Positions 1 to 64,000 of a stretch of DNA of 64,000 nt are shown here, piece after piece. The notes under the pieces were generated by a model. The model did no database searches and was not told the DNA's origin. It worked only from the letters and a program-made list of their open reading frames with translations. The stretch is from Spirochaetaceae bacterium (GTDB taxonomy: Bacteria; Spirochaetota; Spirochaetia; SZUA-6; Bin103). The position numbers and the translations under genes are program-made. The stretch lies in NCBI GenBank assembly GCA_028821475.1, contig JAPPGB010000096.1:1-64000 (forward strand), in the 5' to 3' direction. Within the stretch, counting starts at the first letter, position 1. Every line of letters begins with the position of its first letter.

Positions 1-54
1 CTCATGCTCCTGCGACCGAAATTCGCCCTTGACAAATGGTGAGGAGTCCCCCCC

Positions 55-534
55 GCAACTACTTGAATCACAAGCAATAATCGCTCGCGCTGAGCGCGCC
101 GCGGCCTTCGTCTTCCGCATCCGCGTAGCGGCCCGCTACCTGTGGCGCCGCCTGAGTCCACGTTCGTTCACCGGCCGCAGCAACGGTCCGGGATCCCCGG
201 TCGCTGAACCGCGGCGTCGTATCCTGTCTCACTGCTTGAAATGCGCGCTCCGACGCACTATGCGCGTTTTCCCGGCGCAGCGTCCGGGGCGCGTCTTGTT
301 GCCGTGGGTTCTCCGCGGCCCGGTTGCTCCCGGCCCACACGACGAGGTGCAAGTAGTACTCAAAGAGCCGCACGCGCGCGCGGGGTGAGCCCGGGTGAAC
401 CCGGTGAGTTACACGCCGCGCGCTTCAGGAATTTGACTCTGCTTGGCTGGTCGCCTGCGGTGCGGGCGCGAGAGTAGCCAGGGAGCGGCAAGCCGCTCCG
501 CAATACTCTCAACAATCAAGATACGGAGATACGT
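55..534 (+). repeat. Leader repeat, copy 1, upstream of peptide-binding protein 1
   Basis: No convincing gene lies here. The stretch is a diverged copy of 6619-7214: both begin AACTACTTGAATCACAAG, share many blocks (for example GCAGCAACGGTCCGGGATCC) and end in an almost identical ribosome-binding region just before a paralogous binding-protein gene. A run of seven C lies at 48-54 immediately before the repeat, where the second copy has twelve. The last 13 bases before the start, ACGGAGATACGT, contain a GGAG Shine-Dalgarno core. The length and retention of this non-coding DNA in both copies could mean a shared promoter or leader, or simply a recent duplication. Confidence 0.7.
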
Positions 535-2304
535 ATGAACATTGTAAGAATGACCTTCGCGATTGCGTTGGTCCTCGTCGTTACCGCAACCGGCCTGTGG
601 GCCGCAGGCGCAGAAGAGGAGTCGGCGTCCGCCGCCGAGAAGGAAATGGTGCTTGACCCCACCACGGGCAAGATGGTGACCGCGCCAGAGTACGGCGGGA
701 CCATAACCCTCGCCGCAGTCGAAGAGCAGATGAGTTCCGACACCGCGGAATCTGGTCCCAATGGAGGTGGCATGGTCTCTGGCGTAGTAGAGAAGCTGGC
801 CGTCGCGGACTGGGCAACGCCCAGAGACATATTTGACTTCCAGTTTCTCAACGTTCCAGCCAACACGAGAGGTCAACTGGCGGAAAGCTGGTCGCAGGAT
901 GACCCACTGACCCTCATCATAAACGTCCGCCAGGGAGTTCACTGGCACGACAAGGCACCGATGGACGGTCGGGAGCTGATTGCCGATGATATCGTAGTCA
1001 ACTTTCACCGCGTATTTGGTATGGGCAGCGGATTCACCGAACCAAGCGAATGGCTCCAAGATTGGGCCGGTGTCGAGTTTGAATCGATAACGGCCACTGA
1101 TCAATGGACGGTTGAGTTCAAGCTGAAGCAGCTAAGCCTCACTGCGCGGCGGCTTGTCCTCGACCACTGGATTTCTTTCATATATCCCCCCGAGGTACTC
1201 CAGGAACACGGTGACATGCTCGATTGGCGGAACCTGGTCGGCACCGGGCCTTATGAGGCGACTGAATGGGTCGCGGCCAGCTCTGAGACATATACCAAGA
1301 ATCCTGACTACTGGGGCTTCGACGAAAAATATCCGGAGAACCGCCTGCCCTATGCCGACGAGATAAGAGTCCTGATTATGCCCGAAGTGGCCACAATGCT
1401 GTCGGCAGTGCGCACCGGTAAGGTCGATCGTGGATACAGATTGTACTCTATCGACCAGGTAGAGAGCCTCCAGAGGACCAACCCCGAACTCGCGACCTGG
1501 CCAATTTACGGTCGGGCGGATTACATGTTCGGCATGGACAACATTAATCCGCCCTTTGCCGACATCAGGGTGCGCAAGGCAATGCAGATGGCACTAAATC
1601 TCGAGGAAATCAACAGCGCCTACTTTGGAGGTTATGCAGATATGATACCTCAGGGTCTGTTGAACCGGTTAATGACCGAGGTTGTCATCCAATTTGAAGA
1701 GTGGCCCGAAGATGTCAAGAAGGTCTTCGACTACGACCCGGAAGGTGCCGAAGCGTTGCTCGATGAGGCCGGATATCCTCGCGGCCCGGACGGCACCAGA
1801 TTCACGGTCGAGTTCATGCACCTCAATCGGTATTCTACGAGCTGGCCAGAATTAGTCGGTTCATACTGGAAAAAGATTGGCGTTGATATTGAGATCGAGG
1901 TACTGCCCATAAACCCATGGGTGGCGAGAAGCAGAGCGAAGGATTTCCAAATAAAGAATTTGTCCGGCGCCGCAAAGTGGTTCCCAATGCCATACTTGAG
2001 CGGCCAGCTGACGGAGGCGGGGTTTTACGGCTCCGTTAACGCCGACTCGGATTATGATGCCATGTCTGAAGCCGCCGGAGCCGCTACCACCACCGAGGAG
2101 CAGAACGCGATTTATAGGCAGATGAATCAGCATGTGATAGAGAACTTCTATACGATATGGGCTGGCAACGCGCCCACGTATGAGGTAACCCAGCCCTGGC
2201 TCAAAGGTTATAACGGCGAAAGCTGGATGGGCAACGGTCAAAGGATCCCAGTCTTCGCCCGCCTCTGGATTGACCAAGACCTGAAGAAAGAAATGGGCTA
2301 TTAG
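535..2304 (+). CDS. ABC transporter substrate-binding protein, family 5 (peptide type), cassette 1
   Basis: A 589-residue periplasmic binding protein of the SBP_bac_5 (DppA/OppA) family, expected to capture peptides or similar solutes for the permeases encoded just downstream. Residues 1-23 form a signal peptide (basic start, hydrophobic core) ending in Trp-Ala-Ala-Gly-Ala-Glu-Glu. There is no lipobox cysteine, so signal peptidase I cleavage is likely. Family landmarks include LAESW near 120, VRQGVHWHDKAPMDGREL near 132-149, the DDIV and GTGPYE segments, and late-domain blocks such as DPEGAEALLDEAGYPRG. The start is set by a GGAG Shine-Dalgarno and by alignment with the paralogue at 7215. No ATPase gene accompanies the cassette, so the ATP-binding subunits must come from elsewhere. 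The substrate is not known. Confidence 0.93.
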   Translation: MNIVRMTFAIALVLVVTATGLWAAGAEEESASAAEKEMVLDPTTGKMVTAPEYGGTITLAAVEEQMSSDTAESGPNGGGMVSGVVEKLAVADWATPRDIFDFQFLNVPANTRGQLAESWSQDDPLTLIINVRQGVHWHDKAPMDGRELIADDIVVNFHRVFGMGSGFTEPSEWLQDWAGVEFESITATDQWTVEFKLKQLSLTARRLVLDHWISFIYPPEVLQEHGDMLDWRNLVGTGPYEATEWVAASSETYTKNPDYWGFDEKYPENRLPYADEIRVLIMPEVATMLSAVRTGKVDRGYRLYSIDQVESLQRTNPELATWPIYGRADYMFGMDNINPPFADIRVRKAMQMALNLEEINSAYFGGYADMIPQGLLNRLMTEVVIQFEEWPEDVKKVFDYDPEGAEALLDEAGYPRGPDGTRFTVEFMHLNRYSTSWPELVGSYWKKIGVDIEIEVLPINPWVARSRAKDFQIKNLSGAAKWFPMPYLSGQLTEAGFYGSVNADSDYDAMSEAAGAATTTEEQNAIYRQMNQHVIENFYTIWAGNAPTYEVTQPWLKGYNGESWMGNGQRIPVFARLWIDQDLKKEMGY

Positions 2305-2334
2305 GGGTTCGCCTCTACCGATCTCAGTCAAAGT

Positions 2335-2381
2335 GGAGCTGGGAGGCGCGCGTTTCGCAGGCGAGCGCGCTTCCCGGCTCC
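2335..2381 (+). promoter_or_regulatory. Intercistronic hairpin between binding protein 1 and dppB
   Basis: An imperfect inverted repeat (left arm 2335-2352, right arm 2364-2381, with some G-U pairs) lies in the gap between the binding-protein and permease genes. There is no U-rich tail. The position suggests an mRNA-stabilising or attenuating hairpin that allows more binding protein than permease. Hairpins occur at the same place in the other two cassettes. Confidence 0.5.
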
Positions 2382-2409
2382 CTTGCTCATTTGAAAACGA
2401 GGTGTCCGC

Positions 2410-3369
2410 ATGACAGCCTATATCATTAGGCGGCTGTTGCTGATTCTGCCCACGCTGTTCATCTTGAGCATCCTGGTCTTTCTCTCGGTCCGCTTCATCC
2501 CCGGCGACGTAATAGACACGATACAGGGTAGGATTGTATGGACAGCACCAGGCGCAATTGACCGTGAAGCTCTTCTCCATAAGCTGGGATTAGACGTGCC
2601 TGTCTACGTGCAGTATGGACGCTGGATTGGCGATATCGTCCTGCACGGCTCTCTCGGCGAGTCCCTGCTGACCGGTTACTCAGTAGGGGAGGCGATATTG
2701 GAGAGACTGCCGGTCACCTTCGAGCTTGGTCTGCTGGCAATCCTCATCGGGCTGGTGATCGCGCTGCCGGTGGGCATCTACTCGGCGATTCGCCAGGATA
2801 GCGCCGCCGACTTCGTGGGGCGTTCGGTCGCCATCATCGGCCTGGCTACGCCGAACTTCTGGCTCGGCATCATGGTCATGATCTACCCGGCCATCTGGTG
2901 GGGCTGGTCACCACCGCTTGAGCTGGTTTCCCTTACCAAAGACCCGCTGGGGAATCTCGGGGGGTTCCTGATCCCGAGCCTGATTCTGGGCACGGCCGCG
3001 GCTGCCGCCACCATGCGGATGACGCGCACCATGATGCTGGAGGTGCTGCGGCAGGACTATATCCGGACCGCCTGGTCCAAGGGGCTGAAGGAGCGGGCCG
3101 TGGTGATCCGACACGCCGTCAAGAACGCCCTCATCCCGGTGGTGTCCCTGATCGGCCTGCAGTTGCCGATCCTGGTCGGTGGCGCCGTGATCATGGAGAA
3201 CATCTTCAACCTGCCGGGGCTCGGGCGCCTTCTGCTGAATGCCCTCAACGACCGAGACTACCCGATGGTCTCCGGCATCAACCTGTTCTTCGGCACCGGG
3301 GTGGTGGTGATCAATCTGCTCATCGACGTGATCTACGCTATCCTGGACCCCAGGGTCCGCTATGACTGA
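2410..3369 (+). CDS. Peptide-type ABC transporter permease DppB, cassette 1
   Basis: A 319-residue inner-membrane permease of the DppB/OppB/GsiC family. It opens with a basic MTAYIIRRLL stretch and a long hydrophobic helix followed by SVRFIPGD, a conserved N-terminal block. About six membrane segments can be read. The EAA-type loop that docks the ATPase is visible around residues 215-245 (DYIRTAWSKGLKER followed by a basic HAVKNALIP segment), and the protein ends in LDPRVRYD. An AACGAGGTG segment gives a modest ribosome-binding site. It follows the binding protein in the same orientation and is almost colinear with the permease at 9096, which carries about 20 extra residues after residue 80. 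Confidence 0.92.
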   Translation: MTAYIIRRLLLILPTLFILSILVFLSVRFIPGDVIDTIQGRIVWTAPGAIDREALLHKLGLDVPVYVQYGRWIGDIVLHGSLGESLLTGYSVGEAILERLPVTFELGLLAILIGLVIALPVGIYSAIRQDSAADFVGRSVAIIGLATPNFWLGIMVMIYPAIWWGWSPPLELVSLTKDPLGNLGGFLIPSLILGTAAAAATMRMTRTMMLEVLRQDYIRTAWSKGLKERAVVIRHAVKNALIPVVSLIGLQLPILVGGAVIMENIFNLPGLGRLLLNALNDRDYPMVSGINLFFGTGVVVINLLIDVIYAILDPRVRYD

Positions 3370-3451
3370 GGTGTTTCGCATGCTGGTCAAGGAGAAGCCG
3401 TTGAGCATCATCGTTGGGGTCGTCATCGATGCCAGGGGCCGCTATGAATGA
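3362..3451 (+). pseudogene. Duplicated 5' end of dppC, a 29-codon overlapping ORF
   Basis: An ATG at 3362 overlaps the dppB stop exactly as a dppC start would. It opens a 29-codon frame (MTEVFRMLVKEKPLSIIVGV and so on) closed by TGA at 3449-3451. The DNA is a tandem copy of the dppB/dppC junction: the ARGRY end and the LVKEKPLSII start recur about 80-110 bases later at the functional dppC. The second dppC start (ATG 3444) overlaps this stop, so the short frame may act as a translational coupler between dppB and dppC. It could equally be a relic of slippage or unequal recombination. Confidence 0.6.
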
Positions 3452-4346
3452 GCCAAAGAGCCATACTGGCATGGCTGACTTCTTTGTCAGGTTGGTCAAG
3501 GAGAAGCCACTGAGCATCATCGCCGGGGTGGTCATCCTGCTGTTGATCCTGGTGGCGATCTTTGCCGACGTGCTGGCGCCTTTCCCGCATGACGAAGTCA
3601 ACATCGTGGACCGGATGCAGGCGCCCTCCAACCGCTACCTGCTTGGTACCGACCAGCTGGGGCGCGACCTGCTGAGCCGCCTCGTGTTCGGGGCCCGGAT
3701 TTCGCTGACCGTCGGTCTGGCGGCGACCACCGTCAACGTCGTGGTGGCGGTGCTGATCGGCGGCATCTCGGGATTCTTCGGCGGTCGACTCGACCTGGCG
3801 ATGCAGCGCTTCGTCGACGCCTGGATGGCGTTCCCGGGGCTGCTGCTGTTGCTCACCATCATGTCGCTGGTGGGGCGGGGGTTGCCGCAGATCATCGTGG
3901 TGCTGGGGGTAACGGGCGGCATCGGCGGTTCGCGAGTGGTCCGCGGTGCGGTAATTGGGGTCAAGGAGAATGCCTACTTTCAGGCGGCCGAGGCGATCGG
4001 CGGCACCCGGTGGAGAACTCTCATCCACCACGTCCTGCCCAATATCGCGGCTCCGGTGATCATCATCTTCACCATCAACGTGGGTGGCGTGATCATCAGC
4101 GAGGCCGCGCTGAGCTTCCTGGGGTTCGGACTGCCGATCTCGGTGCCGAGCTGGGGCGGGATGCTGAGCCGGGAAGGGCGCGAGTTCATGGAGGTGGCGC
4201 CGCGGCTGGCGCTGTGGCCGGGGCTGTGCCTGACGGTTGTCGTGTACTGCCTGAACATGTTCGGCGACGCGGTGCGCGACCTGCTTGACCCGCGGCTGCG
4301 CGGCGGTGGCGGCCGTCTCGGCGCCGATCGCGGTGCGTCGCTGTAG
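3444..4346 (+). CDS. Peptide-type ABC transporter permease DppC, cassette 1
   Basis: A 300-residue permease of the DppC/OppC family, partner of the DppB at 2410. It contains the N-terminal helix after LVKEKPLSIIAG, the periplasmic block HDEVNIVDRMQAPS, the conserved LGTDQLGRDLLSRLVFGAR segment, and the EAA-type loop near residues 178-206 (ENAYFQAAEAIGGTRWRT). It ends in FGDAVRDLLDPRLRG. ATG 3444 is preferred because it overlaps the preceding short ORF; TTG 3414 in the same frame would add ten residues. The junction just upstream is tandemly duplicated. Since dppC of cassette 2 is disrupted, this subunit may serve both cassettes, but that is inference. Confidence 0.9.
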   Translation: MNEPKSHTGMADFFVRLVKEKPLSIIAGVVILLLILVAIFADVLAPFPHDEVNIVDRMQAPSNRYLLGTDQLGRDLLSRLVFGARISLTVGLAATTVNVVVAVLIGGISGFFGGRLDLAMQRFVDAWMAFPGLLLLLTIMSLVGRGLPQIIVVLGVTGGIGGSRVVRGAVIGVKENAYFQAAEAIGGTRWRTLIHHVLPNIAAPVIIIFTINVGGVIISEAALSFLGFGLPISVPSWGGMLSREGREFMEVAPRLALWPGLCLTVVVYCLNMFGDAVRDLLDPRLRGGGGRLGADRGASL

Positions 4347-4376
4347 AGCGGCCCGCCGACCGGCGGTTGTGAGGCG

Positions 4377-4556
4377 GTCAGCCGCGCGCGGTGCATGAAC
4401 GAGACGGTGGCCTGACGCCGGCCGGCCTGATCGATGAACTGCAGCAGCGACGGCGGCTGCCAGCGGTTCGGATCGGCGAACTCGCCGGCGCCGGGCAGTG
4501 CCCACGAACAGCGGCCGGTTGACGCGCTCGTAGCCCTTCTCGAACGCGTAGTCGCC
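4377..4556 (-). pseudogene. Remnant of a vanadium-haloperoxidase-like / DUF6851-type gene
   Basis: Read on the minus strand, the gap between dppC and the next gene encodes, with one frameshift, fragments such as YERVNRPLFVG and then FADPNRWQPPSLLQFIDQAG. The DPNRWQP...FIDQ pattern is familiar from PAP2/vanadium haloperoxidase-like proteins, including those with a DUF6851 region. No start codon or active-site region is present, so this is at most about 60 codons of a dead gene. The assignment rests on recall of that short motif alone. Confidence 0.4.
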
Positions 4557-4602
4557 TAAGCCGCCAAGAGTTGTCGCCGAAGAGCAGGGCCAGGGTGCGC
4601 GG

Positions 4603-6360
4603 TCAACGCCGCACCTCGTCGGAGTACACCAGCTCCCAGCCGTGGAACACCACGATCAGGCCGGTGAAGCGCACGCCCGGAAACTGCCGCGCCAGCCGCT
4701 CGTCCGCCAGATAGCGCAGGAGTTGCGCCCGCGCCTCCTCGGCCGCCGTCGTGACCGCGGTCTGATCCGCCGGCTCGGAACGCGCGCGATACTTGAGCTC
4801 GATCAGGTAGCCACGCTGCAGGTGCGGGTAGCGGGCCACCAGCGGCTCCAGCGCGATGTCCGCGTGTCCCTTTCCCAGCTCCGCCTCCGACCGGAACACG
4901 TAGTAGTCGGTCACGCTCAGAAAGGCGGCCAGGAATCCTTGTATAACCTTCTCGCCACCGATGTAGTCGCGTATCCCCGTCTGCCGCGCGATCGCCTCGC
5001 TCAGGAACTCCAGCACCGGCCGCCACTCGCCTTCGTTGGCCATCCGCATCATCAACTGCTCGAATCGGAACAGGTTGACCGCGAACACCCCCACGTCGCG
5101 GTAGGCGTCGCGCAGGTAGCCGTACATCAGCCGCTTCACGGTCTGGTTCGGGATCGCCAGCCGCGGCACCCGCTGCACCACGTCGCGGATGCTCAGCAGC
5201 CCGAAGTAGTGCAGCAGGGAGAAGAAGTTCTCCTGCTTGGTGAGGTCCTGCAGCGGAAAGCCGGGCCGAATGCGGGTGTCCACCTGCTCCTCGCCGATGA
5301 CGTCGCGCAGCAGGTCGAAGTTGCCGTTCAGTTGCCGGCCGGTCACCAGCAGGTGGCGCAGCTTGCCGTAGTCGATGCGCACGTTGGTGTCGATCAGGTA
5401 TTCCGGTACCTCTCGGTTCGGGATCGAGTTGTCCAAGTAGTAGAGCACCATGTCCGAGTTGTAGAGATCGGTGTCGGCCGTCCTCGCGAATCGGTAGCCA
5501 TTGTACCACTGGCCCATGGTGCCCATGGCGGTAGCGACTTCCTGGTTGAACACGCCCAGGTCCCGGTAGGTCTCGACCAGGCGTCGCACCTCCGCCTCGG
5601 TGAAGCCGACCATCTCGTTGAAGTCCGGGTGCAGGCTGATGTTCTTGCCGATGTTGAAGCCGCTGGTGACGTCGTCCATGGTGATCGGCGACACGCCGGT
5701 GATGAACAGCCGCTCCAGGCCGCCGCCACTGCGGTCCGCGCCGCCCTTCAGGGTGGCGAAGAAGTTGCGGTAGAAGCCGCCGCCGTGGGTGAAGGAGTGG
5801 TACGCCTCCGCGCCGTGGTACGCCAGCACGGTGTTGGCGAAGTTGTCGTACTCGTCGATCAGCGCGAACAGCGGGATGTCATGGTCGCCCGCGTACCGGA
5901 ACAACATGCTCAGCTTGGTGGCGATGGAGGGCGGCGCCAGGATGCGCTGCCGCGCCGCTTCGGGGAACAGATCCGGATGCCGCTCCAGCGTCCCCCGGAG
6001 CTCTATCAGACAGTAGGCTTCGAACTCCCGCTCCAGGGTCTCAAGCTTGTCGTTGACCATCGAGAAGTTGAAGCGCAGGGTGACGTAGCGGCTCTGTTCG
6101 CCGGTCGGGTCCTGCCCGATGTCGGTGCCGGCGAAGGTGGCGCCGAAGTCGTCCGCCCAGAAGCGGTCGTAGTAGTTCTCCAGCAGGGAGACCCACAGCG
6201 ACTTGCCGAACCGGCGCGGACGGATCAGGAAGGCGTAGCGCTCCTCCTCCAGGCGCCGCAGGAAGCGGGTCTTGTCGACGTACAGCCACCGGTTCCGGCG
6301 GATACGCCTGAAGTCGGCCTCGCCGTAGGGAATGCGCGGGTGCGTGCGTCGCGTGCTCAC
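4603..6360 (-). CDS. AAA-ATPase-like protein with C-terminal PD-(D/E)XK nuclease domain
   Basis: A 585-residue protein with the typical start of the AAA-ATPase_like family (PF09820): an IPYGEADFRRIRRNRWLYVD block, then FLIRPRRFGKSLWVSLL at about 45-61, which is the family's variant P-loop. An IDEYDNF Walker-B-like segment follows near 168. The C-terminal part (about 480-575) matches the PDDEXK_9 module, with GHADIALEP and YLIELKYRA as the nuclease-fold strands (D...E-x-K). Members are common in anaerobes and spirochaetes and often multiply in genomes. Their cellular role is not established, although a nuclease or mobile/defence link is usually suspected. It lies alone between two duplicated ABC cassettes on the opposite strand, so it may have been inserted there or carried by the duplication. 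Confidence 0.85.
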   Translation of the reverse strand: MSTRRTHPRIPYGEADFRRIRRNRWLYVDKTRFLRRLEEERYAFLIRPRRFGKSLWVSLLENYYDRFWADDFGATFAGTDIGQDPTGEQSRYVTLRFNFSMVNDKLETLEREFEAYCLIELRGTLERHPDLFPEAARQRILAPPSIATKLSMLFRYAGDHDIPLFALIDEYDNFANTVLAYHGAEAYHSFTHGGGFYRNFFATLKGGADRSGGGLERLFITGVSPITMDDVTSGFNIGKNISLHPDFNEMVGFTEAEVRRLVETYRDLGVFNQEVATAMGTMGQWYNGYRFARTADTDLYNSDMVLYYLDNSIPNREVPEYLIDTNVRIDYGKLRHLLVTGRQLNGNFDLLRDVIGEEQVDTRIRPGFPLQDLTKQENFFSLLHYFGLLSIRDVVQRVPRLAIPNQTVKRLMYGYLRDAYRDVGVFAVNLFRFEQLMMRMANEGEWRPVLEFLSEAIARQTGIRDYIGGEKVIQGFLAAFLSVTDYYVFRSEAELGKGHADIALEPLVARYPHLQRGYLIELKYRARSEPADQTAVTTAAEEARAQLLRYLADERLARQFPGVRFTGLIVVFHGWELVYSDEVRR

Positions 6361-6618
6361 TACCGTACCGTACTGACTCTATCGTCTCCGAGGTGCAACG
6401 TGCAATGGAGCCGCCACGGGCGGCACGGTCGCTCCGCGAAACGGTAGACGATGGTCGGTCGGTCGCGTCGGTCGCGTCCGCGTGCGCTTGACACCTCGGG
6501 GCGAGCGAGCGACGATGAGCAAGTCAAGGATTGAACGGATGCGGATCATGCGTCATCACGACCCACGGCCCAGTAACCGGACGGAAGTGACGCAGCCGAT
6601 AACCCCCCCCCCCCGCGG
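6361..6618. other. Intergenic region with short tandem GGTCG/GTCGCG units and a 12-C tract
   Basis: No gene is evident. It holds overlapping short repeats around 6450-6483 and a homopolymer of twelve C at 6603-6614, immediately before the second leader repeat. The corresponding tract before the first leader has seven C. A TTGACA hexamer occurs near 6487 without a convincing partner -10 box. Confidence 0.5.
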
Positions 6619-7214
6619 CAACTACTTGAATCACAAGCAATAATCGCTTTCGCTGAGCGCTCCGCGGCCTTCGTCTTCCGCATCTGCGTAGCGGCCCGCT
6701 ACCTTTGGCGTCGCCTCGGTCCACGTTCGTTCACCGGCCGCAGCAACGGTCCGGGATCCGCGGCCGCTGAACCGCGGCATCCTATCCCGTCGCGCTGCTT
6801 GAAATTCCTGAAATGCGCGCTCCAACGCACTGGACGCGCCCTCCCGGCGCAGTGTCCGAGCCGCATCCTGGTGGCGTCGATTCTCCGCCGCCCGGTTACT
6901 CCCGGCCCGCGTCGCCGCACGTATCCCGGTCTCCTCTTTCCCGCGTCTTCGCGGGCTACGCTGCATGATCCCGGTACATCGCGGGTCGCCAGCGGCCACC
7001 CTGCCGGTTCGCCCGGCGCACGCGAGGTGCGAGCGATACTCAAAGAACCACATCCGCGCGCGGTGTGAATCGGGTGAACCCGGTGAGTCACACGCCGCGC
7101 GCTCTTAGAAATCTGACTCTGGCTGGCCGGCCGCCTGCGTTGCGGGCGTGAGGGTAGCCAGGGAGCGGCAAGCCACTCCGCAATACTCTCAGAAATCAAC
7201 ATACGGAGTTACGT
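6619..7214 (+). repeat. Leader repeat, copy 2, upstream of peptide-binding protein 2
   Basis: The diverged second copy of the leader at 55-534. The blocks are colinear except for an extra stretch of about 100 bases at roughly 6912-7018 that copy 1 lacks. The end is nearly identical to copy 1: GCCAGGGAGCGGCAAGCC, then CCGCAATACTCTCA, then a GGAG ribosome-binding core just before ATG 7215. No conserved reading frame is evident in both copies. Confidence 0.7.
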
Positions 7215-8999
7215 ATGAATACTGTGACAATCACCAGGACCTTCGCGGTTGCACTGGTTCTGGTCCTGACCGCAACCGGCCTCTGGGCGGCTGCCGCCGA
7301 GGAGCAGCCGGCCGCGGCGATGGAGAAGGAAATGGTGCTGGACCCCACCACCGGCAAGATGGTGACCGCGCCGGAGTATGGCGGGACCATAACCTACGTC
7401 AAGAAAGAATCGCCCTCGCATACTGACAAACATCTAAGTGGGGGTGTGGTAGCCGTGGGCCTGGTCGTAGAGAAGTTAGGTATCGGCGACTGGGCGACGC
7501 CCAGGGACCAATATGGCTTCCCGACTATGGCCGCGCCAAACTACACGAGGGGAGCTCTGGCGGAAAGCTGGGAAATGCCCGACGACAAGACCGTTATCGT
7601 CAAAGTCCGCCAGGGCGTTCACTGGCACGATAAGGCACCGATGAACGGTCGGGAGCTGACTGCCGACGATATCGTATACAACTTTCACCGTACTCTGGGT
7701 CTGGGCAGCGGCTTCACCGAACCCAGCGCTGCCTACAGTCTCTTGACCAGGGTGTCATTCGAATCCATAACGGCCACCGACGAAGGGACCGTTGTTTTCA
7801 AGCTGAAGGATCCACATCTGCTTACGCTGATGGTTATTCTCGACGACTCCCTTGCTGTCATGTACCCCCCCGAGGTGATCAAGGAACACGGGGATGTAAC
7901 GGATTGGAGGAACTTGGTCGGCACCGGTCCCTTTGAGCTGACTGACTGGACCGAGGGCAGCTCTATCACCTATAGTAAGAATCCTGACTACTGGGGATAC
8001 GACGAAAAATACCCGGAGAACCGCTTGCCGTATGTTGACACGTTAAGGGCTCTGATTATGCCCGAAGTGGCAACGCAACTGGCGGCAATGCGCACGGGTA
8101 AGGTTGATTACGTCGGGGTGGCCGGGGTAGCTCAACTCAGGACTGTCGAGCAGGTAGAGAGCATCCAGCGGACCAACCCCGAAGTCGAATTATGGCCGGT
8201 ACGGTTTCGGTCGGATAATGGTTTTGCCATGAACACTCAGATAGAACCCTTTAACGACATCAGGGTGCGCAAGGCAATGAACATGGCACTGGACTTCGAG
8301 ACAATCAACAATTCGTACTTCAAGGGTTTTGGAGACCCGATACCTCAAGGGCGGCTGGGCCGTTTCATGACAGCCGGGTCCATCCCATTTGAAGAGTGGC
8401 CCGAAGAGCTCCGGAAGGGCCGCACGTATAACCCGGAAGGGGCCGAAGCGTTGCTTGATGCGGCCGGGTATCCGCGCGGCGCGGATGGCACCAGATTCAA
8501 GACCGTGTTGATGCACCTCGAGCGTTTCGATCTGAATTATGCAGAATTAGCCGCTTCATACTGGGATAAGATTGGCGTTGACGTGGAGATCGAAGTAACG
8601 CCGGCAGCTGCATGGGGTCCGAGAAGAACAGCTCAGGAATACGAAATGGTCAGTAACGATACGGCGTATGCTGTTTCCATGCAGTGGGCAGTGTCAATCA
8701 TGGCTGGGTTTACCACGGATGGTGTAAATAGCAACGTCAGCGACGCGACTTATGACGCCATGCATGCCGCAGCCGCAGTCGCGACCACCATCGAGGAGCG
8801 GGACAGCCTGGTGCCAGACTTGGTCATGTACGCATTGGAGCAATACTGGACGATATTTGGTCCGTTGCTTCCACAGTTTTCGGTGAACCAGCCGTGGCTC
8901 ATAGGCTACAACGGTGAAATGATCTTAAGCGGGGGGGAGGAAGTGATCTTCTCCCGCCTCTGGATTGATAGTGCGCTGAAGAAAGAAATGGGATTCTGA
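7215..8999 (+). CDS. ABC transporter substrate-binding protein, family 5 (peptide type), cassette 2
   Basis: A 594-residue SBP_bac_5 protein, paralogue of the product of 535-2304 and sharing long blocks with it. Examples are the MVLDPTTGKMVTAPEYGGTI segment after the signal peptide, the HWHDKAPM(N/D)GREL block, and LWIDSALKKEMGF at the end. The signal peptide ends in TATGLWAAAAEEQP with no lipobox cysteine, so the product should be soluble in the periplasm. Divergence is concentrated in ligand-facing stretches, for example residues 55-75 and 475-510, which suggests that the duplicated receptors differ in specificity. GGAG sits about seven bases before the ATG. Confidence 0.93.
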   Translation: MNTVTITRTFAVALVLVLTATGLWAAAAEEQPAAAMEKEMVLDPTTGKMVTAPEYGGTITYVKKESPSHTDKHLSGGVVAVGLVVEKLGIGDWATPRDQYGFPTMAAPNYTRGALAESWEMPDDKTVIVKVRQGVHWHDKAPMNGRELTADDIVYNFHRTLGLGSGFTEPSAAYSLLTRVSFESITATDEGTVVFKLKDPHLLTLMVILDDSLAVMYPPEVIKEHGDVTDWRNLVGTGPFELTDWTEGSSITYSKNPDYWGYDEKYPENRLPYVDTLRALIMPEVATQLAAMRTGKVDYVGVAGVAQLRTVEQVESIQRTNPEVELWPVRFRSDNGFAMNTQIEPFNDIRVRKAMNMALDFETINNSYFKGFGDPIPQGRLGRFMTAGSIPFEEWPEELRKGRTYNPEGAEALLDAAGYPRGADGTRFKTVLMHLERFDLNYAELAASYWDKIGVDVEIEVTPAAAWGPRRTAQEYEMVSNDTAYAVSMQWAVSIMAGFTTDGVNSNVSDATYDAMHAAAAVATTIEERDSLVPDLVMYALEQYWTIFGPLLPQFSVNQPWLIGYNGEMILSGGEEVIFSRLWIDSALKKEMGF

Positions 9000-9048
9000 G
9001 CCAACGGGGTCCGCCGGCGTTTTCGCGCTGGTTCTGCCTGCAGAGAAT

Positions 9049-9079
9049 GGCGCCGGGAGCCCTTGAGCTTCCCGGCGCC
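9049..9079 (+). promoter_or_regulatory. Intercistronic hairpin between binding protein 2 and dppB
   Basis: A strong inverted repeat: left arm GGCGCCGGGAGC (9049-9060), six-base loop, right arm GCTTCCCGGCGCC (9067-9079). It has no U tail. It lies between the binding protein and dppB, as in cassettes 1 and 3. A TTG codon at 9063 that could start dppB falls inside the hairpin, which favours the downstream ATG at 9096. Confidence 0.6.
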
Positions 9080-9095
9080 CTTCTACCATGAAGAT

Positions 9096-10097
9096 ATGAG
9101 AGCCTACATGATCCGGCGGCTGCTGCTGGTGGTCCCGACCCTGTTTATCTTGAGCATCCTGGTCTTTCTCTCGGTGCGCTTCATCCCAGGCGATGTCATA
9201 GACGTATTGGAGGCTCGGGTGCAGATCTACGTAACGGGGGGGATTGACCGTGCGGCTCTCGAGCGTCGGCTGGGATTGGATGTGTCTGTCTGGGTGCAGT
9301 ATGGGCGCTGGATGGGAGCGTTGCCGACCCCTGACCGGGTTTCCGGTGAGTCCCACTTCAGGGGTCTCCTCCAGGGCACCCTTGGCGAATCACTGTATGG
9401 CGGTTTGGCGGTAGAGGACAGGATACTGGGTAGACTGCCGGTCACCGTCGAGCTTGGGTTGATGGCAATCCTCATCGGGCTGGTGATCGCGCTGCCGGTG
9501 GGCATCTACTCGGCGATTCGCCAGGACACCGCCGCCGACTTCCTGGGGCGGTCGGTCGCCATCATCGGCCTGGCCACGCCCAACTTCTGGCTGGGCGTCA
9601 TGGTCATGATCTACCCGGCCATCTGGTGGGGCTGGGCGCCACCGTTGGAACTGGTCGCTTTCACCGAAGACCCGCTGGGGAATCTCTGGGGGTTCCTGGT
9701 CCCGAGCCTGATTCTGGGAACGGCCTCGGCGGCCGCCACCATGCGGATGACGCGTACCATGATGCTGGAGGTGCTGAGGCAGGACTATATTCGGACCGCG
9801 TGGTCCAAGGGGCTCAGAGAGCGGGCCGTGGTGCTCCGACACGCCGTCAAGAACGCACTCATCCCGGTGGTGTCCCTGATCGGCCTGCAGTTGCCGATCC
9901 TGGTGGGAGGCGCCGTGATCATGGAGAACATCTTCAACCTGCCGGGGCTCGGGCGCCTGCTGCTGAATGCCCTCAACGACCGAGACTACCCGATGGTCTC
10001 CGGCATCAACCTGGTTTTCGCCGCTGGGGTGGTGGTGATCAATCTGCTCATCGACCTGATCTACGCCGTCCTCGACCCGAGGGTCCGCTATGACTGA
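9096..10097 (+). CDS. Peptide-type ABC transporter permease DppB, cassette 2
   Basis: A 333-residue DppB/OppB-family permease, very close to the product of 2410-3369, especially from residue 115 to the end, where long stretches are identical. It has the same SVRFIPGD N-terminal block, the same EAA-type loop (DYIRTAWSKGLRER) and the same LDPRVRYD terminus. Relative to the paralogue it carries an insert of about 20 residues in the periplasmic loop (near TPDRVSGESHFRG). ATG 9096 is chosen because it aligns with the start of the first dppB and lies outside the hairpin; a TTG at 9063 would add 11 residues. The stop overlaps the ATG of the damaged dppC. Confidence 0.91.
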   Translation: MRAYMIRRLLLVVPTLFILSILVFLSVRFIPGDVIDVLEARVQIYVTGGIDRAALERRLGLDVSVWVQYGRWMGALPTPDRVSGESHFRGLLQGTLGESLYGGLAVEDRILGRLPVTVELGLMAILIGLVIALPVGIYSAIRQDTAADFLGRSVAIIGLATPNFWLGVMVMIYPAIWWGWAPPLELVAFTEDPLGNLWGFLVPSLILGTASAAATMRMTRTMMLEVLRQDYIRTAWSKGLRERAVVLRHAVKNALIPVVSLIGLQLPILVGGAVIMENIFNLPGLGRLLLNALNDRDYPMVSGINLVFAAGVVVINLLIDLIYAVLDPRVRYD

Positions 10098-10457
10098 GTT
10101 CTTTACGAGGCTGGTCAAGGAGAAGCCGCTGAGCATAGTCGCCGGGGGGTCATCCTGCTGTTGCTACTGGTGGCGATCTTTGCCGATGTGCTGGCGCCTT
10201 ACCCGCATGATGAAGTCAACATCGTGGACCGGATGCAGGCGCCCTCCAACCGCTACCTGATGGGCACCGACCAGTTGGGGCGCGACCTGCTGAGCCGCCT
10301 CGTGTTCGGCGCCCGGATTTCGCTGACCGTCGGTCTGGCGGCGACCACCGTCAACGTCGTGGTGGCGGTGCTCGGCGACGCGGTGCGCGACCTGCTCGAC
10401 CCGCGGCTGCGCGGCGGTGGCGGCCGCCTCGACGCCGATCGCGCTGCGCGGGTGTAA
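10090..10457 (+). pseudogene. Broken dppC of cassette 2 (frameshift plus 507-nt internal deletion)
   Basis: An ATG overlapping the dppB stop starts MTEFFTRLVKEKPLSIVAG, then the frame is lost: compared with dppC at 3444, one base is missing in the GCCGGGGGG run near 10141-10150. The original frame resumes as LLVAIFADVLAPYPHDEVN and continues through the LGTDQLGRDLL-type block to VVVAVL. There it jumps directly to GDAVRDLLDPRLRG, skipping 169 codons that include most membrane helices and the ATPase-docking loop. The product cannot be a working permease. Cassette 2 must use another DppC, possibly that of cassette 1, or be non-functional. Confidence 0.88.
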
Positions 10458-10555
10458 AGCAGCCAGCGGTTTGCGAGCACAAGTCCCGGGCTGAGGCCTA
10501 CGTTCAGAGATACCTTTGTAACCGGGCGACCTCGGCAAGATGCCGGCGCGGCCGG

Positions 10556-11746
10556 TCAGCGTGCGAGTACGGCCGGGGCCAGGTCGCCGATCGAGGAGCC
10601 GAGGTCGTCGTCGTCCTGGTTCGGGGCGGCGGCGTCGAATTGGCCCGGGTTGGCGGTGGGCGGCAGCGGCGTGTCGTACTGGTAGCCGGGCTCGGTCTGC
10701 TGCCGCTTCCATGTGGTGCGCATCTCCCGGAACGCCGCGAACGCGTTCTTCGCCACCGGCAGGTCGAACTCGATCGCCTTGCGCAGCTTGCGCAGGTTGT
10801 AGCACGGCACGCCGGCGTACATGTGGTGTTCCAGGTGCCAGTTCATGCGCCAGTACATGAACGATGAGACCGGGTCGAGCCGGATGCTGCGCGTGCACTT
10901 GCGGAAGTCGGCCACGTTGTCGCGCAGGCCGCAGTGCATCGGCAGGAACACGAACAAACGCCACCAGTTGGCGAGGAACCGCGACAGCGTGATGAACACC
11001 GGCAGCAGCCAGAGCTGAAACACGATGGCGACCGCGAGCACCGCGGCGTGGAACAGCAGGATCTTGCGCGCCCAGCGCACCGACTTGATCCGTTCCTCGG
11101 GATGCGCCTGGTACAGCGCCGCCATCCACTCGTGGGCGTCCGGCGCCAGCGGTTCGGTGTCGCCGGCGGCGTCCTTGGCCGGCGGCTTGCCGAGCGCGGT
11201 GTTGATGGTGTCCCGGACCCGTGGAATCAGCCCGTCGCAACCCGGCCCGCCGGTCAGGTTGACGCAGAACAACTGGACGATGAACAGGACGCGCACCGCC
11301 GCCGACTGCGGCAGCACCACCTCGCGGTCGCCGTCAGGGTGCAGCGTGTAGCGATGATGGTAGGTGTGGCTGAGTGCGTAGTCGTCGGGGTTGAAGAAGG
11401 TGATCAGCGAGAACAGGCGCAGGAAGAACCGGTTCAGCCCCTTGGTGCGGAACACGGTGCCGTGATCGAGCTCGTGCGACGCCGCCCCCAGGAAGCAGGA
11501 GAAGGTGCCGTACGCGAACAGCGATACCGCGAACAGCGCCCACTGCCGCTGGGCGAAGAAATAGTAGGTCAGCAGGGCGGTGCCGGCCAGGTAGCCGATC
11601 ACCCCGAGCGCCTGCCACCAGCCCTGCAGGTCGCTACGCCGCATGAGCTGCCGCAGCAGCCCCGGATCGATCGGGCTCCGATACCACTTGACGCGCAGCG
11701 TACGGCGCACGTCGGCCAGGGGAGGACGCGTAATGCTCACAACCAC
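10556..11746 (-). CDS. Fatty acid desaturase family membrane protein
   Basis: A 396-residue integral-membrane di-iron protein of the FA_desaturase family. The three histidine clusters expected for the diiron site are present: HELDH at 91-95, HTYHH at 127-131 and HLEHH at 304-308. A further histidine lies at 271 in PMHCGLRD. Hydrophobic segments lie near 45-90, 105-120, 150-165 and 230-270. Such enzymes insert double bonds or hydroxyl groups in acyl chains or hydroxylate related lipids; the substrate cannot be told from sequence. The region between the second and third clusters is extended by an Ala/Pro-rich stretch near 185-215. It converges with the broken dppC and is followed on the same strand by nothing obviously related. 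Confidence 0.85.
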   Translation of the reverse strand: MVVSITRPPLADVRRTLRVKWYRSPIDPGLLRQLMRRSDLQGWWQALGVIGYLAGTALLTYYFFAQRQWALFAVSLFAYGTFSCFLGAASHELDHGTVFRTKGLNRFFLRLFSLITFFNPDDYALSHTYHHRYTLHPDGDREVVLPQSAAVRVLFIVQLFCVNLTGGPGCDGLIPRVRDTINTALGKPPAKDAAGDTEPLAPDAHEWMAALYQAHPEERIKSVRWARKILLFHAAVLAVAIVFQLWLLPVFITLSRFLANWWRLFVFLPMHCGLRDNVADFRKCTRSIRLDPVSSFMYWRMNWHLEHHMYAGVPCYNLRKLRKAIEFDLPVAKNAFAAFREMRTTWKRQQTEPGYQYDTPLPPTANPGQFDAAAPNQDDDDLGSSIGDLAPAVLAR

Positions 11747-11798
11747 CAGCGTTTATAGCTCCCGCGCCCGGCTGTCAAGTCCCCGCGCGGCGGTACGG

Positions 11799-13550
11799 TC
11801 AGGTGGGACGCTGGATCGTCAGCAGGTGGCCGGGCTCGATGCCGGGGACGGTGGAGGTGGCGCCGTCGGGCCAGGTTACGGTGAGCGTGAGCGGTCCGGA
11901 ACCGGCGGGGAGCCCGAAGTGCACGCGGGCCGGCTCGCTCGACAGGTAGCCGCCGGCCACGCGCACCTCGCGCAGGTAGGACGCGGACGCGGTGGCGAGC
12001 TGCAGCCGGGCGCCGATCGCGCGCGGGTTGGGCGAGCCGGGCCAGCGCAGGTCGATCTCGACGCTGGCGCCGTGCGCGCCGGCGGTGGCGCCGCACACCT
12101 GGTTCTCGAACAGGATCGACGGGGCGGCGACGTTGTTCACCACCAGGTCGAGGTCGCCGTCCAGGTCGAGGTCGGCCATCGCCATGCCGCGCCCGCCCTC
12201 GGTGGCGGCCAGCCCCCACTCCGGGACCGGCACGAAGACCCCCGCGCCGGTGTTGCGCAGCGCCTGGTTCTCTTCCACCAGCTCGGCGCCGGCCAGGTGC
12301 TCGAACACCGTGCCGACCATGCCGTTGACGGCGTACACGTCGAGCAGGCCGTCGTGGTCCAGGTCGCCGAACTGCACCGACCAGGTCCAGCCGGTGGCGG
12401 CCAGCCCGCGCTCCGGCGCCCGGTTGACGTAGCTGCCGTCCGCGGTACGCACCTGCAGCACGTTGGCCACGATCTGCACCTCGTTCCCCTCCTCCGGGCG
12501 CTGGCCGCTCCAGAGCGGCGCCCACGCCGCGTCCACGTCGGCGCCCTCGCGGTAGGGCTGCATGTCCGCCGCCAGCAGCTCGACCGTGCCGTCGTTGTCG
12601 ACGTCGCCCTCGGCGTATCCCATGGTGTTGAAGGTGGTGTGTACGAACGGCTGCCCCAGGCGCCAGCCGAACTCGGTATTCAGGTAAACGTAGTCGGGGG
12701 TGTCGTAGTCGTTGCCGACCAGGATGTCGCGGCGGCCGTCGTGGTCCAGGTCGAGCAGCGCGATCGCCAGCGCCTCCGCCTGGCGCGCCAGCGGAAACGA
12801 GCGCAGCCGCGCGCCGGTGTTCTCGTAGTAGAACACGCCGCCGTCGAGCGGCGTCTTGGTGTCGGTGCCGGCGGCGAAGTTGAGGTACACCTCCCGCATG
12901 CGCAGCTTCTCCAGCTCGGCGTCGTACGACGCCCCCACCAGGTCCAGGTCGAGGTCGCCGTCCAGGTCGGCCCAGGCCATTGCGTAGATCGGGAACCAGC
13001 TGATGAAGTCCGCGTCGTCGGGCACCGCCGCGAACGAGCGCTCGCCCACCCCGCGCCACCACTGCGGGCGCCGGCCGGAGCGGGTCACCACCAGGTCCAT
13101 GGCGCCGTCGCCGTCCAGGTCGAGCGCGTTGATCGCGCGCGTGGCCTCCGCCGGCAGCGCGACGCGCTCGAAGCGCAGCCCGCCGCGGTTCCACAGCAGC
13201 GTGACCGGGGCGCGCAACCCGGCGAGGGCGATGTCGATCAGGCCGTCGCCGTCCAGGTCGGCGAGCGCCACGCCGGCGCCGTTGCCGTCGAACATCAGCG
13301 GCGGGTCGCCGTCCATAAGCGTGGCGTGGGGCAGCTCGTGGCGCACGAACCGTCCGCTGCACGCCGGCGCGGCCGCCCACGGCGTGTGCGCAACCTCCAC
13401 CGCCACCACCTCGGCGCCGGCCGCCGCCGCGGCAAGCAGGCCGGCCACTGCCACGGCTGCGCCGACACCGCCCGGCGCGGCCAGGGTCCATGCGACGCGG
13501 CCGAGGGGGCGATGAGGACCGCTGCAGCAAGTCACAACACGTGGAATCAT
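11799..13550 (-). CDS. Secreted FG-GAP/VCBS-repeat protein with ASPIC/UnbV domain
   Basis: A 583-residue predicted exported protein. An N-terminal hydrophobic stretch (about 15-45) ending in Ala-Ala-Gly-Ala acts as a signal or anchor. Several propeller-type repeats follow, each with a calcium-binding-like D-x-D-G-D motif (ADLDGDGLIDI, LDGDGAMDLV, LDHDGRRDI, LDLDGDLDL and others). The C-terminal 90 residues form an ASPIC/UnbV (CRTAC-type) domain with IGARLQLATA, a GYLSSEP turn, VHFGLP and VTWPDG. Such proteins are extracellular or surface adhesion and scaffold candidates of unknown exact role. ATG 13550 is preferred because it places the hydrophobic segment near the N-terminus; the open frame reaches 13724. 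The same C-terminal domain closes the fusion protein at 17971-21465. Confidence 0.85.
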   Translation of the reverse strand: MIPRVVTCCSGPHRPLGRVAWTLAAPGGVGAAVAVAGLLAAAAAGAEVVAVEVAHTPWAAAPACSGRFVRHELPHATLMDGDPPLMFDGNGAGVALADLDGDGLIDIALAGLRAPVTLLWNRGGLRFERVALPAEATRAINALDLDGDGAMDLVVTRSGRRPQWWRGVGERSFAAVPDDADFISWFPIYAMAWADLDGDLDLDLVGASYDAELEKLRMREVYLNFAAGTDTKTPLDGGVFYYENTGARLRSFPLARQAEALAIALLDLDHDGRRDILVGNDYDTPDYVYLNTEFGWRLGQPFVHTTFNTMGYAEGDVDNDGTVELLAADMQPYREGADVDAAWAPLWSGQRPEEGNEVQIVANVLQVRTADGSYVNRAPERGLAATGWTWSVQFGDLDHDGLLDVYAVNGMVGTVFEHLAGAELVEENQALRNTGAGVFVPVPEWGLAATEGGRGMAMADLDLDGDLDLVVNNVAAPSILFENQVCGATAGAHGASVEIDLRWPGSPNPRAIGARLQLATASASYLREVRVAGGYLSSEPARVHFGLPAGSGPLTLTVTWPDGATSTVPGIEPGHLLTIQRPT

Positions 13551-13967
13551 GCCACATTCCCACTCCGCCGGGCATTGACCGCCGGGTGCGGAGGTGCAGG
13601 GACGGTCTCCGTTGCGCGTCTGCACCACACAAGAAGGGGCGATGAACGGCTCGGCGGCAGGACGGACGAGCGCGGGTGCGAACGCCGAAAACCGCGAACC
13701 CCGACGCGCGTTTGACCGCTGCATGCCGCGGGTATAGGATGAAGCCTTGCGCGGGAAGTGCGCGCCTCGGGAGCGGGGGCGTTGCTGTTGCCGCGTGTCC
13801 GGCCCCTCGCAGGGGTGATCCGGTCCCTTCGCGTGCGGCGTCGCGAGGCGGGCGGAACGCTAAAGTGCGTCGCATCTGCTTCCTTGCGGTGGTTGGTCTT
13901 GGAGCCGCAGTCACGCCGTCAGGTGCAGCCGTCATGACACTGCCTCAACCAAAGGAGGGAGCGACAA
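13551..13967. promoter_or_regulatory. Divergent intergenic region with RBS for cassette 3
   Basis: The gap of about 417 bases separates the divergently transcribed FG-GAP gene and cassette 3. A strong Shine-Dalgarno, AAAGGAGGG (about 13951-13959), lies 8-9 bases before ATG 13968 and fixes that start. A TTGACC (13712-13717) and TATAGG (13733-13738) pair with a 15-base spacer is a weak promoter candidate. No hairpin or small gene is convincing. Confidence 0.45.
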
Positions 13968-15752
13968 ATGACTATTCGATGGCTCGTAAAGGCCCTCGCG
14001 GTGTGCGCGGGGTTCGCCGTGATCACGACCGGTGCCTGGGCCGCCGGCGAGGGGGAAGAGGGAGCCGAAGCGATGCCCGAGAAGGAGATGGTCACCGACC
14101 CGAGCAGCGGCAAGCAATTCACCGCGCCGCAGTACGGCGGGACGATCACCATCGCACACTTTGCCCACACGTTGGCAGTGGACACCTACAGCGGGGGCCC
14201 CGCCGTCACCCACATTGCCGGCGTCGTCGAGAAGCTGGCGATGATGGACTGGGCGGTGGACCGCGACACCTGGGCACTCAACTGCTTCTGCGGTCCGATC
14301 GAGTACATGCGCGGCCAGCTTGCGGAGAGCTGGGAGCAAACCGATCCCGTCACCGTAACCGTCAAGTTGCGCCCCGACGTCTACTGGCAAGACAAGGAGC
14401 CGGTGAACGGGCGCCAGTTCGTGGCCGACGACGTGGTCTACAACTACACCCGCTACATCGGGCTCGGCGACGGCGATGCTAGCCCGTTTATCGATCGGCT
14501 CGGCAACATGGCGTGGGATTCGATCACCGCGCCGGACGATCACACGGTGGTGTTCAAGCTTCAGGAGCCGCACGCGTGGTTCCTGTATGACCTGTTGTGG
14601 CACGAGGTCACTGCGCTGTACGCGCCGGAGGTGATCGAGGCAGGCAACGTGACCGATTGGGAGGCTCTGGTGGGGACCGGCCCGTACATGCTGACCGATG
14701 TCCAGGAGGGCAGCAGCCTGGCCTGGGAGCGGAACCCGAACTACTGGGGTCACGACGAGAAGTATCCGGAAAATCAGCTTCCCTACCCGGATGCGTTGAA
14801 GGCGCTCGTAATACCGGAGCCGGGGACCCGTCTGGCGGCATTCCGTACCGGCCAGATCGACCTCGGGTTCTCCCAGCACGGTGCGTCGATCCGTACCCCG
14901 GGCGACCTGGAGGGGCTGCTGCGCACCAATCCCGACATGCAGTACGGGATCTACAACTTCCGCAGTGACTACCTGTTCATGATCAACGTCGAGAACCCGC
15001 CCCTGGACGACATTCGGGTGCGGCGGGCGCTGCAGCTCGCGATCAACCTGGATGAGATCAACGACGCGCTCTACGACGGGCAGGGCAACGCCACGCCACG
15101 CTCGATGAGTGCGCACGTCTGGGTGCCCCCGTACGAGGAGTGGCCGGAAGAGTTGCAGTTCTACTTCAAGTACAACCCCGAGCACGCGGAGGAGCTGTTG
15201 GACGAGGCGGGTCTGCCGCGCGGCGCCGATGGCACCCGGGTGACGATCGGCGCACTGATCGGCGGCGTCGGCACGCTCGACGCCACCTACTGGGAGCTGG
15301 TGCAGGGCTATTACGCGGACATCGGCGTCGAACTGGAGCTGCAGCCCGAGGACGGCTCGATCTACGCCGACCGGATGGCGGCGGTCCAATACGACCTCGG
15401 CATGTCGGAAGGAACCAGCCAGATGATCGAGGAGCACCTGGTGGGCCGGTTCTACGGCGACGGCACCAACCAATGGCAACCCAATACCGTCGATCCCGAG
15501 TACAACGCGCTGATCGAGGAGATGCGCGCGGCCACCACGCTCGACAAGTACGCCGAGCTTTGGGGCGTGGCGAACCTGTTCCTGTTGGAGAAGCAGTGGA
15601 TCATCACCGCGGTGGAACCGCCGCAGTGGAACATCGTCCAGCCGTGGATCCAGGGCTGGAACGGCGAGAACATGCTCGGCCGCCACCAGTACGTCGAGCT
15701 CTACGGGCGCCTCTGGATCGACCAGGATCTCAAGGATCACTACTTGAACTAG
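13968..15752 (+). CDS. ABC transporter substrate-binding protein, family 5 (peptide type), cassette 3
   Basis: A 594-residue SBP_bac_5 protein, clearly paralogous to the receptors of cassettes 1 and 2 but more diverged. It keeps the Ala-Ala-Gly-Glu-type end of the signal peptide, the KEMVTDPSSGKQFTAPQYGG block and the ending LWIDQDLKDHYLN. The middle contains LAESW, DDVVYNY, the GTGPYML segment and NPEHAEELLDEAGLPRG. No lipobox is present. A strong AAAGGAGG ribosome-binding site precedes the ATG, and intact dppB and dppC genes follow, so this is the one fully intact non-duplicated peptide importer here. It has no linked ATPase. Confidence 0.92.
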   Translation: MTIRWLVKALAVCAGFAVITTGAWAAGEGEEGAEAMPEKEMVTDPSSGKQFTAPQYGGTITIAHFAHTLAVDTYSGGPAVTHIAGVVEKLAMMDWAVDRDTWALNCFCGPIEYMRGQLAESWEQTDPVTVTVKLRPDVYWQDKEPVNGRQFVADDVVYNYTRYIGLGDGDASPFIDRLGNMAWDSITAPDDHTVVFKLQEPHAWFLYDLLWHEVTALYAPEVIEAGNVTDWEALVGTGPYMLTDVQEGSSLAWERNPNYWGHDEKYPENQLPYPDALKALVIPEPGTRLAAFRTGQIDLGFSQHGASIRTPGDLEGLLRTNPDMQYGIYNFRSDYLFMINVENPPLDDIRVRRALQLAINLDEINDALYDGQGNATPRSMSAHVWVPPYEEWPEELQFYFKYNPEHAEELLDEAGLPRGADGTRVTIGALIGGVGTLDATYWELVQGYYADIGVELELQPEDGSIYADRMAAVQYDLGMSEGTSQMIEEHLVGRFYGDGTNQWQPNTVDPEYNALIEEMRAATTLDKYAELWGVANLFLLEKQWIITAVEPPQWNIVQPWIQGWNGENMLGRHQYVELYGRLWIDQDLKDHYLN

Positions 15753-15760
15753 GCCAGGTC

Positions 15761-15805
15761 GAAGGCCGCGTTGCCCGCGGGGGTTCCTCGGGTGACGCGG
15801 CCTTC
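15761..15805 (+). promoter_or_regulatory. Intercistronic hairpin between binding protein 3 and dppB
   Basis: Perfect 11-base arms, GAAGGCCGCGT (15761-15771) and ACGCGGCCTTC (15795-15805), enclose a 23-base loop that can itself pair (CCCG with CGGG). There is no U-rich tail. The position matches the hairpins of cassettes 1 and 2, although the sequence differs. Confidence 0.6.
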
Positions 15806-15822
15806 AGGCGCGCCCGCCAGCC

Positions 15823-16791
15823 ATGACAGCATACCTGATACGGAGGATTTTCCTCCTTGTCCCCACGGTGTTCCTGGTAACCGTGCTGGTGTTCCTGATG
15901 GTGCGGTTCATCCCGGGGGACGTGATCGACATGATGGCGGAGCGGGCGATGCGTACCGGCGGCGGATCCTTCATGGTGGACCGCGAGGCACTCGAGAAGG
16001 CGCTGGGACTGGACAAGCCCGTGCACGAGCAGTACGCGGTCTGGATCGGGAACCTTGTCTTCAAGGGTACGTTCGGGATGCCGTTGACCGGCGGCAGCTA
16101 CCTGATCGAGGAACGGATCGCGCGCCGGCTGCCGATTACCGCCGAGCTGGGCATCCTGGCGCTGCTGATACAGTTGGCCATCGCGCTGCCGGTTGGCGTG
16201 TACTCGGCGGTGCGCCAGGACACCGGCGGCGACTACGCCGCCCGCACCGCCGCCGTGATCGGGCTGGCCGCGCCCAATTTCTGGCTGGCGATGCTGATCA
16301 TCATCTTTCCCTCGATCTGGTTCCAGTGGCAGCCCCCGATCGAGCACGTGTCGTTCGGCGCCGATCCGCTCGGCAACCTGTACTTCTTCCTGTTTCCGGC
16401 GCTGATTCTGGGCACGGCCGGGTCGGCCGGCCTGATGCGGCTGACCCGCACCATGATGCTGGAGGTGTTGCGCCAGGATTACATCCGCACCGCGTGGGCG
16501 AAGGGACTCAGGGAACGGGTGGTGGTGGTGCGGCACGCGATCAAGAACGCGTTCATTCCGGTCGCCACTTCGATCGGGATGGACCTGCCGCGGCTGGTCG
16601 GAGGGGCGGTGATTATCGAGAACGTGTTCAATATTCCGGGCTTGGGGCGCCTCGCCGTCGACGCGCTGCAGTTGCGCGACTATCCGACCATATCCGCGTT
16701 GAACCTGGTTGCCGCGCTCACGATTACCGGGGTCAACCTGATGGTGGACCTGGTCTATCCCTATCTCGACCCCCGCATCCGGTACCGGTAG
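15823..16791 (+). CDS. Peptide-type ABC transporter permease DppB, cassette 3
   Basis: A 322-residue DppB/OppB-family permease. Landmarks are the basic MTAYLIRRIFLL start, the MVRFIPGDVIDMM block, IALPVGVYSAVRQDTGGD, and the EAA-type loop DYIRTAWAKGLRER followed by HAIKNAFIP. The end, LDPRIRYR, corresponds to LDPRVRYD in the paralogues. Residues near 240 (SIGMDLPRLVGGAVIIEN) are typical of the family. It starts 17 bases after the intercistronic hairpin and ends eight bases before dppC, so the two permeases are co-transcribed. Confidence 0.93.
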   Translation: MTAYLIRRIFLLVPTVFLVTVLVFLMVRFIPGDVIDMMAERAMRTGGGSFMVDREALEKALGLDKPVHEQYAVWIGNLVFKGTFGMPLTGGSYLIEERIARRLPITAELGILALLIQLAIALPVGVYSAVRQDTGGDYAARTAAVIGLAAPNFWLAMLIIIFPSIWFQWQPPIEHVSFGADPLGNLYFFLFPALILGTAGSAGLMRLTRTMMLEVLRQDYIRTAWAKGLRERVVVVRHAIKNAFIPVATSIGMDLPRLVGGAVIIENVFNIPGLGRLAVDALQLRDYPTISALNLVAALTITGVNLMVDLVYPYLDPRIRYR

Positions 16792-16799
16792 GGCCTGCG

Positions 16800-17708
16800 A
16801 TGGCGACGTCAAGCGAGTCAGCCGGCCACAACGTCTCGAACGTGCCCGCTCGCCGGCACCCGGCCGTGCTGTTTCTGCGCAAGCTGGCCAGGAAGCGTCT
16901 CGGGATGGGCGGCGCCGTGGTCGTGCTGCTGCTGATCCTGGTTGCCGTGTTCGCGGAGCAGATCGCACCGTACCACTTCAACGAACGCAACATCGGCAAC
17001 CGCCTGCAGGCGCCGTCGGCAGAGCACTGGCTCGGCACCGACCAGATCGGGCGCGACGTGCTCAGCCGCCTGATCGTGGGCGCGCGGCTGTCGCTGCTGG
17101 TCGGGTTGGGCGCGACGCTGCTGGGGGTGGTCACGTCGCTGTTCCTGGGAACCCTGTCGGGGTTCGTCGGCGGCAAGCTGGACATGACCATTCAGCGCTT
17201 CGTGGACGCGGCGATGACCATTCCCGACCTGTTGGTGCTGCTGACCATGCTGACGATCTTCGGGCGCGGCCTGCTGCAGTTCATCCTGGTGATCGGTATC
17301 TGGGGCGCCATCGGCGGGTCGCGTACCATCCGCAGCGCCGTCATCGCGATCAAGGAGAACGCCTACTTCGAGTCCGCGCGGGCGGCGGGGTCGCCGGTTT
17401 CGCGCACCCTGTTGCGGCACGTGGTTCCGAACCTGATGCCGCTGGTCATCATCGGCTTTACGGGCGGCATCGGCTACAACATCCTTACCGCCGCCGGGCT
17501 CAGCTTTCTCGGCTTCGGCCTGGACATCGGCACCCCGGACTGGGGCAGCATGCTGAGCCGTGAGGGCCGCGCGTACATGGAGTCGGCGTGGTGGCTGGCG
17601 ATGTGGCCCGGCCTGCTGCTGACCATCGCCATCTTCAGCTTCAACATGTTCGGCGACGCGCTGCGCGACCTGCTCGACCCCCGCCTGCGCGGCGCCAACG
17701 TGCGCTAA
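16800..17708 (+). CDS. Peptide-type ABC transporter permease DppC, cassette 3
   Basis: A 302-residue DppC/OppC-family permease. The first 25 residues are polar (MATSSESAGHNVSNVPARR) and cytoplasmic. The first helix follows, then FNERNIGNRLQAPS and LGTDQIGRDVLSRLIVGAR, then the EAA-type loop ENAYFESARAAGSPVSRT near 198-215. The end is FGDALRDLLDPRLRGANVR. ATG 16800 lies eight bases after the dppB stop with little Shine-Dalgarno sequence, suggesting translation coupled to dppB. A palindromic element lies nine bases past the stop and may terminate the operon. Confidence 0.92.
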   Translation: MATSSESAGHNVSNVPARRHPAVLFLRKLARKRLGMGGAVVVLLLILVAVFAEQIAPYHFNERNIGNRLQAPSAEHWLGTDQIGRDVLSRLIVGARLSLLVGLGATLLGVVTSLFLGTLSGFVGGKLDMTIQRFVDAAMTIPDLLVLLTMLTIFGRGLLQFILVIGIWGAIGGSRTIRSAVIAIKENAYFESARAAGSPVSRTLLRHVVPNLMPLVIIGFTGGIGYNILTAAGLSFLGFGLDIGTPDWGSMLSREGRAYMESAWWLAMWPGLLLTIAIFSFNMFGDALRDLLDPRLRGANVR

Positions 17709-17716
17709 CAGGCAGT

Positions 17717-17762
17717 GGTGGAACTCCGGCTGCATTCGAGCGGCGCGACGCCGGGTTCCACC
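17717..17762. repeat. Palindromic element after cassette 3, related to a dispersed repeat
   Basis: GGTGGAAC (17717-17724) pairs with GTTCCACC (17754-17761), with CCGGC/GCCGG next to it. This makes a hairpin that could act as a factor-independent terminator without a clear U tail. Its reverse complement resembles the two ends of the longer repeats at 18797-18955 and 47689-47847: GGTGGAACCCGGCGTCG at one end and a GAATGCAGCCGGAGT-like block at the other. It looks like a shortened copy. Confidence 0.55.
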
Positions 17763-17970
17763 CTGGGTTGCTAGCATGGTGTCCCGCACGTTCTTACGCA
17801 CGCGCCGCGCTCCGGGGGACGGTCGCGGCCCCGACGTGGTGGCCGCAGGACTGCGCCGCCGTGCTCCCGCTGCGGCCAACCCCGCGCGCGGCGACGCGCC
17901 GGCGGCGGTGGCTCCACTGCAGCCGCCCGTTTCGCTTGTAGAGCGGTCGCTGGGACACCAAGCTGGCACG

Positions 17971-20900
17971 ATGGTGGCGCCGGCGCTGCGGAGCGCGAGA
18001 TTCGCCCTGGGCACGGTGACCGGCAAGCGGCGCGTCATCGGAGTCGTACTGCTGCTCGCGCTGCTGATTCCGTTCTTTGCGCTCAATCGGCTGCCCAAGC
18101 TGGACACCGTGCGCGCCGACCTGGCGCTGGCGCTGGCGCCCACCGCGGAGTGCTTTCAGGGGTTCTGCATCGAGCGCGAGCCCGAGTCCACCTTCCTGCA
18201 GCGCTGGTGGCGGTTCTCGCTCACCTACCTGCAACTGGTCGCCGCCGGCATGGTGTTCGCGTTCCTGGCGGGTGGCATCGCCGAGACCTTCCTGATGCCG
18301 GCGCCGACAACGGGTGCCGGCCCGCCGCGGCGGCTGCTCGGCGGGCGCTGGGGGCGCATCCTGAAGGGGCTCGGCATGGGCCCGGTGGTGAACCTGTGCT
18401 CGGCGTGCGTCGTTCCCGTGTCGAGCGCCATGCACCGGCGCGGGCTCGGCATCGAGGGGTCGCTGGCGCTCGTGCACGGGTCGGCGACCCTCAACGTGCC
18501 CTCCCTGCTGATGATCGCGGTGGTGTTCTCGCCGCTGCTCGGCGCCAGCCGGCTCGCGCTCGGGCTGACGGCGGCATTCCTGCTCGGCCCGCTGGTACTG
18601 TGGGTGGCGCGCACCGCTGCCGCGCGACCGGCCGCCTGGGCTGCCGCCGCCGAGGAGGCGGCGTGCGAGCTACCGGGGTGGGATCCCGGCGGCGCCGCGG
18701 GGGGACCGGAGCGGCGGGACGGTGGCCAGCACACCCTCGCGCGCGGGCGTCCGGAGACCGTCGCCGGCGGTGCCGCATCCGGGTCCGGCCGCCCGTGGTG
18801 GAACCCGGCGTCGCACCGAGAGCGGCGAGGCGCCCGCCTGGCAGGGCGCGACGAAACGAGCAGTTCGGGCATGGGTGAGCGAGCCGCAACGCAGCCAGCC
18901 GGGAGGATGCATCGCCGCGCGAATGGAGCCGGAGTTTCGCCACCGGCCGCTGGCGCGCGACCGGACGCCTGGGCAGCCGCGCCCAAGGATGCGGCGTGTG
19001 AGCTGCCGGGATGGGGGCCGCACGGCGCCCCCGGTGGACCAGAGCGGCAGGAGGCCGGGCAGCACACCTTCGCGAGCGGGCGCCTCGAGATCGTCACTGG
19101 CGGCATCGCCTCCGGGTGTGCCCAAACCGTCACCGGCGGCGCGGCTGGCGGCCCAACCCGGGCCGCGCCGGGAGCGTTCCGCAATCCGGCAGACTCCTGG
19201 GCCGCGGTCGCCGTGGCCGGCGTGCGGCAGTGGGCGCGGGCAACCGGGCGCCTGGTCGTGCAGATGGCGCCGCTGATGGTGGTGGCCGGCTTCGCCAGCG
19301 GGGCGGCAATACAGCTCCTGCAGCCGGAGACGGTCGACGCCTACCTGGGCGACAGCCTCTCGGGGGTGCTGGCGGCGGCTACCCTGGGCGTGCTGATCAA
19401 CGTGCCGTTGCTGTTCGAGATTCCGCTGGTCGCGCTGCTCCTGGTGCTGGGTGCGGGCGCGGCGCCGAGCGCGGCCCTGCTGTTCGCCGCCGCGGCCGGG
19501 GGGCCGATCACCTTCTGGGGGCTGGCGCGGACGGTCGGGCGGCGCGGCATCGCGGCCTACGCCGCCGGCACCTGGGCGATCGCCGTGCTGGGCGGGCTGC
19601 TGGTGCTGGCGGTGAGCACGCAGTTCCCGGCCCTGGCGCCGTTGCGGGCGGCGCTGGTGCCGGAGCCGCCGCCCGCCGTGAAGCAGACCCCGGCGGGGCC
19701 GACCCACGCCCGACCGGCGGACGCAGTGCCGTTGGCGTTCCGCGACGTCAGCTCCGCCGCCGGGGTAACCGGCGACGTCTACCACTCCATCGCGACCCAC
19801 AGCCTGGGCGTGAACTGGATCGACGTGAACCGGGACGGCTGGCCCGACCTGTTCGCGGTGCGCGGCGATGCCGGGCTCGCGCCGCGCCTGTTTCTGAACC
19901 GCGGCGACGGCAGCTTCGAGCCCCGCCACGACCTACTGCCCGCGTTGCCCGGCGTGGAGATGTCGGGCTCGGTGTTCGCCGACTACGACAACGACGGCGA
20001 CGACGACATCTACGTGTACACCGACCACCCGGAGTGGAGCCTGCAGGGATACAACGCGCCCGACGGGCCGCCCAACCTGCTGCTCAAGAATCTATTCTCC
20101 GAGCACGGCGGCCGCCTGCCCGCCGCCGGGCCGCTGTTCGCGGAGGTGGCCGCGGCCGCCGGAGTGGACGACCTGGCGCCGGCCCCGTTCGGGGAGCTGC
20201 CGGCGTACCGCACCAAGGCGGCGAGCTGGCTCGACTACGACCGCGACGGCTGCGTCGACCTGTACGTCGGCCACATCGTGATCAACAACGAGGCCGACCC
20301 GGCCAACCGCGACCGCCTGTTTCACAACGAGTGCGACGGCACCTTCACCGATGCCACCGACCACGCGCTGCCCGCGGCCGCCGACTATCGCGCCGCGCTG
20401 GTGGTGTACGGCGCCCACCTCGACGACGACCTGTGGCCCGACCTGTACGTCGTGAACGTGGCCGGCAACGGTGCCAACCGGGCGCTGCACACCGACCAGG
20501 TCTACCGCAACCGGGACGGCCGCTTCGTGCAGGTGTTCGACGACTGGCCGTGGATCGGCGACGACGCGCAGGCGGGCATGGGCATCGCCGCCGCCGACGT
20601 CGACCTGAACGGCACCTGGGACCTGTACATCACCGACCTGCTGGACGCCACCACGCTGGAGCGTCCGCCGGGCGGCAACGTGCTGTACCTGGGCGACGCG
20701 TCGGGCGCGTGGGCCGACAACAAGGCGGCCGGCGCCGGCGTGGCGGGCACCGACTCGTGGGGCATCAACTTCCTGGACGCCGACCACGACGGCTGGGAGG
20801 ACCTCTACGTCGCCACCATGGTGCACCTCAACGACGAGTTGCTGTACGCGAACAATCGCAACGGCACCTTCACCAACGTGGCCGCGCAAGCCGGCTACGA

Positions 20901-21465
20901 CGGCTACGACACTGGCGCCAGCCGCGGCAGCGCGGTGGCCGACTACGACGGCGACGGCGACCTCGACATCGCCGTGGTCAACCAGCATGAGCCGCACTGC
21001 GCGGAGGGTCCTCCCCCGTCCTGCTCGCTGCAACTGCTGCGCAACGACACCGCGACCGCGGGCAACTGGCTCAAGCTGCGCCTGACCGGCACCGCCAGCA
21101 ACCGCAGCGCAATCGGCGCCCTGGTGCGGGTACAGGCAGGGCCCCTCCGGCTGATGCGGCAGGTCACCGGCGGCTCGAGCGGCCACTCCCAGAACAGCCT
21201 GGTAGTGCACTTCGGCCTCGGCCGGGCGGAGGTGGTCGACCGGGTGGAGATCCTGTGGCCGTCCGGGGCACGCACGAACTGGAGCGCGCAGCCGTCCGAC
21301 ACGCTGATCGACGTGGTCGAGGGCCGGGCGTGCACGGACGGGAAGCGCGCCGAGTGCGTGGAAGCGCCGCCCGCGCCGACGACTGCGGCGACGGCGGCGA
21401 TGGCCGGCGCAGAGCTTTCGAGCGCCCCGGCCGCCGGCGGAGAGACCGGCGCCGGCGCCCCGTAA
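17971..21465 (+). CDS. Fusion of DUF318/ArsP-type permease and VCBS/ASPIC-UnbV propeller
   Basis: An exceptionally long protein, about 1164 residues from ATG 17971 (1229 from ATG 17776; the extra 65 are low-complexity Arg/Ala/Pro). Residues about 15-215 are a multi-helix membrane region with GMGPVVNLCSACVVPVSSAM followed by a glycine-rich helix pair, resembling one half of PF03773 (SO_0444/ArsP-type) permeases with their conserved CxxC-like turn. A polar linker of about 190 residues built from repeats follows. Residues about 410-570 are the second membrane half (MAPLMVVAGFASGAAIQL, then VLINVPLLFEIPLVALLL). From about 585 the protein is soluble, with VCBS/FG-GAP repeats (DVNRDGWPDLF, DYDNDGDDDIYV, DYDRDGCVDLY, DYDGDGDLDIAV) and an ASPIC/UnbV ending (IGALVRVQAG, VHFGLG, ILWPSG). 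Such permeases export metal or arsenic species. Here a surface propeller would be tethered to the transporter. The function is inferred only from the domains. Confidence 0.72.
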   Translation: MVAPALRSARFALGTVTGKRRVIGVVLLLALLIPFFALNRLPKLDTVRADLALALAPTAECFQGFCIEREPESTFLQRWWRFSLTYLQLVAAGMVFAFLAGGIAETFLMPAPTTGAGPPRRLLGGRWGRILKGLGMGPVVNLCSACVVPVSSAMHRRGLGIEGSLALVHGSATLNVPSLLMIAVVFSPLLGASRLALGLTAAFLLGPLVLWVARTAAARPAAWAAAAEEAACELPGWDPGGAAGGPERRDGGQHTLARGRPETVAGGAASGSGRPWWNPASHRERRGARLAGRDETSSSGMGERAATQPAGRMHRRANGAGVSPPAAGARPDAWAAAPKDAACELPGWGPHGAPGGPERQEAGQHTFASGRLEIVTGGIASGCAQTVTGGAAGGPTRAAPGAFRNPADSWAAVAVAGVRQWARATGRLVVQMAPLMVVAGFASGAAIQLLQPETVDAYLGDSLSGVLAAATLGVLINVPLLFEIPLVALLLVLGAGAAPSAALLFAAAAGGPITFWGLARTVGRRGIAAYAAGTWAIAVLGGLLVLAVSTQFPALAPLRAALVPEPPPAVKQTPAGPTHARPADAVPLAFRDVSSAAGVTGDVYHSIATHSLGVNWIDVNRDGWPDLFAVRGDAGLAPRLFLNRGDGSFEPRHDLLPALPGVEMSGSVFADYDNDGDDDIYVYTDHPEWSLQGYNAPDGPPNLLLKNLFSEHGGRLPAAGPLFAEVAAAAGVDDLAPAPFGELPAYRTKAASWLDYDRDGCVDLYVGHIVINNEADPANRDRLFHNECDGTFTDATDHALPAAADYRAALVVYGAHLDDDLWPDLYVVNVAGNGANRALHTDQVYRNRDGRFVQVFDDWPWIGDDAQAGMGIAAADVDLNGTWDLYITDLLDATTLERPPGGNVLYLGDASGAWADNKAAGAGVAGTDSWGINFLDADHDGWEDLYVATMVHLNDELLYANNRNGTFTNVAAQAGYDGYDTGASRGSAVADYDGDGDLDIAVVNQHEPHCAEGPPPSCSLQLLRNDTATAGNWLKLRLTGTASNRSAIGALVRVQAGPLRLMRQVTGGSSGHSQNSLVVHFGLGRAEVVDRVEILWPSGARTNWSAQPSDTLIDVVEGRACTDGKRAECVEAPPAPTTAATAAMAGAELSSAPAAGGETGAGAP
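18622..19116 (+). repeat. In-frame repeat block: 162-nt direct repeats flanking a dispersed element
   Basis: Two direct repeats of 162 bases, 18622-18783 and 18955-19116, lie exactly 333 bases apart and encode related 54-residue segments (each with a DAACELPGW- or EAACELPGW-like core and a GGPER...QHT stretch). Between them, 18797-18955 is a copy of a roughly 160-base element also found at 47689-47847. The whole block keeps the reading frame of the permease fusion and makes up most of its linker. Confidence 0.65.
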
Positions 21466-21547
21466 CCGCCGCCCGCTACGCCGCCCCACGGGGTCGACGA
21501 GTCGGTCGCGCGGCGCGCTCTCGGCCGGACCGGCCTGCCAAGCCAAG

Positions 21548-22813
21548 CTAAAATGTGAGGTTGACCGGCGGGCAGGAGGGATCGGTCACCGCGCACTGGC
21601 CGAGCTGGCCGTGGTCGTTGCTGCCCCAGCCCCACAGGGTGCCGTCGGTCTTCAGCGCCACGGTGCCGTGGCCGGCGGCCGCGACCGCGTGCCAGTCGTC
21701 GTCCCAGGTCCAGTTCCACAGGTCCCGGAACCGCTTCACCAGCTCCGGCTTGAGCTGGCGCCGGACCGTCCACCGCTGCCCGAGCTGGCCGCGGTTGTTC
21801 AGCCCCCACGCCCACAGGGTGCCGTCGATGCGCAGCGCCACGGTGTGCGCCTCGCCGGCGGCCACCGCCCGCCAGTCGGAACCGGACGGCACCCGTACCG
21901 GTTCGCGGCGATCGGTGGTGCTGCCGTCGCCGAGCTGGCCGGTGCCGTTGGCACCCCAGCCCCACAGCGTGCCGTCGCTGCGCACGGCGACGGTGTGGGC
22001 CTCGCCGGCCGCGACCGCGCTCCAGTCCGCCCGCGTCCCGACCTGCACCGGTTCGGGTCGGTCGGTGGTGCTGCCGTCGCCGAGTTGACCGCTCCAGTTG
22101 GCGCCCCAGGCCCACAGCGTGCCGTCGGCGCGCAGGGCAACGGTGTGGGCCTCGCCGGCGGCCACCGCCTGCCAACCGGCGTGCGTGCCCACCCGTACCG
22201 GGCTCGACCGGTTCTCCCACCCGCCGTCGCCGAGCTGGCCGAGGTCGTTGCGCCCCCACGTCCACAGCGTGCCGTCACGGCGCACGGCGACGGAGTGCCC
22301 GAAGCCGGCGGCAGCGGCGCGCCACCGGCCGCCGCCGGCCACCTGCACCGGGCTCGGTCGGTCGGTGGTGCTGCCGTCGCCGAGCTGGCCGGCACCGTTG
22401 GAGCCCCACGCCCACAGCGTGCCGTTGCGCCGCACCGCGACGGTGTGCACCGCCCCGGCGGCCACAGTTCGCCACCTGCTTCCCGCGCCCACCTGCACCG
22501 GACTGGCGCGGTCGGTAGTGGAACCGTCGCCGAGCTGGCCGGACGAGTTCCGGCCCCAGGCCCAAAGCGCGCCGTCGCTCTTCAGCACGAAGGTGTGCGA
22601 GGGCGCGGTGGCAACCGCGCTCACCGTCGTCGCGCAGGCACGTCTGAGGTCGAACGCGCACCGCACCTGCGAGCAGCCCGCCAGCGTGACGAGTCCCGGA
22701 AGGGTCGCCACCGCCACGAGCATCAAGCGCCCGGTTCCGGACCGGACGCGCCGGGACCGGGCGGCCAGTCGCAGCGAGCCGCGGCCGGCACTGCCCACGG
22801 TGGTGCTGGACAT
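21548..22813 (-). CDS. RCC1-repeat lipoprotein
   Basis: A 421-residue exported protein. A basic N-region and hydrophobic stretch lead to a lipobox LAGC with the cysteine at 47, so it should be a lipid-anchored envelope protein. The rest is seven RCC1-type (PF00415/PF13540) repeats of about 50 residues, each with a V-A-L/V-R-x-D-G-T-L-W-x-W-G-x-N-x-x-G-Q-L-G-D core, forming a predicted seven-bladed beta-propeller. The final repeat has a longer insert (KRFRDLWNWTWDDD). The DNA of neighbouring repeats is also alike, pointing to recent unit duplication. Bacterial RCC1 proteins probably mediate protein or glycan contacts; no specific partner is evident. Confidence 0.87.
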   Translation of the reverse strand: MSSTTVGSAGRGSLRLAARSRRVRSGTGRLMLVAVATLPGLVTLAGCSQVRCAFDLRRACATTVSAVATAPSHTFVLKSDGALWAWGRNSSGQLGDGSTTDRASPVQVGAGSRWRTVAAGAVHTVAVRRNGTLWAWGSNGAGQLGDGSTTDRPSPVQVAGGGRWRAAAAGFGHSVAVRRDGTLWTWGRNDLGQLGDGGWENRSSPVRVGTHAGWQAVAAGEAHTVALRADGTLWAWGANWSGQLGDGSTTDRPEPVQVGTRADWSAVAAGEAHTVAVRSDGTLWGWGANGTGQLGDGSTTDRREPVRVPSGSDWRAVAAGEAHTVALRIDGTLWAWGLNNRGQLGQRWTVRRQLKPELVKRFRDLWNWTWDDDWHAVAAAGHGTVALKTDGTLWGWGSNDHGQLGQCAVTDPSCPPVNLTF

Positions 22814-23259
22814 CCGATACGGCCTACCCCTTCATGCGCCGCAAGTCAAGACGCCCCGAATGCGGATGGATGCGACTTCAACGGCTCACGTTCCTGCGAC
22901 CGTTCATCATCCTCGCCATCAAGACCATCATCTGGCAGGGTCTGCTGCCGATGATCATCGTCTCTCTGGCCCGAACAACATGCGGGTCGTGCGCCGGGTG
23001 GCGCCCGCCATCAGGGAAAGTCCGTACATGGAGCCGCGCGCGCTGCCGACTGCTATACGTTGCGTGTGCGACGCCCCGCGCGGCCTCCTCGACCCCAACC
23101 TGCGAGGCTCCGTCCGCTTCCCACCGGAGCCATGCCTGCGTCCGAATACCAGCCCGGCGGTGCCGGCGGCCGGAGTACTGGAACACGATGCAAGTTCATA
23201 TTACCATGTCGCCGGGGGAGAGAGCTTTCCTCCATCGGTCAGAAACCGTTGCGACTGCG
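22814..23259. other. Intergenic region between RCC1 gene and ptuA
   Basis: The two flanking genes are divergent, so this 446-base gap must hold promoters for both, but no clear -35/-10 pair is visible. An open frame continuous with ptuA extends upstream to 22834 without recognisable protein similarity. Base composition shifts here: sequence to the right, up to about 25120, is less GC-rich than the flanks, as expected for an acquired module. Confidence 0.4.
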
Positions 23260-24510
23260 ATGATACTCAAGTCTCTTACGCTTACCAACTTCAGAGGTAT
23301 TCGAGATCTCCGGTTAGATTTCTCCGCCAAGGTCAACCTGCTGGCGGGCGTTAATGGAGCCGGCAAGACCGCGATTCTGGACTGTGCAGCCATCATGCTC
23401 TCTCGGCTGGTGGGCCGCATACGTTCGACCAGCGGCACAGGACGTTTCTTCTCTGAGTACGACATAACCAACGGTATGTCCGAGACGCGTTGCGCCGTAG
23501 AAACATTGTTCAAGGATCATCTCGTATCTTGGAGTGTGGCAAAGACCCGTAGAGGGCGCAAAAAGCAGTCGATTACCGGACTTGGGGAAGTAAAAACAGT
23601 CGTCGGTTTCATTCACACACGATTGGAGGAAGACGAATTATTTGAAGTTCCAATAGCAGTATACTAACCCACCAATCGTGCCGTTGTAGATATACCATTA
23701 CGTATCCGGAAGACGCATCCATTCGACCGACTGTCTGCTTATGACCAAGCACTGTCAGGGAAGTGGAGGAGCTTCCGTGTATTCTTTGAGTGGTTCAGAG
23801 ATCGTGAAGACTTGGAGAATGAACGTCGCCTGGAATCTGCGGACTTCCGTGATCGGGAATTACAGGCCGTACGGATCGCTGTCGAGCAGTTCATTCCCGG
23901 TTTCAGCGGCCTCCGGATCAGGAGGTCACCACTACGCATGGTCGTCGACAAGTGTGGTCAAGAGCTGAGGGTTGACCAGCTCTCCGACGGCGAAAAGTGC
24001 ACGCTTGCCATGGTGGGCGACTTGGCACGCCGTATGGCGATCGCCAACCCCACGCTTCAGGACTCTCTTGTCGGCAAGGGCGTCGTATTGATCGACGAAG
24101 TCGACCTTCATCTTCATCCCGGTTGGCAGCGGCACGTCGTTTCCGCACTGGAGGAGACGTTCCCGAACTGCCAATTCCTGGTTTCGACACACTCGCCGCA
24201 GATTATCAGCCACGTGGCACCGGAGCGCATCTGGATCCTGGATCGAACCAAGTCCGGCGTCAGCGCCAGCCGGCCTGACGCTTCGTTCGGTCAGATGGCG
24301 GGGCGCATCCTTGAAGACGTCATGGACGTGCCTGAGCGTCCTCAAGAGATCAAGGAGCGCTTGAGCGATCTGTTTCTGGCGATACAAAGGGACGAGTTGC
24401 CGGCCGCAAAGCAGCTGGTGTCGGATCTGAGAAGCACGATAGGAGAGGATCCCGATCTGGTTAGGGCTCGGATGCATATTCGGAGAAAGGAGGCTCTGAG
24501 GGGCCTGTAG
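23260..24510 (+). pseudogene. ptuA: Septu-type ATPase PtuA, interrupted by one in-frame TAA
   Basis: A 417-codon frame encodes an AAA/SMC-like ATPase of the Septu PtuA type, but codon 136 is TAA (23665-23667). Before the stop are FRGIRDLRLDF and the Walker A GVNGAGKT (30-37). After it the same frame continues with PTNRAVVDIPLRIRKTHPFD, the signature-like LSDGEKCTLAMVGDLARR, Walker B VVLIDEVDLHLHPGWQRHV and the H-loop FLVSTHSPQI. Family members usually have Tyr-Tyr-Pro at the break, so a TAC or TAT codon turning into TAA would explain it. In intact systems PtuA assembles with the PtuB nuclease for anti-phage defence. The two halves here could at most be made separately; TTG 23812 could open the second half. 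Base composition is lower in GC than the surroundings, consistent with transfer. Confidence 0.82.
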
Positions 24511-24514
24511 CTTC

Positions 24515-25116
24515 ATGAAAAAGATCACCAAGGGTGCAGAGCCTCGCGAGTTCACGGCCTGGAAATCAGAGGACAAGATGGCGCATCGACCAAAGTGGAA
24601 TCGTTTGAGTTCGCCACTCAAGGTAGTTATTCACGAATCCTTGATGAGAGAGCAAGGTTCATTTGTTGCTATTGTGAGGGCCGCATCGCGGTGGATGACA
24701 GCCACGTGGAGCACTTTTACCCGAAAGAGGAGTATTCCAATCTTCAGCTCGATTATGGAAACCTGCTTTGCTCCTGTCTGCGAGAACGGTCATCCGGCGA
24801 GCCCGTTCACTGTGGCCACAGAAAGGGCAGTTGGTTCGACGAAAGAGCACTCATTTCGCCTCTGCAACAAGACTGTGAGACGAGATTCAGCTTCACCGCC
24901 AACGGTGAAATAGTCCCGCGTTCAATTTCTGACAAGGCGGCTGCCACGACAATCGACAGGTTGGCACTTGATCTGCCGAAGTTGAATGCACTGCGGGAAG
25001 CGGCGATAGACGCACTTCAAGACTTACCAGTATCTGATGTCAAGCGCGTACTCGTCCAAGGACTGGACGGCACGTTCGCGGAGTACTTTACGACCATCAA
25101 GGACGTGTTGTTGTAG
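24515..25116 (+). pseudogene. ptuB: Septu-type HNH nuclease PtuB (TIGR02646 type), one-base frameshift
   Basis: It starts four bases after ptuA with MKKITKGAEPREFTAWKSED, the characteristic opening of TIGR02646/PtuB proteins, and runs to HESLMREQG. The reading frame then shifts at about 24657/24658. The neighbouring frame continues with FICCYCEGRI, DDSHVEHFYPK (HNH-type histidines), NLLCSCLRE, HCGHRKGSWFD and a family-typical C-terminal half ending TTIKDVLL. One missing base after CAAGG would restore Gln-Gly-Phe-Ile-Cys-Cys-Tyr-Cys. With the stop in ptuA the pair appears doubly inactivated, unless the assembly is wrong. A GTG at 24595 could start a product lacking the conserved N-terminus. 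Confidence 0.8.
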
Positions 25117-25166
25117 GCGGTCCTTGAACCCGGACATGCTTATGTAGCGATGTATCGGTTGCCGGC

Positions 25167-26537
25167 TCACTTTGGCCACTGCAGCAATACCACTTCTTCG
25201 CGAAGTTGTTCGCCAGTGGCGGTCGACAGGCGAGTGCGGAACAGGTCGATGCCCTCCACCCGGTAGCCGAGCGACTGTGCTATGTCGCTGAGCAGGGTTC
25301 CGGTACGTATCATCACGCGGAGATAGGATGCCTGATCGCCCACGACATAAGCGAGCCTCGCACCGGGATTGAGGATGGTTCTCAACGCCGCAAAGTGCTT
25401 TGCCATCCCGCCGAAGTAGAGCTTGGTCACGCGCGCATACATGCGCTCGAACCCGGACGTCTTGCCCATCTCCAATCGGCGATGTTCTATCTTGTGCGCG
25501 ATTTCCTGGATGGCGCCGTGCGACGCTACCTCCAGGTCGTCTTCGTCGCCCTTGTAGACGCCACGCGTGTTGGAGCGGATAAGGTCCTTCTTGAGCTGTC
25601 GCAAGCCACACATGTCGCCGATCAGCCCGAGGATCACCGACTCCAGCCGCGTCGTTCTCGTATAGTCTTTCTCGTTCGGGTAAGGTGGGGAAGTAATCAC
25701 GGCGTCCACCGAGCGTGGGCGCAGTATCCGATCGACTCGTCGGGCGTCTCCCTGGTGAATGCATGCCGAGACCGTCGCACGGTCTCGCAATTGCGAGAGG
25801 TCGTCGATCATTGTCCGCATGTGGCCGAGCCACGAATCCACGACCGGTGCGTCTTCCTTGAGCTTGCCGACTCCCACCTCGGGACCAAACTTCAGGTTGC
25901 CGATATCTCGCACCAGGGCATGTGCGAGTGCGAGCCGGCCGTAGCGCGGTAATGGCGATGCACCGCCGGTATCGATGGCGTCGAGCAGGACCAGTGTCTT
26001 GTGCAGTGGCAGGGGACTGATCGAGTCCTTCAACAACAGCTTGTTCTGCTCCGGAGTCAGACCTCGTAACGGCGCGCGGGTCCCGTTCCCGTTCCGGGCG
26101 CCGAACAAAGGAAGGTCGTTCCAGTCAGAGTAACCATCCCGGGCAATAGCGGCGCGTGCTCGTTCGGCCACTGCTGCTGCGTAGTCAGACAACGCGTCAG
26201 GGTCGGCTGACCAGTCCAACTTCACGGAGCTGGCGAACTGTGCCATCGGGTTCGACTCGATGCCTACGCTCGCGATGCCTCGCTTCTTGCACTCTACCAG
26301 GGTGGTGCCGGTGCCGGCGAACGGATCGAGCACGGTACCTCCGGTACGAATGTCAAACCGGCCGATATAGTCCTGAACGAGGTGCGGCGGAAACGACAGC
26401 ACGAACCGGTACCACTCATGGACGGATCGATCCTGCGGCAGCACGTTGTTGACCCGGCTCCGCGCGCGGCTGTCAGTGTTCGGGCGCGTGGACGCTGCTT
26501 CCGGCATTACGTGGTCGCGGTCTCCCTCACTGCTCAC
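25167..26537 (-). CDS. Site-specific DNA methyltransferase (amino-methylating type)
   Basis: A 456-residue SAM-dependent DNA methylase. Motif I, DPFAGTGTT, lies at 71-79 and the catalytic motif IV, TSPPY, at 282-286 (followed by PNEKDYTRTTR). This order and the SPPY tetrad fit the N4-cytosine/N6-adenine methylases. The insert of about 200 residues between the motifs may carry target recognition. The N-terminal 40 residues are polar. It converges on the Septu-like genes with a 50-base gap. No restriction endonuclease gene adjoins it, so it may be an orphan methylase or part of a defence cluster. The recognition site cannot be told. Confidence 0.87.
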   Translation of the reverse strand: MSSEGDRDHVMPEAASTRPNTDSRARSRVNNVLPQDRSVHEWYRFVLSFPPHLVQDYIGRFDIRTGGTVLDPFAGTGTTLVECKKRGIASVGIESNPMAQFASSVKLDWSADPDALSDYAAAVAERARAAIARDGYSDWNDLPLFGARNGNGTRAPLRGLTPEQNKLLLKDSISPLPLHKTLVLLDAIDTGGASPLPRYGRLALAHALVRDIGNLKFGPEVGVGKLKEDAPVVDSWLGHMRTMIDDLSQLRDRATVSACIHQGDARRVDRILRPRSVDAVITSPPYPNEKDYTRTTRLESVILGLIGDMCGLRQLKKDLIRSNTRGVYKGDEDDLEVASHGAIQEIAHKIEHRRLEMGKTSGFERMYARVTKLYFGGMAKHFAALRTILNPGARLAYVVGDQASYLRVMIRTGTLLSDIAQSLGYRVEGIDLFRTRLSTATGEQLREEVVLLQWPK

Positions 26538-26725
26538 AAACTATACCAACGGTGAAGCATTGGCCACACTTCCATGGCCCACACCATCGCGCTTGTGGTC
26601 GGCGGGCGTGCGGCGGTTTGGCGGACTCTTACGAAACTGGTGGTTTGAGTGGCGCACCGGGAAAGGAGGGCGGCAGGACCGCGTGAGCGGCCCTGCCGGT
26701 CCCGGGTACGTTACGGTGGCGGAGG

Positions 26726-28312
26726 TTAACGGTAGTCGCCGACCTCGTTCAGGAAGCGGCTGTGCGCCGCGTGGTGCAGCTCGACGTAGCGGTCGATGCC
26801 CATGTTCTTCATCTGCTGCACGTAGCCGTCCCACTCCTTGTCGATATCGCCGGCGCCGGTGATCCAGCGCGCCTGGTTGGTCTTCCAGAGCTTCTCGATG
26901 TCGGTGCGCAGCGTGTTTACCTCGGTCTGCTCGTCGGAGGCGAACTCCGCGCGCACCCACTGTTCCTTGGCCTTGAAGCGCACGTAGTGCTCGTAGTACT
27001 GGTCGAACAGGAACTGGGTGGCCGTATCCATGGCCAGATTGGGCCCGAAGTCCTCCTCGCGGAAGATGCTCGGGAAGGTACCGGCGGTGGCAATCTGCGC
27101 GCGCCGCTCGGGATCGATCGGCTGCGGCACCCACACGCCGTTCTCCTGCGCGATGCCCTCGGGCGCGAACCCGAACTGCGCCTGCACGCTGTTCTCGAGC
27201 GTGTAGAAGCGGTCCACGAACGCCATGGTGTGCTGGGGATAGGGGTTGACGTCGGTCATGAACCACACGTTCTTGATCGCCAGCCGGCCCGGATGCACCC
27301 ACATCTCCGGCTCGTAGCCGGGCGCCCGCAGCGGGGGGATCGACTCGAACTCGCCGCGGTTGGCGGTGGCCTCGTTGACCGGGGTGAACCCGCGCCGCGC
27401 CACCACGAAGCCGTAGATGTTGCCGGACGGGTCGTCCACCTTGGCGTTGAAGTCGTTGGAGTTCATGGTGAAGCTCTCCGGGTCGATCAGCCCTTCGCTG
27501 TACAGGTCGGCCATGTAGGTGATCAGGTCCCGGTAGCCCTGGGTGATCGGCGCGAAGTAGGCTTGGCCGTCGCGGATCGCGATGCCGTTCTTGGTGGGCA
27601 TGCCCCAGATGCCGTACATCGAGCGCAGGTGCTGGGCGAAGCCGTCGTTGACCACGAACGCGAACGGAATCTCGTCCGCCTTGCCGTTGCCGTTGGGGTC
27701 GCCGTCCCGGAACGCGATCAGCACGTCGCGCAGCTCGCCGGTGGTGGTCGGCGCGTCCAGGCCCAGGGCATCGAGCCAGCGCCGGTTGATCATGTAGTTC
27801 TGTTCCAGGTAGTTGGACTCCAGAAAGTGGAACCGCGCCAGCGCCTGCATCTGGCCCTGCGGGTTGAGCATGTAGGCCAGCGCCTCCGGCTTCTCGGCAA
27901 AGATGCGATCCAGGTTCGGGGTGTAGCCCTTGCCGAGGTGCGGACGCAGGTCGGCCACCACGCCGTTCTGCAGCATCCCGGCGATCAGGTTCTTGTGCCC
28001 GCCGGCGACGCCGAACATCATGTCCGGGGAGTTGTCGGACGCGAACACGATCGGCATTTGCTCGGCGCCCATCCACACCCACTCCAGGTTCACGCCGGTG
28101 GGCGCGCCCCAACTCTGCACCCACGGGTTGTCGGTGGGATCGTGGCTCCAGGTATGGCCGGCCAGCATCGAAATGGCAGGCTCGACCGGAAAAATGCCCG
28201 CAGCCGTCGGTTCGTCCGCCGAGGCTCCACGCTCGGCGGAACCCCAAGCGAACAGCGCCGCCGGCGCCGCCAGAAACGCAGCGGCACAGACCGCGTTCAG
28301 GAGATTCGTCAT
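26726..28312 (-). CDS. ABC transporter substrate-binding protein, family 1 (LplA-like), copy 2
   Basis: A 528-residue sugar-type binding protein and last gene of the minus-strand LplB/LplC operon. A Sec signal peptide (MTNLLNAVCAAAFLAAPAAL, then FAWGSAE) has no lipobox cysteine. From about residue 130 onwards it is nearly identical to the product of 29256-30845, including YGIWGMPTKNGIAIRDGQAY and the last 30 residues. The first 130 residues are clearly more diverged. ATG 28312 shares its A with the TGA stop of the dioxygenase gene upstream, indicating translational coupling. Family members serve YtcP/LplC-type permeases importing oligosaccharides or uronic-acid compounds; the actual ligand is unknown. 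Confidence 0.9.
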   Translation of the reverse strand: MTNLLNAVCAAAFLAAPAALFAWGSAERGASADEPTAAGIFPVEPAISMLAGHTWSHDPTDNPWVQSWGAPTGVNLEWVWMGAEQMPIVFASDNSPDMMFGVAGGHKNLIAGMLQNGVVADLRPHLGKGYTPNLDRIFAEKPEALAYMLNPQGQMQALARFHFLESNYLEQNYMINRRWLDALGLDAPTTTGELRDVLIAFRDGDPNGNGKADEIPFAFVVNDGFAQHLRSMYGIWGMPTKNGIAIRDGQAYFAPITQGYRDLITYMADLYSEGLIDPESFTMNSNDFNAKVDDPSGNIYGFVVARRGFTPVNEATANRGEFESIPPLRAPGYEPEMWVHPGRLAIKNVWFMTDVNPYPQHTMAFVDRFYTLENSVQAQFGFAPEGIAQENGVWVPQPIDPERRAQIATAGTFPSIFREEDFGPNLAMDTATQFLFDQYYEHYVRFKAKEQWVRAEFASDEQTEVNTLRTDIEKLWKTNQARWITGAGDIDKEWDGYVQQMKNMGIDRYVELHHAAHSRFLNEVGDYR

Positions 28313-29160
28313 CAATAGCTTCCCTGCGGCACGCCGGCCCAGCGCCGCTCCCATTCGGCGTAGCGGACGACCGCCGCCGGATCGCGCGGACTGCGGGCGA
28401 CGAAGCCCTTGTCGCGGCCCGACTCGGTGGCATGGTCGGTGGCCTCGTAGCGGACGTCGAGCGACCAGCGCACCGCGTCGGAGTGGTTGGGCAGCGCGCG
28501 ATGCGGGGTCTTCTCGGTAAAGCACAGCAGGTCGCCCGGTTGCATCTCGACGGACACGCCGTTCAGGGCCTGGCGGTCCTGCGGCGAGAGCCCGAGGAAG
28601 CCGGTCTCCTCGTCGTGGTGGCCGGCGAACAACGGACCGCGGTGCATGCGCGGCGCCACCTGCAGGCAACTGTTGAGCTCACCGACCGCCTGCAGCGGGT
28701 ACCACAGCGAGAGCACGTGGCCGTCCGCGGCGTCCGGGTAGTACTGGGCGTCCTGGTGCCACGGGGTGCGGGTCCAGGCCTGGTCGGGCAGCTTGGGCCG
28801 GGCGTTGAAGATGCCGTGCACGGAAACCTCCGGCGTGCCGAGCAGGCCCTCGGCCACGTCCAGGAGCGCCGGGTGCACCAGGATGCGGTACATCTCCGGG
28901 CTCACCAGGTCGCGCCGCGGGCTGCGGCTGTACTTGGGCCGGCCGGCATCGTGCCACACCTGCACCAAGCGGTGCCCGAAGTCGAGATCCTTGCGCGGAT
29001 CCGCGATGCGTCCTTCGCCGAGCCACTGCTCGATCGTCTCGTCGGCCCAGCGCCCGAGAACGTGCCCGGTAAGGCGCAGGAGGTCGCGCGGCAACACCCC
29101 GCGCAGGTGCAGGTAGCCTTCGCGGCGATAGAGATCTCTTTGCTGCGTGGTAACGGTCAG
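28312..29160 (-). CDS. Phytanoyl-CoA dioxygenase (PhyH) family protein, non-canonical start
   Basis: An Fe(II)/2-oxoglutarate-type dioxygenase of the PhyH family, about 282 residues. Residues TTQQRDLYRREGYLHLRGVL give the normal family opening. The metal-binding H-x-D is WHQDA (H135, D137 from this start), with a distal TPHRALPNHSDAVRWSLDVR block carrying the third histidine and the 2-oxoglutarate arginine. No ATG, GTG or TTG stands at the expected start: the frame has CTG CTG (29163, 29160) after GGGGGCGACC, and an ATT at 29181. The first in-frame ATG upstream (29364) lies inside the preceding gene. CTG initiation is suggested, but the start may be damaged. It is embedded between two duplicate binding-protein genes, so the imported compound may be its substrate. 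Confidence 0.78.
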   Translation of the reverse strand: MTVTTQQRDLYRREGYLHLRGVLPRDLLRLTGHVLGRWADETIEQWLGEGRIADPRKDLDFGHRLVQVWHDAGRPKYSRSPRRDLVSPEMYRILVHPALLDVAEGLLGTPEVSVHGIFNARPKLPDQAWTRTPWHQDAQYYPDAADGHVLSLWYPLQAVGELNSCLQVAPRMHRGPLFAGHHDEETGFLGLSPQDRQALNGVSVEMQPGDLLCFTEKTPHRALPNHSDAVRWSLDVRYEATDHATESGRDKGFVARSPRDPAAVVRYAEWERRWAGVPQGSY

Positions 29161-29255
29161 CAGGGTCGCCCCCGGATCAATGGATGGGATGGGCCGGCAG
29201 CCTGCGCACGCAGCCCGCCGGCCATCCCGGGGTTCGAAAGACGGTTCTGAACGAT

Positions 29256-30845
29256 CTAACGGTAGTCGCCGACCTCGTTCAGGAAGCGGCTGTGCGCAGC
29301 GTGGTGCAACTCGACGTAGCGGTCGATACCCATGTTCTTCATCTGCTTCACGTAGTCGTCCCACTCACGGTCGATGTCGCCGGCGCCGGTGATCCAGCGC
29401 GCCTGGTTGGTCTTCCACAGCTTTTCGATGTCGGTGCGCAGGGTGTTGACCTCGGTCTGCTCCTCGGAGGAGAACTCGGCGCGCACCCACTGTTCCTTGG
29501 CCTTGAACCGCACGTAGTGCTCGTAATACTGGTCATACAGGAATTGGGTGGCCGTATCCATCGCGATGTTGGGACCGAAGTCCTCCTCGCGGAAGATACT
29601 CGGGAACGTACCCTGAGTGGCGATCTGTGCACGCCGCTCGGGATCGATCGGCTGCGGAACCCACACGCCGCCCTCCTGTGCCACGCCCTCCGGTGCGAAC
29701 CCGTACTGCGCCTGCACGCTGTTCTCGAGCGTGTAGAAGCGGTCCACGAACGCCATGGTGTGCTGGGGATAGGGGTTGACGTCGGTCATGAACCACACGT
29801 TCTTGATCGCCAGCCGGCCCGGATGCACCCACATCTCCGGTTCGTAACCGGGGGCGCGCAGCGGCGGGATCGACTCGAACTCGCCGCGGTTGACGGTGGC
29901 GTCGTTGACCGGCGTGAAGCCGCGCCGCGCGACCACGAAGCCGTAGATGTTGCCGGACGGATCGTCCACCTTGGCGTTGAAGTCGTTCGAGTTCATGGTG
30001 AAGCTCTCCGGGTCGATCAGGCCCTCGCTGTACAGGTCGGCCATGTAGGTGATCAGGTCGCGGTAGCCCTGCGTGATCGGCGCGAAGTAGGCTTGGCCGT
30101 CGCGGATCGCGATGCCGTTCTTGGTGGGCATGCCCCAGATGCCGTACATCGAGCGCAGGTGCTGGGCGAAGCCGTCGTTGACCACGAACGCAAACGGAAT
30201 CTCGTCCGCCTTGCCGTTGCCGTTGGGGTCGCCGTCGCGGAATGCGATCAGCACGTCGCGCAGCTCGCCGGTGGTGGTCGGCGCGTCCAGGCCCAACGCA
30301 TCGAGCCAGCGCCGGTTGATCATGTAGTTCTGCTCCAGGTAGTTGGACTCCAGGAACAGGAACCGTGCCAGCGCCTGCATCTGCCCCTGCGGGTTCATCA
30401 TGTAGGCCAGCGCCTCCGGCTTCTCGGCGAAGATCCGGTCCAGGTTCGGCGTGTAGCCCTTGCCGAGGTGCTGGCGCAGATCGGTCACCACGCCCTCCTG
30501 CAGCAACTGGGCGATCAGGTTCTTGTGCAGGCCGGTGACGCCGAACATCATCGCCGGGTAGTCGTCCGACGCGAACACGATCGACATCTTCTCGGTGCTG
30601 TCCATCAGCACCCACTCCAGGTTCACGCCGGTCGGCGCCGCCCAGCTCTGAATCCAGGGGTTGTCCTCGGGATCGTGGGTCCAGGTGTGGCCGGCCACCA
30701 TGGTGATGGCGGGCTCGACCGGGAATATGCCGGGAGCGGTCAGCTCGTCGGGGGAGGCCATTTCCTCGCCCGCCGCGGCCGCGAACAGGGCCGCCGGTGT
30801 CGCCAGCAGCGCTGCGACACAAATCAATATGAATGCACGTCTCAT
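29256..30845 (-). CDS. ABC transporter substrate-binding protein, family 1 (LplA-like), copy 1
   Basis: A 529-residue sugar-type binding protein directly behind the permease genes. The N-terminus (MRRAFILICVAALLATPAAL, then FAAAAGEE) is a signal peptide with the Ala-rich, Glu-rich exit typical of this genome and no lipobox. Conserved features include AGHTWTHDPEDNPW near 45-58, the MINRRWLDALGLDAP block, and DGDPNGNGKADEIPFAF, the Ca-binding-like DxDxNG loop common in this family. A GAGGAGG-type ribosome-binding site is present: CTCCTCTC on the plus strand at about 30849-30857. It is almost identical to the copy at 26726-28312 beyond residue 130. Confidence 0.92.
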   Translation of the reverse strand: MRRAFILICVAALLATPAALFAAAAGEEMASPDELTAPGIFPVEPAITMVAGHTWTHDPEDNPWIQSWAAPTGVNLEWVLMDSTEKMSIVFASDDYPAMMFGVTGLHKNLIAQLLQEGVVTDLRQHLGKGYTPNLDRIFAEKPEALAYMMNPQGQMQALARFLFLESNYLEQNYMINRRWLDALGLDAPTTTGELRDVLIAFRDGDPNGNGKADEIPFAFVVNDGFAQHLRSMYGIWGMPTKNGIAIRDGQAYFAPITQGYRDLITYMADLYSEGLIDPESFTMNSNDFNAKVDDPSGNIYGFVVARRGFTPVNDATVNRGEFESIPPLRAPGYEPEMWVHPGRLAIKNVWFMTDVNPYPQHTMAFVDRFYTLENSVQAQYGFAPEGVAQEGGVWVPQPIDPERRAQIATQGTFPSIFREEDFGPNIAMDTATQFLYDQYYEHYVRFKAKEQWVRAEFSSEEQTEVNTLRTDIEKLWKTNQARWITGAGDIDREWDDYVKQMKNMGIDRYVELHHAAHSRFLNEVGDYR

Positions 30846-30926
30846 TGCATCCTCCTCTCTGTGATGTGTCCCGCACAGGCGGGACCCGTTGCCATTACGG
30901 CTTAGGTACGGCTTGCTGAAAGGGGG

Positions 30927-31829
30927 CTAACCCTTGATGGAACCGACCATGATGCCCTTGACGAAGTGGCGCTGGATGAAGGGGTAGAGGATCATCAGCG
31001 GGGCGATGGCCACCACTATTGTACCATATCGGAGCAGATCCGCCAAAAGCTGGCGGCGCTGGATCTCCTCCGGCGACAGCGCCTCCAGGCCCTCGCCGCC
31101 GCCGGACAGGAGCTGGTTGAGGATCAGCATGCGCCGCAACACGAGCTGCAGCGGGTACTTGGCCTGGTCGTTGATGAACAGCAGGGCGTGGAAGAAGGCG
31201 TTCCAGTTCTGCACTACGTTGAACAGCACCACGATGGCGATGATCGCCTGGCCCACCGGAAGCACGATGCTGATGAAGAAGCGCGTGTTGGTGCAGCCGT
31301 CGAGCTGCGCCGACTCCAGCAGTTCGTCGGGGATGTTGGACTGGAAGAAGGTGCGCGCCACGATCAGGTTGAACACGTTGACGGCGTTGGGCAGCATCAG
31401 CGACCAGATCGAGTCCTTCAGACCTAGCTTGAGCACGACCACGTAGAACGGAATGATGCCGCCGGTAAAGTACAGGGTGAACACGAAGTAGAACATGATC
31501 AGCCCGCGCCAGCGCATGTCGCGGCGCGACAGGGCGTAGGCAGCGGGAATGGTGAGCACCAGCGACACGACGGTCTGGCCGACCGCATAGATGAGCGAGT
31601 TGCGGTAGCCGATCATGATGCGCTTGTCGCGCAGGATGTAGGTGTAGCCTTCGACGTTGAAGCCCTCCGGCCACAGGTACACGTGGCCGGCGGACACCAG
31701 CGTCGGGGAACTGACCGACGCGATCACCACGAAGTACACGGGATACAGCGTGGCCACCAGGACAACCGTGAGCATGGCGACGTTGACGCGGTCGAACAGC
31801 CGGTCGGCGCGGCTGCGGAAATCTACCAA
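30927..31829 (-). CDS. Carbohydrate-type ABC permease, LplC/YtcP family
   Basis: A 300-residue inner-membrane permease with six predicted helices. Typical family features: LYPVYFVVIASVSSPTLV at 24-41, YALSRRDMRWRGL near 110-122, and the EAA-type docking loop DELLESAQLDGCTNTRFF near 177-194. It ends in the family-typical RHFVKGIMVGSIKG. It is read after the LplB-type permease (seven-base gap) and before the binding protein (about 80-base gap), forming a standard lplB-lplC-lplA order. No ATPase is encoded nearby; such systems often share one MsmX-type ATPase. Confidence 0.93.
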   Translation of the reverse strand: MVDFRSRADRLFDRVNVAMLTVVLVATLYPVYFVVIASVSSPTLVSAGHVYLWPEGFNVEGYTYILRDKRIMIGYRNSLIYAVGQTVVSLVLTIPAAYALSRRDMRWRGLIMFYFVFTLYFTGGIIPFYVVVLKLGLKDSIWSLMLPNAVNVFNLIVARTFFQSNIPDELLESAQLDGCTNTRFFISIVLPVGQAIIAIVVLFNVVQNWNAFFHALLFINDQAKYPLQLVLRRMLILNQLLSGGGEGLEALSPEEIQRRQLLADLLRYGTIVVAIAPLMILYPFIQRHFVKGIMVGSIKG

Positions 31830-31836
31830 CGCGGCC

Positions 31837-32808
31837 CTACCACAGCGAGGTCTGGCCGACGCGGCGCGCGAGCCGGTTGGCCAGCACCAGGATGGCGAAG
31901 TTGACCACGGTCTCCAGCAGGCCCACCGCGGTGGCGTAGTCGTACTGCGACTGCAGGATGCCGGAGCGGTAGGTGTAGGTGGCCACCACCTCCAGGGTGG
32001 AGAGGTTGAGGTCGTTCTGCATCAGCAGCACCTTCTCGAAACCGATGGTGAGGAGCTGGCCGAGGCGCATGATGAACAGGATCACGATGGTGGGCATGAT
32101 CCACGGGATGTCGACGTGCCAGATGATCTGCAGCTTGTTGGCGCCGTCGCAGAATGCCGCCTCGCGCAACGACGGATCGACCGCGCTCAGGGCGGCCAGG
32201 AAGATGATCGCGTTGAACCCGGCGTTCTGCCACAGCTCCGACAGCACGAACAGCGACGGCCCCCAGGCCGGGCTGGCCATGAAGAAGATCGCCTCCCCGC
32301 CGAGCAACCGGATGATCGAGTTGACCACGCCGATGCGCGGGCTCAGGAAGAAGTACATAATGCTGACCACCACCACCGTCGAGATGAAGTGCGGGGCGTA
32401 GGTCACCATCTGCACGCTCTTCTTGAAGAAGCGGCTGCGCGCCTCGTTGATCATCAGCGCCAGCGCCAGCGGGATCGGCCAGGTGGCGAGGCTGTACAGC
32501 GAGATGACGATGGTGTTGCGGATGACCGGGATGAAGTAGGCGGAGTTGAAGAAGCGGATGAAGTGAGCGAACTCGTTCCACTCCGGCGCCGAGCGCCCGG
32601 TGCGTAGCGAGAACCCGTCGGTGAACGCGATGCGCAGCCCGTAGATCGGCAGGTAGCGGAACAACAGCACGTGGATGATCGCCGGCAGTACGAACGCGTA
32701 CAACTCCCAGGAGCGCAGCAGGTAGCGCACCGTCTCGTGAATCCGCTCGCCCGCCGACCGGCGATGCAGTTCTACCGCCACCCCGGCTCCGTCAGTCCTT
32801 TTCAGCAT
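31837..32808 (-). CDS. Carbohydrate-type ABC permease, LplB/YteP family
   Basis: A 323-residue permease, first gene of the sugar-type ABC operon. A polar N-terminus of about 30 residues precedes the first helix (YAFVLPAIIHVLLFRYLPIY). Family motifs include the PIYGLRIAF segment and the EAA-type loop SAVDPSLREAAFCDGANKLQ near 213-232, followed by HVDIPWIMPT. The end is LANRLARRVGQTSLW. About 250 bases separate it from the divergent ATPase gene at 33060, so the operon promoter should lie there, but no clear consensus is visible. Confidence 0.92.
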   Translation of the reverse strand: MLKRTDGAGVAVELHRRSAGERIHETVRYLLRSWELYAFVLPAIIHVLLFRYLPIYGLRIAFTDGFSLRTGRSAPEWNEFAHFIRFFNSAYFIPVIRNTIVISLYSLATWPIPLALALMINEARSRFFKKSVQMVTYAPHFISTVVVVSIMYFFLSPRIGVVNSIIRLLGGEAIFFMASPAWGPSLFVLSELWQNAGFNAIIFLAALSAVDPSLREAAFCDGANKLQIIWHVDIPWIMPTIVILFIMRLGQLLTIGFEKVLLMQNDLNLSTLEVVATYTYRSGILQSQYDYATAVGLLETVVNFAILVLANRLARRVGQTSLW

Positions 32809-33059
32809 GATTTCTCATCGGACGCCACCTTACCGGCGGCGCGCAGGCGCCGCAAGGAAGCCAGCCTCGACGGCATCGACGGCCTCGACGCCCGCGGCGC
32901 TCCCGGCCGCGACCGCGGCTCAGAAACGCGGTGCCTGAACGCTGGGGAGGCCTCGCCGCGTAGCAGCCGCGCCGCGTTCTCCCACTCGAACGGCGACTCC
33001 AGGAACCGCCGGCGGCGAACAATCTTGAAAACTAGGAATGCCATCCCTACTTTTCGAGG

Positions 33060-34307
33060 ATGAACTATCGGGAGCGCCACCTTGAGCGCAGACTGTCTCG
33101 CTTGCGAAGCGCGGTTCCCGTAGTCCTGGTGATCGGCGCGCGCCAGTCCGGCAAGAGCACCCTGCTGTCGCACGTGGCGCCGGGAGCGGCTCGCGTGGTA
33201 TTCGACCCGGTGATCGACATCGGCAACGCGCGTGACGACCCCGAGCTGTTCCTGGACCAGTATCGCCCGCCGCTGATTCTGGACGAGGTGCAGTATGTGC
33301 CCGACCTGCTGGCGGTGATCAAGCGCCGCGTCGACGAGGACGGTACGCCCGGCCAATTCCTGCTGACCGGCTCCATGAACCTGATGCTGCTTCGGTCGGT
33401 CAGCGAGAGCATGGCGGGCCGCGTTGCCGTGCTTGACCTCCCCTTCCTGTCGTTGGCCGAACGCTGCGGCCGTGCGGCGAGCGCCGGCGTTTGGGTCGAA
33501 GACCTGTTCGCCGCCGACCCGCTGTCACGGTTGCGCCGGCGCGAACGGCTGCCATCGCGGGCGATCGAGGCGACGCTGGCATCACGCCTGTGGCGAGGCG
33601 GGTTCCCCAGGCACCTGGACCACGACGACGAGATTCTTCCCGACCTGTTGGCGTCCTACATACGGACGTACGTCGAGCGCGACGTGCGCAGCGTCGCCGC
33701 GGTGGAAGACGCCGGCTTGTTCACCCGCTTCGTCGGCCTGTGCGCGGCCCACACCGGCCAGGAGATCAACCACAGCCAGCTCGGACGAGAGCTTGGCATC
33801 ACCTACCAGACTTCACAGCGCTGGCTGGGTATCCTGCAGGCCACCTTCCAATGGCTGGAGGTACCGGCGTTCTCCGCCAATCCCACGAAACGGGTCTCGA
33901 AACGACCCAAGGGGTACTTCGCCGACACCGGGCTGGCGGCGTGGACCCAGCGCATATCGAGTCCGGAAGCGCTGTTGGCCAACCCCATTCAGGGCGCCCT
34001 GTTCGAGACGCATGTGGTCCTCGACCTCCTCAAGCAGACGCACGCGATGGCCCATCCGCCGCGCCCCCACCACTGGCGGCTCCACTCCGGATCGGAGGTG
34101 GACCTGATCCTGGAACGGGACGGGGTGCTGGTCGCCATCGAGGCGAAGAGCAGGTCCCGCGTGTCGCGGGCCGACGCGCGCGGCATACGTGCCTTCCGCG
34201 ACTCCTACCCGCGGTTGCAGCACGGCACAGGCGTAGTGGTGGCCGCGGTCCGCGAGGTCACCCTCCTCGACGACAACATCATCGCGGTACCGTACGACCT
34301 TGCCTGA
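33060..34307 (+). CDS. AAA_14 / DUF4143 ATPase
   Basis: A 415-residue P-loop ATPase of the widespread AAA_14 plus DUF4143 type. Walker A is GARQSGKST at 26-34, the Walker-B-like segment is PPLILDEVQYVPDLL near 74-88, and a sensor-like LLTGSMNLMLL follows near 104. The DUF4143 part spans about 180-355 (YIRTYVERDVRSV near 201) and the C-terminal strand EVDLILERDGVLVAIEAKS is nuclease-fold-like (D...E-x-K). Roles are uncertain; many copies occur per genome in some phyla. It is monocistronic, divergent from the sugar ABC operon, with a CGAGG ribosome-binding core before ATG. Confidence 0.9.
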   Translation: MNYRERHLERRLSRLRSAVPVVLVIGARQSGKSTLLSHVAPGAARVVFDPVIDIGNARDDPELFLDQYRPPLILDEVQYVPDLLAVIKRRVDEDGTPGQFLLTGSMNLMLLRSVSESMAGRVAVLDLPFLSLAERCGRAASAGVWVEDLFAADPLSRLRRRERLPSRAIEATLASRLWRGGFPRHLDHDDEILPDLLASYIRTYVERDVRSVAAVEDAGLFTRFVGLCAAHTGQEINHSQLGRELGITYQTSQRWLGILQATFQWLEVPAFSANPTKRVSKRPKGYFADTGLAAWTQRISSPEALLANPIQGALFETHVVLDLLKQTHAMAHPPRPHHWRLHSGSEVDLILERDGVLVAIEAKSRSRVSRADARGIRAFRDSYPRLQHGTGVVVAAVREVTLLDDNIIAVPYDLA

Positions 34308-34346
34308 CCCTCAAGGGCGACCGGCACCGAGCGGCTCAGCGTCGGG

Positions 34347-35019
34347 TCAACGGCGCTGTCGGAGGATAAGGCGCACCGGCCCCATCAGGCCGGAGGGGAG
34401 CTGGGCTCCTTCGTAGGCATTGGCCATGCTGTTGGTGATCCGCACCTCCAGGGTGTGACGTCCGGCGGCGACCGGACCGGCGAGCGGAATACGGTAGGGT
34501 GCCCACATGCGCACCCCGGCCGGCTCGTCGTCCAGCAACGCCTCGGCGATGTCGCCCACGCCTCCGAGGTCGAGTTCCAACCGGTCGGCGGCGGACGGAA
34601 GGTCGAACCCGGTCCGGTAGCGCAGCGCGCCGGAGAACAGCTCCAGGCCCGGGTGGCGCGACCAGTCGCCGAGCCCCAGGCCGCGAATCGGCTCACTGTC
34701 CTCGCCCAACACCTGCCATTGGAGGACGAGAGCCAACCGCTGCTCGTGGTAGTCCGCCACGGGCCTTCATGCCCAGGCGGGCGGCCTCCGCCACCAGCAG
34801 GCGCGCCAGCCGGAAGAACTCGCCGGTCAGGTAGCCGACCCGGCGCGACAGGCCGACCCGGGCGTGCAGCACGAAACCGCCGTAGTGGGAATCGCGAAAG
34901 GCGCGTAGCTGGCGCAGCAGCTCCCCCTCTTCCAGGTCGTCGTTCAGAAACCAGAACGGAATCGGCCCGAACTCCCGCGGCGGAGACTCGAACACGGCGA
35001 ACGCCTGCTTCAGGTCCAT
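34347..35019 (-). pseudogene. Remnant of a GH106-like glycoside hydrolase, internally deleted
   Basis: Two fragments in different frames. The 5' part (ATG 35019) encodes FESPPREFGPIPFWFLNDDL, LLRQLRAFRDSHYGGFVLHARVG and RLVVAEAARLGMK-like sequence, matching the start of alpha-L-rhamnosidase-like GH106 proteins. Near 34750 the frame switches to a fragment (ADYHEQRL onward) encoding a beta-sandwich C-terminus (FSGALRYRTGFDLP, LDLGGVGDIAEALLDDEPAG, LEVRITNSMANAYEG, PSGLMGPVRL). The large central catalytic region is missing, so no active enzyme can be made. It lies close to sugar-type transport genes and may once have worked with them. Confidence 0.6.
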
Positions 35020-35051
35020 GCGCCACAGACTTCCCGATCAGCCCCTGTCGA

Positions 35052-35570
35052 TCAAGGTTCCTCAACCCGCGCAGCCAGCCTCGGCCGCTCGCCGCGGGAG
35101 TTCTGGCTAGCTACCGGAAGCCATGCGACTGACTCGACGCTGATGCGAGCGGATTCACCCAGCGGACACCGGCGAAGCGACTGAAATCGGCATCGTTTTG
35201 AATATACCTCGCCGCCGTACTCCACCGCGTGGGCGGCGATCTGAACGTCCGTCGTAAGGTTTCCGCCGGTTCCCAGGCTCCTCAGCAGCCGGAATGCAGT
35301 GTCCAGGTGGCGAGTACCCGGCACCAGGAACACCACGTGCGCCCGACGAAGCCAGCGTGCCACCCGTTCGATCGCGTCCTCCACCGACAACGGGTCGGTG
35401 AGCACCCGGCGATTCGTTGCGAGCCGGATGAACGCAAACAGACACGCGGTAGCAATGCCGACCTGACGCTCGCCATTCATCACCTGCTCCCACCATCGGC
35501 GCGCCGCCTCGTGCTGTGGGAATGCGTCGATCTCCGCGTACAGCAGGAGGTTGACGTCGGGGACGATCAC
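35052..35570 (-). CDS. vapC: VapC-like PIN-domain toxin with frameshifted C-terminus
   Basis: A PIN-domain ribonuclease toxin. GTG 35570 overlaps the antitoxin stop (GTGA), giving IVPDVNLLLYAEIDAF, with D5 as first acidic residue, then LATNRRVL and GTGGNLTTDVQIAAHAVEYGG, which provide the later acidic position. After EVYS the frame diverges: a run of four T at 35196-35199 (AAAA on the coding strand) appears to contain one extra base. The other frame would give the normal ending N-D-A-D-F-S-R-F-A-G-V-R-W-V-N-P-L and stop at 35111-35113. As read, the product has 172 residues with an unrelated tail and loses the last conserved acidic segment. Toxicity may therefore be lost. Confidence 0.75.
   Translation of the reverse strand: MIVPDVNLLLYAEIDAFPQHEAARRWWEQVMNGERQVGIATACLFAFIRLATNRRVLTDPLSVEDAIERVARWLRRAHVVFLVPGTRHLDTAFRLLRSLGTGGNLTTDVQIAAHAVEYGGEVYSKRCRFQSLRRCPLGESARISVESVAWLPVASQNSRGERPRLAARVEEP
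35057..35143. repeat. Direct repeat, left copy, bordering vapBC
   Basis: About 87 bases closely match 35873-35963. Shared blocks are GGAGTTCTGG, AGCTACCG, GCCATGCGACTGACTC and GACGCTGA, with a three-base gap. The right copy contains the start codon region of the AAA ATPase gene at 35939, so the left copy is a duplicated ATPase start. It overlaps the 3' end of vapC. Confidence 0.75.
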
Positions 35571-35833
35571 CGCTCTGCCCGCAGCTTCTCGATCACGGCG
35601 TCGTCCTCGAGCTCGTCGGCCAGCTTGTTGAACGATGCAACGTCGATGCCGGACCGCAGAGACGTCCGGTGAGGTCGCACGCGGAACAGCCCCTGCCGCG
35701 TCTCCCCGGTCGACGGCGCCAAACCCTTGCGAATCGCTTCGTTGACGATCTGCTTGAACGGCTTCCGCTGCCGGTGCGCCTCTTCCGTGAGCAACCGGGC
35801 AACATCGGGGTCGAGCGTCAAGGTGGTCCTCAT
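35567..35833 (-). CDS. vapB: VapB-like ribbon-helix-helix antitoxin
   Basis: An 88-residue antitoxin partner of the adjacent PIN toxin. The N-terminal MRTTLTLDPDVARLLTEEAH is a beta-strand plus helix typical of ribbon-helix-helix DNA-binding antitoxins. FKQIVNEAIRKGL is the second helix. The C-terminal half (near 60-88, FNKLADELEDDAVIEKL) should wrap the toxin. Its stop overlaps the toxin GTG by four bases, the standard order antitoxin-toxin. The complex is expected to repress its own promoter, which would sit in the 105 bases shared with the divergent ATPase gene. Confidence 0.85.
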   Translation of the reverse strand: MRTTLTLDPDVARLLTEEAHRQRKPFKQIVNEAIRKGLAPSTGETRQGLFRVRPHRTSLRSGIDVASFNKLADELEDDAVIEKLRAER

Positions 35834-35872
35834 TCAAGCATCATGATGCTCAACCCGTCCGGCGTCAACAGC

Positions 35873-35963
35873 GTCCCTGAGGCCCGCGCAACCGACCTCA
35901 GCCGCTCGCGGCGGAGTTCTGGTAAGCTACCGAATGCCATGCGACTGACTCACCTGACGCTGA
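35873..35963. repeat. Direct repeat, right copy, at the start of the AAA ATPase gene
   Basis: Partner of the repeat at 35057-35143. It includes 66 bases upstream of the ATPase ATG and its first eight codons. The vapBC module lies exactly between the two copies, so the unit may have entered or been copied with a duplicated flank. Confidence 0.75.
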
Positions 35964-37102
35964 AGAACTGGCGGAACTTCAAGCAAGCGGACTTCGGGGT
36001 GCAAGAACGAATGTTTGTAATCGGCCCGAACGCATCCGGCAAGTCGAATCTCCTGGACGCTCTCCGATTCCTCAGGCAGGTCGCATCTCCGGGCGGTGGC
36101 TTCCAGGACGCCGTCACGAATCGCGGCGGCATGGCGCGCGTCCGCTGCCTTGCCGCCAGAAACTTCAACCACGGACACGTCACCATGGGCGTTGCGATCG
36201 CCGATGACCAAAGTCGTTCCAGTTGGTCTTACCAGTTGACCTTTACCGCCGAGCCGCGAGGCCGCCATCGCCCCATCCTCAGGCGCGAGGTTGTTAAGCG
36301 GGACGGACGGACGGTGCTCAGCCGCCCCACCGAGGACGACAAGGAAGATCCCGAGCGGATGACGCAGACCTACCTCGAACAGGTGAACGCCAATCGCGAA
36401 TTCCGCGAGATCGTCGAGTACTTCGGATCGATTCGTTATCTGCACCTCGTGCCGCAACTGATCCGCGATCCTGATCGCGGCGGTGATCGCAGCGACGATC
36501 CGTATGGTGCCGACTTCCTGCTCCGGATGGCGAAGACGCCAAAGACTACCCGCACGCGTCGGCTGCGAAGGATAGGCCAGTCGCTGAAGGCGGCGGTCCC
36601 CCAGTTGGATCAACTTGATCTCGTTCAGGACGAGATCGGTCTCTGGCATCTGCAGGCACGTTACGAGCACTGGCGGCACACACCTGCGCGGCAGAACGAG
36701 CGGGATTTTTCCGATGGCACGCTACGCTTGATCGGCCTTCTCTGGTCACTGCTGGAAGGCAAAAAGGAAGCCGGTCCGGTGCTCCTGGAAGAACCGGAAC
36801 TGTCGTTGCACTCCTCCGTAGTACGCCAACTCCCGACGATCCTGAGCCGGGTTCGCAGTTCGGGGGGCCCGCAGGTCTTGCTAACGACGCACGCTACAGA
36901 CGTGCTGGAGGATCCAGGCCTCGGCAAGGACGAGGTGGTGCTCCTGACGCCAGCGGCGGAAGGCACGGAGGCTGAGACGGCAGCGTCGATCCCCGGCGTC
37001 GAGGAATTACTCGACGCCGGCATGAGTCTGGCCGATATCCTGACCCCGAGGACGGCACCGCCCGAGGTACACGACCTGCCGGAACGCCTCGCTCCCGCAT
37101 GA
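35939..37102 (+). CDS. AAA-family ATPase (RecF/OLD-like, AAA_21), partner of a TOPRIM-like protein
   Basis: A 387-residue ABC/SMC-type ATPase. It opens with MRLTHLTLKNWRNF. Walker A is GPNASGKS at 29-36, a signature-like FSDGTLRLIGLLWSLLEG lies near 257-275, Walker B is PVLLEEPELSLHSSVV near 281-297, and the H-loop QVLLTTHATDVLE near 318-330. Its stop overlaps the start of the next gene by four bases (ATGA), so the two are translated together. ATPase plus a small TOPRIM-like partner is the layout of several anti-phage systems (for example PARIS, AAA_15 with DUF4435, and split OLD nucleases). That role is proposed by analogy. The promoter region is shared with divergent vapB and duplicated behind vapC. 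Confidence 0.88.
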   Translation: MRLTHLTLKNWRNFKQADFGVQERMFVIGPNASGKSNLLDALRFLRQVASPGGGFQDAVTNRGGMARVRCLAARNFNHGHVTMGVAIADDQSRSSWSYQLTFTAEPRGRHRPILRREVVKRDGRTVLSRPTEDDKEDPERMTQTYLEQVNANREFREIVEYFGSIRYLHLVPQLIRDPDRGGDRSDDPYGADFLLRMAKTPKTTRTRRLRRIGQSLKAAVPQLDQLDLVQDEIGLWHLQARYEHWRHTPARQNERDFSDGTLRLIGLLWSLLEGKKEAGPVLLEEPELSLHSSVVRQLPTILSRVRSSGGPQVLLTTHATDVLEDPGLGKDEVVLLTPAAEGTEAETAASIPGVEELLDAGMSLADILTPRTAPPEVHDLPERLAPA

Positions 37103-37704
37103 CGGTCGTATACTATGCGGTCGAGGGCGATACGGACGCTCCGGTTGCCGAGAGACTGATTCGACTTGTTGGGTTCGATCCATTCCCCACACGCGTGGCG
37201 GGAGGCAAGCCTAAGCTTGATCCGCGAATTCCCGAGTTGAATCGTTCCGGAGCCGCACTCAATTGGCTGATAATTCGCGATCTGGACCACGACGCTCCGT
37301 GTGCGCCGGAGTTGGTCGACCGGCTCCTTGGGGGTCGCCAACCCGCGCCGCGCGTAAGCCTGCGAATACCCGTGAGAGCGATGGAAAGCTGGATGCTCGC
37401 CGACCGGCAGGGCTTCTCCGACGAATTCGGAATTGCTGTACAAAGGCTACCGAGCAAACCGGATGATTTGGATAACCCCAAGCAGCATCTGATTGACCTA
37501 TGTCGGCGACATGCACGGCGATCCATCAGGAATGCGATGGTCCCACGCTCCGGAAGTGGACGCCGCGTGGGACCGGAGTACGCCAGCCGATTGGCCGCGT
37601 TTGCGCGCCTGACCTGGAGTCCGGATCGCGGGGCGCGGCGGTCTCCCAGTCTTGAGCGAGCGCTCGCGCAGATGAGAGCCTTGGCGTCCCGAGGCGTCTG
37701 GTGA
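37099..37704 (+). CDS. DUF4276/TOPRIM-like protein, partner of the AAA ATPase
   Basis: A 201-residue protein coupled to the ATPase gene by a four-base overlap. It has the acidic layout of a TOPRIM fold: E9 in VVYYAVEGDTDAPVAERL and D61/D63 in LIIRDLDHDAPC. DUF4276 and related toprim-like families share this E...DxD pattern, and DUF4435 effectors of PARIS systems do as well. A later RIPVRAMESWMLAD segment (near 91-105) also recurs in DUF4276-like proteins. The C-terminal 50 residues are basic. Nuclease or tRNA/DNA-targeting activity is plausible but unproven; the exact family call needs a profile search. Confidence 0.72.
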   Translation: MTVVYYAVEGDTDAPVAERLIRLVGFDPFPTRVAGGKPKLDPRIPELNRSGAALNWLIIRDLDHDAPCAPELVDRLLGGRQPAPRVSLRIPVRAMESWMLADRQGFSDEFGIAVQRLPSKPDDLDNPKQHLIDLCRRHARRSIRNAMVPRSGSGRRVGPEYASRLAAFARLTWSPDRGARRSPSLERALAQMRALASRGVW

Positions 37705-37916
37705 TTGCGCGACACGGAGTTCCGCAAGGAGCGCTAGCAACGGGCAGAGGAGCGCACTGCCGGAGGCGGTCGCATCCCGCCTGCGGGCCGGCGACCCGAT
37801 CGCCGACGACGAGCACCTGCCCCTGCTCTACTCCCGCCGCCCGTAGCGGCGTTTGCCGGCGCGCAGGCTCACGGGCTGTCCACCCAGGTCAGGAAGCGCT
37901 GTTGCCTGCCACTGAA

Positions 37917-38660
37917 TCAGGAGCCGCGGTTGCCGGTGCCGAGGTAGGCGTCGCGCACCTCGCGGTTGGCCTTGAGGTCGGCGACCGGGCCTTCCAGCGC
38001 CACGCGGCCCTGTTCGATCACGTAGCCGTAGCGGGCGACGTCGAGGGCCAGGACGGCGTTCTGCTCCACCAGCAGGATCGACACGCCACGGTCTCGGTTG
38101 ATGCGCGCGATACCGGCGAACACCTCTTCCCGCAGGCGCGGCGCGAGGCCCAGCGAGGGCTCGTCGAGCAGCATCACCGACGGCTCGGTGAGTAGGGCGC
38201 GGCCGATGGCCAGCATCTGCTGCTCGCCCCCGGACAGGTAGCCGGCGCGGTGGTTGCGGCGCGCCGCCAGCAGCGGGAAGAGCTGGTAGACCGCGTCGAT
38301 CCCGCCGGGGGGGCGCGCCCGGCGCCCAACCAGCGCCCAGGCGGACGCGCGCAGGTTTTCGTCGACGGTGAGGTCGGTGAACAGGCGGCGCCCTTCCGGC
38401 ACCGCGACTAGGCGGCGGCGCGCCAGCCGATGCGGCGCCACCCCGTCCACGCGCCGCTCGTCCAGCGTGATCGAGCCGGCCGTGAGGCGCCCCCGCTCGT
38501 ACGGCAGCAGCCCGGCGATGGCGCGCAGGGTGGTGGTCTTGCCGGCGCCGTTGGCGCCCAGCAACGCCACGATGCGCCCGGTCGGTACGCGCAGCGAAAG
38601 GCCGCGTAACACCGGCGCGCCTTGCCCGTACACTGCCTCGATGGCGTTTACTTCAAGCAA
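37917..38660 (-). CDS. livF: Branched-chain amino acid-type ABC ATPase LivF
   Basis: A 247-residue ATP-binding subunit. Walker A is GANGAGKTT at 35-43, the Q-loop VPEGRRLFTDLTV is near 90-102, the signature is LSGGEQQM near 143, Walker B is VMLLDEPSLGLAPRL near 161-175, and the H-loop is ILLVEQNA. The length and the VPEGR block are diagnostic of LivF/UrtE-type subunits. It lies at the 3' end of the five-gene Liv operon, about 160 bases behind the binding protein. That gap holds no evident hairpin, so independent expression is possible. Confidence 0.94.
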   Translation of the reverse strand: MLEVNAIEAVYGQGAPVLRGLSLRVPTGRIVALLGANGAGKTTTLRAIAGLLPYERGRLTAGSITLDERRVDGVAPHRLARRRLVAVPEGRRLFTDLTVDENLRASAWALVGRRARPPGGIDAVYQLFPLLAARRNHRAGYLSGGEQQMLAIGRALLTEPSVMLLDEPSLGLAPRLREEVFAGIARINRDRGVSILLVEQNAVLALDVARYGYVIEQGRVALEGPVADLKANREVRDAYLGTGNRGS

Positions 38661-38822
38661 TGGCCAGACGCGCCCGAACCGTTCGCGCCAAGCTCCGGGT
38701 CACGCCGGCCCGGGGCAACGGCGCCAGGGCACCGGCCCAGGCCGACGCGGCGCGTGGCCGGCCGGCAGGGGCCTGGCAGCCCATGGTGACCCCGGCACCG
38801 TACCGGCAGCGCCGGTCCCGGA

Positions 38823-40043
38823 TCAGTCGTCGAGGACAATCCAGTCCGACACCGGGTCCATGCGTCCGGTGGCGGAATTCCCGCGGTAGATGCGGCCCAC
38901 CGGTATCGAGTTGTTCCGGAAGGTCACCGGCACGCCGATCAAGCCGCCGGTGTCCCAGTCCTTTATCCCGTCCAGGGTAGCCTTCAGGTTGTCGCCGGTC
39001 AGCTCCAGGCCGGCGTCCATGGTGCGCTTGATCACCTCGGTCAGGATCATGCCGGAGAACCACGCCTGCAGCGCATAGGTCGGCACGTACTCCACCTGTT
39101 GCGACTGCGCGATCTGGGCAATCAACCGCAGGGTCGCGGACTCCTCCTGCTCCCAGTAGTAGCGGTAGGGGAACACGCCCATGTAGCGGTCGGCGAGCGG
39201 CCCGAGCTGCCGGATGATCAGCGGCTCCATGGCCCAGAACGTGCCCATGAACATGGCATCGACGCCGGTCTGCGCCGCCTGCACCATCACTTCCGGCCAC
39301 ACCGTGGCGACGTAGCCGTGGAAGATCACGTAGTCGGGCTGCGCGCGGCGCAGCTTGAGCACCTCGGGGGCCACGTCGATGCCGGCCGGCTGGGTCTCGA
39401 TCTCGGCGACGATCTCGATGCCGAGTTGCGCGGCGCGCTCCTTGGCGTACGGGATCGGGTCACGACCGAACTCCAGGTTGGAGTAGAACAGCGCCACGCG
39501 CGGCGCCGCGCCGTCGGTGCCGCCCTGTCCGGCGATGTACTCCAGCAGCATGCCGACCATCTCGGCGTAGGTCGGCCCGGTCAGGAACTGGTAGGGGAAC
39601 CTGTCCTGATCGGCAAGCACGGTGGCCAGCGAGCTGCCGCCCATCAGCACCTTGTAGCGGTCGTTGACCTCCGGCGCCGACAGCAGCGCGAAGCCGGTGG
39701 AGTCGCCGTAGAAGGCTACCACGTCCTCTTCCTCGGCCATGACCTGCTTGAATACGGCCAGGGACTGCTCCGGCATCGAGCCAGAATCATGGCTCGCCAG
39801 CCGCACCGGCCGGCCGTTGATGCCCCCGGTGGCGTTCAGGTAGCCGAGGTAGGCGCCCATGCCCAGACTGCCAAGCTCGCCCGCCTGGGCGTAGATGCCG
39901 GTCAGCGGTATCGACGCGCCCCATACGATCTCGTGCTCGTCGGCAACCAGCGGCACCACCGCGCCGATCAGTGCGGCGGCCAGCACCACCGCCGCCAAGT
40001 TCCGACCCATGCCTCGCATGAGTTCCCATCCTCTGCTCTTCAT
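38823..40043 (-). CDS. Branched-chain amino acid-type ABC substrate-binding protein (family 6)
   Basis: A 406-residue periplasmic receptor of the Peripla_BP_6/LivJ type. ATG 40043 is preceded by AAGGAG at eight bases and overlaps the livM stop, which decides the start over the longer open frame to 40082. The signal peptide runs through AAVVLAAALIGAVVPLVADE. Family blocks include WGASIPLTGIYAQAGEL, GYLNATGGINGRPV, VAFYGDSTGFALLSAPEV and PDYVIFHGYVATVWPEVMVQ. It sits between livM and livF, the usual arrangement. The ligand might be an amino acid, urea, amide or aromatic acid; sequence alone does not say. Confidence 0.92.
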   Translation of the reverse strand: MKSRGWELMRGMGRNLAAVVLAAALIGAVVPLVADEHEIVWGASIPLTGIYAQAGELGSLGMGAYLGYLNATGGINGRPVRLASHDSGSMPEQSLAVFKQVMAEEEDVVAFYGDSTGFALLSAPEVNDRYKVLMGGSSLATVLADQDRFPYQFLTGPTYAEMVGMLLEYIAGQGGTDGAAPRVALFYSNLEFGRDPIPYAKERAAQLGIEIVAEIETQPAGIDVAPEVLKLRRAQPDYVIFHGYVATVWPEVMVQAAQTGVDAMFMGTFWAMEPLIIRQLGPLADRYMGVFPYRYYWEQEESATLRLIAQIAQSQQVEYVPTYALQAWFSGMILTEVIKRTMDAGLELTGDNLKATLDGIKDWDTGGLIGVPVTFRNNSIPVGRIYRGNSATGRMDPVSDWIVLDD

Positions 40044-41122
40044 CCGATTGCTCCTTCGCCGCGTTGTTGAGTTTGAATCCACTTTCTGATTCGATTGATG
40101 ATACCAGCTAGGCCGCCCGGCTCAAAGATCAGAAACAGCACGATCAACAGACCGAACAGCACCTCGCGCAGGGGGGCCAGGAGGCCCGCCGCGAGCGGCC
40201 CGAACATGCCGGCGACCGCGGCAAGCGCCGCCGGCGTGGCGGTCATGAAGATAGCACCAAGCAGGACACCCTGTACAGTTCCCATTCCGCCCACCACGAT
40301 CGCGGTCAGGTAGAACAGCGAAAGCTGGAAGCCGAACTGGCCGGGGGTCACCACCTTGTAGAAGTAGGCCATGAAGCCGCCCGCGATCCCGGCAAAGAAG
40401 GAGCTGACGCCGAACGCGGCAAGCTGGTAGCGGCGCGGGTCGACGCCGAGCACCTCGGCGGCGCTGTCGCGGTCGCGCATGGCGACGAAGGCGCGTCCGG
40501 CGCGGGTGCGGGACAGGTTGCGCGTGAACAGCAGGGCCGCCACTGCGACTGCGGCGATCGGGTAGTACATCTCGCGCTCGGTGCTCAACTGCAGGCCGGC
40601 TATCTGCGCCGGCGCAACGTTGGTGCCGCCGCGCCCGCCGGTGACCGGCTCCCACGCGTTGAACACGAAGCCCAGAATGAATTGCGCGGCGAGCGTGGCG
40701 ATGGCCAGGTACAGGCCCTTGATGCGCAGCGACGGCAGCCCGGTAGCCATGCCCGCGCCGCTGGCGAGCAAGCCCGCCAGCGGCAGGCACAGGTAGAACG
40801 GCAGCCCCAGGTTGGCGCTGAACCACGCCACGCCGTACGCGCCCACCCCCATGAAGGCGGCGTGGCCCAGCGAAATCAGGCCCGCATAACCGGTCAGCAG
40901 ATTCAGACCCACGGCGCTGATCACGATGATCCCGAACAGGCACGCCACGTGCAGGTGGTAGCTGTTGCCGAACAGCGGAATCCCCGCCAGCACCGCCGCC
41001 GCCAGCAGCGTGCCGGCCGCGCTCTTCGCGGTCGGACGCGGACGCGCCTGCGTGGGACCGGTCGCCGCGCCCCGCGCGCGCTGTATTGCAGAGGCAGCAC
41101 GCGCCGCGCCGGGTCCGGTCAC
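40040..41122 (-). CDS. livM: Branched-chain amino acid-type ABC permease LivM
   Basis: A 360-residue permease. GTG 41122 overlaps the livH stop (GTGA), and its own stop overlaps the ATG of the binding protein, so three genes are translationally linked. A polar N-terminus of about 30 residues precedes the helices. Conserved LivM blocks: LLTGYAGLISLGHAAFMGVG near 79-98, LRIKGLYLAIATLA near 135-148, and the EAA-type loop RAFVAMRDRDSAAEVLGVD near 220-238. The end is FEPGGLAGIINRIRKW. Confidence 0.93.
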   Translation of the reverse strand: MTGPGAARAASAIQRARGAATGPTQARPRPTAKSAAGTLLAAAVLAGIPLFGNSYHLHVACLFGIIVISAVGLNLLTGYAGLISLGHAAFMGVGAYGVAWFSANLGLPFYLCLPLAGLLASGAGMATGLPSLRIKGLYLAIATLAAQFILGFVFNAWEPVTGGRGGTNVAPAQIAGLQLSTEREMYYPIAAVAVAALLFTRNLSRTRAGRAFVAMRDRDSAAEVLGVDPRRYQLAAFGVSSFFAGIAGGFMAYFYKVVTPGQFGFQLSLFYLTAIVVGGMGTVQGVLLGAIFMTATPAALAAVAGMFGPLAAGLLAPLREVLFGLLIVLFLIFEPGGLAGIINRIRKWIQTQQRGEGAIG

Positions 41123-41991
41123 AGCCGCTCTACCCGCGGCGCGCCGAGCAGGCCGTGCGGACGCACCATCAGGATGGTCAGCAGCACCAGGAACGGCACC
41201 ACGTCCTTGTAGGAGGCACCCAGGTAGAAACCGGTGACCGCCTCCAGCCAGCCGACGATCAGTCCGGCCAGTATGGCGCCGGCCAGACTGTCGAGGCCGC
41301 CGAGAATCACCACCGCCAGCACGGACAGCCCGATCCGTCCCATGTTGGGATTGAGCGTGGTGATCGAGCCCACCACGATGCCGGCCAGGGCGGCGGTCGC
41401 CGCCGCGCACGCCCAGGTCACGTTGAACATCGCCGGCACGTTGATGCCCAGCGAGCTCGCAGCCACCTGGTCGGATGCGGTGGCGCGCATCGCCAGCCCG
41501 AGGTTGGTGACCCTGAACAGCACCACGAACACGGCCACGGCGGCCAGCGCGAGCAGCGCGCCGTAGCCGGTGTTGGCGGGGATGTACATCACGCCGAGGA
41601 CAATCGGCTGCTGCGGAAATATGTCCGGCATGAAGAAATCGCGCGTGGTCCACAGAAGCTGCACCAGGCCGTGCAGGACCGCCGCCAGGCCGAACGTCGC
41701 CATTACCGCCACGGTCTGCGAGCGACCCTCCAGCGGGCGCAGCAGGAGGCGCTCGACGATGGTCCCGAGCAGCGCCGTGGCGACCACTGCCAGCGGCAGT
41801 GCCGCCCACCAGGGCAGGTCCAGCAGCGCCGCCCCGGTGAAGTAGAAGTAGGCCCCGAACATCATGATGTTGCCGTGCGCGAAGTTCACGATGCGGGTGG
41901 CGCGGTATACGATCACGTAGCCGAGGCCGATCAGGCCGTACACTCCGCCGACCGCCAGCCCGACCAGGCTTATCTCGAGCAGAAACTCCAT
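41119..41991 (-). CDS. livH: Branched-chain amino acid-type ABC permease LivH
   Basis: A 290-residue permease with family features GGVYGLIGLGYVIVYRATRI near 15-34, NFAHGNIMMFGAY at 36-48, and the EAA-like segment AMRATASDQVAASSLGIN near 166-183. LGGLDSLAGAILAGLIVGWLE lies near 229-250. It starts 13 bases after livG and overlaps livM by four bases. The order livG-livH-livM-binding protein-livF gives a complete importer, unlike the other ABC loci here, which lack ATPases. Confidence 0.93.
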   Translation of the reverse strand: MEFLLEISLVGLAVGGVYGLIGLGYVIVYRATRIVNFAHGNIMMFGAYFYFTGAALLDLPWWAALPLAVVATALLGTIVERLLLRPLEGRSQTVAVMATFGLAAVLHGLVQLLWTTRDFFMPDIFPQQPIVLGVMYIPANTGYGALLALAAVAVFVVLFRVTNLGLAMRATASDQVAASSLGINVPAMFNVTWACAAATAALAGIVVGSITTLNPNMGRIGLSVLAVVILGGLDSLAGAILAGLIVGWLEAVTGFYLGASYKDVVPFLVLLTILMVRPHGLLGAPRVERL

Positions 41992-42004
41992 CAGCAGCCG
42001 TCCG

Positions 42005-42802
42005 CTACGATGCCTGTTCCGCCTCGGCGCCGAGATAGGCGGCGATAACGGCCGGATCGTCGCGTACCTGTTCCGGTGTGCCGGCGGCGATCACCCGCCC
42101 GAAGTCCAGCACCACCACCTGGTCGGCCAGGTCCATCACCACGTGCATGTCGTGTTCAACCAGCAACACGGTGATGCCGCGCAGCCGCTGCAGGTCGCGG
42201 ATCAGGCGCATCATCCGTTCCCGGTCGCCGTGCCCCAAGCCGGCCGCCGGTTCGTCCAGCAGCAGCAGCCGCGGCTCCATGGCGATGGCCCGTGCCAGTT
42301 CGACACGCTTGCGCAGCCCGTAGGGAAGCGCCGCCCCGGACTCCCCGAGGATCTCGCGGATGCCAAGCAGATCGGCCACCTCGTCCTCGATGTACGCTTC
42401 CAGGCGCCGCTCCTCGCGCCGTGCCCGCCCCAGGTACAGCCCGCCGGCCAGCAGGCCGCTGCGCAGGTGCACGTGGCGGCCGAGCTTGACGTTGTCCAGC
42501 ACCGTCATGCTCGGAAACAGCGCGATGTTCTGAAACGTGCGCGCCACGCCGAGCGCCGCCCGGCGCGCGGCCGGCAGACGCGTGATGTCGGCGCCCGCGA
42601 ACACGATGCGGCCGGCGTGCGGGCGGTAGCTGCCCGACACCGAGTTGAACAGGCTGGTCTTGCCGGCGCCGTTGGGCCCGATGATGGCGGTTACGCCGCC
42701 CTCCGGGACCCGCAGCGACACCTCGTCGAGCACCGTCAGGCCGCCGAACTGCAGGCACAGGCCGTCCGCTTCCAGGAGGTTGTTGGTGACCGCGCTGCTC
42801 AT
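42005..42802 (-). CDS. livG: Branched-chain amino acid-type ABC ATPase LivG
   Basis: A 265-residue ATP-binding subunit and first gene of the operon. Walker A is GPNGAGKTS at 42-50, the Q-loop block is VARTFQNIALFPSMTVLDNV near 88-107, Walker B is LLLLDEPAAGLGHGD near 181-195, and the H-loop is LLVEHDMHVVMDLAD. The signature is LPYGLRKRVELARAIA, the LivG-type variant of LSGGQ that many family members carry. The C-terminal stretch (AAGTPEQVRDDPAVIAAYLG) is diagnostic. Confidence 0.95.
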   Translation of the reverse strand: MSSAVTNNLLEADGLCLQFGGLTVLDEVSLRVPEGGVTAIIGPNGAGKTSLFNSVSGSYRPHAGRIVFAGADITRLPAARRAALGVARTFQNIALFPSMTVLDNVKLGRHVHLRSGLLAGGLYLGRARREERRLEAYIEDEVADLLGIREILGESGAALPYGLRKRVELARAIAMEPRLLLLDEPAAGLGHGDRERMMRLIRDLQRLRGITVLLVEHDMHVVMDLADQVVVLDFGRVIAAGTPEQVRDDPAVIAAYLGAEAEQAS

Positions 42803-42876
42803 GAGTGGGCGCGATCAGTAGACGTGTTCACGGGATCGCACGTCAACCGTGGCCAGCCGTGTTACGGTACGGTGCC

Positions 42877-43000
42877 GTGTCCGGCCAAACGCGCAGCCGT
42901 CCCAACATCGTGTTCGTGTTTCCGACCAGCACCGCGCCCGAACCATTGGTTACCGCGGGCGCGCGCGTGCAGACGCCGGCGATGGACCGGATGCGGCGCG
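42877..43000 (+). pseudogene. Possible remnant of a sulfatase N-terminus
   Basis: The frame from GTG 42877 reads SRPNIVFVFPTSTAPEPLVT, then VQTPAMDRMRRGRG. This resembles the opening of type I sulfatases (RPNI-[VL]-F...TP-[NA]-[ML]-D-R-[LM]). The metal-binding Asp-Asp pair is absent and no sulfatase active-site C-x-P-S-R follows. Only about 40 codons remain, between the Liv operon and a dioxygenase gene. Confidence 0.4.
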
Positions 43001-43075
43001 GCCGGGGCGGCCGGGGCGCGCGCTCGGCGGCGGCCATCCGGTGTAGGATGTCCGGCCGAAGGCGGTGATGTTGCG

Positions 43076-43945
43076 ATGACTTCCCTTGCCACGCTGACCG
43101 GCGAGCAGGCCGATCACTTCGTGGAGCACGGCTACGCGGTGGTACCCGACTGTCTGGACCCCGGCCTGGCACGGCGCTGGACCGACCTGGCCTGGCGCCG
43201 GCTCGGCTACGACCGGGACGATGCGGCCACCTGGGCGGAGGAGATCGTGTGGATGGACCGCCACACCACCGCGCCGGTGAGTGACATCTCGCCGCGGGGC
43301 TGGGGTGCGCTGTGCGACGTGGTGGGCGGCGAGGAGCGCATCGATCCACAGGTGTACGAGATCGAGTCGCGGCACTTCACCACCATCAATGCATTCGAAT
43401 GGTCGGACGCGTTCATCGTCAACTTCCGGCGCGGGGCCGACCAGCCGTGGCAGCCGCCGGGACCCGATGTCCCCGGCTGGCACAAGGACGGCAGCTACTT
43501 CCGCCACTTCCTCGACAGCCGCGAGCAGGCGCTGCTCACCGTGCTGCTGTGGTCCGACGTGGCGCCGCGCGGCGGCGGCACCTTCATCGCGCCCGACTCG
43601 GTCGGCGTGATTGCCCGCTATCTGGCGGACCGTCCCGAGGGCGCCTCGCCGGGCGCGTTCGGGGAGCTCATCCGGGAGTGCCGGGAGTTCGTGGAACTGA
43701 CCGGCGCACCCGGCACCCTGGTGATCCTGCACCCGTTCATGCTGCACGCCTCCTCCAACAACCACTCCGGGCGGCCGCGCTTCATGTCCAATCCGCCGAT
43801 GGTCCTGCGCGAGCCGCTCAACCTGGGGCGCGCCGGCGGCGGCCATTCCTTGCTTGAGCGCGCCACCCTGCACGCCCTGGGCGTCCCGCACTGCGACTTC
43901 CGCCCGTCGGTGCCGCGCGAGTCGTACTGGAAGCGGCTGCGTTAG
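43076..43945 (+). CDS. Phytanoyl-CoA dioxygenase (PhyH) family protein
   Basis: A 289-residue Fe(II)/2-oxoglutarate-dependent oxygenase. The N-terminal LTGEQADHFVEHGYAVVPDC is the standard family start. The metal triad is H136 and D138 in GWHKDGSY and H224 in PFMLHASSNNH, and R233 would bind 2-oxoglutarate. It probably hydroxylates a small organic acid or lipid-derived compound. It is transcribed away from the Liv operon and is followed 59 bases later by an HpcH/HpaI aldolase gene; together they suggest oxidative breakdown of an imported compound. No strong Shine-Dalgarno is seen. Confidence 0.9.
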   Translation: MTSLATLTGEQADHFVEHGYAVVPDCLDPGLARRWTDLAWRRLGYDRDDAATWAEEIVWMDRHTTAPVSDISPRGWGALCDVVGGEERIDPQVYEIESRHFTTINAFEWSDAFIVNFRRGADQPWQPPGPDVPGWHKDGSYFRHFLDSREQALLTVLLWSDVAPRGGGTFIAPDSVGVIARYLADRPEGASPGAFGELIRECREFVELTGAPGTLVILHPFMLHASSNNHSGRPRFMSNPPMVLREPLNLGRAGGGHSLLERATLHALGVPHCDFRPSVPRESYWKRLR

Positions 43946-44004
43946 CGTAGCGCCGGCGAGGCCGTGGCTTTACCCGGCACCGATTTTGCAGGCATGGTGG
44001 GCGC

Positions 44005-44775
44005 GTGAAGCACAACACCATGAAACGCAAGATGCTGGCCGGCGAACCGGTGGTCGGCGCGGAGCTTGCCATCGGCTGCCCGCTGGTCGGCGAGATGTTC
44101 TCCCTGGCCGGGTTCGACTTCGTCCAGGTGGACTGCCAGCACGGCGTGTGGGACGACACCACCGCCATGCAGGCGCTGCACCACATCCTGATCGGTCCGG
44201 CGACGCCGTCGGTACGGGTGCCGGATAACGACTACGCGGCGATCGGCCGGCTCCTCGACCGCGGCGCGCTCAGCATCATCGTGCCGATGGTGAATACTCC
44301 CGCCGAGGCGCGGCGCGCGGTCGAGGCGGTGCGCTACCCGCCGCTGGGCAAGCGCTCCGGCGGCGGCCCCACCGGTTACCTGAGCTACGGCGGCGACTAT
44401 GCCGCCCGCGCCAACGAAGAGGTGCTGCTGATGGTGCAGATCGAGACCGCACAGGCGGCGGAGGCGGCAGAGGAGATCCTCGCCGTGGACGGGGTCGACG
44501 GCTGCATGATCGGCCCCGGCGACCTGAGCCGCACCATGGGCGTCGACCTGAGCAAGCCGGCGGACCGGGACCGGCACGCCGCCGTGATCCGCGAGGTGCG
44601 CGAGACCTGCGTGCGGGTGGGCAAGCTGCCCGGCATCGCCACCGGCGGACGCGGCGCCGAGCAGTGCCTGAAGGACGGCTTCCTGTTCGTGCTGGCCGTC
44701 GGCGACTACGCGTTCCTGAACCAGGGCGCCCACGACGTGGTCGAGTGGCTCAACGGAGTGCGCGCCGCCGGCTGA
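44005..44775 (+). CDS. HpcH/HpaI aldolase family protein
   Basis: A 256-residue class II pyruvate aldolase of the HpcH/HpaI (2,4-dihydroxyhept-2-enedioate / 2-keto-3-deoxy-L-rhamnonate aldolase) family, splitting 2-keto-3-deoxy acids into pyruvate and an aldehyde. Active-site features include H46 in VDCQHGVWD, R71 in SVRVPDND, and metal ligands E147 (MVQIETAQA) and D173 (MIGPGDLSRTMG). GTG 44005 is used here; ATG 44020 is an alternative. It probably forms a unit with the PhyH gene upstream. Confidence 0.9.
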   Translation: MKHNTMKRKMLAGEPVVGAELAIGCPLVGEMFSLAGFDFVQVDCQHGVWDDTTAMQALHHILIGPATPSVRVPDNDYAAIGRLLDRGALSIIVPMVNTPAEARRAVEAVRYPPLGKRSGGGPTGYLSYGGDYAARANEEVLLMVQIETAQAAEAAEEILAVDGVDGCMIGPGDLSRTMGVDLSKPADRDRHAAVIREVRETCVRVGKLPGIATGGRGAEQCLKDGFLFVLAVGDYAFLNQGAHDVVEWLNGVRAAG

Positions 44776-44915
44776 TTCGCCGGTAACGCAGTACCGCCGC
44801 GGGCCGGGAATCGGCGCGCGGCGGTGAGGGAGGGGAACTCCCGGCTCGGCGACGGCGTGCCGGGCGGCGGTCGGACGTCGCCGCGGCGACGCCGCACCGC
44901 CGGGCCGGGACGGCG

Positions 44916-45794
44916 CTACATCGCGCCTTGCGGGCTTGCCTCGGGGGCAGCCTCGGGCTGTGGCGCATCCGGTTGCATGTGCCGGAAGTTGCGCCGCATC
45001 TGTTCGAAGCGTTCCCGGTTGCGCTCCCACCACTCCTGCATCGCCTCCGGATCCAGGTCGCCGCGCCCGAAGGCGCGCATCTGGAAGAAGGGCCAGGGAC
45101 GGTAGCGCAGGCCGAGCATCGCGGTGCCGGTCTCCGGGTGCTCGCCCAGGGTCACCGCGGCGCTCATCGCCTCGCCGGCGCGCTCGTAGTCGAGGCTGAT
45201 GCTGGCGCCGGGATCGAATCCGCCAATGACCTCGGCCAGGTTGCCGGCCGTCTCGCTCAACTCGGTACCGTCGACGGCGGTGATCCAGTCGCCGGGCTGC
45301 AGGCCCGCCGCGGCGGCCGGGCTGTCGGGAACCACCTCCAGCACGATCGCGCCCGGAGCCGCCAGCTCTTCGAAGGAGAACTCGCCGGCATCGGGAGCCA
45401 TCTCCCCGTCCTTATCGTGCGGCTCCTCGGCCTTGCCGAGTTGCTCGGGCTGCGGCCCGGCGTTGGACACCATCAGCCCGAGACGGGGGCGCCCCCACAC
45501 GTAGTCGATTGCCACCGCCTGGTCGATCATCTCCTCGCCGCGCTTGATGGCGAGCGTGACCTCGGCGTGCTCGGCGTCGGCCAGCGCCCCGGTCAGATCG
45601 CCGATGTGCGCCACCGGCTGACCGTCGATCCCTACGATCAGGTCGCCGCTCTGCACACCCGCCGCGGCCGCCGGCCCGTTGGGGTCGACATCCGTAACCA
45701 GGACACCGGGCGATGCCTGGTTGTCCGCCGCCAGCGGCAAGACGGCCACCAGCAAGACGGCCGCCGCTGCGGCGGCCCTTGTCATCAATCTCAT
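44916..45794 (-). CDS. Exported protein with two PDZ domains
   Basis: A 292-residue envelope protein. GGAGGT lies seven bases before ATG 45794, which decides the start over ATG 45809, itself part of that Shine-Dalgarno. The signal peptide is MRLMTRAAAAAAVLLVAVLP ending in Leu-Ala-Ala-Asp. PDZ 1 covers about 25-100 (VDPNGPAAAAGVQSGDLIVGI) and PDZ 2 about 145-220 (VVPDSPAAAAGLQPGDWITAV). There is no protease domain, unlike DegP/HtrA, so it may be a scaffold or regulator. The tail is rich in Pro, Ala and Gln with an RNRERFEQMRRNFRHM helix. Confidence 0.87.
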   Translation of the reverse strand: MRLMTRAAAAAAVLLVAVLPLAADNQASPGVLVTDVDPNGPAAAAGVQSGDLIVGIDGQPVAHIGDLTGALADAEHAEVTLAIKRGEEMIDQAVAIDYVWGRPRLGLMVSNAGPQPEQLGKAEEPHDKDGEMAPDAGEFSFEELAAPGAIVLEVVPDSPAAAAGLQPGDWITAVDGTELSETAGNLAEVIGGFDPGASISLDYERAGEAMSAAVTLGEHPETGTAMLGLRYRPWPFFQMRAFGRGDLDPEAMQEWWERNRERFEQMRRNFRHMQPDAPQPEAAPEASPQGAM

Positions 45795-45929
45795 ATTCCG
45801 TACCTCCATGCGATCGATGTGAAGTGATGCAGGGAACGTACCCGTCCAGCTTTATTGAGCAGTAAAACGACGGTTACAATTTCGCAACACTGCGTCCGAC
45901 ACCGTCGTCCGGCGCCCGCTTCTCGCCCG

Positions 45930-46754
45930 CTATCGGGTGCCGAGCATCACCTCGAGCTGGTCGTGCGGCTTGTAGTAGTCGGTGGCGATGTAGTCGTCGC
46001 CCATGTCGCCGAGCAGGCGGCGGCGGCGCGCCGGCATCCGCGCGAGCACCTCGGCGGGCGCCTTCTCGTAGTCGTAGGGGCGGCACCACATCTGCCCGTA
46101 GCGGAAGGTCACGCTGCGCCGCACCGAGTCGCCGTGGTTGGGAGCGACGCTGTGCCACAGGCTGTGCGGGAAGATCGCCACGTCGCCGGCCTGCACGCGG
46201 AGCTGGATCGCCCCGTCCGGGTCGGAGCCGGCGGGGAACCCGGCCTCGGGAAACTCATGCCGGTGGCTGCCGGGCACCAGGCAGAAGTTGGCGCGGTCCG
46301 GGTCCGGGATGTCGGTCAGGAAGAACTGCACCTTGAAGTTCAGCGGCAGGCTGTCGTCGGTGACGCGGATCTGCTGCAGCGAGCGCCCGGCGTCGGTGTG
46401 CCACCGGAAGTCGGACTCGCGGCCCGCCGGGCGCACGTAGATCTGCGTGCCCATGAGCTGCAGGTAGGGGCCCATCAGCCCCAGGATGGTCGGGAACGTG
46501 CCGGGGTGGTCGATCAGGTCGTCCAGGCCGGCGGTGCGCCAGATCGCCTGCACGATGGTATAGGAGCCGGGATGCGCGAAGCCCGGCTCCGCCTCGTAGG
46601 AGGCGATCACGTCGTCGGCGGCTGCCAGGAAGGCCGCGGCCTGGTCGCGCGGAATGGCCTGGCGCAGCAGCAGGTAGCCCTGCTCGCGCCACTGGGTAAG
46701 CAGGTCCTCGCTGACGGTGGCGGCGGTTTCGGTGGCGGTTTCGGTGGCTGACAT
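45930..46754 (-). CDS. Phytanoyl-CoA dioxygenase (PhyH) family protein
   Basis: A 274-residue Fe(II)/2-oxoglutarate oxygenase, third of its family in the window. The iron site is H119 and D121 in FRWHTDAGRS and H201 in LWHSVAPNHGDS; R212 or R213 would bind the co-substrate. The block FCLVPGSHRHEFPE near 157-170 is typical. The first residues are encoded by two copies of an ACCGAAACCGCC unit, giving TATETA-type repeats. It is divergent from the MoxR gene, with only 23 bases between the starts, so their promoters must overlap the coding regions or be very compact. Confidence 0.9.
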   Translation of the reverse strand: MSATETATETAATVSEDLLTQWREQGYLLLRQAIPRDQAAAFLAAADDVIASYEAEPGFAHPGSYTIVQAIWRTAGLDDLIDHPGTFPTILGLMGPYLQLMGTQIYVRPAGRESDFRWHTDAGRSLQQIRVTDDSLPLNFKVQFFLTDIPDPDRANFCLVPGSHRHEFPEAGFPAGSDPDGAIQLRVQAGDVAIFPHSLWHSVAPNHGDSVRRSVTFRYGQMWCRPYDYEKAPAEVLARMPARRRRLLGDMGDDYIATDYYKPHDQLEVMLGTR

Positions 46755-46777
46755 ATCCCGATTCTATCATCTTCGGT

Positions 46778-47680
46778 ATGCTCGTCACGCTGATGAATAC
46801 CGACCGCGAAGCTGCCCGCATCGCCAGCCTGCTGGAGCAGCAGGACTACATCGCCGACGACGCCATCGTCACTTCCCTGCTGATCGCGGAGCTGCTGCGC
46901 AAGCCGCTGCTGGTGGAGGGGCCCGCCGGGGTGGGCAAGACCGAGATCGCGAAGGTGATGGCGCGCGCGCTGGACACCGACCTGATCCGCCTGCAGTGCT
47001 ACGAGGGGCTGGACGCCAGCACCGCGCTGTACGAGTGGGACTACAAGCGCCAGTTGCTGCATATCCGGCTCAGCGAACACGACAGCGCCTCGCTGGCCGA
47101 GCGGGAACGGCAACTGTTCGACGAGCGCTACCTGCTCAAGCGCCCCCTGCTGCAGGCGATCAGCCACCACCGCAGCCCGGTGCTGCTGGTGGACGAGCTG
47201 GACCGCGCCGACGAGGAGTTCGAGGCGTTCCTGCTGGAGGTGCTGTCCGACTGGCAGATCTCGATACCGGAACTGGGCACCGTGAGCGCGCGCCACGTGC
47301 CGTACGTGGTCGTAACCAGCAACCGCACGCGCGACCTGTCCGACGCGGTGCGGCGGCGCTGCCTGTACCTGTGGATCGACTACCCCGACTTCGCCAAGGA
47401 ACTGGCCATCGTGCGGCGCCGCGTGCCGGGCATCGACCGGCAACTGGCCGAACAGATCTGCCGCTTCGTGGAGGCGGCGCGCCGGGAGCCGCTGGAGAAG
47501 GTTCCGGGCGTCGCCGAGACGCTGGACTGGGCGTCCACGCTGGTGGCGCTGCACCGCGACCACCTCGACGAGGCGACGGTTGCGGCCACGCTCGGCGTGC
47601 TGTTCAAGAGCCAGGACGACGTGACCGGAGTGCGCCGCCGCACCGGCGAGATGCTGGCCGCCATGGCGGCGTCAGACTAG
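46778..47680 (+). CDS. MoxR-type AAA+ ATPase
   Basis: A 300-residue AAA+ ATPase of the MoxR branch. Walker A is GPAGVGKT at 48-55, then LIRLQCYEGLDASTALYEWD, Walker B LLVDELDRAD near 137-146, a sensor-1-like VVVTSNRTRDLSDAVRRRC with arginine finger near 184-202, and a C-terminal lid. ATG 46778 has an in-frame ATG alternative at 46793. A CoxE-type von Willebrand A gene follows after 281 bases, the usual partner. MoxR/VWA pairs act as chaperones in cofactor insertion or enzyme maturation (for example CO dehydrogenase or methanol dehydrogenase), but no client gene is visible here. Confidence 0.9.
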   Translation: MLVTLMNTDREAARIASLLEQQDYIADDAIVTSLLIAELLRKPLLVEGPAGVGKTEIAKVMARALDTDLIRLQCYEGLDASTALYEWDYKRQLLHIRLSEHDSASLAERERQLFDERYLLKRPLLQAISHHRSPVLLVDELDRADEEFEAFLLEVLSDWQISIPELGTVSARHVPYVVVTSNRTRDLSDAVRRRCLYLWIDYPDFAKELAIVRRRVPGIDRQLAEQICRFVEAARREPLEKVPGVAETLDWASTLVALHRDHLDEATVAATLGVLFKSQDDVTGVRRRTGEMLAAMAASD

Positions 47681-47688
47681 CGGCCGGC

Positions 47689-47847
47689 GGTGAAACCCTC
47701 GGTTGGACCGACAGCGGCGCCGTGCCCCGCCCGCAGGGCGCGGCGATCGAGCCTGCCGGGCACGGGCGGGCAAGCAGCGGCGCGGCCGGCAGCGATGCAT
47801 CCGCGTTCGATGCAGCCGGAGTCTCGCCACCGGCGGCCAGGCGCCGG
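47689..47847 (+). repeat. Dispersed repeat element between moxR and coxE-like genes
   Basis: About 160 bases align with 18797-18955. Shared blocks include AGCGGCG near the left end, CAGGGCGCG in the middle, GATGCATC, and GCCGGAGT followed by CTCGCCACCGG near the right end. Here it occupies most of the gap between two partner genes; there it is inside an open reading frame. No terminal inverted repeat or gene is obvious. Confidence 0.5.
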
Positions 47848-47961
47848 CGGCGGCAGCATGCATTACCCCTCCTGCGCCGCGCACGGGCCGGCGGCCGGCG
47901 GGCGCCGGATCCGCCGCGCGGGCCGTCGCGAGCGCGGCGCCGTGCGGAGTGCGGCGCGACA

Positions 47962-49116
47962 GTGAGCGCAACGAGCCGGGCACCGCTCGCGGAACGCGCC
48001 CTGTCGGCGCGGATGGTCGGCTTTTGCCGGTACCTGCGCGAGGCGGGGATCGCGCTGGGGCTGGGCGAACAGGCTGACGCGACGCGGGCCGCGGTGGTGG
48101 CCATGCAGAATCCCGAGCGGTTCCGCATGGCGCTGCGCGCCGCCACCGCCAAGGATCGCGACGAGCAGGAAGTATTCGACGCCTGCTACCCGGTCTACTG
48201 GGAAAACCTCGCGGAGGCGGACTTCACCGACCCCGACCCGGCGGAGAGCGTCCTGCCGCCGTTGCGGATCCCGCGGCGCGGCAAGCAGTCGGTGCAGTAC
48301 GAGGGCGACTCCTCGCTGGCCGGCGACCGGGAGGTGTCGGCCGCCGCCTACAGCCCGCAACAGGTGCCGGCACGCACCGACTTCGCGCTGCTGGCCGCGG
48401 ACGAGCTGGAGCAGATGTCGCACCTGCTGCTGGCCATCGGCCGGCAGCTCGCCCGCTCCCTTTCGCGCCGCTACCAGCCCGGTACGCGCGGCGTCCGGCT
48501 CGACCTGCGCCGCACCCTGCGCGCCGGGCTGCGGTCGGGCGAGCTGCTCGACCTGGCCCTGCAGCGCCGCCGGCAGCGGCGCCTGAAGCTGGCGCTGATC
48601 TGCGATGTCAGCAAGTCGATGGACCTGTACAGCCGCTTCCTGATCCAGTTCATGTTCGCCTTCCAGCGCGCCTACCGGCGCATCGAGACGTTCGTGTTCA
48701 GCACCGGCCTGCACCGCATCACCGACCAGCTTCGCGGTCCCAACCTGAACGCGGCTCTCGACCGCCTGTCCACTACGGTACCGGAGTGGTCCGGGGGCAC
48801 CCGCATCGGCGCATCGCTCGAACGGTACCTGAACGATTACGGGCGCACCGCCCTCGACCGGCGCACCGTGGTGACCATCCTGAGCGACGGCTGGGACACC
48901 GGCGACATCGACCTGCTGCGCGGCTGCATGGAGGAGATCCAGCGCCGCGCCGCCCTGGTGATCTGGCTCAACCCCCTGCTCGGCAACACCGACTACCGCC
49001 CGCAGACGCGCGGCATGCAGGCCGCCCTGCCGTTCGTGGACGTGTTCGCCGCCGCCCACAACGCGGCCAGCCTGCGTGGCCTCGCCTCCACTCTTGCCGG
49101 CCAACGCACCGGGTAG
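47962..49116 (+). CDS. VWA-domain protein, CoxE-like
   Basis: A 384-residue protein of the VWA_CoxE type (PF05762). The MIDAS motif DVSKS is at 215-219 within LALICDVSKSMDLYSRFL, with the matching threonine and aspartate segments in SGGTRIGASLERY and VVTILSDGWDTGD. The N-terminal half (SARMVGFCRYLREAGIALGL) is the family's helical region. GTG 47962 is the best start; the open frame continues upstream into the dispersed repeat. It works with the MoxR ATPase just upstream. Confidence 0.86.
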   Translation: MSATSRAPLAERALSARMVGFCRYLREAGIALGLGEQADATRAAVVAMQNPERFRMALRAATAKDRDEQEVFDACYPVYWENLAEADFTDPDPAESVLPPLRIPRRGKQSVQYEGDSSLAGDREVSAAAYSPQQVPARTDFALLAADELEQMSHLLLAIGRQLARSLSRRYQPGTRGVRLDLRRTLRAGLRSGELLDLALQRRRQRRLKLALICDVSKSMDLYSRFLIQFMFAFQRAYRRIETFVFSTGLHRITDQLRGPNLNAALDRLSTTVPEWSGGTRIGASLERYLNDYGRTALDRRTVVTILSDGWDTGDIDLLRGCMEEIQRRAALVIWLNPLLGNTDYRPQTRGMQAALPFVDVFAAAHNAASLRGLASTLAGQRTG

Positions 49117-49226
49117 CCTGGTCCGAAAAAGCCGGCCGGTGGCCGATGCTTCGGCATCGGTATTCATCGTCTTCCATGGCACGGAGTGACCGTACACACT
49201 CCGCGGGAAGATCGGTTCGGCAACCG

Positions 49227-49667
49227 TCAGCCCTGCGAATCCGGCGGCGGGGCCAGGAGGGTTTCGAAATCCCCGAGCAGCTTGGGCAGCACCTGGTTCA
49301 TCTTGCCCATCTGCCGGTAGACGGTCGCATCGTCGATGCCGACGTACTCGTGCGCCAGCACGTTACGGAACCCTCCCAGGCCGCGCAACTCGCGGTAGCG
49401 CTCCTCGGTCAGAAATCCACCGCGGTGCGCGTTGGACAGCACGTCCTCATACGTATCGCTGACGATCTCCTGTTTGGCGCTCAGCAGGTGATCCAGGATG
49501 TCCAGGGCGGCTTCGGCTGTGAGATGGAGCAGCCGTTCCACGGCATAGCGCGTGTTGCGGTCCGCCAGGTATTCATCCAGAGACAGATCACGCCACTGCG
49601 CCAGATCGCCCTGATACTCGCGCAGCTTCTCCAGCCGCTTCGCGACGCTGTCAGGCCGGTAGACCAC
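49227..49667 (-). CDS. hepT: HepT-type (DUF86) toxin
   Basis: A 146-residue HEPN-fold RNase toxin. GTG 49667 has AGGAG at eight bases and is preferred over ATG 49709. The catalytic R-x4-H-x-Y motif is RNVLAHEY near 107-114. The protein is helical throughout (VERLLHLTAEAALDILDHLL). It overlaps the 3' end of the mntA gene by 17 bases. In such modules MntA AMPylates a tyrosine near the HepT active site and silences it. Confidence 0.88.
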   Translation of the reverse strand: MVYRPDSVAKRLEKLREYQGDLAQWRDLSLDEYLADRNTRYAVERLLHLTAEAALDILDHLLSAKQEIVSDTYEDVLSNAHRGGFLTEERYRELRGLGGFRNVLAHEYVGIDDATVYRQMGKMNQVLPKLLGDFETLLAPPPDSQG

Positions 49668-50091
49668 TGCGCCGGCTCCTGCGCCGCCGAAGGTAGAGCA
49701 TGTGGTCACGGTAGTGCAGCGTCAGGCGGCGCTCGATGCCATTCAGGCGGTCGGCGTCCCGATAGTGCAGCAGCTTGCCATCGCGAAGGACCGAGAACGC
49801 GACCACCGGATCGGCCCGGTTGAGCCAGACGAGATCGAGTCGGTCGGAGCGCAGCAGGCGTACGAAGCCCCCATGCAACGCCAGCAAATCGTCTCCCGTG
49901 AATCCGCTGCCGGTGTAGACCGCCACATCGAGATCGGAGTCGGGGGGCGCGGTTGCACTGGTGCGCGAACCGAACAGGTAGAACGCCTCGATCCGCCGGT
50001 CGGCCGCAACTACCGGCAGCAGCAGATCGATACACCGGCGCGTCGACCACCTGATCGGACGTGTTCTGCTCCAGCGTTCTCGCACCGCCAT
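49651..50091 (-). CDS. mntA: MntA-type nucleotidyltransferase antitoxin
   Basis: A 146-residue minimal nucleotidyltransferase. The diagnostic G-S-x10-D-x-D motif is visible as FGSRTSATAPPDSDLDVAVY near 43-62. The following helices (LLALHGGFVRLLRSDRLDLV) and VVAFSVLRDGKLLHY are typical. It pairs with HepT downstream, overlapping its start. The antitoxin transfers AMP to HepT. The first residues MAVRERWSRTRP are basic. Confidence 0.86.
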   Translation of the reverse strand: MAVRERWSRTRPIRWSTRRCIDLLLPVVAADRRIEAFYLFGSRTSATAPPDSDLDVAVYTGSGFTGDDLLALHGGFVRLLRSDRLDLVWLNRADPVVAFSVLRDGKLLHYRDADRLNGIERRLTLHYRDHMLYLRRRRSRRSGLPA

Positions 50092-50201
50092 GCGACATCG
50101 ACCCTCAGGCCATCGTAGCGGGTTCCCGCCTGGCCTGCTACCGGGCCGGGGCGCAACGCACGGCAACGCACGGCTGCGACACGAAACGGGAGCGAGCCGT
50201 T

Positions 50202-51740
50202 ATGATGCAGGCGATGAGTGACAGCGCTGAACGAAGCGATCCTGAACGAAGCGATTCCCTCGCCCGGCTCAAGCAACTCGACCGCGAGATTCACCTGCTC
50301 GAGCACGTGGCCGGCCTGTTGCAGTGGGACCAGGAGACCTGCATGCCTCCCGCCGGGATCGACGAACGCGCCGACCAGCTCGCCTTGCTGGAGGGCGAGG
50401 TGCACGCGCGCCGCACCACGAGCGAGATGGGCGACTTGATCGCCGCCGCCGAGTCTCGATCCGACCTGGACGAACGGGACCGGGCGCTGGTACGCGAACT
50501 GCGCCGCGGCTACGACCGCGCCACCCGGCTGCCGGGAGACCTGGTGAAGGCGATGGCGCGGCAGAGCAGCGTGAACCACGCGAGCTGGGGCGAGGCGCGC
50601 GCCAAGTCCGACTTCTCGATCTTCCGCACCGACCTGGAGCGCACGCTGGAGCTCACGCGCGAGAAGGCGGACTGCCTGGGCTTCGAGCAGACCCGCTACG
50701 ACCCGCTGCTGGACGAGTTCGAGCCGTGGATGACGACGGCGGAGTTGCGCGGCGTGCTGGACGCGCTACGCGCGCCGCTGGTGGACCTGCTGCAGCGCAT
50801 CACCGCCTCCGGCGTGCAACTCGACGACAGCGTGTTGCGGCGCGACTACGACGTGGCCGCGCAACGCGCGTTCAGCGACCACCTGCTGGCGGCGTTGGGC
50901 TTTTCGTCCGACACCGGACGGCTGGACGTGTCGGCGCACCCCTTCTCCACCACCCTCGGCGCCGCCGACGGCCGCCTCACCACGCGCTTCTACCCCAACC
51001 TGCTGAGCGCGAGCATCTTCGGCACCATCCACGAGTGCGGCCACGGCCTGCACGGACTCGGGGTCGCGCCGGAACTGGCCACCACCGAGCTGGGCGACGG
51101 CACCTCGCTTGGCATCTGCGAGTCGCAGTCGCGCTTCTGGGAGAACCTGATCGCCCGCCGGCGCGCCTTCTGGGAGCACTTCTACCCCGAGTTGCAGCCG
51201 CGCTTCCCGGCGCTCGCCGACGTGGGTCTGGATCAGTTCTACCGCGCGGTGAACGCGGTGCAGCCGTCGCTGATCCGCGTGGAGGCGGACGAGGTCACCT
51301 ACAATCTGCACATCCTGCTGCGCTTCGGCCTGGAGCGGCGCCTGGTCGACGGCGAGATCGAGGTGGCCGACCTGCCGGAGGCGTGGCGGGCGGAGTCGCG
51401 CGAACTGCTCGGCATCGTCCCGGAGCAGGACGCCGATGGCGTGCTGCAGGACATCCACTGGTCGATGTTCCTGATCGGCTATTTCCCTACGTACAGCCTT
51501 GGCAACCTGTACAGCGCGCAGTTTCACGCCGCCATGGCGGGCGAGATCGGCGACTGGGAGGAGCAGGTGCGGCGCGGCGAGTTCACGCACATCCTGGACT
51601 GGCTGCGGGAGCGGATCCACCGCCACGGGCGCGTGTACTCGGCCACCGACATCTGCCGGCGGGTCACCGGCGAGCCGCTGAACGCGCGCTACTTCCTGGA
51701 CTACCTGGAAGCCAAGTTCGGCGAGTTGTACCGCCTGTAG
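50202..51740 (+). CDS. M32-family metallocarboxypeptidase
   Basis: A 512-residue thermostable carboxypeptidase-1 (Taq) family enzyme. The zinc motif HECGH is at 277-281. The family DxRxT motif appears as DGRLT at 256-260, and GICESQSRFWEN corresponds to the GxxESQSR region near 304. It removes C-terminal amino acids from peptides in the cytoplasm, fitting the peptide importers here. Codons 7-18 come from two copies of a GAACGAAGCGAT-like unit (AERSDPERSDS), near ATGs at 50202, 50205 and 50214; any of these may be the start. Confidence 0.93.
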   Translation: MMQAMSDSAERSDPERSDSLARLKQLDREIHLLEHVAGLLQWDQETCMPPAGIDERADQLALLEGEVHARRTTSEMGDLIAAAESRSDLDERDRALVRELRRGYDRATRLPGDLVKAMARQSSVNHASWGEARAKSDFSIFRTDLERTLELTREKADCLGFEQTRYDPLLDEFEPWMTTAELRGVLDALRAPLVDLLQRITASGVQLDDSVLRRDYDVAAQRAFSDHLLAALGFSSDTGRLDVSAHPFSTTLGAADGRLTTRFYPNLLSASIFGTIHECGHGLHGLGVAPELATTELGDGTSLGICESQSRFWENLIARRRAFWEHFYPELQPRFPALADVGLDQFYRAVNAVQPSLIRVEADEVTYNLHILLRFGLERRLVDGEIEVADLPEAWRAESRELLGIVPEQDADGVLQDIHWSMFLIGYFPTYSLGNLYSAQFHAAMAGEIGDWEEQVRRGEFTHILDWLRERIHRHGRVYSATDICRRVTGEPLNARYFLDYLEAKFGELYRL

Positions 51741-51752
51741 GCTCCCGATGGG

Positions 51753-52703
51753 GTGCGCACGAGCGGAGCCGCTCCCGTGAACGGGAAACCGTCCGGCGCA
51801 GTTGGCGCCTGGTGGCTGGCGATTCGCCCGCGCACGCTGTGGGCGGCGGTGGCGCCGGTGCTGGCCGGCAGCGCGCTGGCGCTGTGGCACGGCTCGTTCG
51901 CGCCGGGTTGGGCACTGCTGGCGCTGGCCGGCGCGCTGCTGATCCAGGTCGGCTGCAACCTGCACAACGATTGGGCCGACGCGCGCCACGGCGCCGACAC
52001 CGACGCGCGGGTCGGACCGACGCGGGTCACGCAAGCGGGACTGATCCCGCCCCGGCAGGTGCTGGGTGGCGCGCTGGTGATGTTTGCCGGCGCCGCCGCC
52101 CTGGGGGTAGCAGCGGTCGCGCGCGCCGGCTGGCCGCTGGCGGTGCTTCTGGCCGCCTGCGTCGCGGCCGCGATCAGCTATACCGGCGGTCCGCGCCCGC
52201 TCGGCTACCTCGGCCTCGGCGACCTGCTGGTGCTGGTGTTCTTCGGCCCGGTGGCGGTCGGCGCCACCTACTACCTGCAGGCGCTGGCGCTGCCGCCGCT
52301 GGTACTCGGCGTCGGTCTCGGTCCCGGCCTGCTGGCCACCGCCATCCTGGTGGTCAACAACGTGCGCGACCGCGCCACCGACGAGCAAGCAGGAAAGCGC
52401 ACGCTGGCGGTCCGTTTCGGCGACCGCTTCGCGCGCACCGAGTACCTGGTCTGCCTGCTGGCCGGCGCGCTGCTGCCGCCAGCACTGCTCCTGACCGCCG
52501 GTACCGGCGGCGCACGCTGGCCGGCGCTGCTGCCGCTCCTGGCGCTCGTCCCGGCCCTCCGGGTCAACTCCCGCCTGCGCGCAACACCGGCCGGTCCGGC
52601 GCTGAACCCCCTGCTCGCGACTACCGCCAGGGTACTGCTGCTGCAGGCGCTCCTTCTGTTGGCCGGCGCATCGGCAGCCGCGCTCCTGGCATCCGGCGCA
52701 TGA
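51753..52703 (+). CDS. menA: 1,4-dihydroxy-2-naphthoate polyprenyltransferase (MenA-like)
   Basis: A 316-residue UbiA-superfamily membrane prenyltransferase. The first aspartate-rich motif is NLHNDWADARHGADT near 66-80 and the second NNVRDRATDEQAGKRTLAVR near 202-221; the AGKRTL sequence is typical of MenA. About eight to nine hydrophobic helices are evident. It attaches the polyprenyl chain to DHNA in menaquinone synthesis. GTG 51753 lies 12 bases after the carboxypeptidase; GTG 51777 is an alternative. MenE follows, supporting the assignment. Confidence 0.9.
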   Translation: MRTSGAAPVNGKPSGAVGAWWLAIRPRTLWAAVAPVLAGSALALWHGSFAPGWALLALAGALLIQVGCNLHNDWADARHGADTDARVGPTRVTQAGLIPPRQVLGGALVMFAGAAALGVAAVARAGWPLAVLLAACVAAAISYTGGPRPLGYLGLGDLLVLVFFGPVAVGATYYLQALALPPLVLGVGLGPGLLATAILVVNNVRDRATDEQAGKRTLAVRFGDRFARTEYLVCLLAGALLPPALLLTAGTGGARWPALLPLLALVPALRVNSRLRATPAGPALNPLLATTARVLLLQALLLLAGASAAALLASGA

Positions 52704-52950
52704 GCATGCCGGTCGTTCGATCCCCCACGTGGAGCAACGCCGCCGGCGCGGTCGCGTGCGCCGCTGCCGGGCCGCCCGCTCGCGCTCCGCTCGCGGCGGC
52801 GCACTATCGGTCGAGCCGCGCACCGCATCGCTTGGCCAGCGACCGCCGAACCGCCCGTCCGGTCGTTGCTCGACACGCGCGAACCTCACGGCGCGGCAGG
52901 TGCGTCTCCGGCGGCGGTCCGCGGCGGTGGGCGCTGCGTGAGAATCGGCC

Positions 52951-54399
52951 GTGACAGCTCCCCCGGACACGGTACTCGAATCGGTTGCGCCGGAGGGCGT
53001 CCTCGACCTGACCGCTCTGGGCGAGCGCTACGGATCGGCCCCGGCTCTGCAGTGGCGCGGCCACACCGTTTCCTACCGAGAGTACGCGCACCGCGCCGCG
53101 CGCAGCGCCGCGGCTCTGGCCGTAGCGGGGGTCACACCGAGCCACCGCGTCGCGCTGCCCGCCGACCTGGATCCGCCGACCTGGGCCGCCGCCCTGTTCG
53201 GCGTCCTGGCGACCGGCGCTCTGGCGGTGTTGTTGCCATCGCGCGCCGCGCCGCGCGAGCGCGAACGGCTGCTGGAGCGGACCGGCGCGGTGGAGTGGCG
53301 CCCTCCATCCGTGTCGGCGTCCGCGGCAACGGGCGCGCCGCTGCGCATCTTCATCCACCGGCCGGCCACCGTGGTGTTCACCTCCGGGTCCTCCGGAGAA
53401 GCCAAGGCGGTCGTGCACAGCACGGCCAATCACCTCTACAACGCCGCCGGCTCGGCGGCCAACATCCCCCTCGCACCCGACGCCGCCTGGCTGGTGGCGC
53501 TGCCGCTCAGTCACGTGGCGGGGCTCAGCATCCTGTTCCGCACCCTCAGCGCCGGCGCCCGTGCCCTGTTCGCCGACAGCGGCGCGTTTCTCGCCGCGGA
53601 CGACCCGGCGTCGCGCCTGCTGCCGGCCGCCACCCACGTATCGCTGGTCGAAACCCAGCTTCGCCGGCTGCTGCAAGTTCCCGGCTGGCCGGCCCTGACC
53701 CGGCGCGTGCGCGCCGCCCTGATCGGCGGCAGCGCGCTGTCCGCCCCGCTGCTGCGCCAGGCACGCGACGCCGGCCTGCCGGTGTGCGCCTCCTACGGCT
53801 GCACGGAGATGGCCTCGCAAGTCGCCACCACCCGCCCCGGCGACCCGCGCGAGACTTTCGCCGACGCCGCGCCCGTGCTGCCCCACCGGGAAGTCTCGAC
53901 CAGCAGCGACGGCGAGATCCTGCTCGGCGGGCGTAGCCTGTGCCTCGGCTACCTCGAACGGGAACGCGTGCGCCCGGCTGCCGGCGCCGGCGGCTGGTTC
54001 GCCAGCGGCGACCTGGGCCGGCTGGACGGCAACCGGCTGTCGGTAACCGGGCGCCGCGACGCGCGCTTCATTTCCGGCGGCGAGAACATCCAGCCCGAGG
54101 AGGTGGAGCGGGCGCTGCTCGAACACCCCGCCGTGCTCGCGGCGGTGTGCGTGGCCGTCCCCGACCCCGAGTTCGGCAGCCGCCCGGCGGCCTTTCTATC
54201 GGTGGCATCGGGTCCGCTGCCTCCGCGCGACATCGAACCCCATCTCGCCCCCCGCCTCGCTCGCTTCAAGCACCCCGTCCGCTACTTTCCCCTGCCGCCG
54301 CAACCGAGTGCCACCGGCAACGCGAACAACGGCGCCATCAAGCACTCGCGCAGAACGCTCGCGGCTCGTGCCGCGCGGACCATCGCGGAGGCGAACTGA
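52951..54399 (+). CDS. menE: AMP-forming acyl-CoA ligase, probably o-succinylbenzoate-CoA ligase (MenE-like)
   Basis: A 482-residue member of the ANL adenylating family. Motifs: the P-loop VFTSGSSGEAKAV near 147-159, A5-like YGCTEMAS near 281, the A7 block WFASGDLGRLDGN near 348, the hinge RRDARFISGGENIQPEEVE near 366-384, and the C-terminal lysine in NNGAIKHSR near 465. The short length and the menA gene upstream favour MenE over a generic ligase. The 247 bases between menA and this gene hold no clear gene. GTG 52951 is the start. Confidence 0.82.
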   Translation: MTAPPDTVLESVAPEGVLDLTALGERYGSAPALQWRGHTVSYREYAHRAARSAAALAVAGVTPSHRVALPADLDPPTWAAALFGVLATGALAVLLPSRAAPRERERLLERTGAVEWRPPSVSASAATGAPLRIFIHRPATVVFTSGSSGEAKAVVHSTANHLYNAAGSAANIPLAPDAAWLVALPLSHVAGLSILFRTLSAGARALFADSGAFLAADDPASRLLPAATHVSLVETQLRRLLQVPGWPALTRRVRAALIGGSALSAPLLRQARDAGLPVCASYGCTEMASQVATTRPGDPRETFADAAPVLPHREVSTSSDGEILLGGRSLCLGYLERERVRPAAGAGGWFASGDLGRLDGNRLSVTGRRDARFISGGENIQPEEVERALLEHPAVLAAVCVAVPDPEFGSRPAAFLSVASGPLPPRDIEPHLAPRLARFKHPVRYFPLPPQPSATGNANNGAIKHSRRTLAARAARTIAEAN

Positions 54400-54443
54400 C
54401 GCCGCGCGGGAAGCACCGTGCGATCGGTTGACGGCCGCGGCAA

Positions 54444-54956
54444 GTGCCCGTACCGTTGCTGGTGAGGCAGGGTGTGGAGTTTCTGCCCTATATCTGGGCC
54501 GCGTTGGGACTGGTGCTGATCGGCGCCGAGTTCCTGCTGCCGAACTTCATGATCTTCTTCTTCGGCGCCGGTGCCCTGGTGACCGCGGCGCTGACCGCGC
54601 TCATTCCGGGGTTGCGTGAGAGTCTGGTTCCACAGGTGCTCGTGTGGCTCGGCGCCTCCACGGCGACGCTGTTCTCGTTGCGCCACTGGTTGCGGGGGGT
54701 GTTCGGCGGCAGCGTGAAACGCGGCGGGGACGAGGAGGATATCGCGGGCAAGCAGGCCACGGTAGTGGAGGCGATTTCCCCGCAGCGTCCGGGGCGGGTG
54801 CGGTTTCAGGGGACGACCTGGGAGGCGCGCAGCTACGAAGGAAGCTTCACCCCGGGGACCGCTGTGCAAATCGTCAAGAACGACAACCTGGCCTTGGTAG
54901 TGACCCGCGCATTCAGCGACGACATGCTGGACGACGGTGGCGGCGAGGAGGGCTGA
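54444..54956 (+). CDS. NfeD-family membrane protein
   Basis: A 170-residue membrane protein. Two or three helices at about 15-85 (IWAALGLVLIGAEFLLPNFM is the family opening) are followed by a C-terminal OB-fold-like NfeD domain (residues 95-158, DIAGKQATVVEAISPQRPGRV, then WEARSYEGSFTPGTAVQIV). NfeD proteins are partners of SPFH/stomatin-type proteins in membrane microdomains. The stop TGA overlaps the ATG of the SPFH gene by one base. Confidence 0.9.
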   Translation: MPVPLLVRQGVEFLPYIWAALGLVLIGAEFLLPNFMIFFFGAGALVTAALTALIPGLRESLVPQVLVWLGASTATLFSLRHWLRGVFGGSVKRGGDEEDIAGKQATVVEAISPQRPGRVRFQGTTWEARSYEGSFTPGTAVQIVKNDNLALVVTRAFSDDMLDDGGGEEG

Positions 54957-55909
54957 TGGTATTCGATATCGTGGTGGCGCTGCTGGCGGTGGGTGTCGCG
55001 GTGTGGCTGTTCTCCCGGCTGGTGCGCATCGTGCCGGAACAGGAGACCTACATCGTCGAACGGCTCGGCAAGTTCACCCGCATGCTGGGCCCCGGCTTCC
55101 ACGTGCTCATTCCACTCCTCGAACGCGTCGCCTACCGGCAGAACCTCAAGGAGGAAGCGATCGATGTGCCGCCGCAAGTCTGCATCACCCAGGACAACGT
55201 CCAGGTAGAGGTGGACGGGGTGCTGTACCTGCGGGTGGTCGACCCGCAGAGGGCGAGCTACGGAATCGACGACTTCCGCTTTGCCACCACCCAGTTGGCG
55301 CAGACGACGATGCGCTCGGAGATCGGCAAGATCAACCTGGAGCGCAGCTTCTCCGAACGCGAGGCGTTGAACGACGCCATCGTGCGCAGCGTGGACGAGG
55401 CGTCGGATCCGTGGGGCATCAAGGTGACCCGCTACGAGATTCGCGACATCGCACCGCCGGCCGGGGTACTGGAGGCGATGGAGCAACAGATGCGCGCCGA
55501 ACGCGAGAAGCGAGCCCGCATCCTGGAGAGCGAGGGTGCCAGGACCGCCCGCATCAACCTCTCCAAGGGCGAGCGCGAGGAGGCGATCAACGTCAGCAAG
55601 GGCGAGCGCCAGCGGCGCATCAACGAGGCGCAGGGCCGGGCACACGCCATCGAGGCAACGGCCGCGGCCACCGCCGACGGCATCCGCGAGATCGCCGCGG
55701 CAACTCAGCTCCCGAAGGGCCAGGAGGCGCTGGCGATGCGCATCGCCGAGCAGTTCGTAGGCCAGTTCGGAGTGATCCTGGAGCGCGCCCGCACCTCGGT
55801 GATGCCGGTCGACGTGGCGCAGATCCGGGCGCTGCTGCAAAGCGTTCTGCCGGCCGGCGGCGAGCCGCGGTCCGCCGTGCGTCCCGACTCCGGGGAGGAC
55901 CAGTCATGA
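54956..55909 (+). CDS. SPFH/stomatin-like protein 1
   Basis: A 317-residue membrane-anchored SPFH (band 7) protein. An N-terminal helix (MVFDIVVALLAVGVAVWLFS) is followed by the SPFH domain: VPEQETYIVERLGKFTRMLGPG at about 25-46, QDNVQVEVDGVLYLRVVD near 79-96, SEIGKINLERSFSERE near 119. The long coiled-coil region (165-240) is rich in Glu, Arg and Ala, with AEREKRARILESEGAR. Its stop overlaps the next SPFH gene. It is likely an oligomer-forming scaffold in the inner membrane with NfeD. Confidence 0.92.
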   Translation: MVFDIVVALLAVGVAVWLFSRLVRIVPEQETYIVERLGKFTRMLGPGFHVLIPLLERVAYRQNLKEEAIDVPPQVCITQDNVQVEVDGVLYLRVVDPQRASYGIDDFRFATTQLAQTTMRSEIGKINLERSFSEREALNDAIVRSVDEASDPWGIKVTRYEIRDIAPPAGVLEAMEQQMRAEREKRARILESEGARTARINLSKGEREEAINVSKGERQRRINEAQGRAHAIEATAAATADGIREIAAATQLPKGQEALAMRIAEQFVGQFGVILERARTSVMPVDVAQIRALLQSVLPAGGEPRSAVRPDSGEDQS

Positions 55910-56868
55910 CCGCACTGCTGATCGTCGTCGGCCTGTTCGCGCTGGGCGCGCTGTGGGCGCTGGTGCGCAGCGTGCGCGTCGTGCGCGCGCAGACGGCCTT
56001 GGTAGTGGAGCGGCTCGGGCGCTACAGCAAGACCCTGGCCGCGGGGTTCCACATCCTGGTCCCGTTCATCGATCGGGTGCGCTACCGCCACAGCCTGAAG
56101 GAGCAGGCGATGGACGTGCCGTCGCAGCCGTGCATTACCGTGGACAACGTCAAGGTGATGGTGGACGGCGTGCTGTACTACCGCGTGGTTGATCCCCGTG
56201 CCGCCAGTTACGGCATCAAGAACTACCAGTATGCCACCGTGCAGCTTGCCCAGACCACGATGCGCTCGGTGATCGGCCAGTTGGAGCTGGACCGCACGTT
56301 TGAGGAACGCGAGCGCATCAACGCCCAGATCGTGGCCAGCGTCGACCAGGCGTCCGACCCGTGGGGCGTCAAGGTGACCCGGTACGAGGTGCAGAATATC
56401 AATGTTCCCGCCAGCGTGCTGGAATCGATGGAGTACCAGATCCGCGCGGAACGGGACAAGCGGGCCGAAATCGCGCGCAGCGTGGGAGAGATGGAGTCTC
56501 GCATCAACCGTTCCATGGCAGAGATGCAGGAGGCGATCAACAAGAGCGAGGGCGAGAAACAGCGCCAGATCAACGAGGCCGAGGGTCAGGCCGAAGAGAT
56601 CACCGCGCTGGCCCGCGCCACCGCGGCCGGGCTGAGGGAGGTGGCCGGCGCGATCGCCGCGGCCGGTGGCGAGGACGCGATGCTCCTGCGGATCGCCGAG
56701 GCCTACCTGGAGCAGCTTCGCAAGCTGTCGAACAGCGCCACCGAGGTGGTGCTGCCGATGGACCTGACCGACATCGGCTCGGTGATGGACGCGCTGCGCG
56801 GAGTCCTGCAGCCGGGCGCAGGCCTCGGCCGGGCGATGCCGCGGCCTGCACCGCCGAATACCCCGTAG
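55906..56868 (+). CDS. SPFH/stomatin-like protein 2
   Basis: A 320-residue paralogue of the preceding protein. It has an N-terminal helix (LLIVVGLFALGALWALV), then VVRAQTALVVERLGRYSKTLAAG, DNVKVMVDGVLYYRVVDP, and SVIGQLELDRTFEERERIN. The coiled coil includes AERDKRAEIARSVGEMESR and NKSEGEKQRQINEAEGQAEE. ATG 55906 overlaps the previous stop (ATGA) and has GGGGAGG seven to nine bases upstream. Two unequal stomatins side by side suggest a hetero-oligomer. The stop directly abuts the next start. Confidence 0.92.
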   Translation: MTALLIVVGLFALGALWALVRSVRVVRAQTALVVERLGRYSKTLAAGFHILVPFIDRVRYRHSLKEQAMDVPSQPCITVDNVKVMVDGVLYYRVVDPRAASYGIKNYQYATVQLAQTTMRSVIGQLELDRTFEERERINAQIVASVDQASDPWGVKVTRYEVQNINVPASVLESMEYQIRAERDKRAEIARSVGEMESRINRSMAEMQEAINKSEGEKQRQINEAEGQAEEITALARATAAGLREVAGAIAAAGGEDAMLLRIAEAYLEQLRKLSNSATEVVLPMDLTDIGSVMDALRGVLQPGAGLGRAMPRPAPPNTP

Positions 56869-58425
56869 ATGAGCGACGGCAGCGGCGCACGCCACGACGG
56901 CGAGCTGGTCCGGATTCCGAAGGTCGTGCTGGAGGACCGGATCCTCGGCGCGTGGGTGGGAAAGTCGTACGGTGCGGCGATGGGCGAGCCGCTGGAGTTC
57001 GCGTTCAACGGGCGCATCTTTCTTGGCGCCGTGGACGTGCAGGAGCACGCGCTGCGCGAGTGGCTGGTCAACGAAGACGACCTGTACATGAACATGGCGA
57101 TGCTGGCGGTGGTGGCCGACAGGGGGCTGGCCGCGACCAGCGAGGACTTCGCCGCGCCCTACCGGGAGGGCGCGTTCCTGGTGTGGCACGCCAACGGCCA
57201 GGCGCGGCAGAACCTGCTGGCCGGCATTCCCGCCGAACTGGCCGGGCATCCGGCCTACAACCCGCACGCCGACGATATCGACTTTCAGATCGAGTGCGAC
57301 TACATCGGCATGATCTCGCCGGGTCTGCCGGAGGCCGCGCAGGACCTGTGCCGGCGCCAGGGGCGGGTGGTGAACTACGGCGACGGCATCTACGGCGGCA
57401 TGTTCTTCACCGCCATGTACGCGGCCGCCTGGTTCGAGACCGACCCGCGCCGCGTCGTGGAACTGGGCCGGCGGGCGATCCCGGCGGACAGCAGGTACGG
57501 CCTCCTGATCGACGACCTGCTCGCCTGCCACCGCGACCATCCCGACGACTGGATGGCGGCGTGGCGCGCGATCGAAGGCAAGTGGAACCACGACCTGTGC
57601 CCCTGGGGCCCCACCGAGCCGGGCGGCAAGTTCAACATCCAGGCCAGCTTCAACGGCGCCTACGTGGCGCTCGGCCTGCTGTACTCCGGCGGCGACTACT
57701 ACCGCGCCATCGAGATCACCACCCGCGCCGGCCAGGACACGGACAGCAACACGGCCAACACCGGCGGCATCATGGGCACCCTGGTCGGCTACGACGGGCT
57801 GCCCGAGCGCGTGAAGCGGCAGATGTGGCCCTACCTGAACCGTATCTACCACCACACCAGGTACTCGATCGTCACCGCCACCGACGAGTGCGTGCGCCTT
57901 GCCGCCGCCAACGTGGTGGCCAACGGCGGCCGCGAACGGGGATCCGACCTGCTGGTGCGCCGCCAGCCGTTCCACCACGACGCACCGGCCGAGGTTTCCT
58001 TTCCGGGCCTGGAGCCGGTCGATGCGTTTGCCGCCACCGATGCACGGCTGGTGTGGCGCGGGCAGTGGGCCCGGCACGGCGAAGGCGAGCCGCTGATGCG
58101 CAGCGACACGCCGGGCGACGCGCTGGAGGTGAGGTTTCGCGGCAACGTGATATTCGTGCAGGGAGACATCCACTGCACGTGCGGCGTGCTGGAGGCGTGG
58201 GTGGACGGCGTGCTGGTGCAGGAGCGCGATATGTACCACCCCAAGCAGTGGGTCAACGCCTGCCAGTGCACGGCGGTGTGGGTAACCGGCCTGCCCGACG
58301 GCGAGCACCGGCTGGAGGTGCGCGTCACCGGACGCCGGAACCCGGCCGCCGAGGGAGTGGGCGTCACGCTCGGGCGCGTGGTCTCCTACACCGGCCAAGT
58401 CGCCGAGCTGCCGGGTACCTGCTGA
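56869..58425 (+). CDS. ADP-ribosylglycohydrolase family protein with extra C-terminal beta domain
   Basis: A 518-residue protein of the ADP-ribosyl-GH (PF03747, DraG/ARH) family, which removes ADP-ribose from macromolecules or small molecules. Motifs: the N-terminal DRILGAWVGKSYGAAMGEPLEF, NEDDLYMNMAMLAVV (metal-binding, in place of the common TDDT), IYGGMFFTAMYAAAWF, and the C-terminal metal motif AGQDTDSNTANTGGIMGTLVG near 284-305. From about 375 onward there is an additional beta-rich domain (LEVRFRGNVIFVQGDIHCTC, then LEAWVDGVLVQERDMY), perhaps carbohydrate-binding. It begins immediately after the SPFH stop with no gap. The linkage to SPFH/NfeD genes is unusual. Confidence 0.86.
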   Translation: MSDGSGARHDGELVRIPKVVLEDRILGAWVGKSYGAAMGEPLEFAFNGRIFLGAVDVQEHALREWLVNEDDLYMNMAMLAVVADRGLAATSEDFAAPYREGAFLVWHANGQARQNLLAGIPAELAGHPAYNPHADDIDFQIECDYIGMISPGLPEAAQDLCRRQGRVVNYGDGIYGGMFFTAMYAAAWFETDPRRVVELGRRAIPADSRYGLLIDDLLACHRDHPDDWMAAWRAIEGKWNHDLCPWGPTEPGGKFNIQASFNGAYVALGLLYSGGDYYRAIEITTRAGQDTDSNTANTGGIMGTLVGYDGLPERVKRQMWPYLNRIYHHTRYSIVTATDECVRLAAANVVANGGRERGSDLLVRRQPFHHDAPAEVSFPGLEPVDAFAATDARLVWRGQWARHGEGEPLMRSDTPGDALEVRFRGNVIFVQGDIHCTCGVLEAWVDGVLVQERDMYHPKQWVNACQCTAVWVTGLPDGEHRLEVRVTGRRNPAAEGVGVTLGRVVSYTGQVAELPGTC

Positions 58426-58753
58426 CGCTGCCCACGCAGCCATACGCAGCCAGCCGGTGAGCGGCAGGCAGGATTCCGCGGGCTTACACCGGCCGGCGGG
58501 GCGCCGCTCGGACACTCACATAGCGCCGCGCGACGGAAGGGTTCCTTGGCCAATCAACCAGTACACCAAACACTAAATCTACACCATCTTAATCCATTTA
58601 TTCACGCATTGATTATCGACGGAGGCTTGCGTTCGTGGTATACACGTCACCGACTCCGTGGCGGTGTGACGGCCAAGTCCAGGCGAAGGATCGGGATCTC
58701 GGCGTGGCGTCACGTGTACTGCAAGGGGCGGAGTTGAATGCGGGAGGAATGAA
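58426..58753 (+). promoter_or_regulatory. AT-rich intergenic region upstream of CARDB gene
   Basis: A strikingly AT-rich patch (about 58548-58620) in an otherwise GC-rich segment. An extended -10-like TGGTATACA is at 58636-58644, roughly 110 bases before the gene. A strong Shine-Dalgarno GGGAGGA (58742-58748) lies five bases before GTG 58754. No terminator-like hairpin is obvious after the upstream operon, and no small gene is convincing. Confidence 0.4.
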
Positions 58754-61015
58754 GTGCGTCAGTGGTTAAGGAGCACTGTGACTCCGCGGTTGGAGCAGGT
58801 ACTGATCTCTTTCAACCGGGTTTGTCGGAACCGTGATCATGCCAACGGAGCAGCTTCTCTGGTCCCGGCAGCAATCACTTGCGCGATGTTCGTCGTGTTT
58901 GCGAGTTGCAGTGGTGCGGTTTCCGGTACCGGTCCGAGCGAGAGCAACGCCGGGGCCCGTCCCGTAACAACGGTGCCAGCGACACCGGATCCGCCGGCGA
59001 CACCGGATCCAATGGCCGCCGACCTGGTGATCGCTGACGTTTCGGTGAGCGATGGCGGTCCGGCAGTCGGCGCGGCATTCACCCTCTCCGTGACGGTCGG
59101 GAATGGTGGCGGGGTAACCGCTGATGCGACGACGCTACGCTACTACCAGTCTCGGGACGCGACGATCACGACCTCTGACACTCCGGTGGGCGAAGACGAG
59201 GTACCGGCGCTCGATCGGTTGGGTCGCGCAAGCAAGTCGGTGGATCTGCCGGCGCCTTCCACACCGGGTACGTACCACTACGGAGCGTGCGTGGAGGCAT
59301 CGCAGGGCGAGACGGACACGACGAACAACTGCTCCTCATCGATCCTGGTAAATGTACGAGCCACTGCGCAGGTGCCGCAGGGTGCCCCCGACCTGGTGGT
59401 TACATCGGTGTCGGTGAGCGATAGGGATCCGATCGCCGGCACACGGATCACAGTGTCGGCGACGGTGAGCAATGTCGACGACGGAACGGCGCAACCCTCG
59501 ACGGTGCGCTTCTTCCGGTCTGCGGACGCGACGATCACGACCTCCGACACGGAGATGGGCACCGATACGATCACGGCGATTGCCGCATCGGGTAGCAGTA
59601 GCAAGTCGGTGGAACTGACGGCACCGGCGACTACTGGAACGTACTACTACGGAGCGTGCGTGGACGCGGTGACGGGTGAGTCGAATACGGCGAACAACTG
59701 CTCCTCTTCGGTAACGGTGACGGTGACGGCGCTGTATCCCGACTTGGAGGTGGCGCTGACGGTGAACGCCGCGACCCAGTATCCGGGAAAGACGTTCAGC
59801 CTGTCGGCGACGGTGAGCAACACGGGTGACGAGGCGTCGCCGTCGACGACGCTGCGGTACTACCAGTCCGCGGACGCGACCATCACGACCTCCGACACGT
59901 CGGTGGGAACGGATGCGGTCGGGACGCTTGCCGCTTCGGGGACCAGCGCCGAGTCGATCTCGCTGACGGCGCCGTCTTCGTTGGGCACGTACTACTACGG
60001 GGCGTGCGTGGACACCGTGACGGACGAGTCGGATACGACGAACAACTGCTCGTCCGCGGTGCAGGTGAACGTTCAGGCGTGGAAGCCGGACCTGCTGATG
60101 TCGAATCTGAAGGTAGACTTGACGGACCCGGTGACGGGGGAGACGTTCACGCTGTCGGCGGACGTGTTGAACGGCACCCGTGCACCATCTGCGGCGACGA
60201 CGCTGCGCTACTACCGGTCGGCGGACGCGACCATCACGACCTCCGATACCGAGGTGGGTACGGACGCGGTGGACGCGCTGTCGGCGTATGGGAGCAGCGC
60301 GGAGTCGATCTCGCTGACCGCACCGGCGACGACCGGCGCGTACTACTACGGTGCGTGCGTGGACGCGGTGGCGGGCGAATCCGACACCACCAACAACTGC
60401 TCGGTGTCGGTGAAAGTGGATGTCGTGGCCGCGCAGAGGCGGGTGGACATTTCACCGCGCACGCTGACGTTCGAGGCGGTGGGCGACTCCGAGACGGTGA
60501 CCGTCCGGATCCTGGACGAGAACGGCGACGAGGACACCGAAGCGTCATACGGTTGGATCAGCATCTCTGGCCCCGACGGACCGTGTTGCACGCTCACGAA
60601 GGTGGACGACGGTCTGAAGGTCACGATGACCAAGGCCGCGAGGACCATGCAAGTTAGCTTGTCCTCGACCGGCGCAAAGTCGGCCACGCTGCAGGTGACC
60701 GCCTACCAGAAGGCGACGACGCTGGAAGTTTCACCGAATTCCGTGAGCCTGGAGGTCGACGAGACCGACACGCTGAGTGCCACGATCAAGGACGCGAACG
60801 GACACGCGATAGAAGGACTCACGGTCTACTGGACGACGAGCGATTCGGACGTGGCGACCGTCCAGGGCGCGGACGACGGGGGTGAAACGGGTGCCACGGC
60901 CACGGTCACGGCGGCCGCGACCGGGACGGCCACGATCACCGCTCGCCACGGCCCCCGAAGCTGGGGAATCGAGGGTACCGCCACGGTGACGGTGACGAGC
61001 AGCAGCGAGCAATAA
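58754..61015 (+). CDS. CARDB-repeat surface lipoprotein with Ig-like C-terminus
   Basis: A 753-residue exported protein. A long N-region and hydrophobic stretch end in FASCSG, with lipobox-like cysteine 52. Four CARDB (PF07705-like) repeats follow (about 90-205, 212-325, 330-440, 445-560), each with LRYYxSxDATITTSDTxVGTD, then YYYGACVD and TTNNCSSSV. A beta-rich stretch and a BIG2-type Ig domain (about 655-750, VDETDTLSATIKDANGHAI) end the protein. Paired cysteines in GAC and NNC of each repeat could form disulfides. Repeat DNA is also similar, implying unit duplication. It is a probable adhesin or scaffold. Confidence 0.85.
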   Translation: MRQWLRSTVTPRLEQVLISFNRVCRNRDHANGAASLVPAAITCAMFVVFASCSGAVSGTGPSESNAGARPVTTVPATPDPPATPDPMAADLVIADVSVSDGGPAVGAAFTLSVTVGNGGGVTADATTLRYYQSRDATITTSDTPVGEDEVPALDRLGRASKSVDLPAPSTPGTYHYGACVEASQGETDTTNNCSSSILVNVRATAQVPQGAPDLVVTSVSVSDRDPIAGTRITVSATVSNVDDGTAQPSTVRFFRSADATITTSDTEMGTDTITAIAASGSSSKSVELTAPATTGTYYYGACVDAVTGESNTANNCSSSVTVTVTALYPDLEVALTVNAATQYPGKTFSLSATVSNTGDEASPSTTLRYYQSADATITTSDTSVGTDAVGTLAASGTSAESISLTAPSSLGTYYYGACVDTVTDESDTTNNCSSAVQVNVQAWKPDLLMSNLKVDLTDPVTGETFTLSADVLNGTRAPSAATTLRYYRSADATITTSDTEVGTDAVDALSAYGSSAESISLTAPATTGAYYYGACVDAVAGESDTTNNCSVSVKVDVVAAQRRVDISPRTLTFEAVGDSETVTVRILDENGDEDTEASYGWISISGPDGPCCTLTKVDDGLKVTMTKAARTMQVSLSSTGAKSATLQVTAYQKATTLEVSPNSVSLEVDETDTLSATIKDANGHAIEGLTVYWTTSDSDVATVQGADDGGETGATATVTAAATGTATITARHGPRSWGIEGTATVTVTSSSEQ

Positions 61016-61061
61016 CGACACGGGCATACCCGCTACGCTCCTGTTGCTCGACCGATGTGCG

Positions 61062-61829
61062 CTAGTGTGCCAGGAAGCCGCCGTCGACCATGTAGGTGTT
61101 GCCGCTGCTGTGGGCACTGTCGTCGCTGGCCAGGAACAGCATCATTCTGGCCACGTCGACCGGCCGGCCGTAGTGGCCGAGCGGAATCGAGCGCACCGCA
61201 CCCGCTTTCCACTTCTCGCCTTCGCCGGGGCGGTACTGGTTCTCGATCGAGCGCATCATGCGGGTCTCGATCGGCCCCGGGTTGACGGTGTTGACGCGGA
61301 TGCCGTGCTTGCCCCCCTCCAATGCCGCACAGCGCATCAGGCCGATGACGGCGTGCTTGCTGGTGTGGTAGGGCGCCATTCCGGCCAGACCCATCACGCC
61401 GGCCGTCGATGAGGTAATGACGATGCTGCCGCCCTTGCCGCGCTCCTGCATCGCCGCCATCACGTACTTCAGCCCCAACCACACGCCGCGCACGTTTACC
61501 GCCATGACGCGGTCGAAGTCCTCCACGGCGCAGTCGACGATCGGATCGTTGCCGCCTTCGATGCCGGCGTTGGCCAGCAACACGTCGACCGCGCCGTAGC
61601 GCTCGAGCGCCGCCGCCACGTAGGCCTCGGCCTGCGCCGGATCGGTCACGTCGGCGGCGAAGTGACTGACCTCCCCTTCCACGGTGGCCGCGGCCGTCTC
61701 CAGGGCTTCCGCTTCCAGGTCCACCATCAACACCTTGGCGCCGGCCGCCGCGAACAACTGCGCCGCCGCCACGCCGATGCCGCCGGCCGCGCCGGTGATA
61801 ATCGCAACCTTGTCGTCCAGTCGATTCAT
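61062..61829 (-). CDS. Short-chain dehydrogenase/reductase (SDR)
   Basis: A 255-residue classical SDR. The NAD(P) motif TGAAGGIG is at 12-19, D37 in MVDLE suggests NAD preference, and NAG is at 87-89. The catalytic serine is S140 or S141 in VITSSTAG, with Y154 and K158 in YHTSK. The end SSGNTYMVDGGFLAH is typical of 3-oxoacyl-ACP reductase/glucose dehydrogenase-like members. It oxidises or reduces an unidentified alcohol or ketone. It converges with the CARDB gene and is divergent from the GmrSD-like gene. Confidence 0.92.
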   Translation of the reverse strand: MNRLDDKVAIITGAAGGIGVAAAQLFAAAGAKVLMVDLEAEALETAAATVEGEVSHFAADVTDPAQAEAYVAAALERYGAVDVLLANAGIEGGNDPIVDCAVEDFDRVMAVNVRGVWLGLKYVMAAMQERGKGGSIVITSSTAGVMGLAGMAPYHTSKHAVIGLMRCAALEGGKHGIRVNTVNPGPIETRMMRSIENQYRPGEGEKWKAGAVRSIPLGHYGRPVDVARMMLFLASDDSAHSSGNTYMVDGGFLAH

Positions 61830-62061
61830 CGCATGACTACCCTACCCTTTCGGCGGGACAACGGGGAAGCTTGCCGAAACGAGCCGGCAGCCGGTGACGC
61901 GCCACGGAGCGCTACGGGCCGGCGGCGCCATCCGCGAGCCGGGCAGCAACTCCGGCGAGCCCATCGCGCCGGCCGGAAGCTGGCCCGGTGCTCACCGTGC
62001 CGACCGTCAGGACTGCTCGTGTGCTACACTGGCGGCGTCGCGCCGTACGGTCATACGCGGG

Positions 62062-63759
62062 ATGAACTTCAATACTACCAACAACACGTTCCGCCAACTG
62101 ATGGGCAACGGGCTCAGCTACCGGGTACCGCTGTTCCAGCGCGACTACTCGTGGGGGCCTGACGAGTGGGACGACCTGTGGCAGGACATTGTCGGGCTGT
62201 TCGAAGCCGACCCCGAGCCCGCCCACTACATGGGCTACCTGGTGCTGCAGTCCGTGGACAACCGGGCGTTCGACATCATCGACGGCCAGCAGCGCATGAC
62301 CACACTCAGCCTGCTGATGCTCGCCGCGGTCTCCCACCTGTCGGACTTGGCGATGCCGGATGATCCCGGCGACCCGCAAGCGCGCCGTGCCGAACAGCTT
62401 CGCGCGAGCTACATCGGCTACCTGGATCCGGTCAGCCTGGTCCCGCGTTCGAAGCTCACGCTCAACCGCCACAACGACACTTTCTACCAGAATTACCTGG
62501 TACCGCTGGAGCGGCTCCCGCAGCGCGGACTGAACGCATCAGAGCATCTCCTGCGCCGCGCGTTCTCGTGGTTCAAGGATCGCATCCGGCAGCGATCGGC
62601 AGATGACGGGACGGCAGTCGCCAGCTTCGTCGACGGGGCGGTGGACCGGCTCTTCTTTACCGTCATCACCGTGACCGACGAACTGAACGCATTCAAGGTC
62701 TTCGAGACGCTGAACGCCCGCGGCGTACGCCTCTCGGCGACCGACCTGCTGAAGAACTACCTGTTCTCGGTGGTTGCCCGCGGCGGCGCTCACGAATCCG
62801 AAATCTCGTCGCTGGAGGGCCGGTGGGAGTCGATTGTCGGGCTGCTCGGCAGCGAGAGCCTGCCCGAATTCCTGCGCGTGTACTGGAACAGCCGCCACCG
62901 CCTGGTCCGCAAGGCAGACCTGTTCAAGACCATTCGCGGCGTCGTCGACGGCAAAGCGAAGGTGTTCGCCTTGGTTCGCGACCTCGACCGCCAGGCGCGG
63001 GTATACGCGGCCCTCCGCAACCCGGATGACGGCTCGTGGACCGCCGGTGAACGCGCCAGCCTGTCACAGTTGCAGATGTTCAGCGTACGCCAACCGCTGG
63101 CGCTGTTGCTGGCCGCGTTCGATCGCTACTCCGATGAGGACCGGGCAGGGTTTGCGCGCCTGCTGAGGGCGGTGGCGGTAGTTTCCTTGCGGTACAACGT
63201 GATCTGCGGGAGGCAGAGCAACGAGCAGGAGTCAGTCTACAACTAGGTAGCCGTCGCAATTTCACAGTCACGCCTCGCCGGCCCCGGTGCCGCGGTCGAG
63301 CAACTGCGTCCGGTATACCCGGAAGACGCCGAGTTCCGTGCGGCGTTCACCGACAAGACGCTGCGTACCACCAGCAGCCGAAACAGGAAGGTCGCCCGCT
63401 TCCTGCTGTTCCAGATCGAACGGCATGCATCGGGAAGCAGCTTCGACTTCGAGAGCGCGCGATACGACCTGGAGCACGTGCTGCCCGAGAATCCGAGCGC
63501 CGACTGGCAACAGTTCGACGACCAACAGCGCGACGCATGCGCCTATCGCCTCGGCAACCTGACACTCCTCACCGCGACCGACAATCGAGCCGCCGCAAAC
63601 GCCGGCTACCGTACGAAACGAACAATCTACCAAACCAGCGAATTCGCCATAACGCGTAAGCTCGCCGACGACTACGACACCTGGACCCCCGACAAGATCC
63701 GCGCCCGCCAATCCTGGATGGCCCGCCAAGCCACCACCCTCTGGCGCATCGACTTCTAA
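62062..63759 (+). pseudogene. GmrSD-type (DUF262-DUF1524) restriction gene, interrupted by one in-frame TAG
   Basis: A 566-codon frame with TAG at codon 395 (63244-63246). Before it is the DUF262 (GmrS-like) domain: FQRDYSWGPDEWDDLWQDI, DGQQR at 74-78, LTLNRHNDTFYQNYL and VFETLNARGVRLSATDLLKNY. After it the same frame encodes the DUF1524 (GmrD-like HNH) domain: LEHVLPENP near 470, YRLGNLTLL and KRTIYQTSEFAIT. These proteins normally act as type IV restriction enzymes against modified phage DNA. As read, only the N-terminal part is made. A single-base change restores a full enzyme, so this is a recent loss or an assembly error. An extended -10-like TGCTACACT is at 62022-62030. Confidence 0.85.
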
Positions 63760-64000
63760 CCGATCCCATGTCGTGCAGGATCATGGAGTGAATACCAGGA
63801 CGTGGAAGTGTGATTCTCCATCGCCTCTCCAATCGAGTAAACCTCGCCAGGTACTTCGAACGTCCACACGCTCCGCGACTACGCCACGGTCACGAGAGGA
63901 CGAACTGAGCTACGGGGCGCCAGGGCGATTCGCGAGCCGGGCCAGGGGCGGTGGCAGTTGCACCGGTCCGGCGCCGGAGCCGTCGAGCGCGACGTGGCGG
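63760..64000. other. Window end, no complete gene
   Basis: No full gene is visible. On the minus strand, 63910-64000 is open and could be the last 29 codons of a gene entering from the right (ending LARLANRPGAP), but this is too short to support. The segment near 63909-63946 resembles 61910-61947 on the other side of the GmrSD-like gene. Confidence 0.3.

What the first reader, a model, noticed from the sequence alone, without database searches (positions are those of the whole stretch)
17971..21465. Permease fused to a VCBS/ASPIC-UnbV propeller
One uninterrupted frame joins two membrane blocks of a PF03773-like permease (with GMGPVVNLCSACVVP) to FG-GAP/VCBS repeats and an ASPIC/UnbV end. Seen in sequence: no stop or frame change across the junction near 19680-19740. 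PF03773-like permeases are normally stand-alone exporters, and ASPIC domains normally sit on secreted proteins. A transporter with a large external or periplasmic propeller would be a new architecture.
Basis: partly seen in the sequence, partly recalled or inferred. Interest (0 to 1): 0.62.

Follow-up and report, generated by a model that had tools for sequence, protein, structure and literature searches.

The report
Membrane permease carrying an external propeller
A bacterial membrane transporter is naturally fused to a large propeller-shaped domain predicted to face outside the cell membrane, and the same pairing recurs in genomes from three lineages with different propellers attached, so it is a real and, as far as could be searched, previously undescribed protein design rather than a sequencing error.

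Summary
The fusion is real. One open frame (17971-21465, 1,164 aa) joins a divergent ArsP_1/PF03773 permease to FG-GAP repeats and an ASPIC/UnbV domain. Of 20 close permease homologues, 19 run into FG-GAP sequence in one frame and one is split into two overlapping neighbouring genes, where the propeller has its own signal anchor. Both halves are under purifying selection (dN/dS about 0.15 and 0.12). The permease is homologous to PF03773 (profile probability 99.4%), but its signature is CSAC, not the C(S/T)C of ArsP, with an invariant CFQGFC loop. The propeller has been exchanged: permeases 59-62% identical carry propellers only 25-31% identical. Six of 16 loci adjoin an Opp/Dpp ABC cassette (about 0.2 expected). 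At this locus, but not in the same-genus orthologue, a 161-bp palindromic repeat has entered the inter-half linker in frame. I favour an exporter of a soft metal(loid) or thiol compound with an external calcium-binding capture/docking module. Substrate and function are inferred; predicted structures were too poor to use.

The parts
13968..15752 (+). SBP_bac_5 extracellular solute-binding protein, first gene of the adjoining Opp/Dpp-type cassette
   Evidence: PF00496 219.7 bits
15823..16791 (+). DppB/OppB-type permease
   Evidence: PF00528 121.9 bits
16790..17708 (+). DppC/OppC-type permease (start approximate)
   Evidence: PF00528 94.5 bits and OppC_N within ORF 15771-17708
17971..21465 (+). 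Fused permease-propeller gene, 1,164 aa
   Evidence: open frame; orthologues in G002 and G003; homologues in Dehalococcoidia and a Deltaproteobacteria MAG
17971..18615 (+). Permease N-terminal half: one extra N-terminal TM segment plus about four hydrophobic segments
   Evidence: PF03773; hydropathy over 20 homologues; dN/dS 0.17
18151..18168 (+). CFQGFC motif in the loop after the first TM segment
   Evidence: invariant in all 20 close homologues
18394..18408 (+). LCSAC motif, aligned with the CSC motif of canonical PF03773 proteins
   Evidence: invariant in 20 homologues; profile alignment
18616..19185 (+). Low-complexity linker between the two permease halves
   Evidence: length varies between homologues; dN/dS 0.47
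18614..18784 (+). 171-nt direct repeat, copy 1
   Evidence: 79% identical to copy 2
18788..18951 (+). 161-bp-type palindromic interspersed repeat inserted in frame in the linker
   Evidence: 46 matches in this genome, 10 in G002, none in 11 other relatives; fold z -9.1; absent from the orthologous linker in G002
18947..19117 (+). 171-nt direct repeat, copy 2
17709..17772 (-). Shortened inverted copy of the same palindromic repeat between DppC and the fused gene
   Evidence: blastn of the element consensus
19186..19635 (+). Permease C-terminal half
   Evidence: PF03773 second piece; dN/dS 0.145
19396..19431 (+). INVPLLFEIPLV motif, counterpart of LCSACVVP in the second half
   Evidence: nearly invariant in 20 homologues
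19636..19770 (+). Junction between last TM segment and propeller
   Evidence: no stop or shift; dN/dS 0.55
19771..21090 (+). FG-GAP/VCBS propeller: seven DxDxDG-type repeats, five of them intact
   Evidence: PF13517 112 bits; seven 37-nt repeat copies; dN/dS 0.12
21109..21303 (+). ASPIC/UnbV domain
   Evidence: PF07593 63-69 bits

Best explanation
A conserved fused inner-membrane transporter. The membrane half is a divergent ArsP_1 (PF03773) permease of about 9 TM segments (1+4+4) that most likely exports a soft metal(loid), organometal or thiol-bound compound, using the CSAC pair inside the membrane and perhaps handing it to the CFQGFC loop outside. The C-terminal seven-bladed calcium-binding FG-GAP propeller plus ASPIC domain is held outside the membrane, next to the exit, as a capture or docking module. 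This module can be exchanged for other ASPIC propellers while the permease stays the same. Shown: the fusion, its conservation and selection, PF03773 homology, invariant Cys motifs, propeller exchange, the split version. Inferred: outside location, calcium binding, export direction, substrate class, role of the propeller.
For: One frame with PF03773 + FG-GAP + ASPIC. Same architecture in G002, G003 (two copies), a second copy in G000, a Deltaproteobacteria MAG and Dehalococcoidia. G596 encodes the two parts as overlapping adjacent genes and the propeller has a signal anchor. dN/dS 0.145-0.17 for the permease and 0.12 for the propeller. Profile alignment to CSC-type PF03773 proteins: probability 99.4, E 3e-21, 278 columns. 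CFQGFC, LCSAC and near-invariant INVPLxFEIPLV in 20 homologues. Nearest NCBI equivalogs are the efflux families SaoE and SO_0444 Cu/Zn, matched weakly by 11 and 9 of 12 members. Nine hydrophobic segments, so N-in implies C-out. Propeller exchange. Opp/Dpp cassettes adjoin 6 of 16 loci against 0.23 expected.
Against: No experiment and no usable structure: AlphaFold models reached pLDDT 53 and 48 only. The window protein's equivalog scores are far below their cut-offs (about 30 or less against 300-325), so the substrate is a guess. No ars, mer or metal-resistance gene was seen next to the loci examined. In G721 two tandem fused copies have lost the LCSAC segment but keep CFQGFC (one as CLQGFC) and the propeller, so the non-transport parts may have a role of their own. 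The adjacency statistic was framed after seeing the data, and ten of 16 loci lack a directly adjoining Opp/Dpp gene.
Confidence: 0.55

Rival explanations
1. Disulfide or electron relay: the membrane CSAC pair and the external CFQGFC pair pass electrons across the membrane, as in DsbB/DsbD-type proteins, to act on periplasmic partners or on propeller-bound substrates.
For: Exactly two invariant Cys pairs, one in the membrane and one in a loop predicted outside; a TlpA-like thioredoxin about 3 kb away in G819 (L108) and a cytochrome c gene beside the G721 copies.
Against: Whole-domain homology to PF03773 permeases and no match to DsbB/DsbD models; G721 copies keep the CFQGFC loop without CSAC; redox neighbours are rare across loci.
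Confidence: 0.15
2. Anchor only: the permease block is now chiefly a membrane anchor that displays an adhesive or ligand-binding propeller on the cell.
For: FG-GAP/ASPIC proteins are numerous in this genome (20 loci) and ASPIC proteins are noted in sponge-associated Poribacteria (PMC3909097); G721 copies lost the motif segment of the permease.
Against: The membrane core is the most conserved part of the family and is under strong purifying selection; a simple anchor needs neither nine TM segments nor invariant Cys and Glu.
Confidence: 0.15
3. Accessory of the neighbouring Opp/Dpp ABC importer: the permease exports a small carrier (for example a metallophore or thiol) whose loaded form the SBP_bac_5 importer takes back up, with the propeller helping outside.
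For: Opp/Dpp genes adjoin the gene in G000 (both copies), G427, G806, G596 and G676, sometimes in one apparent operon. General knowledge: SBP_bac_5 includes nickel- and metallophore-binding members.
Against: SBP_bac_5 genes are extremely numerous in these genomes (87 matches in G000); ten of 16 loci have no directly adjoining Opp/Dpp gene; no carrier-synthesis gene was identified.
Confidence: 0.14
4. Assembly or annotation artefact joining two genes.
For: The G596 version is two genes.
Against: Independent assemblies in several lineages, including large contigs of 1-2.7 Mb (G003, G428), carry the same single frame; selection on both halves.
Confidence: 0.01

Closest known systems
ArsP_1 / PF03773 predicted permeases (ArsP organoarsenical exporters, TC 2.A.119)
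   Same: Homologous over the membrane domain; 4+4 repeat plan with a hydrophilic linker of variable size between halves, as described for ArsP (PMC7176098).
   Different: CSAC instead of C(S/T)C; extra N-terminal TM segment with a CFQGFC loop; fused propeller. The passages on ArsP found in the papers searched mention no such domain.
SaoE (NF040736) and SO_0444 Cu/Zn efflux transporter (NF033936)
   Same: Best-matching NCBI efflux equivalogs, for 11 and 9 of 12 members.
   Different: For the window protein the scores are about a tenth of the equivalog cut-offs or less, so it is not a member.
Cartilage acidic protein 1 (CRTAC1, PDB 9etn)
   Same: Only solved structure matched by the propeller/ASPIC part (E 4e-16).
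   Different: CRTAC1 is a secreted animal protein without a membrane transporter (general knowledge).
Haloperoxidase-like protein with the same propeller, G000 contig C102 (L051)
   Same: Propeller 62% identical to that of the window protein.
   Different: Its N-terminal part is DUF6851/VCPO-like, not a permease.

Membership tests
PF03773 (ArsP_1 permease superfamily) | Match to the Pfam model above its curated cut-off | tested here: met
   39-42.5 bits against 32.3 for the window protein; all 12 members tested match at E<0.01, although one same-family homologue (L049) scored 23.0 as a full-length protein, below cut-off
PF03773 (ArsP_1 permease superfamily) | Whole-domain profile similarity to canonical members | tested here: met
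   hhalign probability 99.4, E 3e-21, 278 columns
ArsP organoarsenical exporter | C(S/T)C motif in a TM segment (PMC4435449) | tested here: not met
   LCSAC in all 20 homologues; CSC in all 12 canonical PF03773 proteins inspected
ArsP organoarsenical exporter | Encoded in an ars operon | tested here: inconclusive
   no ars gene recognised among the neighbours examined, but neighbours were not exhaustively annotated
ArsP organoarsenical exporter | Exports organoarsenicals | not testable with these tools
   needs a resistance or uptake assay
FG-GAP/ASPIC-UnbV propeller proteins | Several FG-GAP repeats with Dx[DN]xDG motifs followed by UnbV_ASPIC | tested here: met
   PF13517 and PF07593 above cut-offs in the window protein, three paralogues/orthologues and the split G596 gene
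FG-GAP/ASPIC-UnbV propeller proteins | Located outside the cytoplasmic membrane | tested here: inconclusive
   signal anchor on the split propeller and TM parity agree; no experiment
SaoE / SO_0444 efflux equivalogs | Score above the NCBIfam equivalog cut-off | tested here: not met
   26.7-30.1 against 325 and 17.9 against 300 bits for the window protein
DsbB/DsbD-type disulfide relay | Homology to those families | tested here: not met
   no such Pfam or NCBIfam match at the thresholds used

The most novel reading that the evidence does not exclude
A family of transporters with an exchangeable external sensor or receptor: one constant permease core with two invariant Cys pairs is repeatedly refitted with different ASPIC propellers, which set what is captured or which partner is docked at the exit of the transport path, and which works together with an Opp/Dpp importer as an export-and-recapture system.
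Probability: 0.2. Interest if true: 0.8.

Novelty: new variant of a known kind. Interest (0 to 1): 0.55.

Why it matters
PF03773 permeases and ASPIC propellers are both widespread and both poorly understood. A conserved fusion links them functionally, and the repeated replacement of the propeller on a constant permease is evidence that the pairing matters rather than being one lucky event. It gives a testable handle on what ASPIC/UnbV propellers do in bacteria, and marks a new CxxC subfamily of PF03773 permeases in uncultured lineages.

Tried and rejected
AlphaFold2 of the whole fusion and of the permease alone gave pLDDT 48 and 53 with six sequences, so no fold search was run on them. A profile search of the PDB with the permease found nothing. 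Assembly artefact: rejected by independent homologues. ArsP identity: rejected on the CSC motif. Rfam search of the region: nothing. A sample of 393 Spirochaetota genomes had the fused type only in this genome's own two copies; the other spirochaete copies known are in G002 and G003 of the same family. The class of the Deltaproteobacteria MAG has it in 1 of 52 genomes, so that single copy, 83-89% identical to the second copy of this genome and on a 9-kb contig, may be a recent transfer or a binning error. Literature searches for the fusion and for SaoE gave nothing relevant.

Full report
1. The observation. The frame starting at 17971 (an earlier in-frame ATG is at 17776) runs to a stop at 21463-21465 and encodes 1,164 residues without interruption. 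Pfam finds ArsP_1 in two pieces, FG-GAP_3 repeats and a C-terminal UnbV_ASPIC domain, all above their cut-offs; only the separate single-repeat FG-GAP model (PF01839) falls short. The start at 17971 is favoured because the same-genus orthologue (G002, L048) has its only usable start at the matching methionine, three codons after a stop.

2. It is not an artefact. A protein search of 40 relatives found the same architecture in G002 (89% and 87% identity over the two aligned stretches) and in two copies in G003. This genome holds a second copy on contig C25, a 1,002-aa frame. A scan of named genomes with the permease alignment found five loci, all with the propeller in the same frame: Spirochaetia CATQHW01 (two), Spirochaetaceae bin103, Deltaproteobacteria NP72 and a Dehalococcoidia chromosome. 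The first three are the G003 and G002 loci again, under their names. In 393 Dehalococcoidia-class genomes, 11 have close homologues (E < 1e-110). Altogether 20 close homologues were collected. Eighteen are fusions, one (G736) runs into FG-GAP sequence before its contig ends, and one (G596) is split. Pfam was run on only some of these; for the rest the propeller was recognised by its Dx[DN]xDG repeats and its sequence.

3. The split version is informative. In G596 the permease gene (414-432 aa) is followed on the same strand, overlapping by a few bases, by a propeller/ASPIC gene that begins with a lysine-rich stretch and one hydrophobic segment, a typical signal anchor. That arrangement suggests that the propeller lies outside the membrane and that the two parts belong together even when not fused.

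4. Selection. Between the window and G002, dN/dS is 0.17 and 0.145 for the two permease halves and 0.12 for the propeller, 0.25 for ASPIC, 0.47 for the linker, 0.55 for the junction and 1.4 for the last 46 aligned residues (Nei-Gojobori). Both functional halves are kept; the connecting stretches and the tail are relaxed.

5. The permease. A profile of 12 members aligns with eight canonical PF03773 proteins at probability 99.4 over 278 columns, and all 12 match PF03773. All ArsP homologues surveyed in PMC4435449 have C(S/T)C; so do the 12 canonical proteins inspected here. The fused family instead has LCSAC in all 20 members, plus an invariant CFQGFC in the loop after the first TM segment and a nearly invariant INVPLxFEIPLV in the second half. 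Mean hydropathy gives nine segments, one plus two sets of four, in line with the 4+4 plan described for ArsP in PMC7176098; with a positively charged N terminus inside, the C terminus is outside. The same counting would put the linker outside too, but re-entrant segments could change that, so the side of the linker is open. The nearest NCBI equivalogs are efflux proteins, far below cut-off for the window protein.

6. The propeller. Seven repeats of the DxDxDG type are visible, five of them intact; this motif binds calcium in many protein folds, propellers among them (PMC3123361). The only solved relative found is CRTAC1. The propeller has been exchanged in evolution. G000's two permeases are 62% identical but their propellers 31%; G819 and G618 are 59% against 25%. 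The window's propeller scores 549 bits against a haloperoxidase-like protein of the same genome but 133 bits against the other permease-linked propeller; that other propeller is closest, apart from its NP72 counterpart, to ASPIC proteins elsewhere in the genome that are not linked to this permease (498 and 467 bits). The permease tree unites the spirochaete copies and NP72 (99/100), whereas their propellers fall in two distant groups. Directions of exchange cannot be told.

7. Neighbours. In the window and G002 the gene follows SBP_bac_5, DppB and DppC on the same strand. Opp/Dpp genes also adjoin the copies in G806 (one copy), G596, G427, the second G000 copy and, divergently, G676. With SBP_bac_5 counts, about 0.23 such adjacencies are expected among 16 loci and 6 are seen (P about 5e-8). 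The criterion was set after the pattern was noticed, gene numbers were approximated as one per kilobase, and five loci used an assumed rate, so this is a lead rather than a proof. The second G000 copy is the weakest of the six: its downstream solute-binding stretch is a fragment without a Pfam match, followed by a DppB-like frame.

8. The linker insertion. The region between the permease halves holds a 171-nt direct repeat in two copies, 79% identical, flanking a repeat with 46 matches in this genome and 10 in G002 but none in 11 other relatives searched. Its 161-bp consensus folds into one long hairpin (-105 kcal/mol, z -9.1) and is open in five of six frames. G002 lacks it at this site and has a single copy of the flanking sequence. 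The two repeat copies are 333 nt apart, 111 codons, so element plus duplicate keep the frame. A shortened inverted copy lies just upstream of the gene at 17709-17772.

9. How it most likely works. Homology and the nearest equivalogs point to efflux; the membrane CSAC pair suggests a soft metal(loid), organometal or thiol-bound substrate; the propeller, predicted outside, would capture the product or dock a partner. The first two steps are inferred from family knowledge and the last from architecture only. The G721 copies, which lost the LCSAC segment but kept the CFQGFC loop (one as CLQGFC) and the propeller, warn that part of the function may not be transport.

10. Verdict. The finding is right and stronger than stated: a conserved architecture in three lineages (one of them a single contig) with a CxxC signature and a swappable propeller. 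I rate it a new variant of a known kind.

Noticed in passing
window 18788-18951, 47679-47837, 17709-17772: 161-bp palindromic interspersed repeat, 46 matches in this genome and 10 in G002, none in other relatives; the consensus is open in five of six frames, and the copy at 18788 is read through inside a protein, much like Rickettsia palindromic elements. Several other copies inspected also lie in long open frames, but their genes were not identified.
   Followed up: partly
L051:5325-8633 (G000 contig C102, cut by contig end): DUF6851/VCPO-like (vanadium haloperoxidase-type) protein fused to a propeller 62% identical to that of the window protein.
   Followed up: partly
L116:5449-8700 and 8820-11996 (G721): Two tandem fused copies whose permease lost the LCSAC segment while the CFQGFC loop and the propeller remain; a cytochrome c gene is adjacent.
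   Followed up: partly
window 22834-25116: Septu-type defence pair: PtuA-like ATPase lying in two frames (breaking between 23667 and 23812) followed by a PtuB-like HNH gene; a type II DNA methyltransferase gene is at 25167-26537 on the other strand.
   Followed up: partly
window 11817-12020 (-) and 19 other loci of the genome: ASPIC/UnbV proteins are strongly expanded: 20 loci in this genome, none in 14 control genomes.
   Followed up: partly
whole genome: At least 87 SBP_bac_5 solute-binding protein matches in this genome and 88 in G002, an unusually large number.
   Followed up: no
window 21548-22813 (-): Protein with RCC1-like repeats (GxLWAWGxNxxGQLGDG) directly downstream of the fused gene on the other strand.
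   Followed up: no
L115:5331-8528 (-) and 8855-11911 (+) (G698): Two fused permease-propeller genes side by side in divergent orientation with different propellers (permeases 44% identical, propellers 31%).
   Followed up: partly
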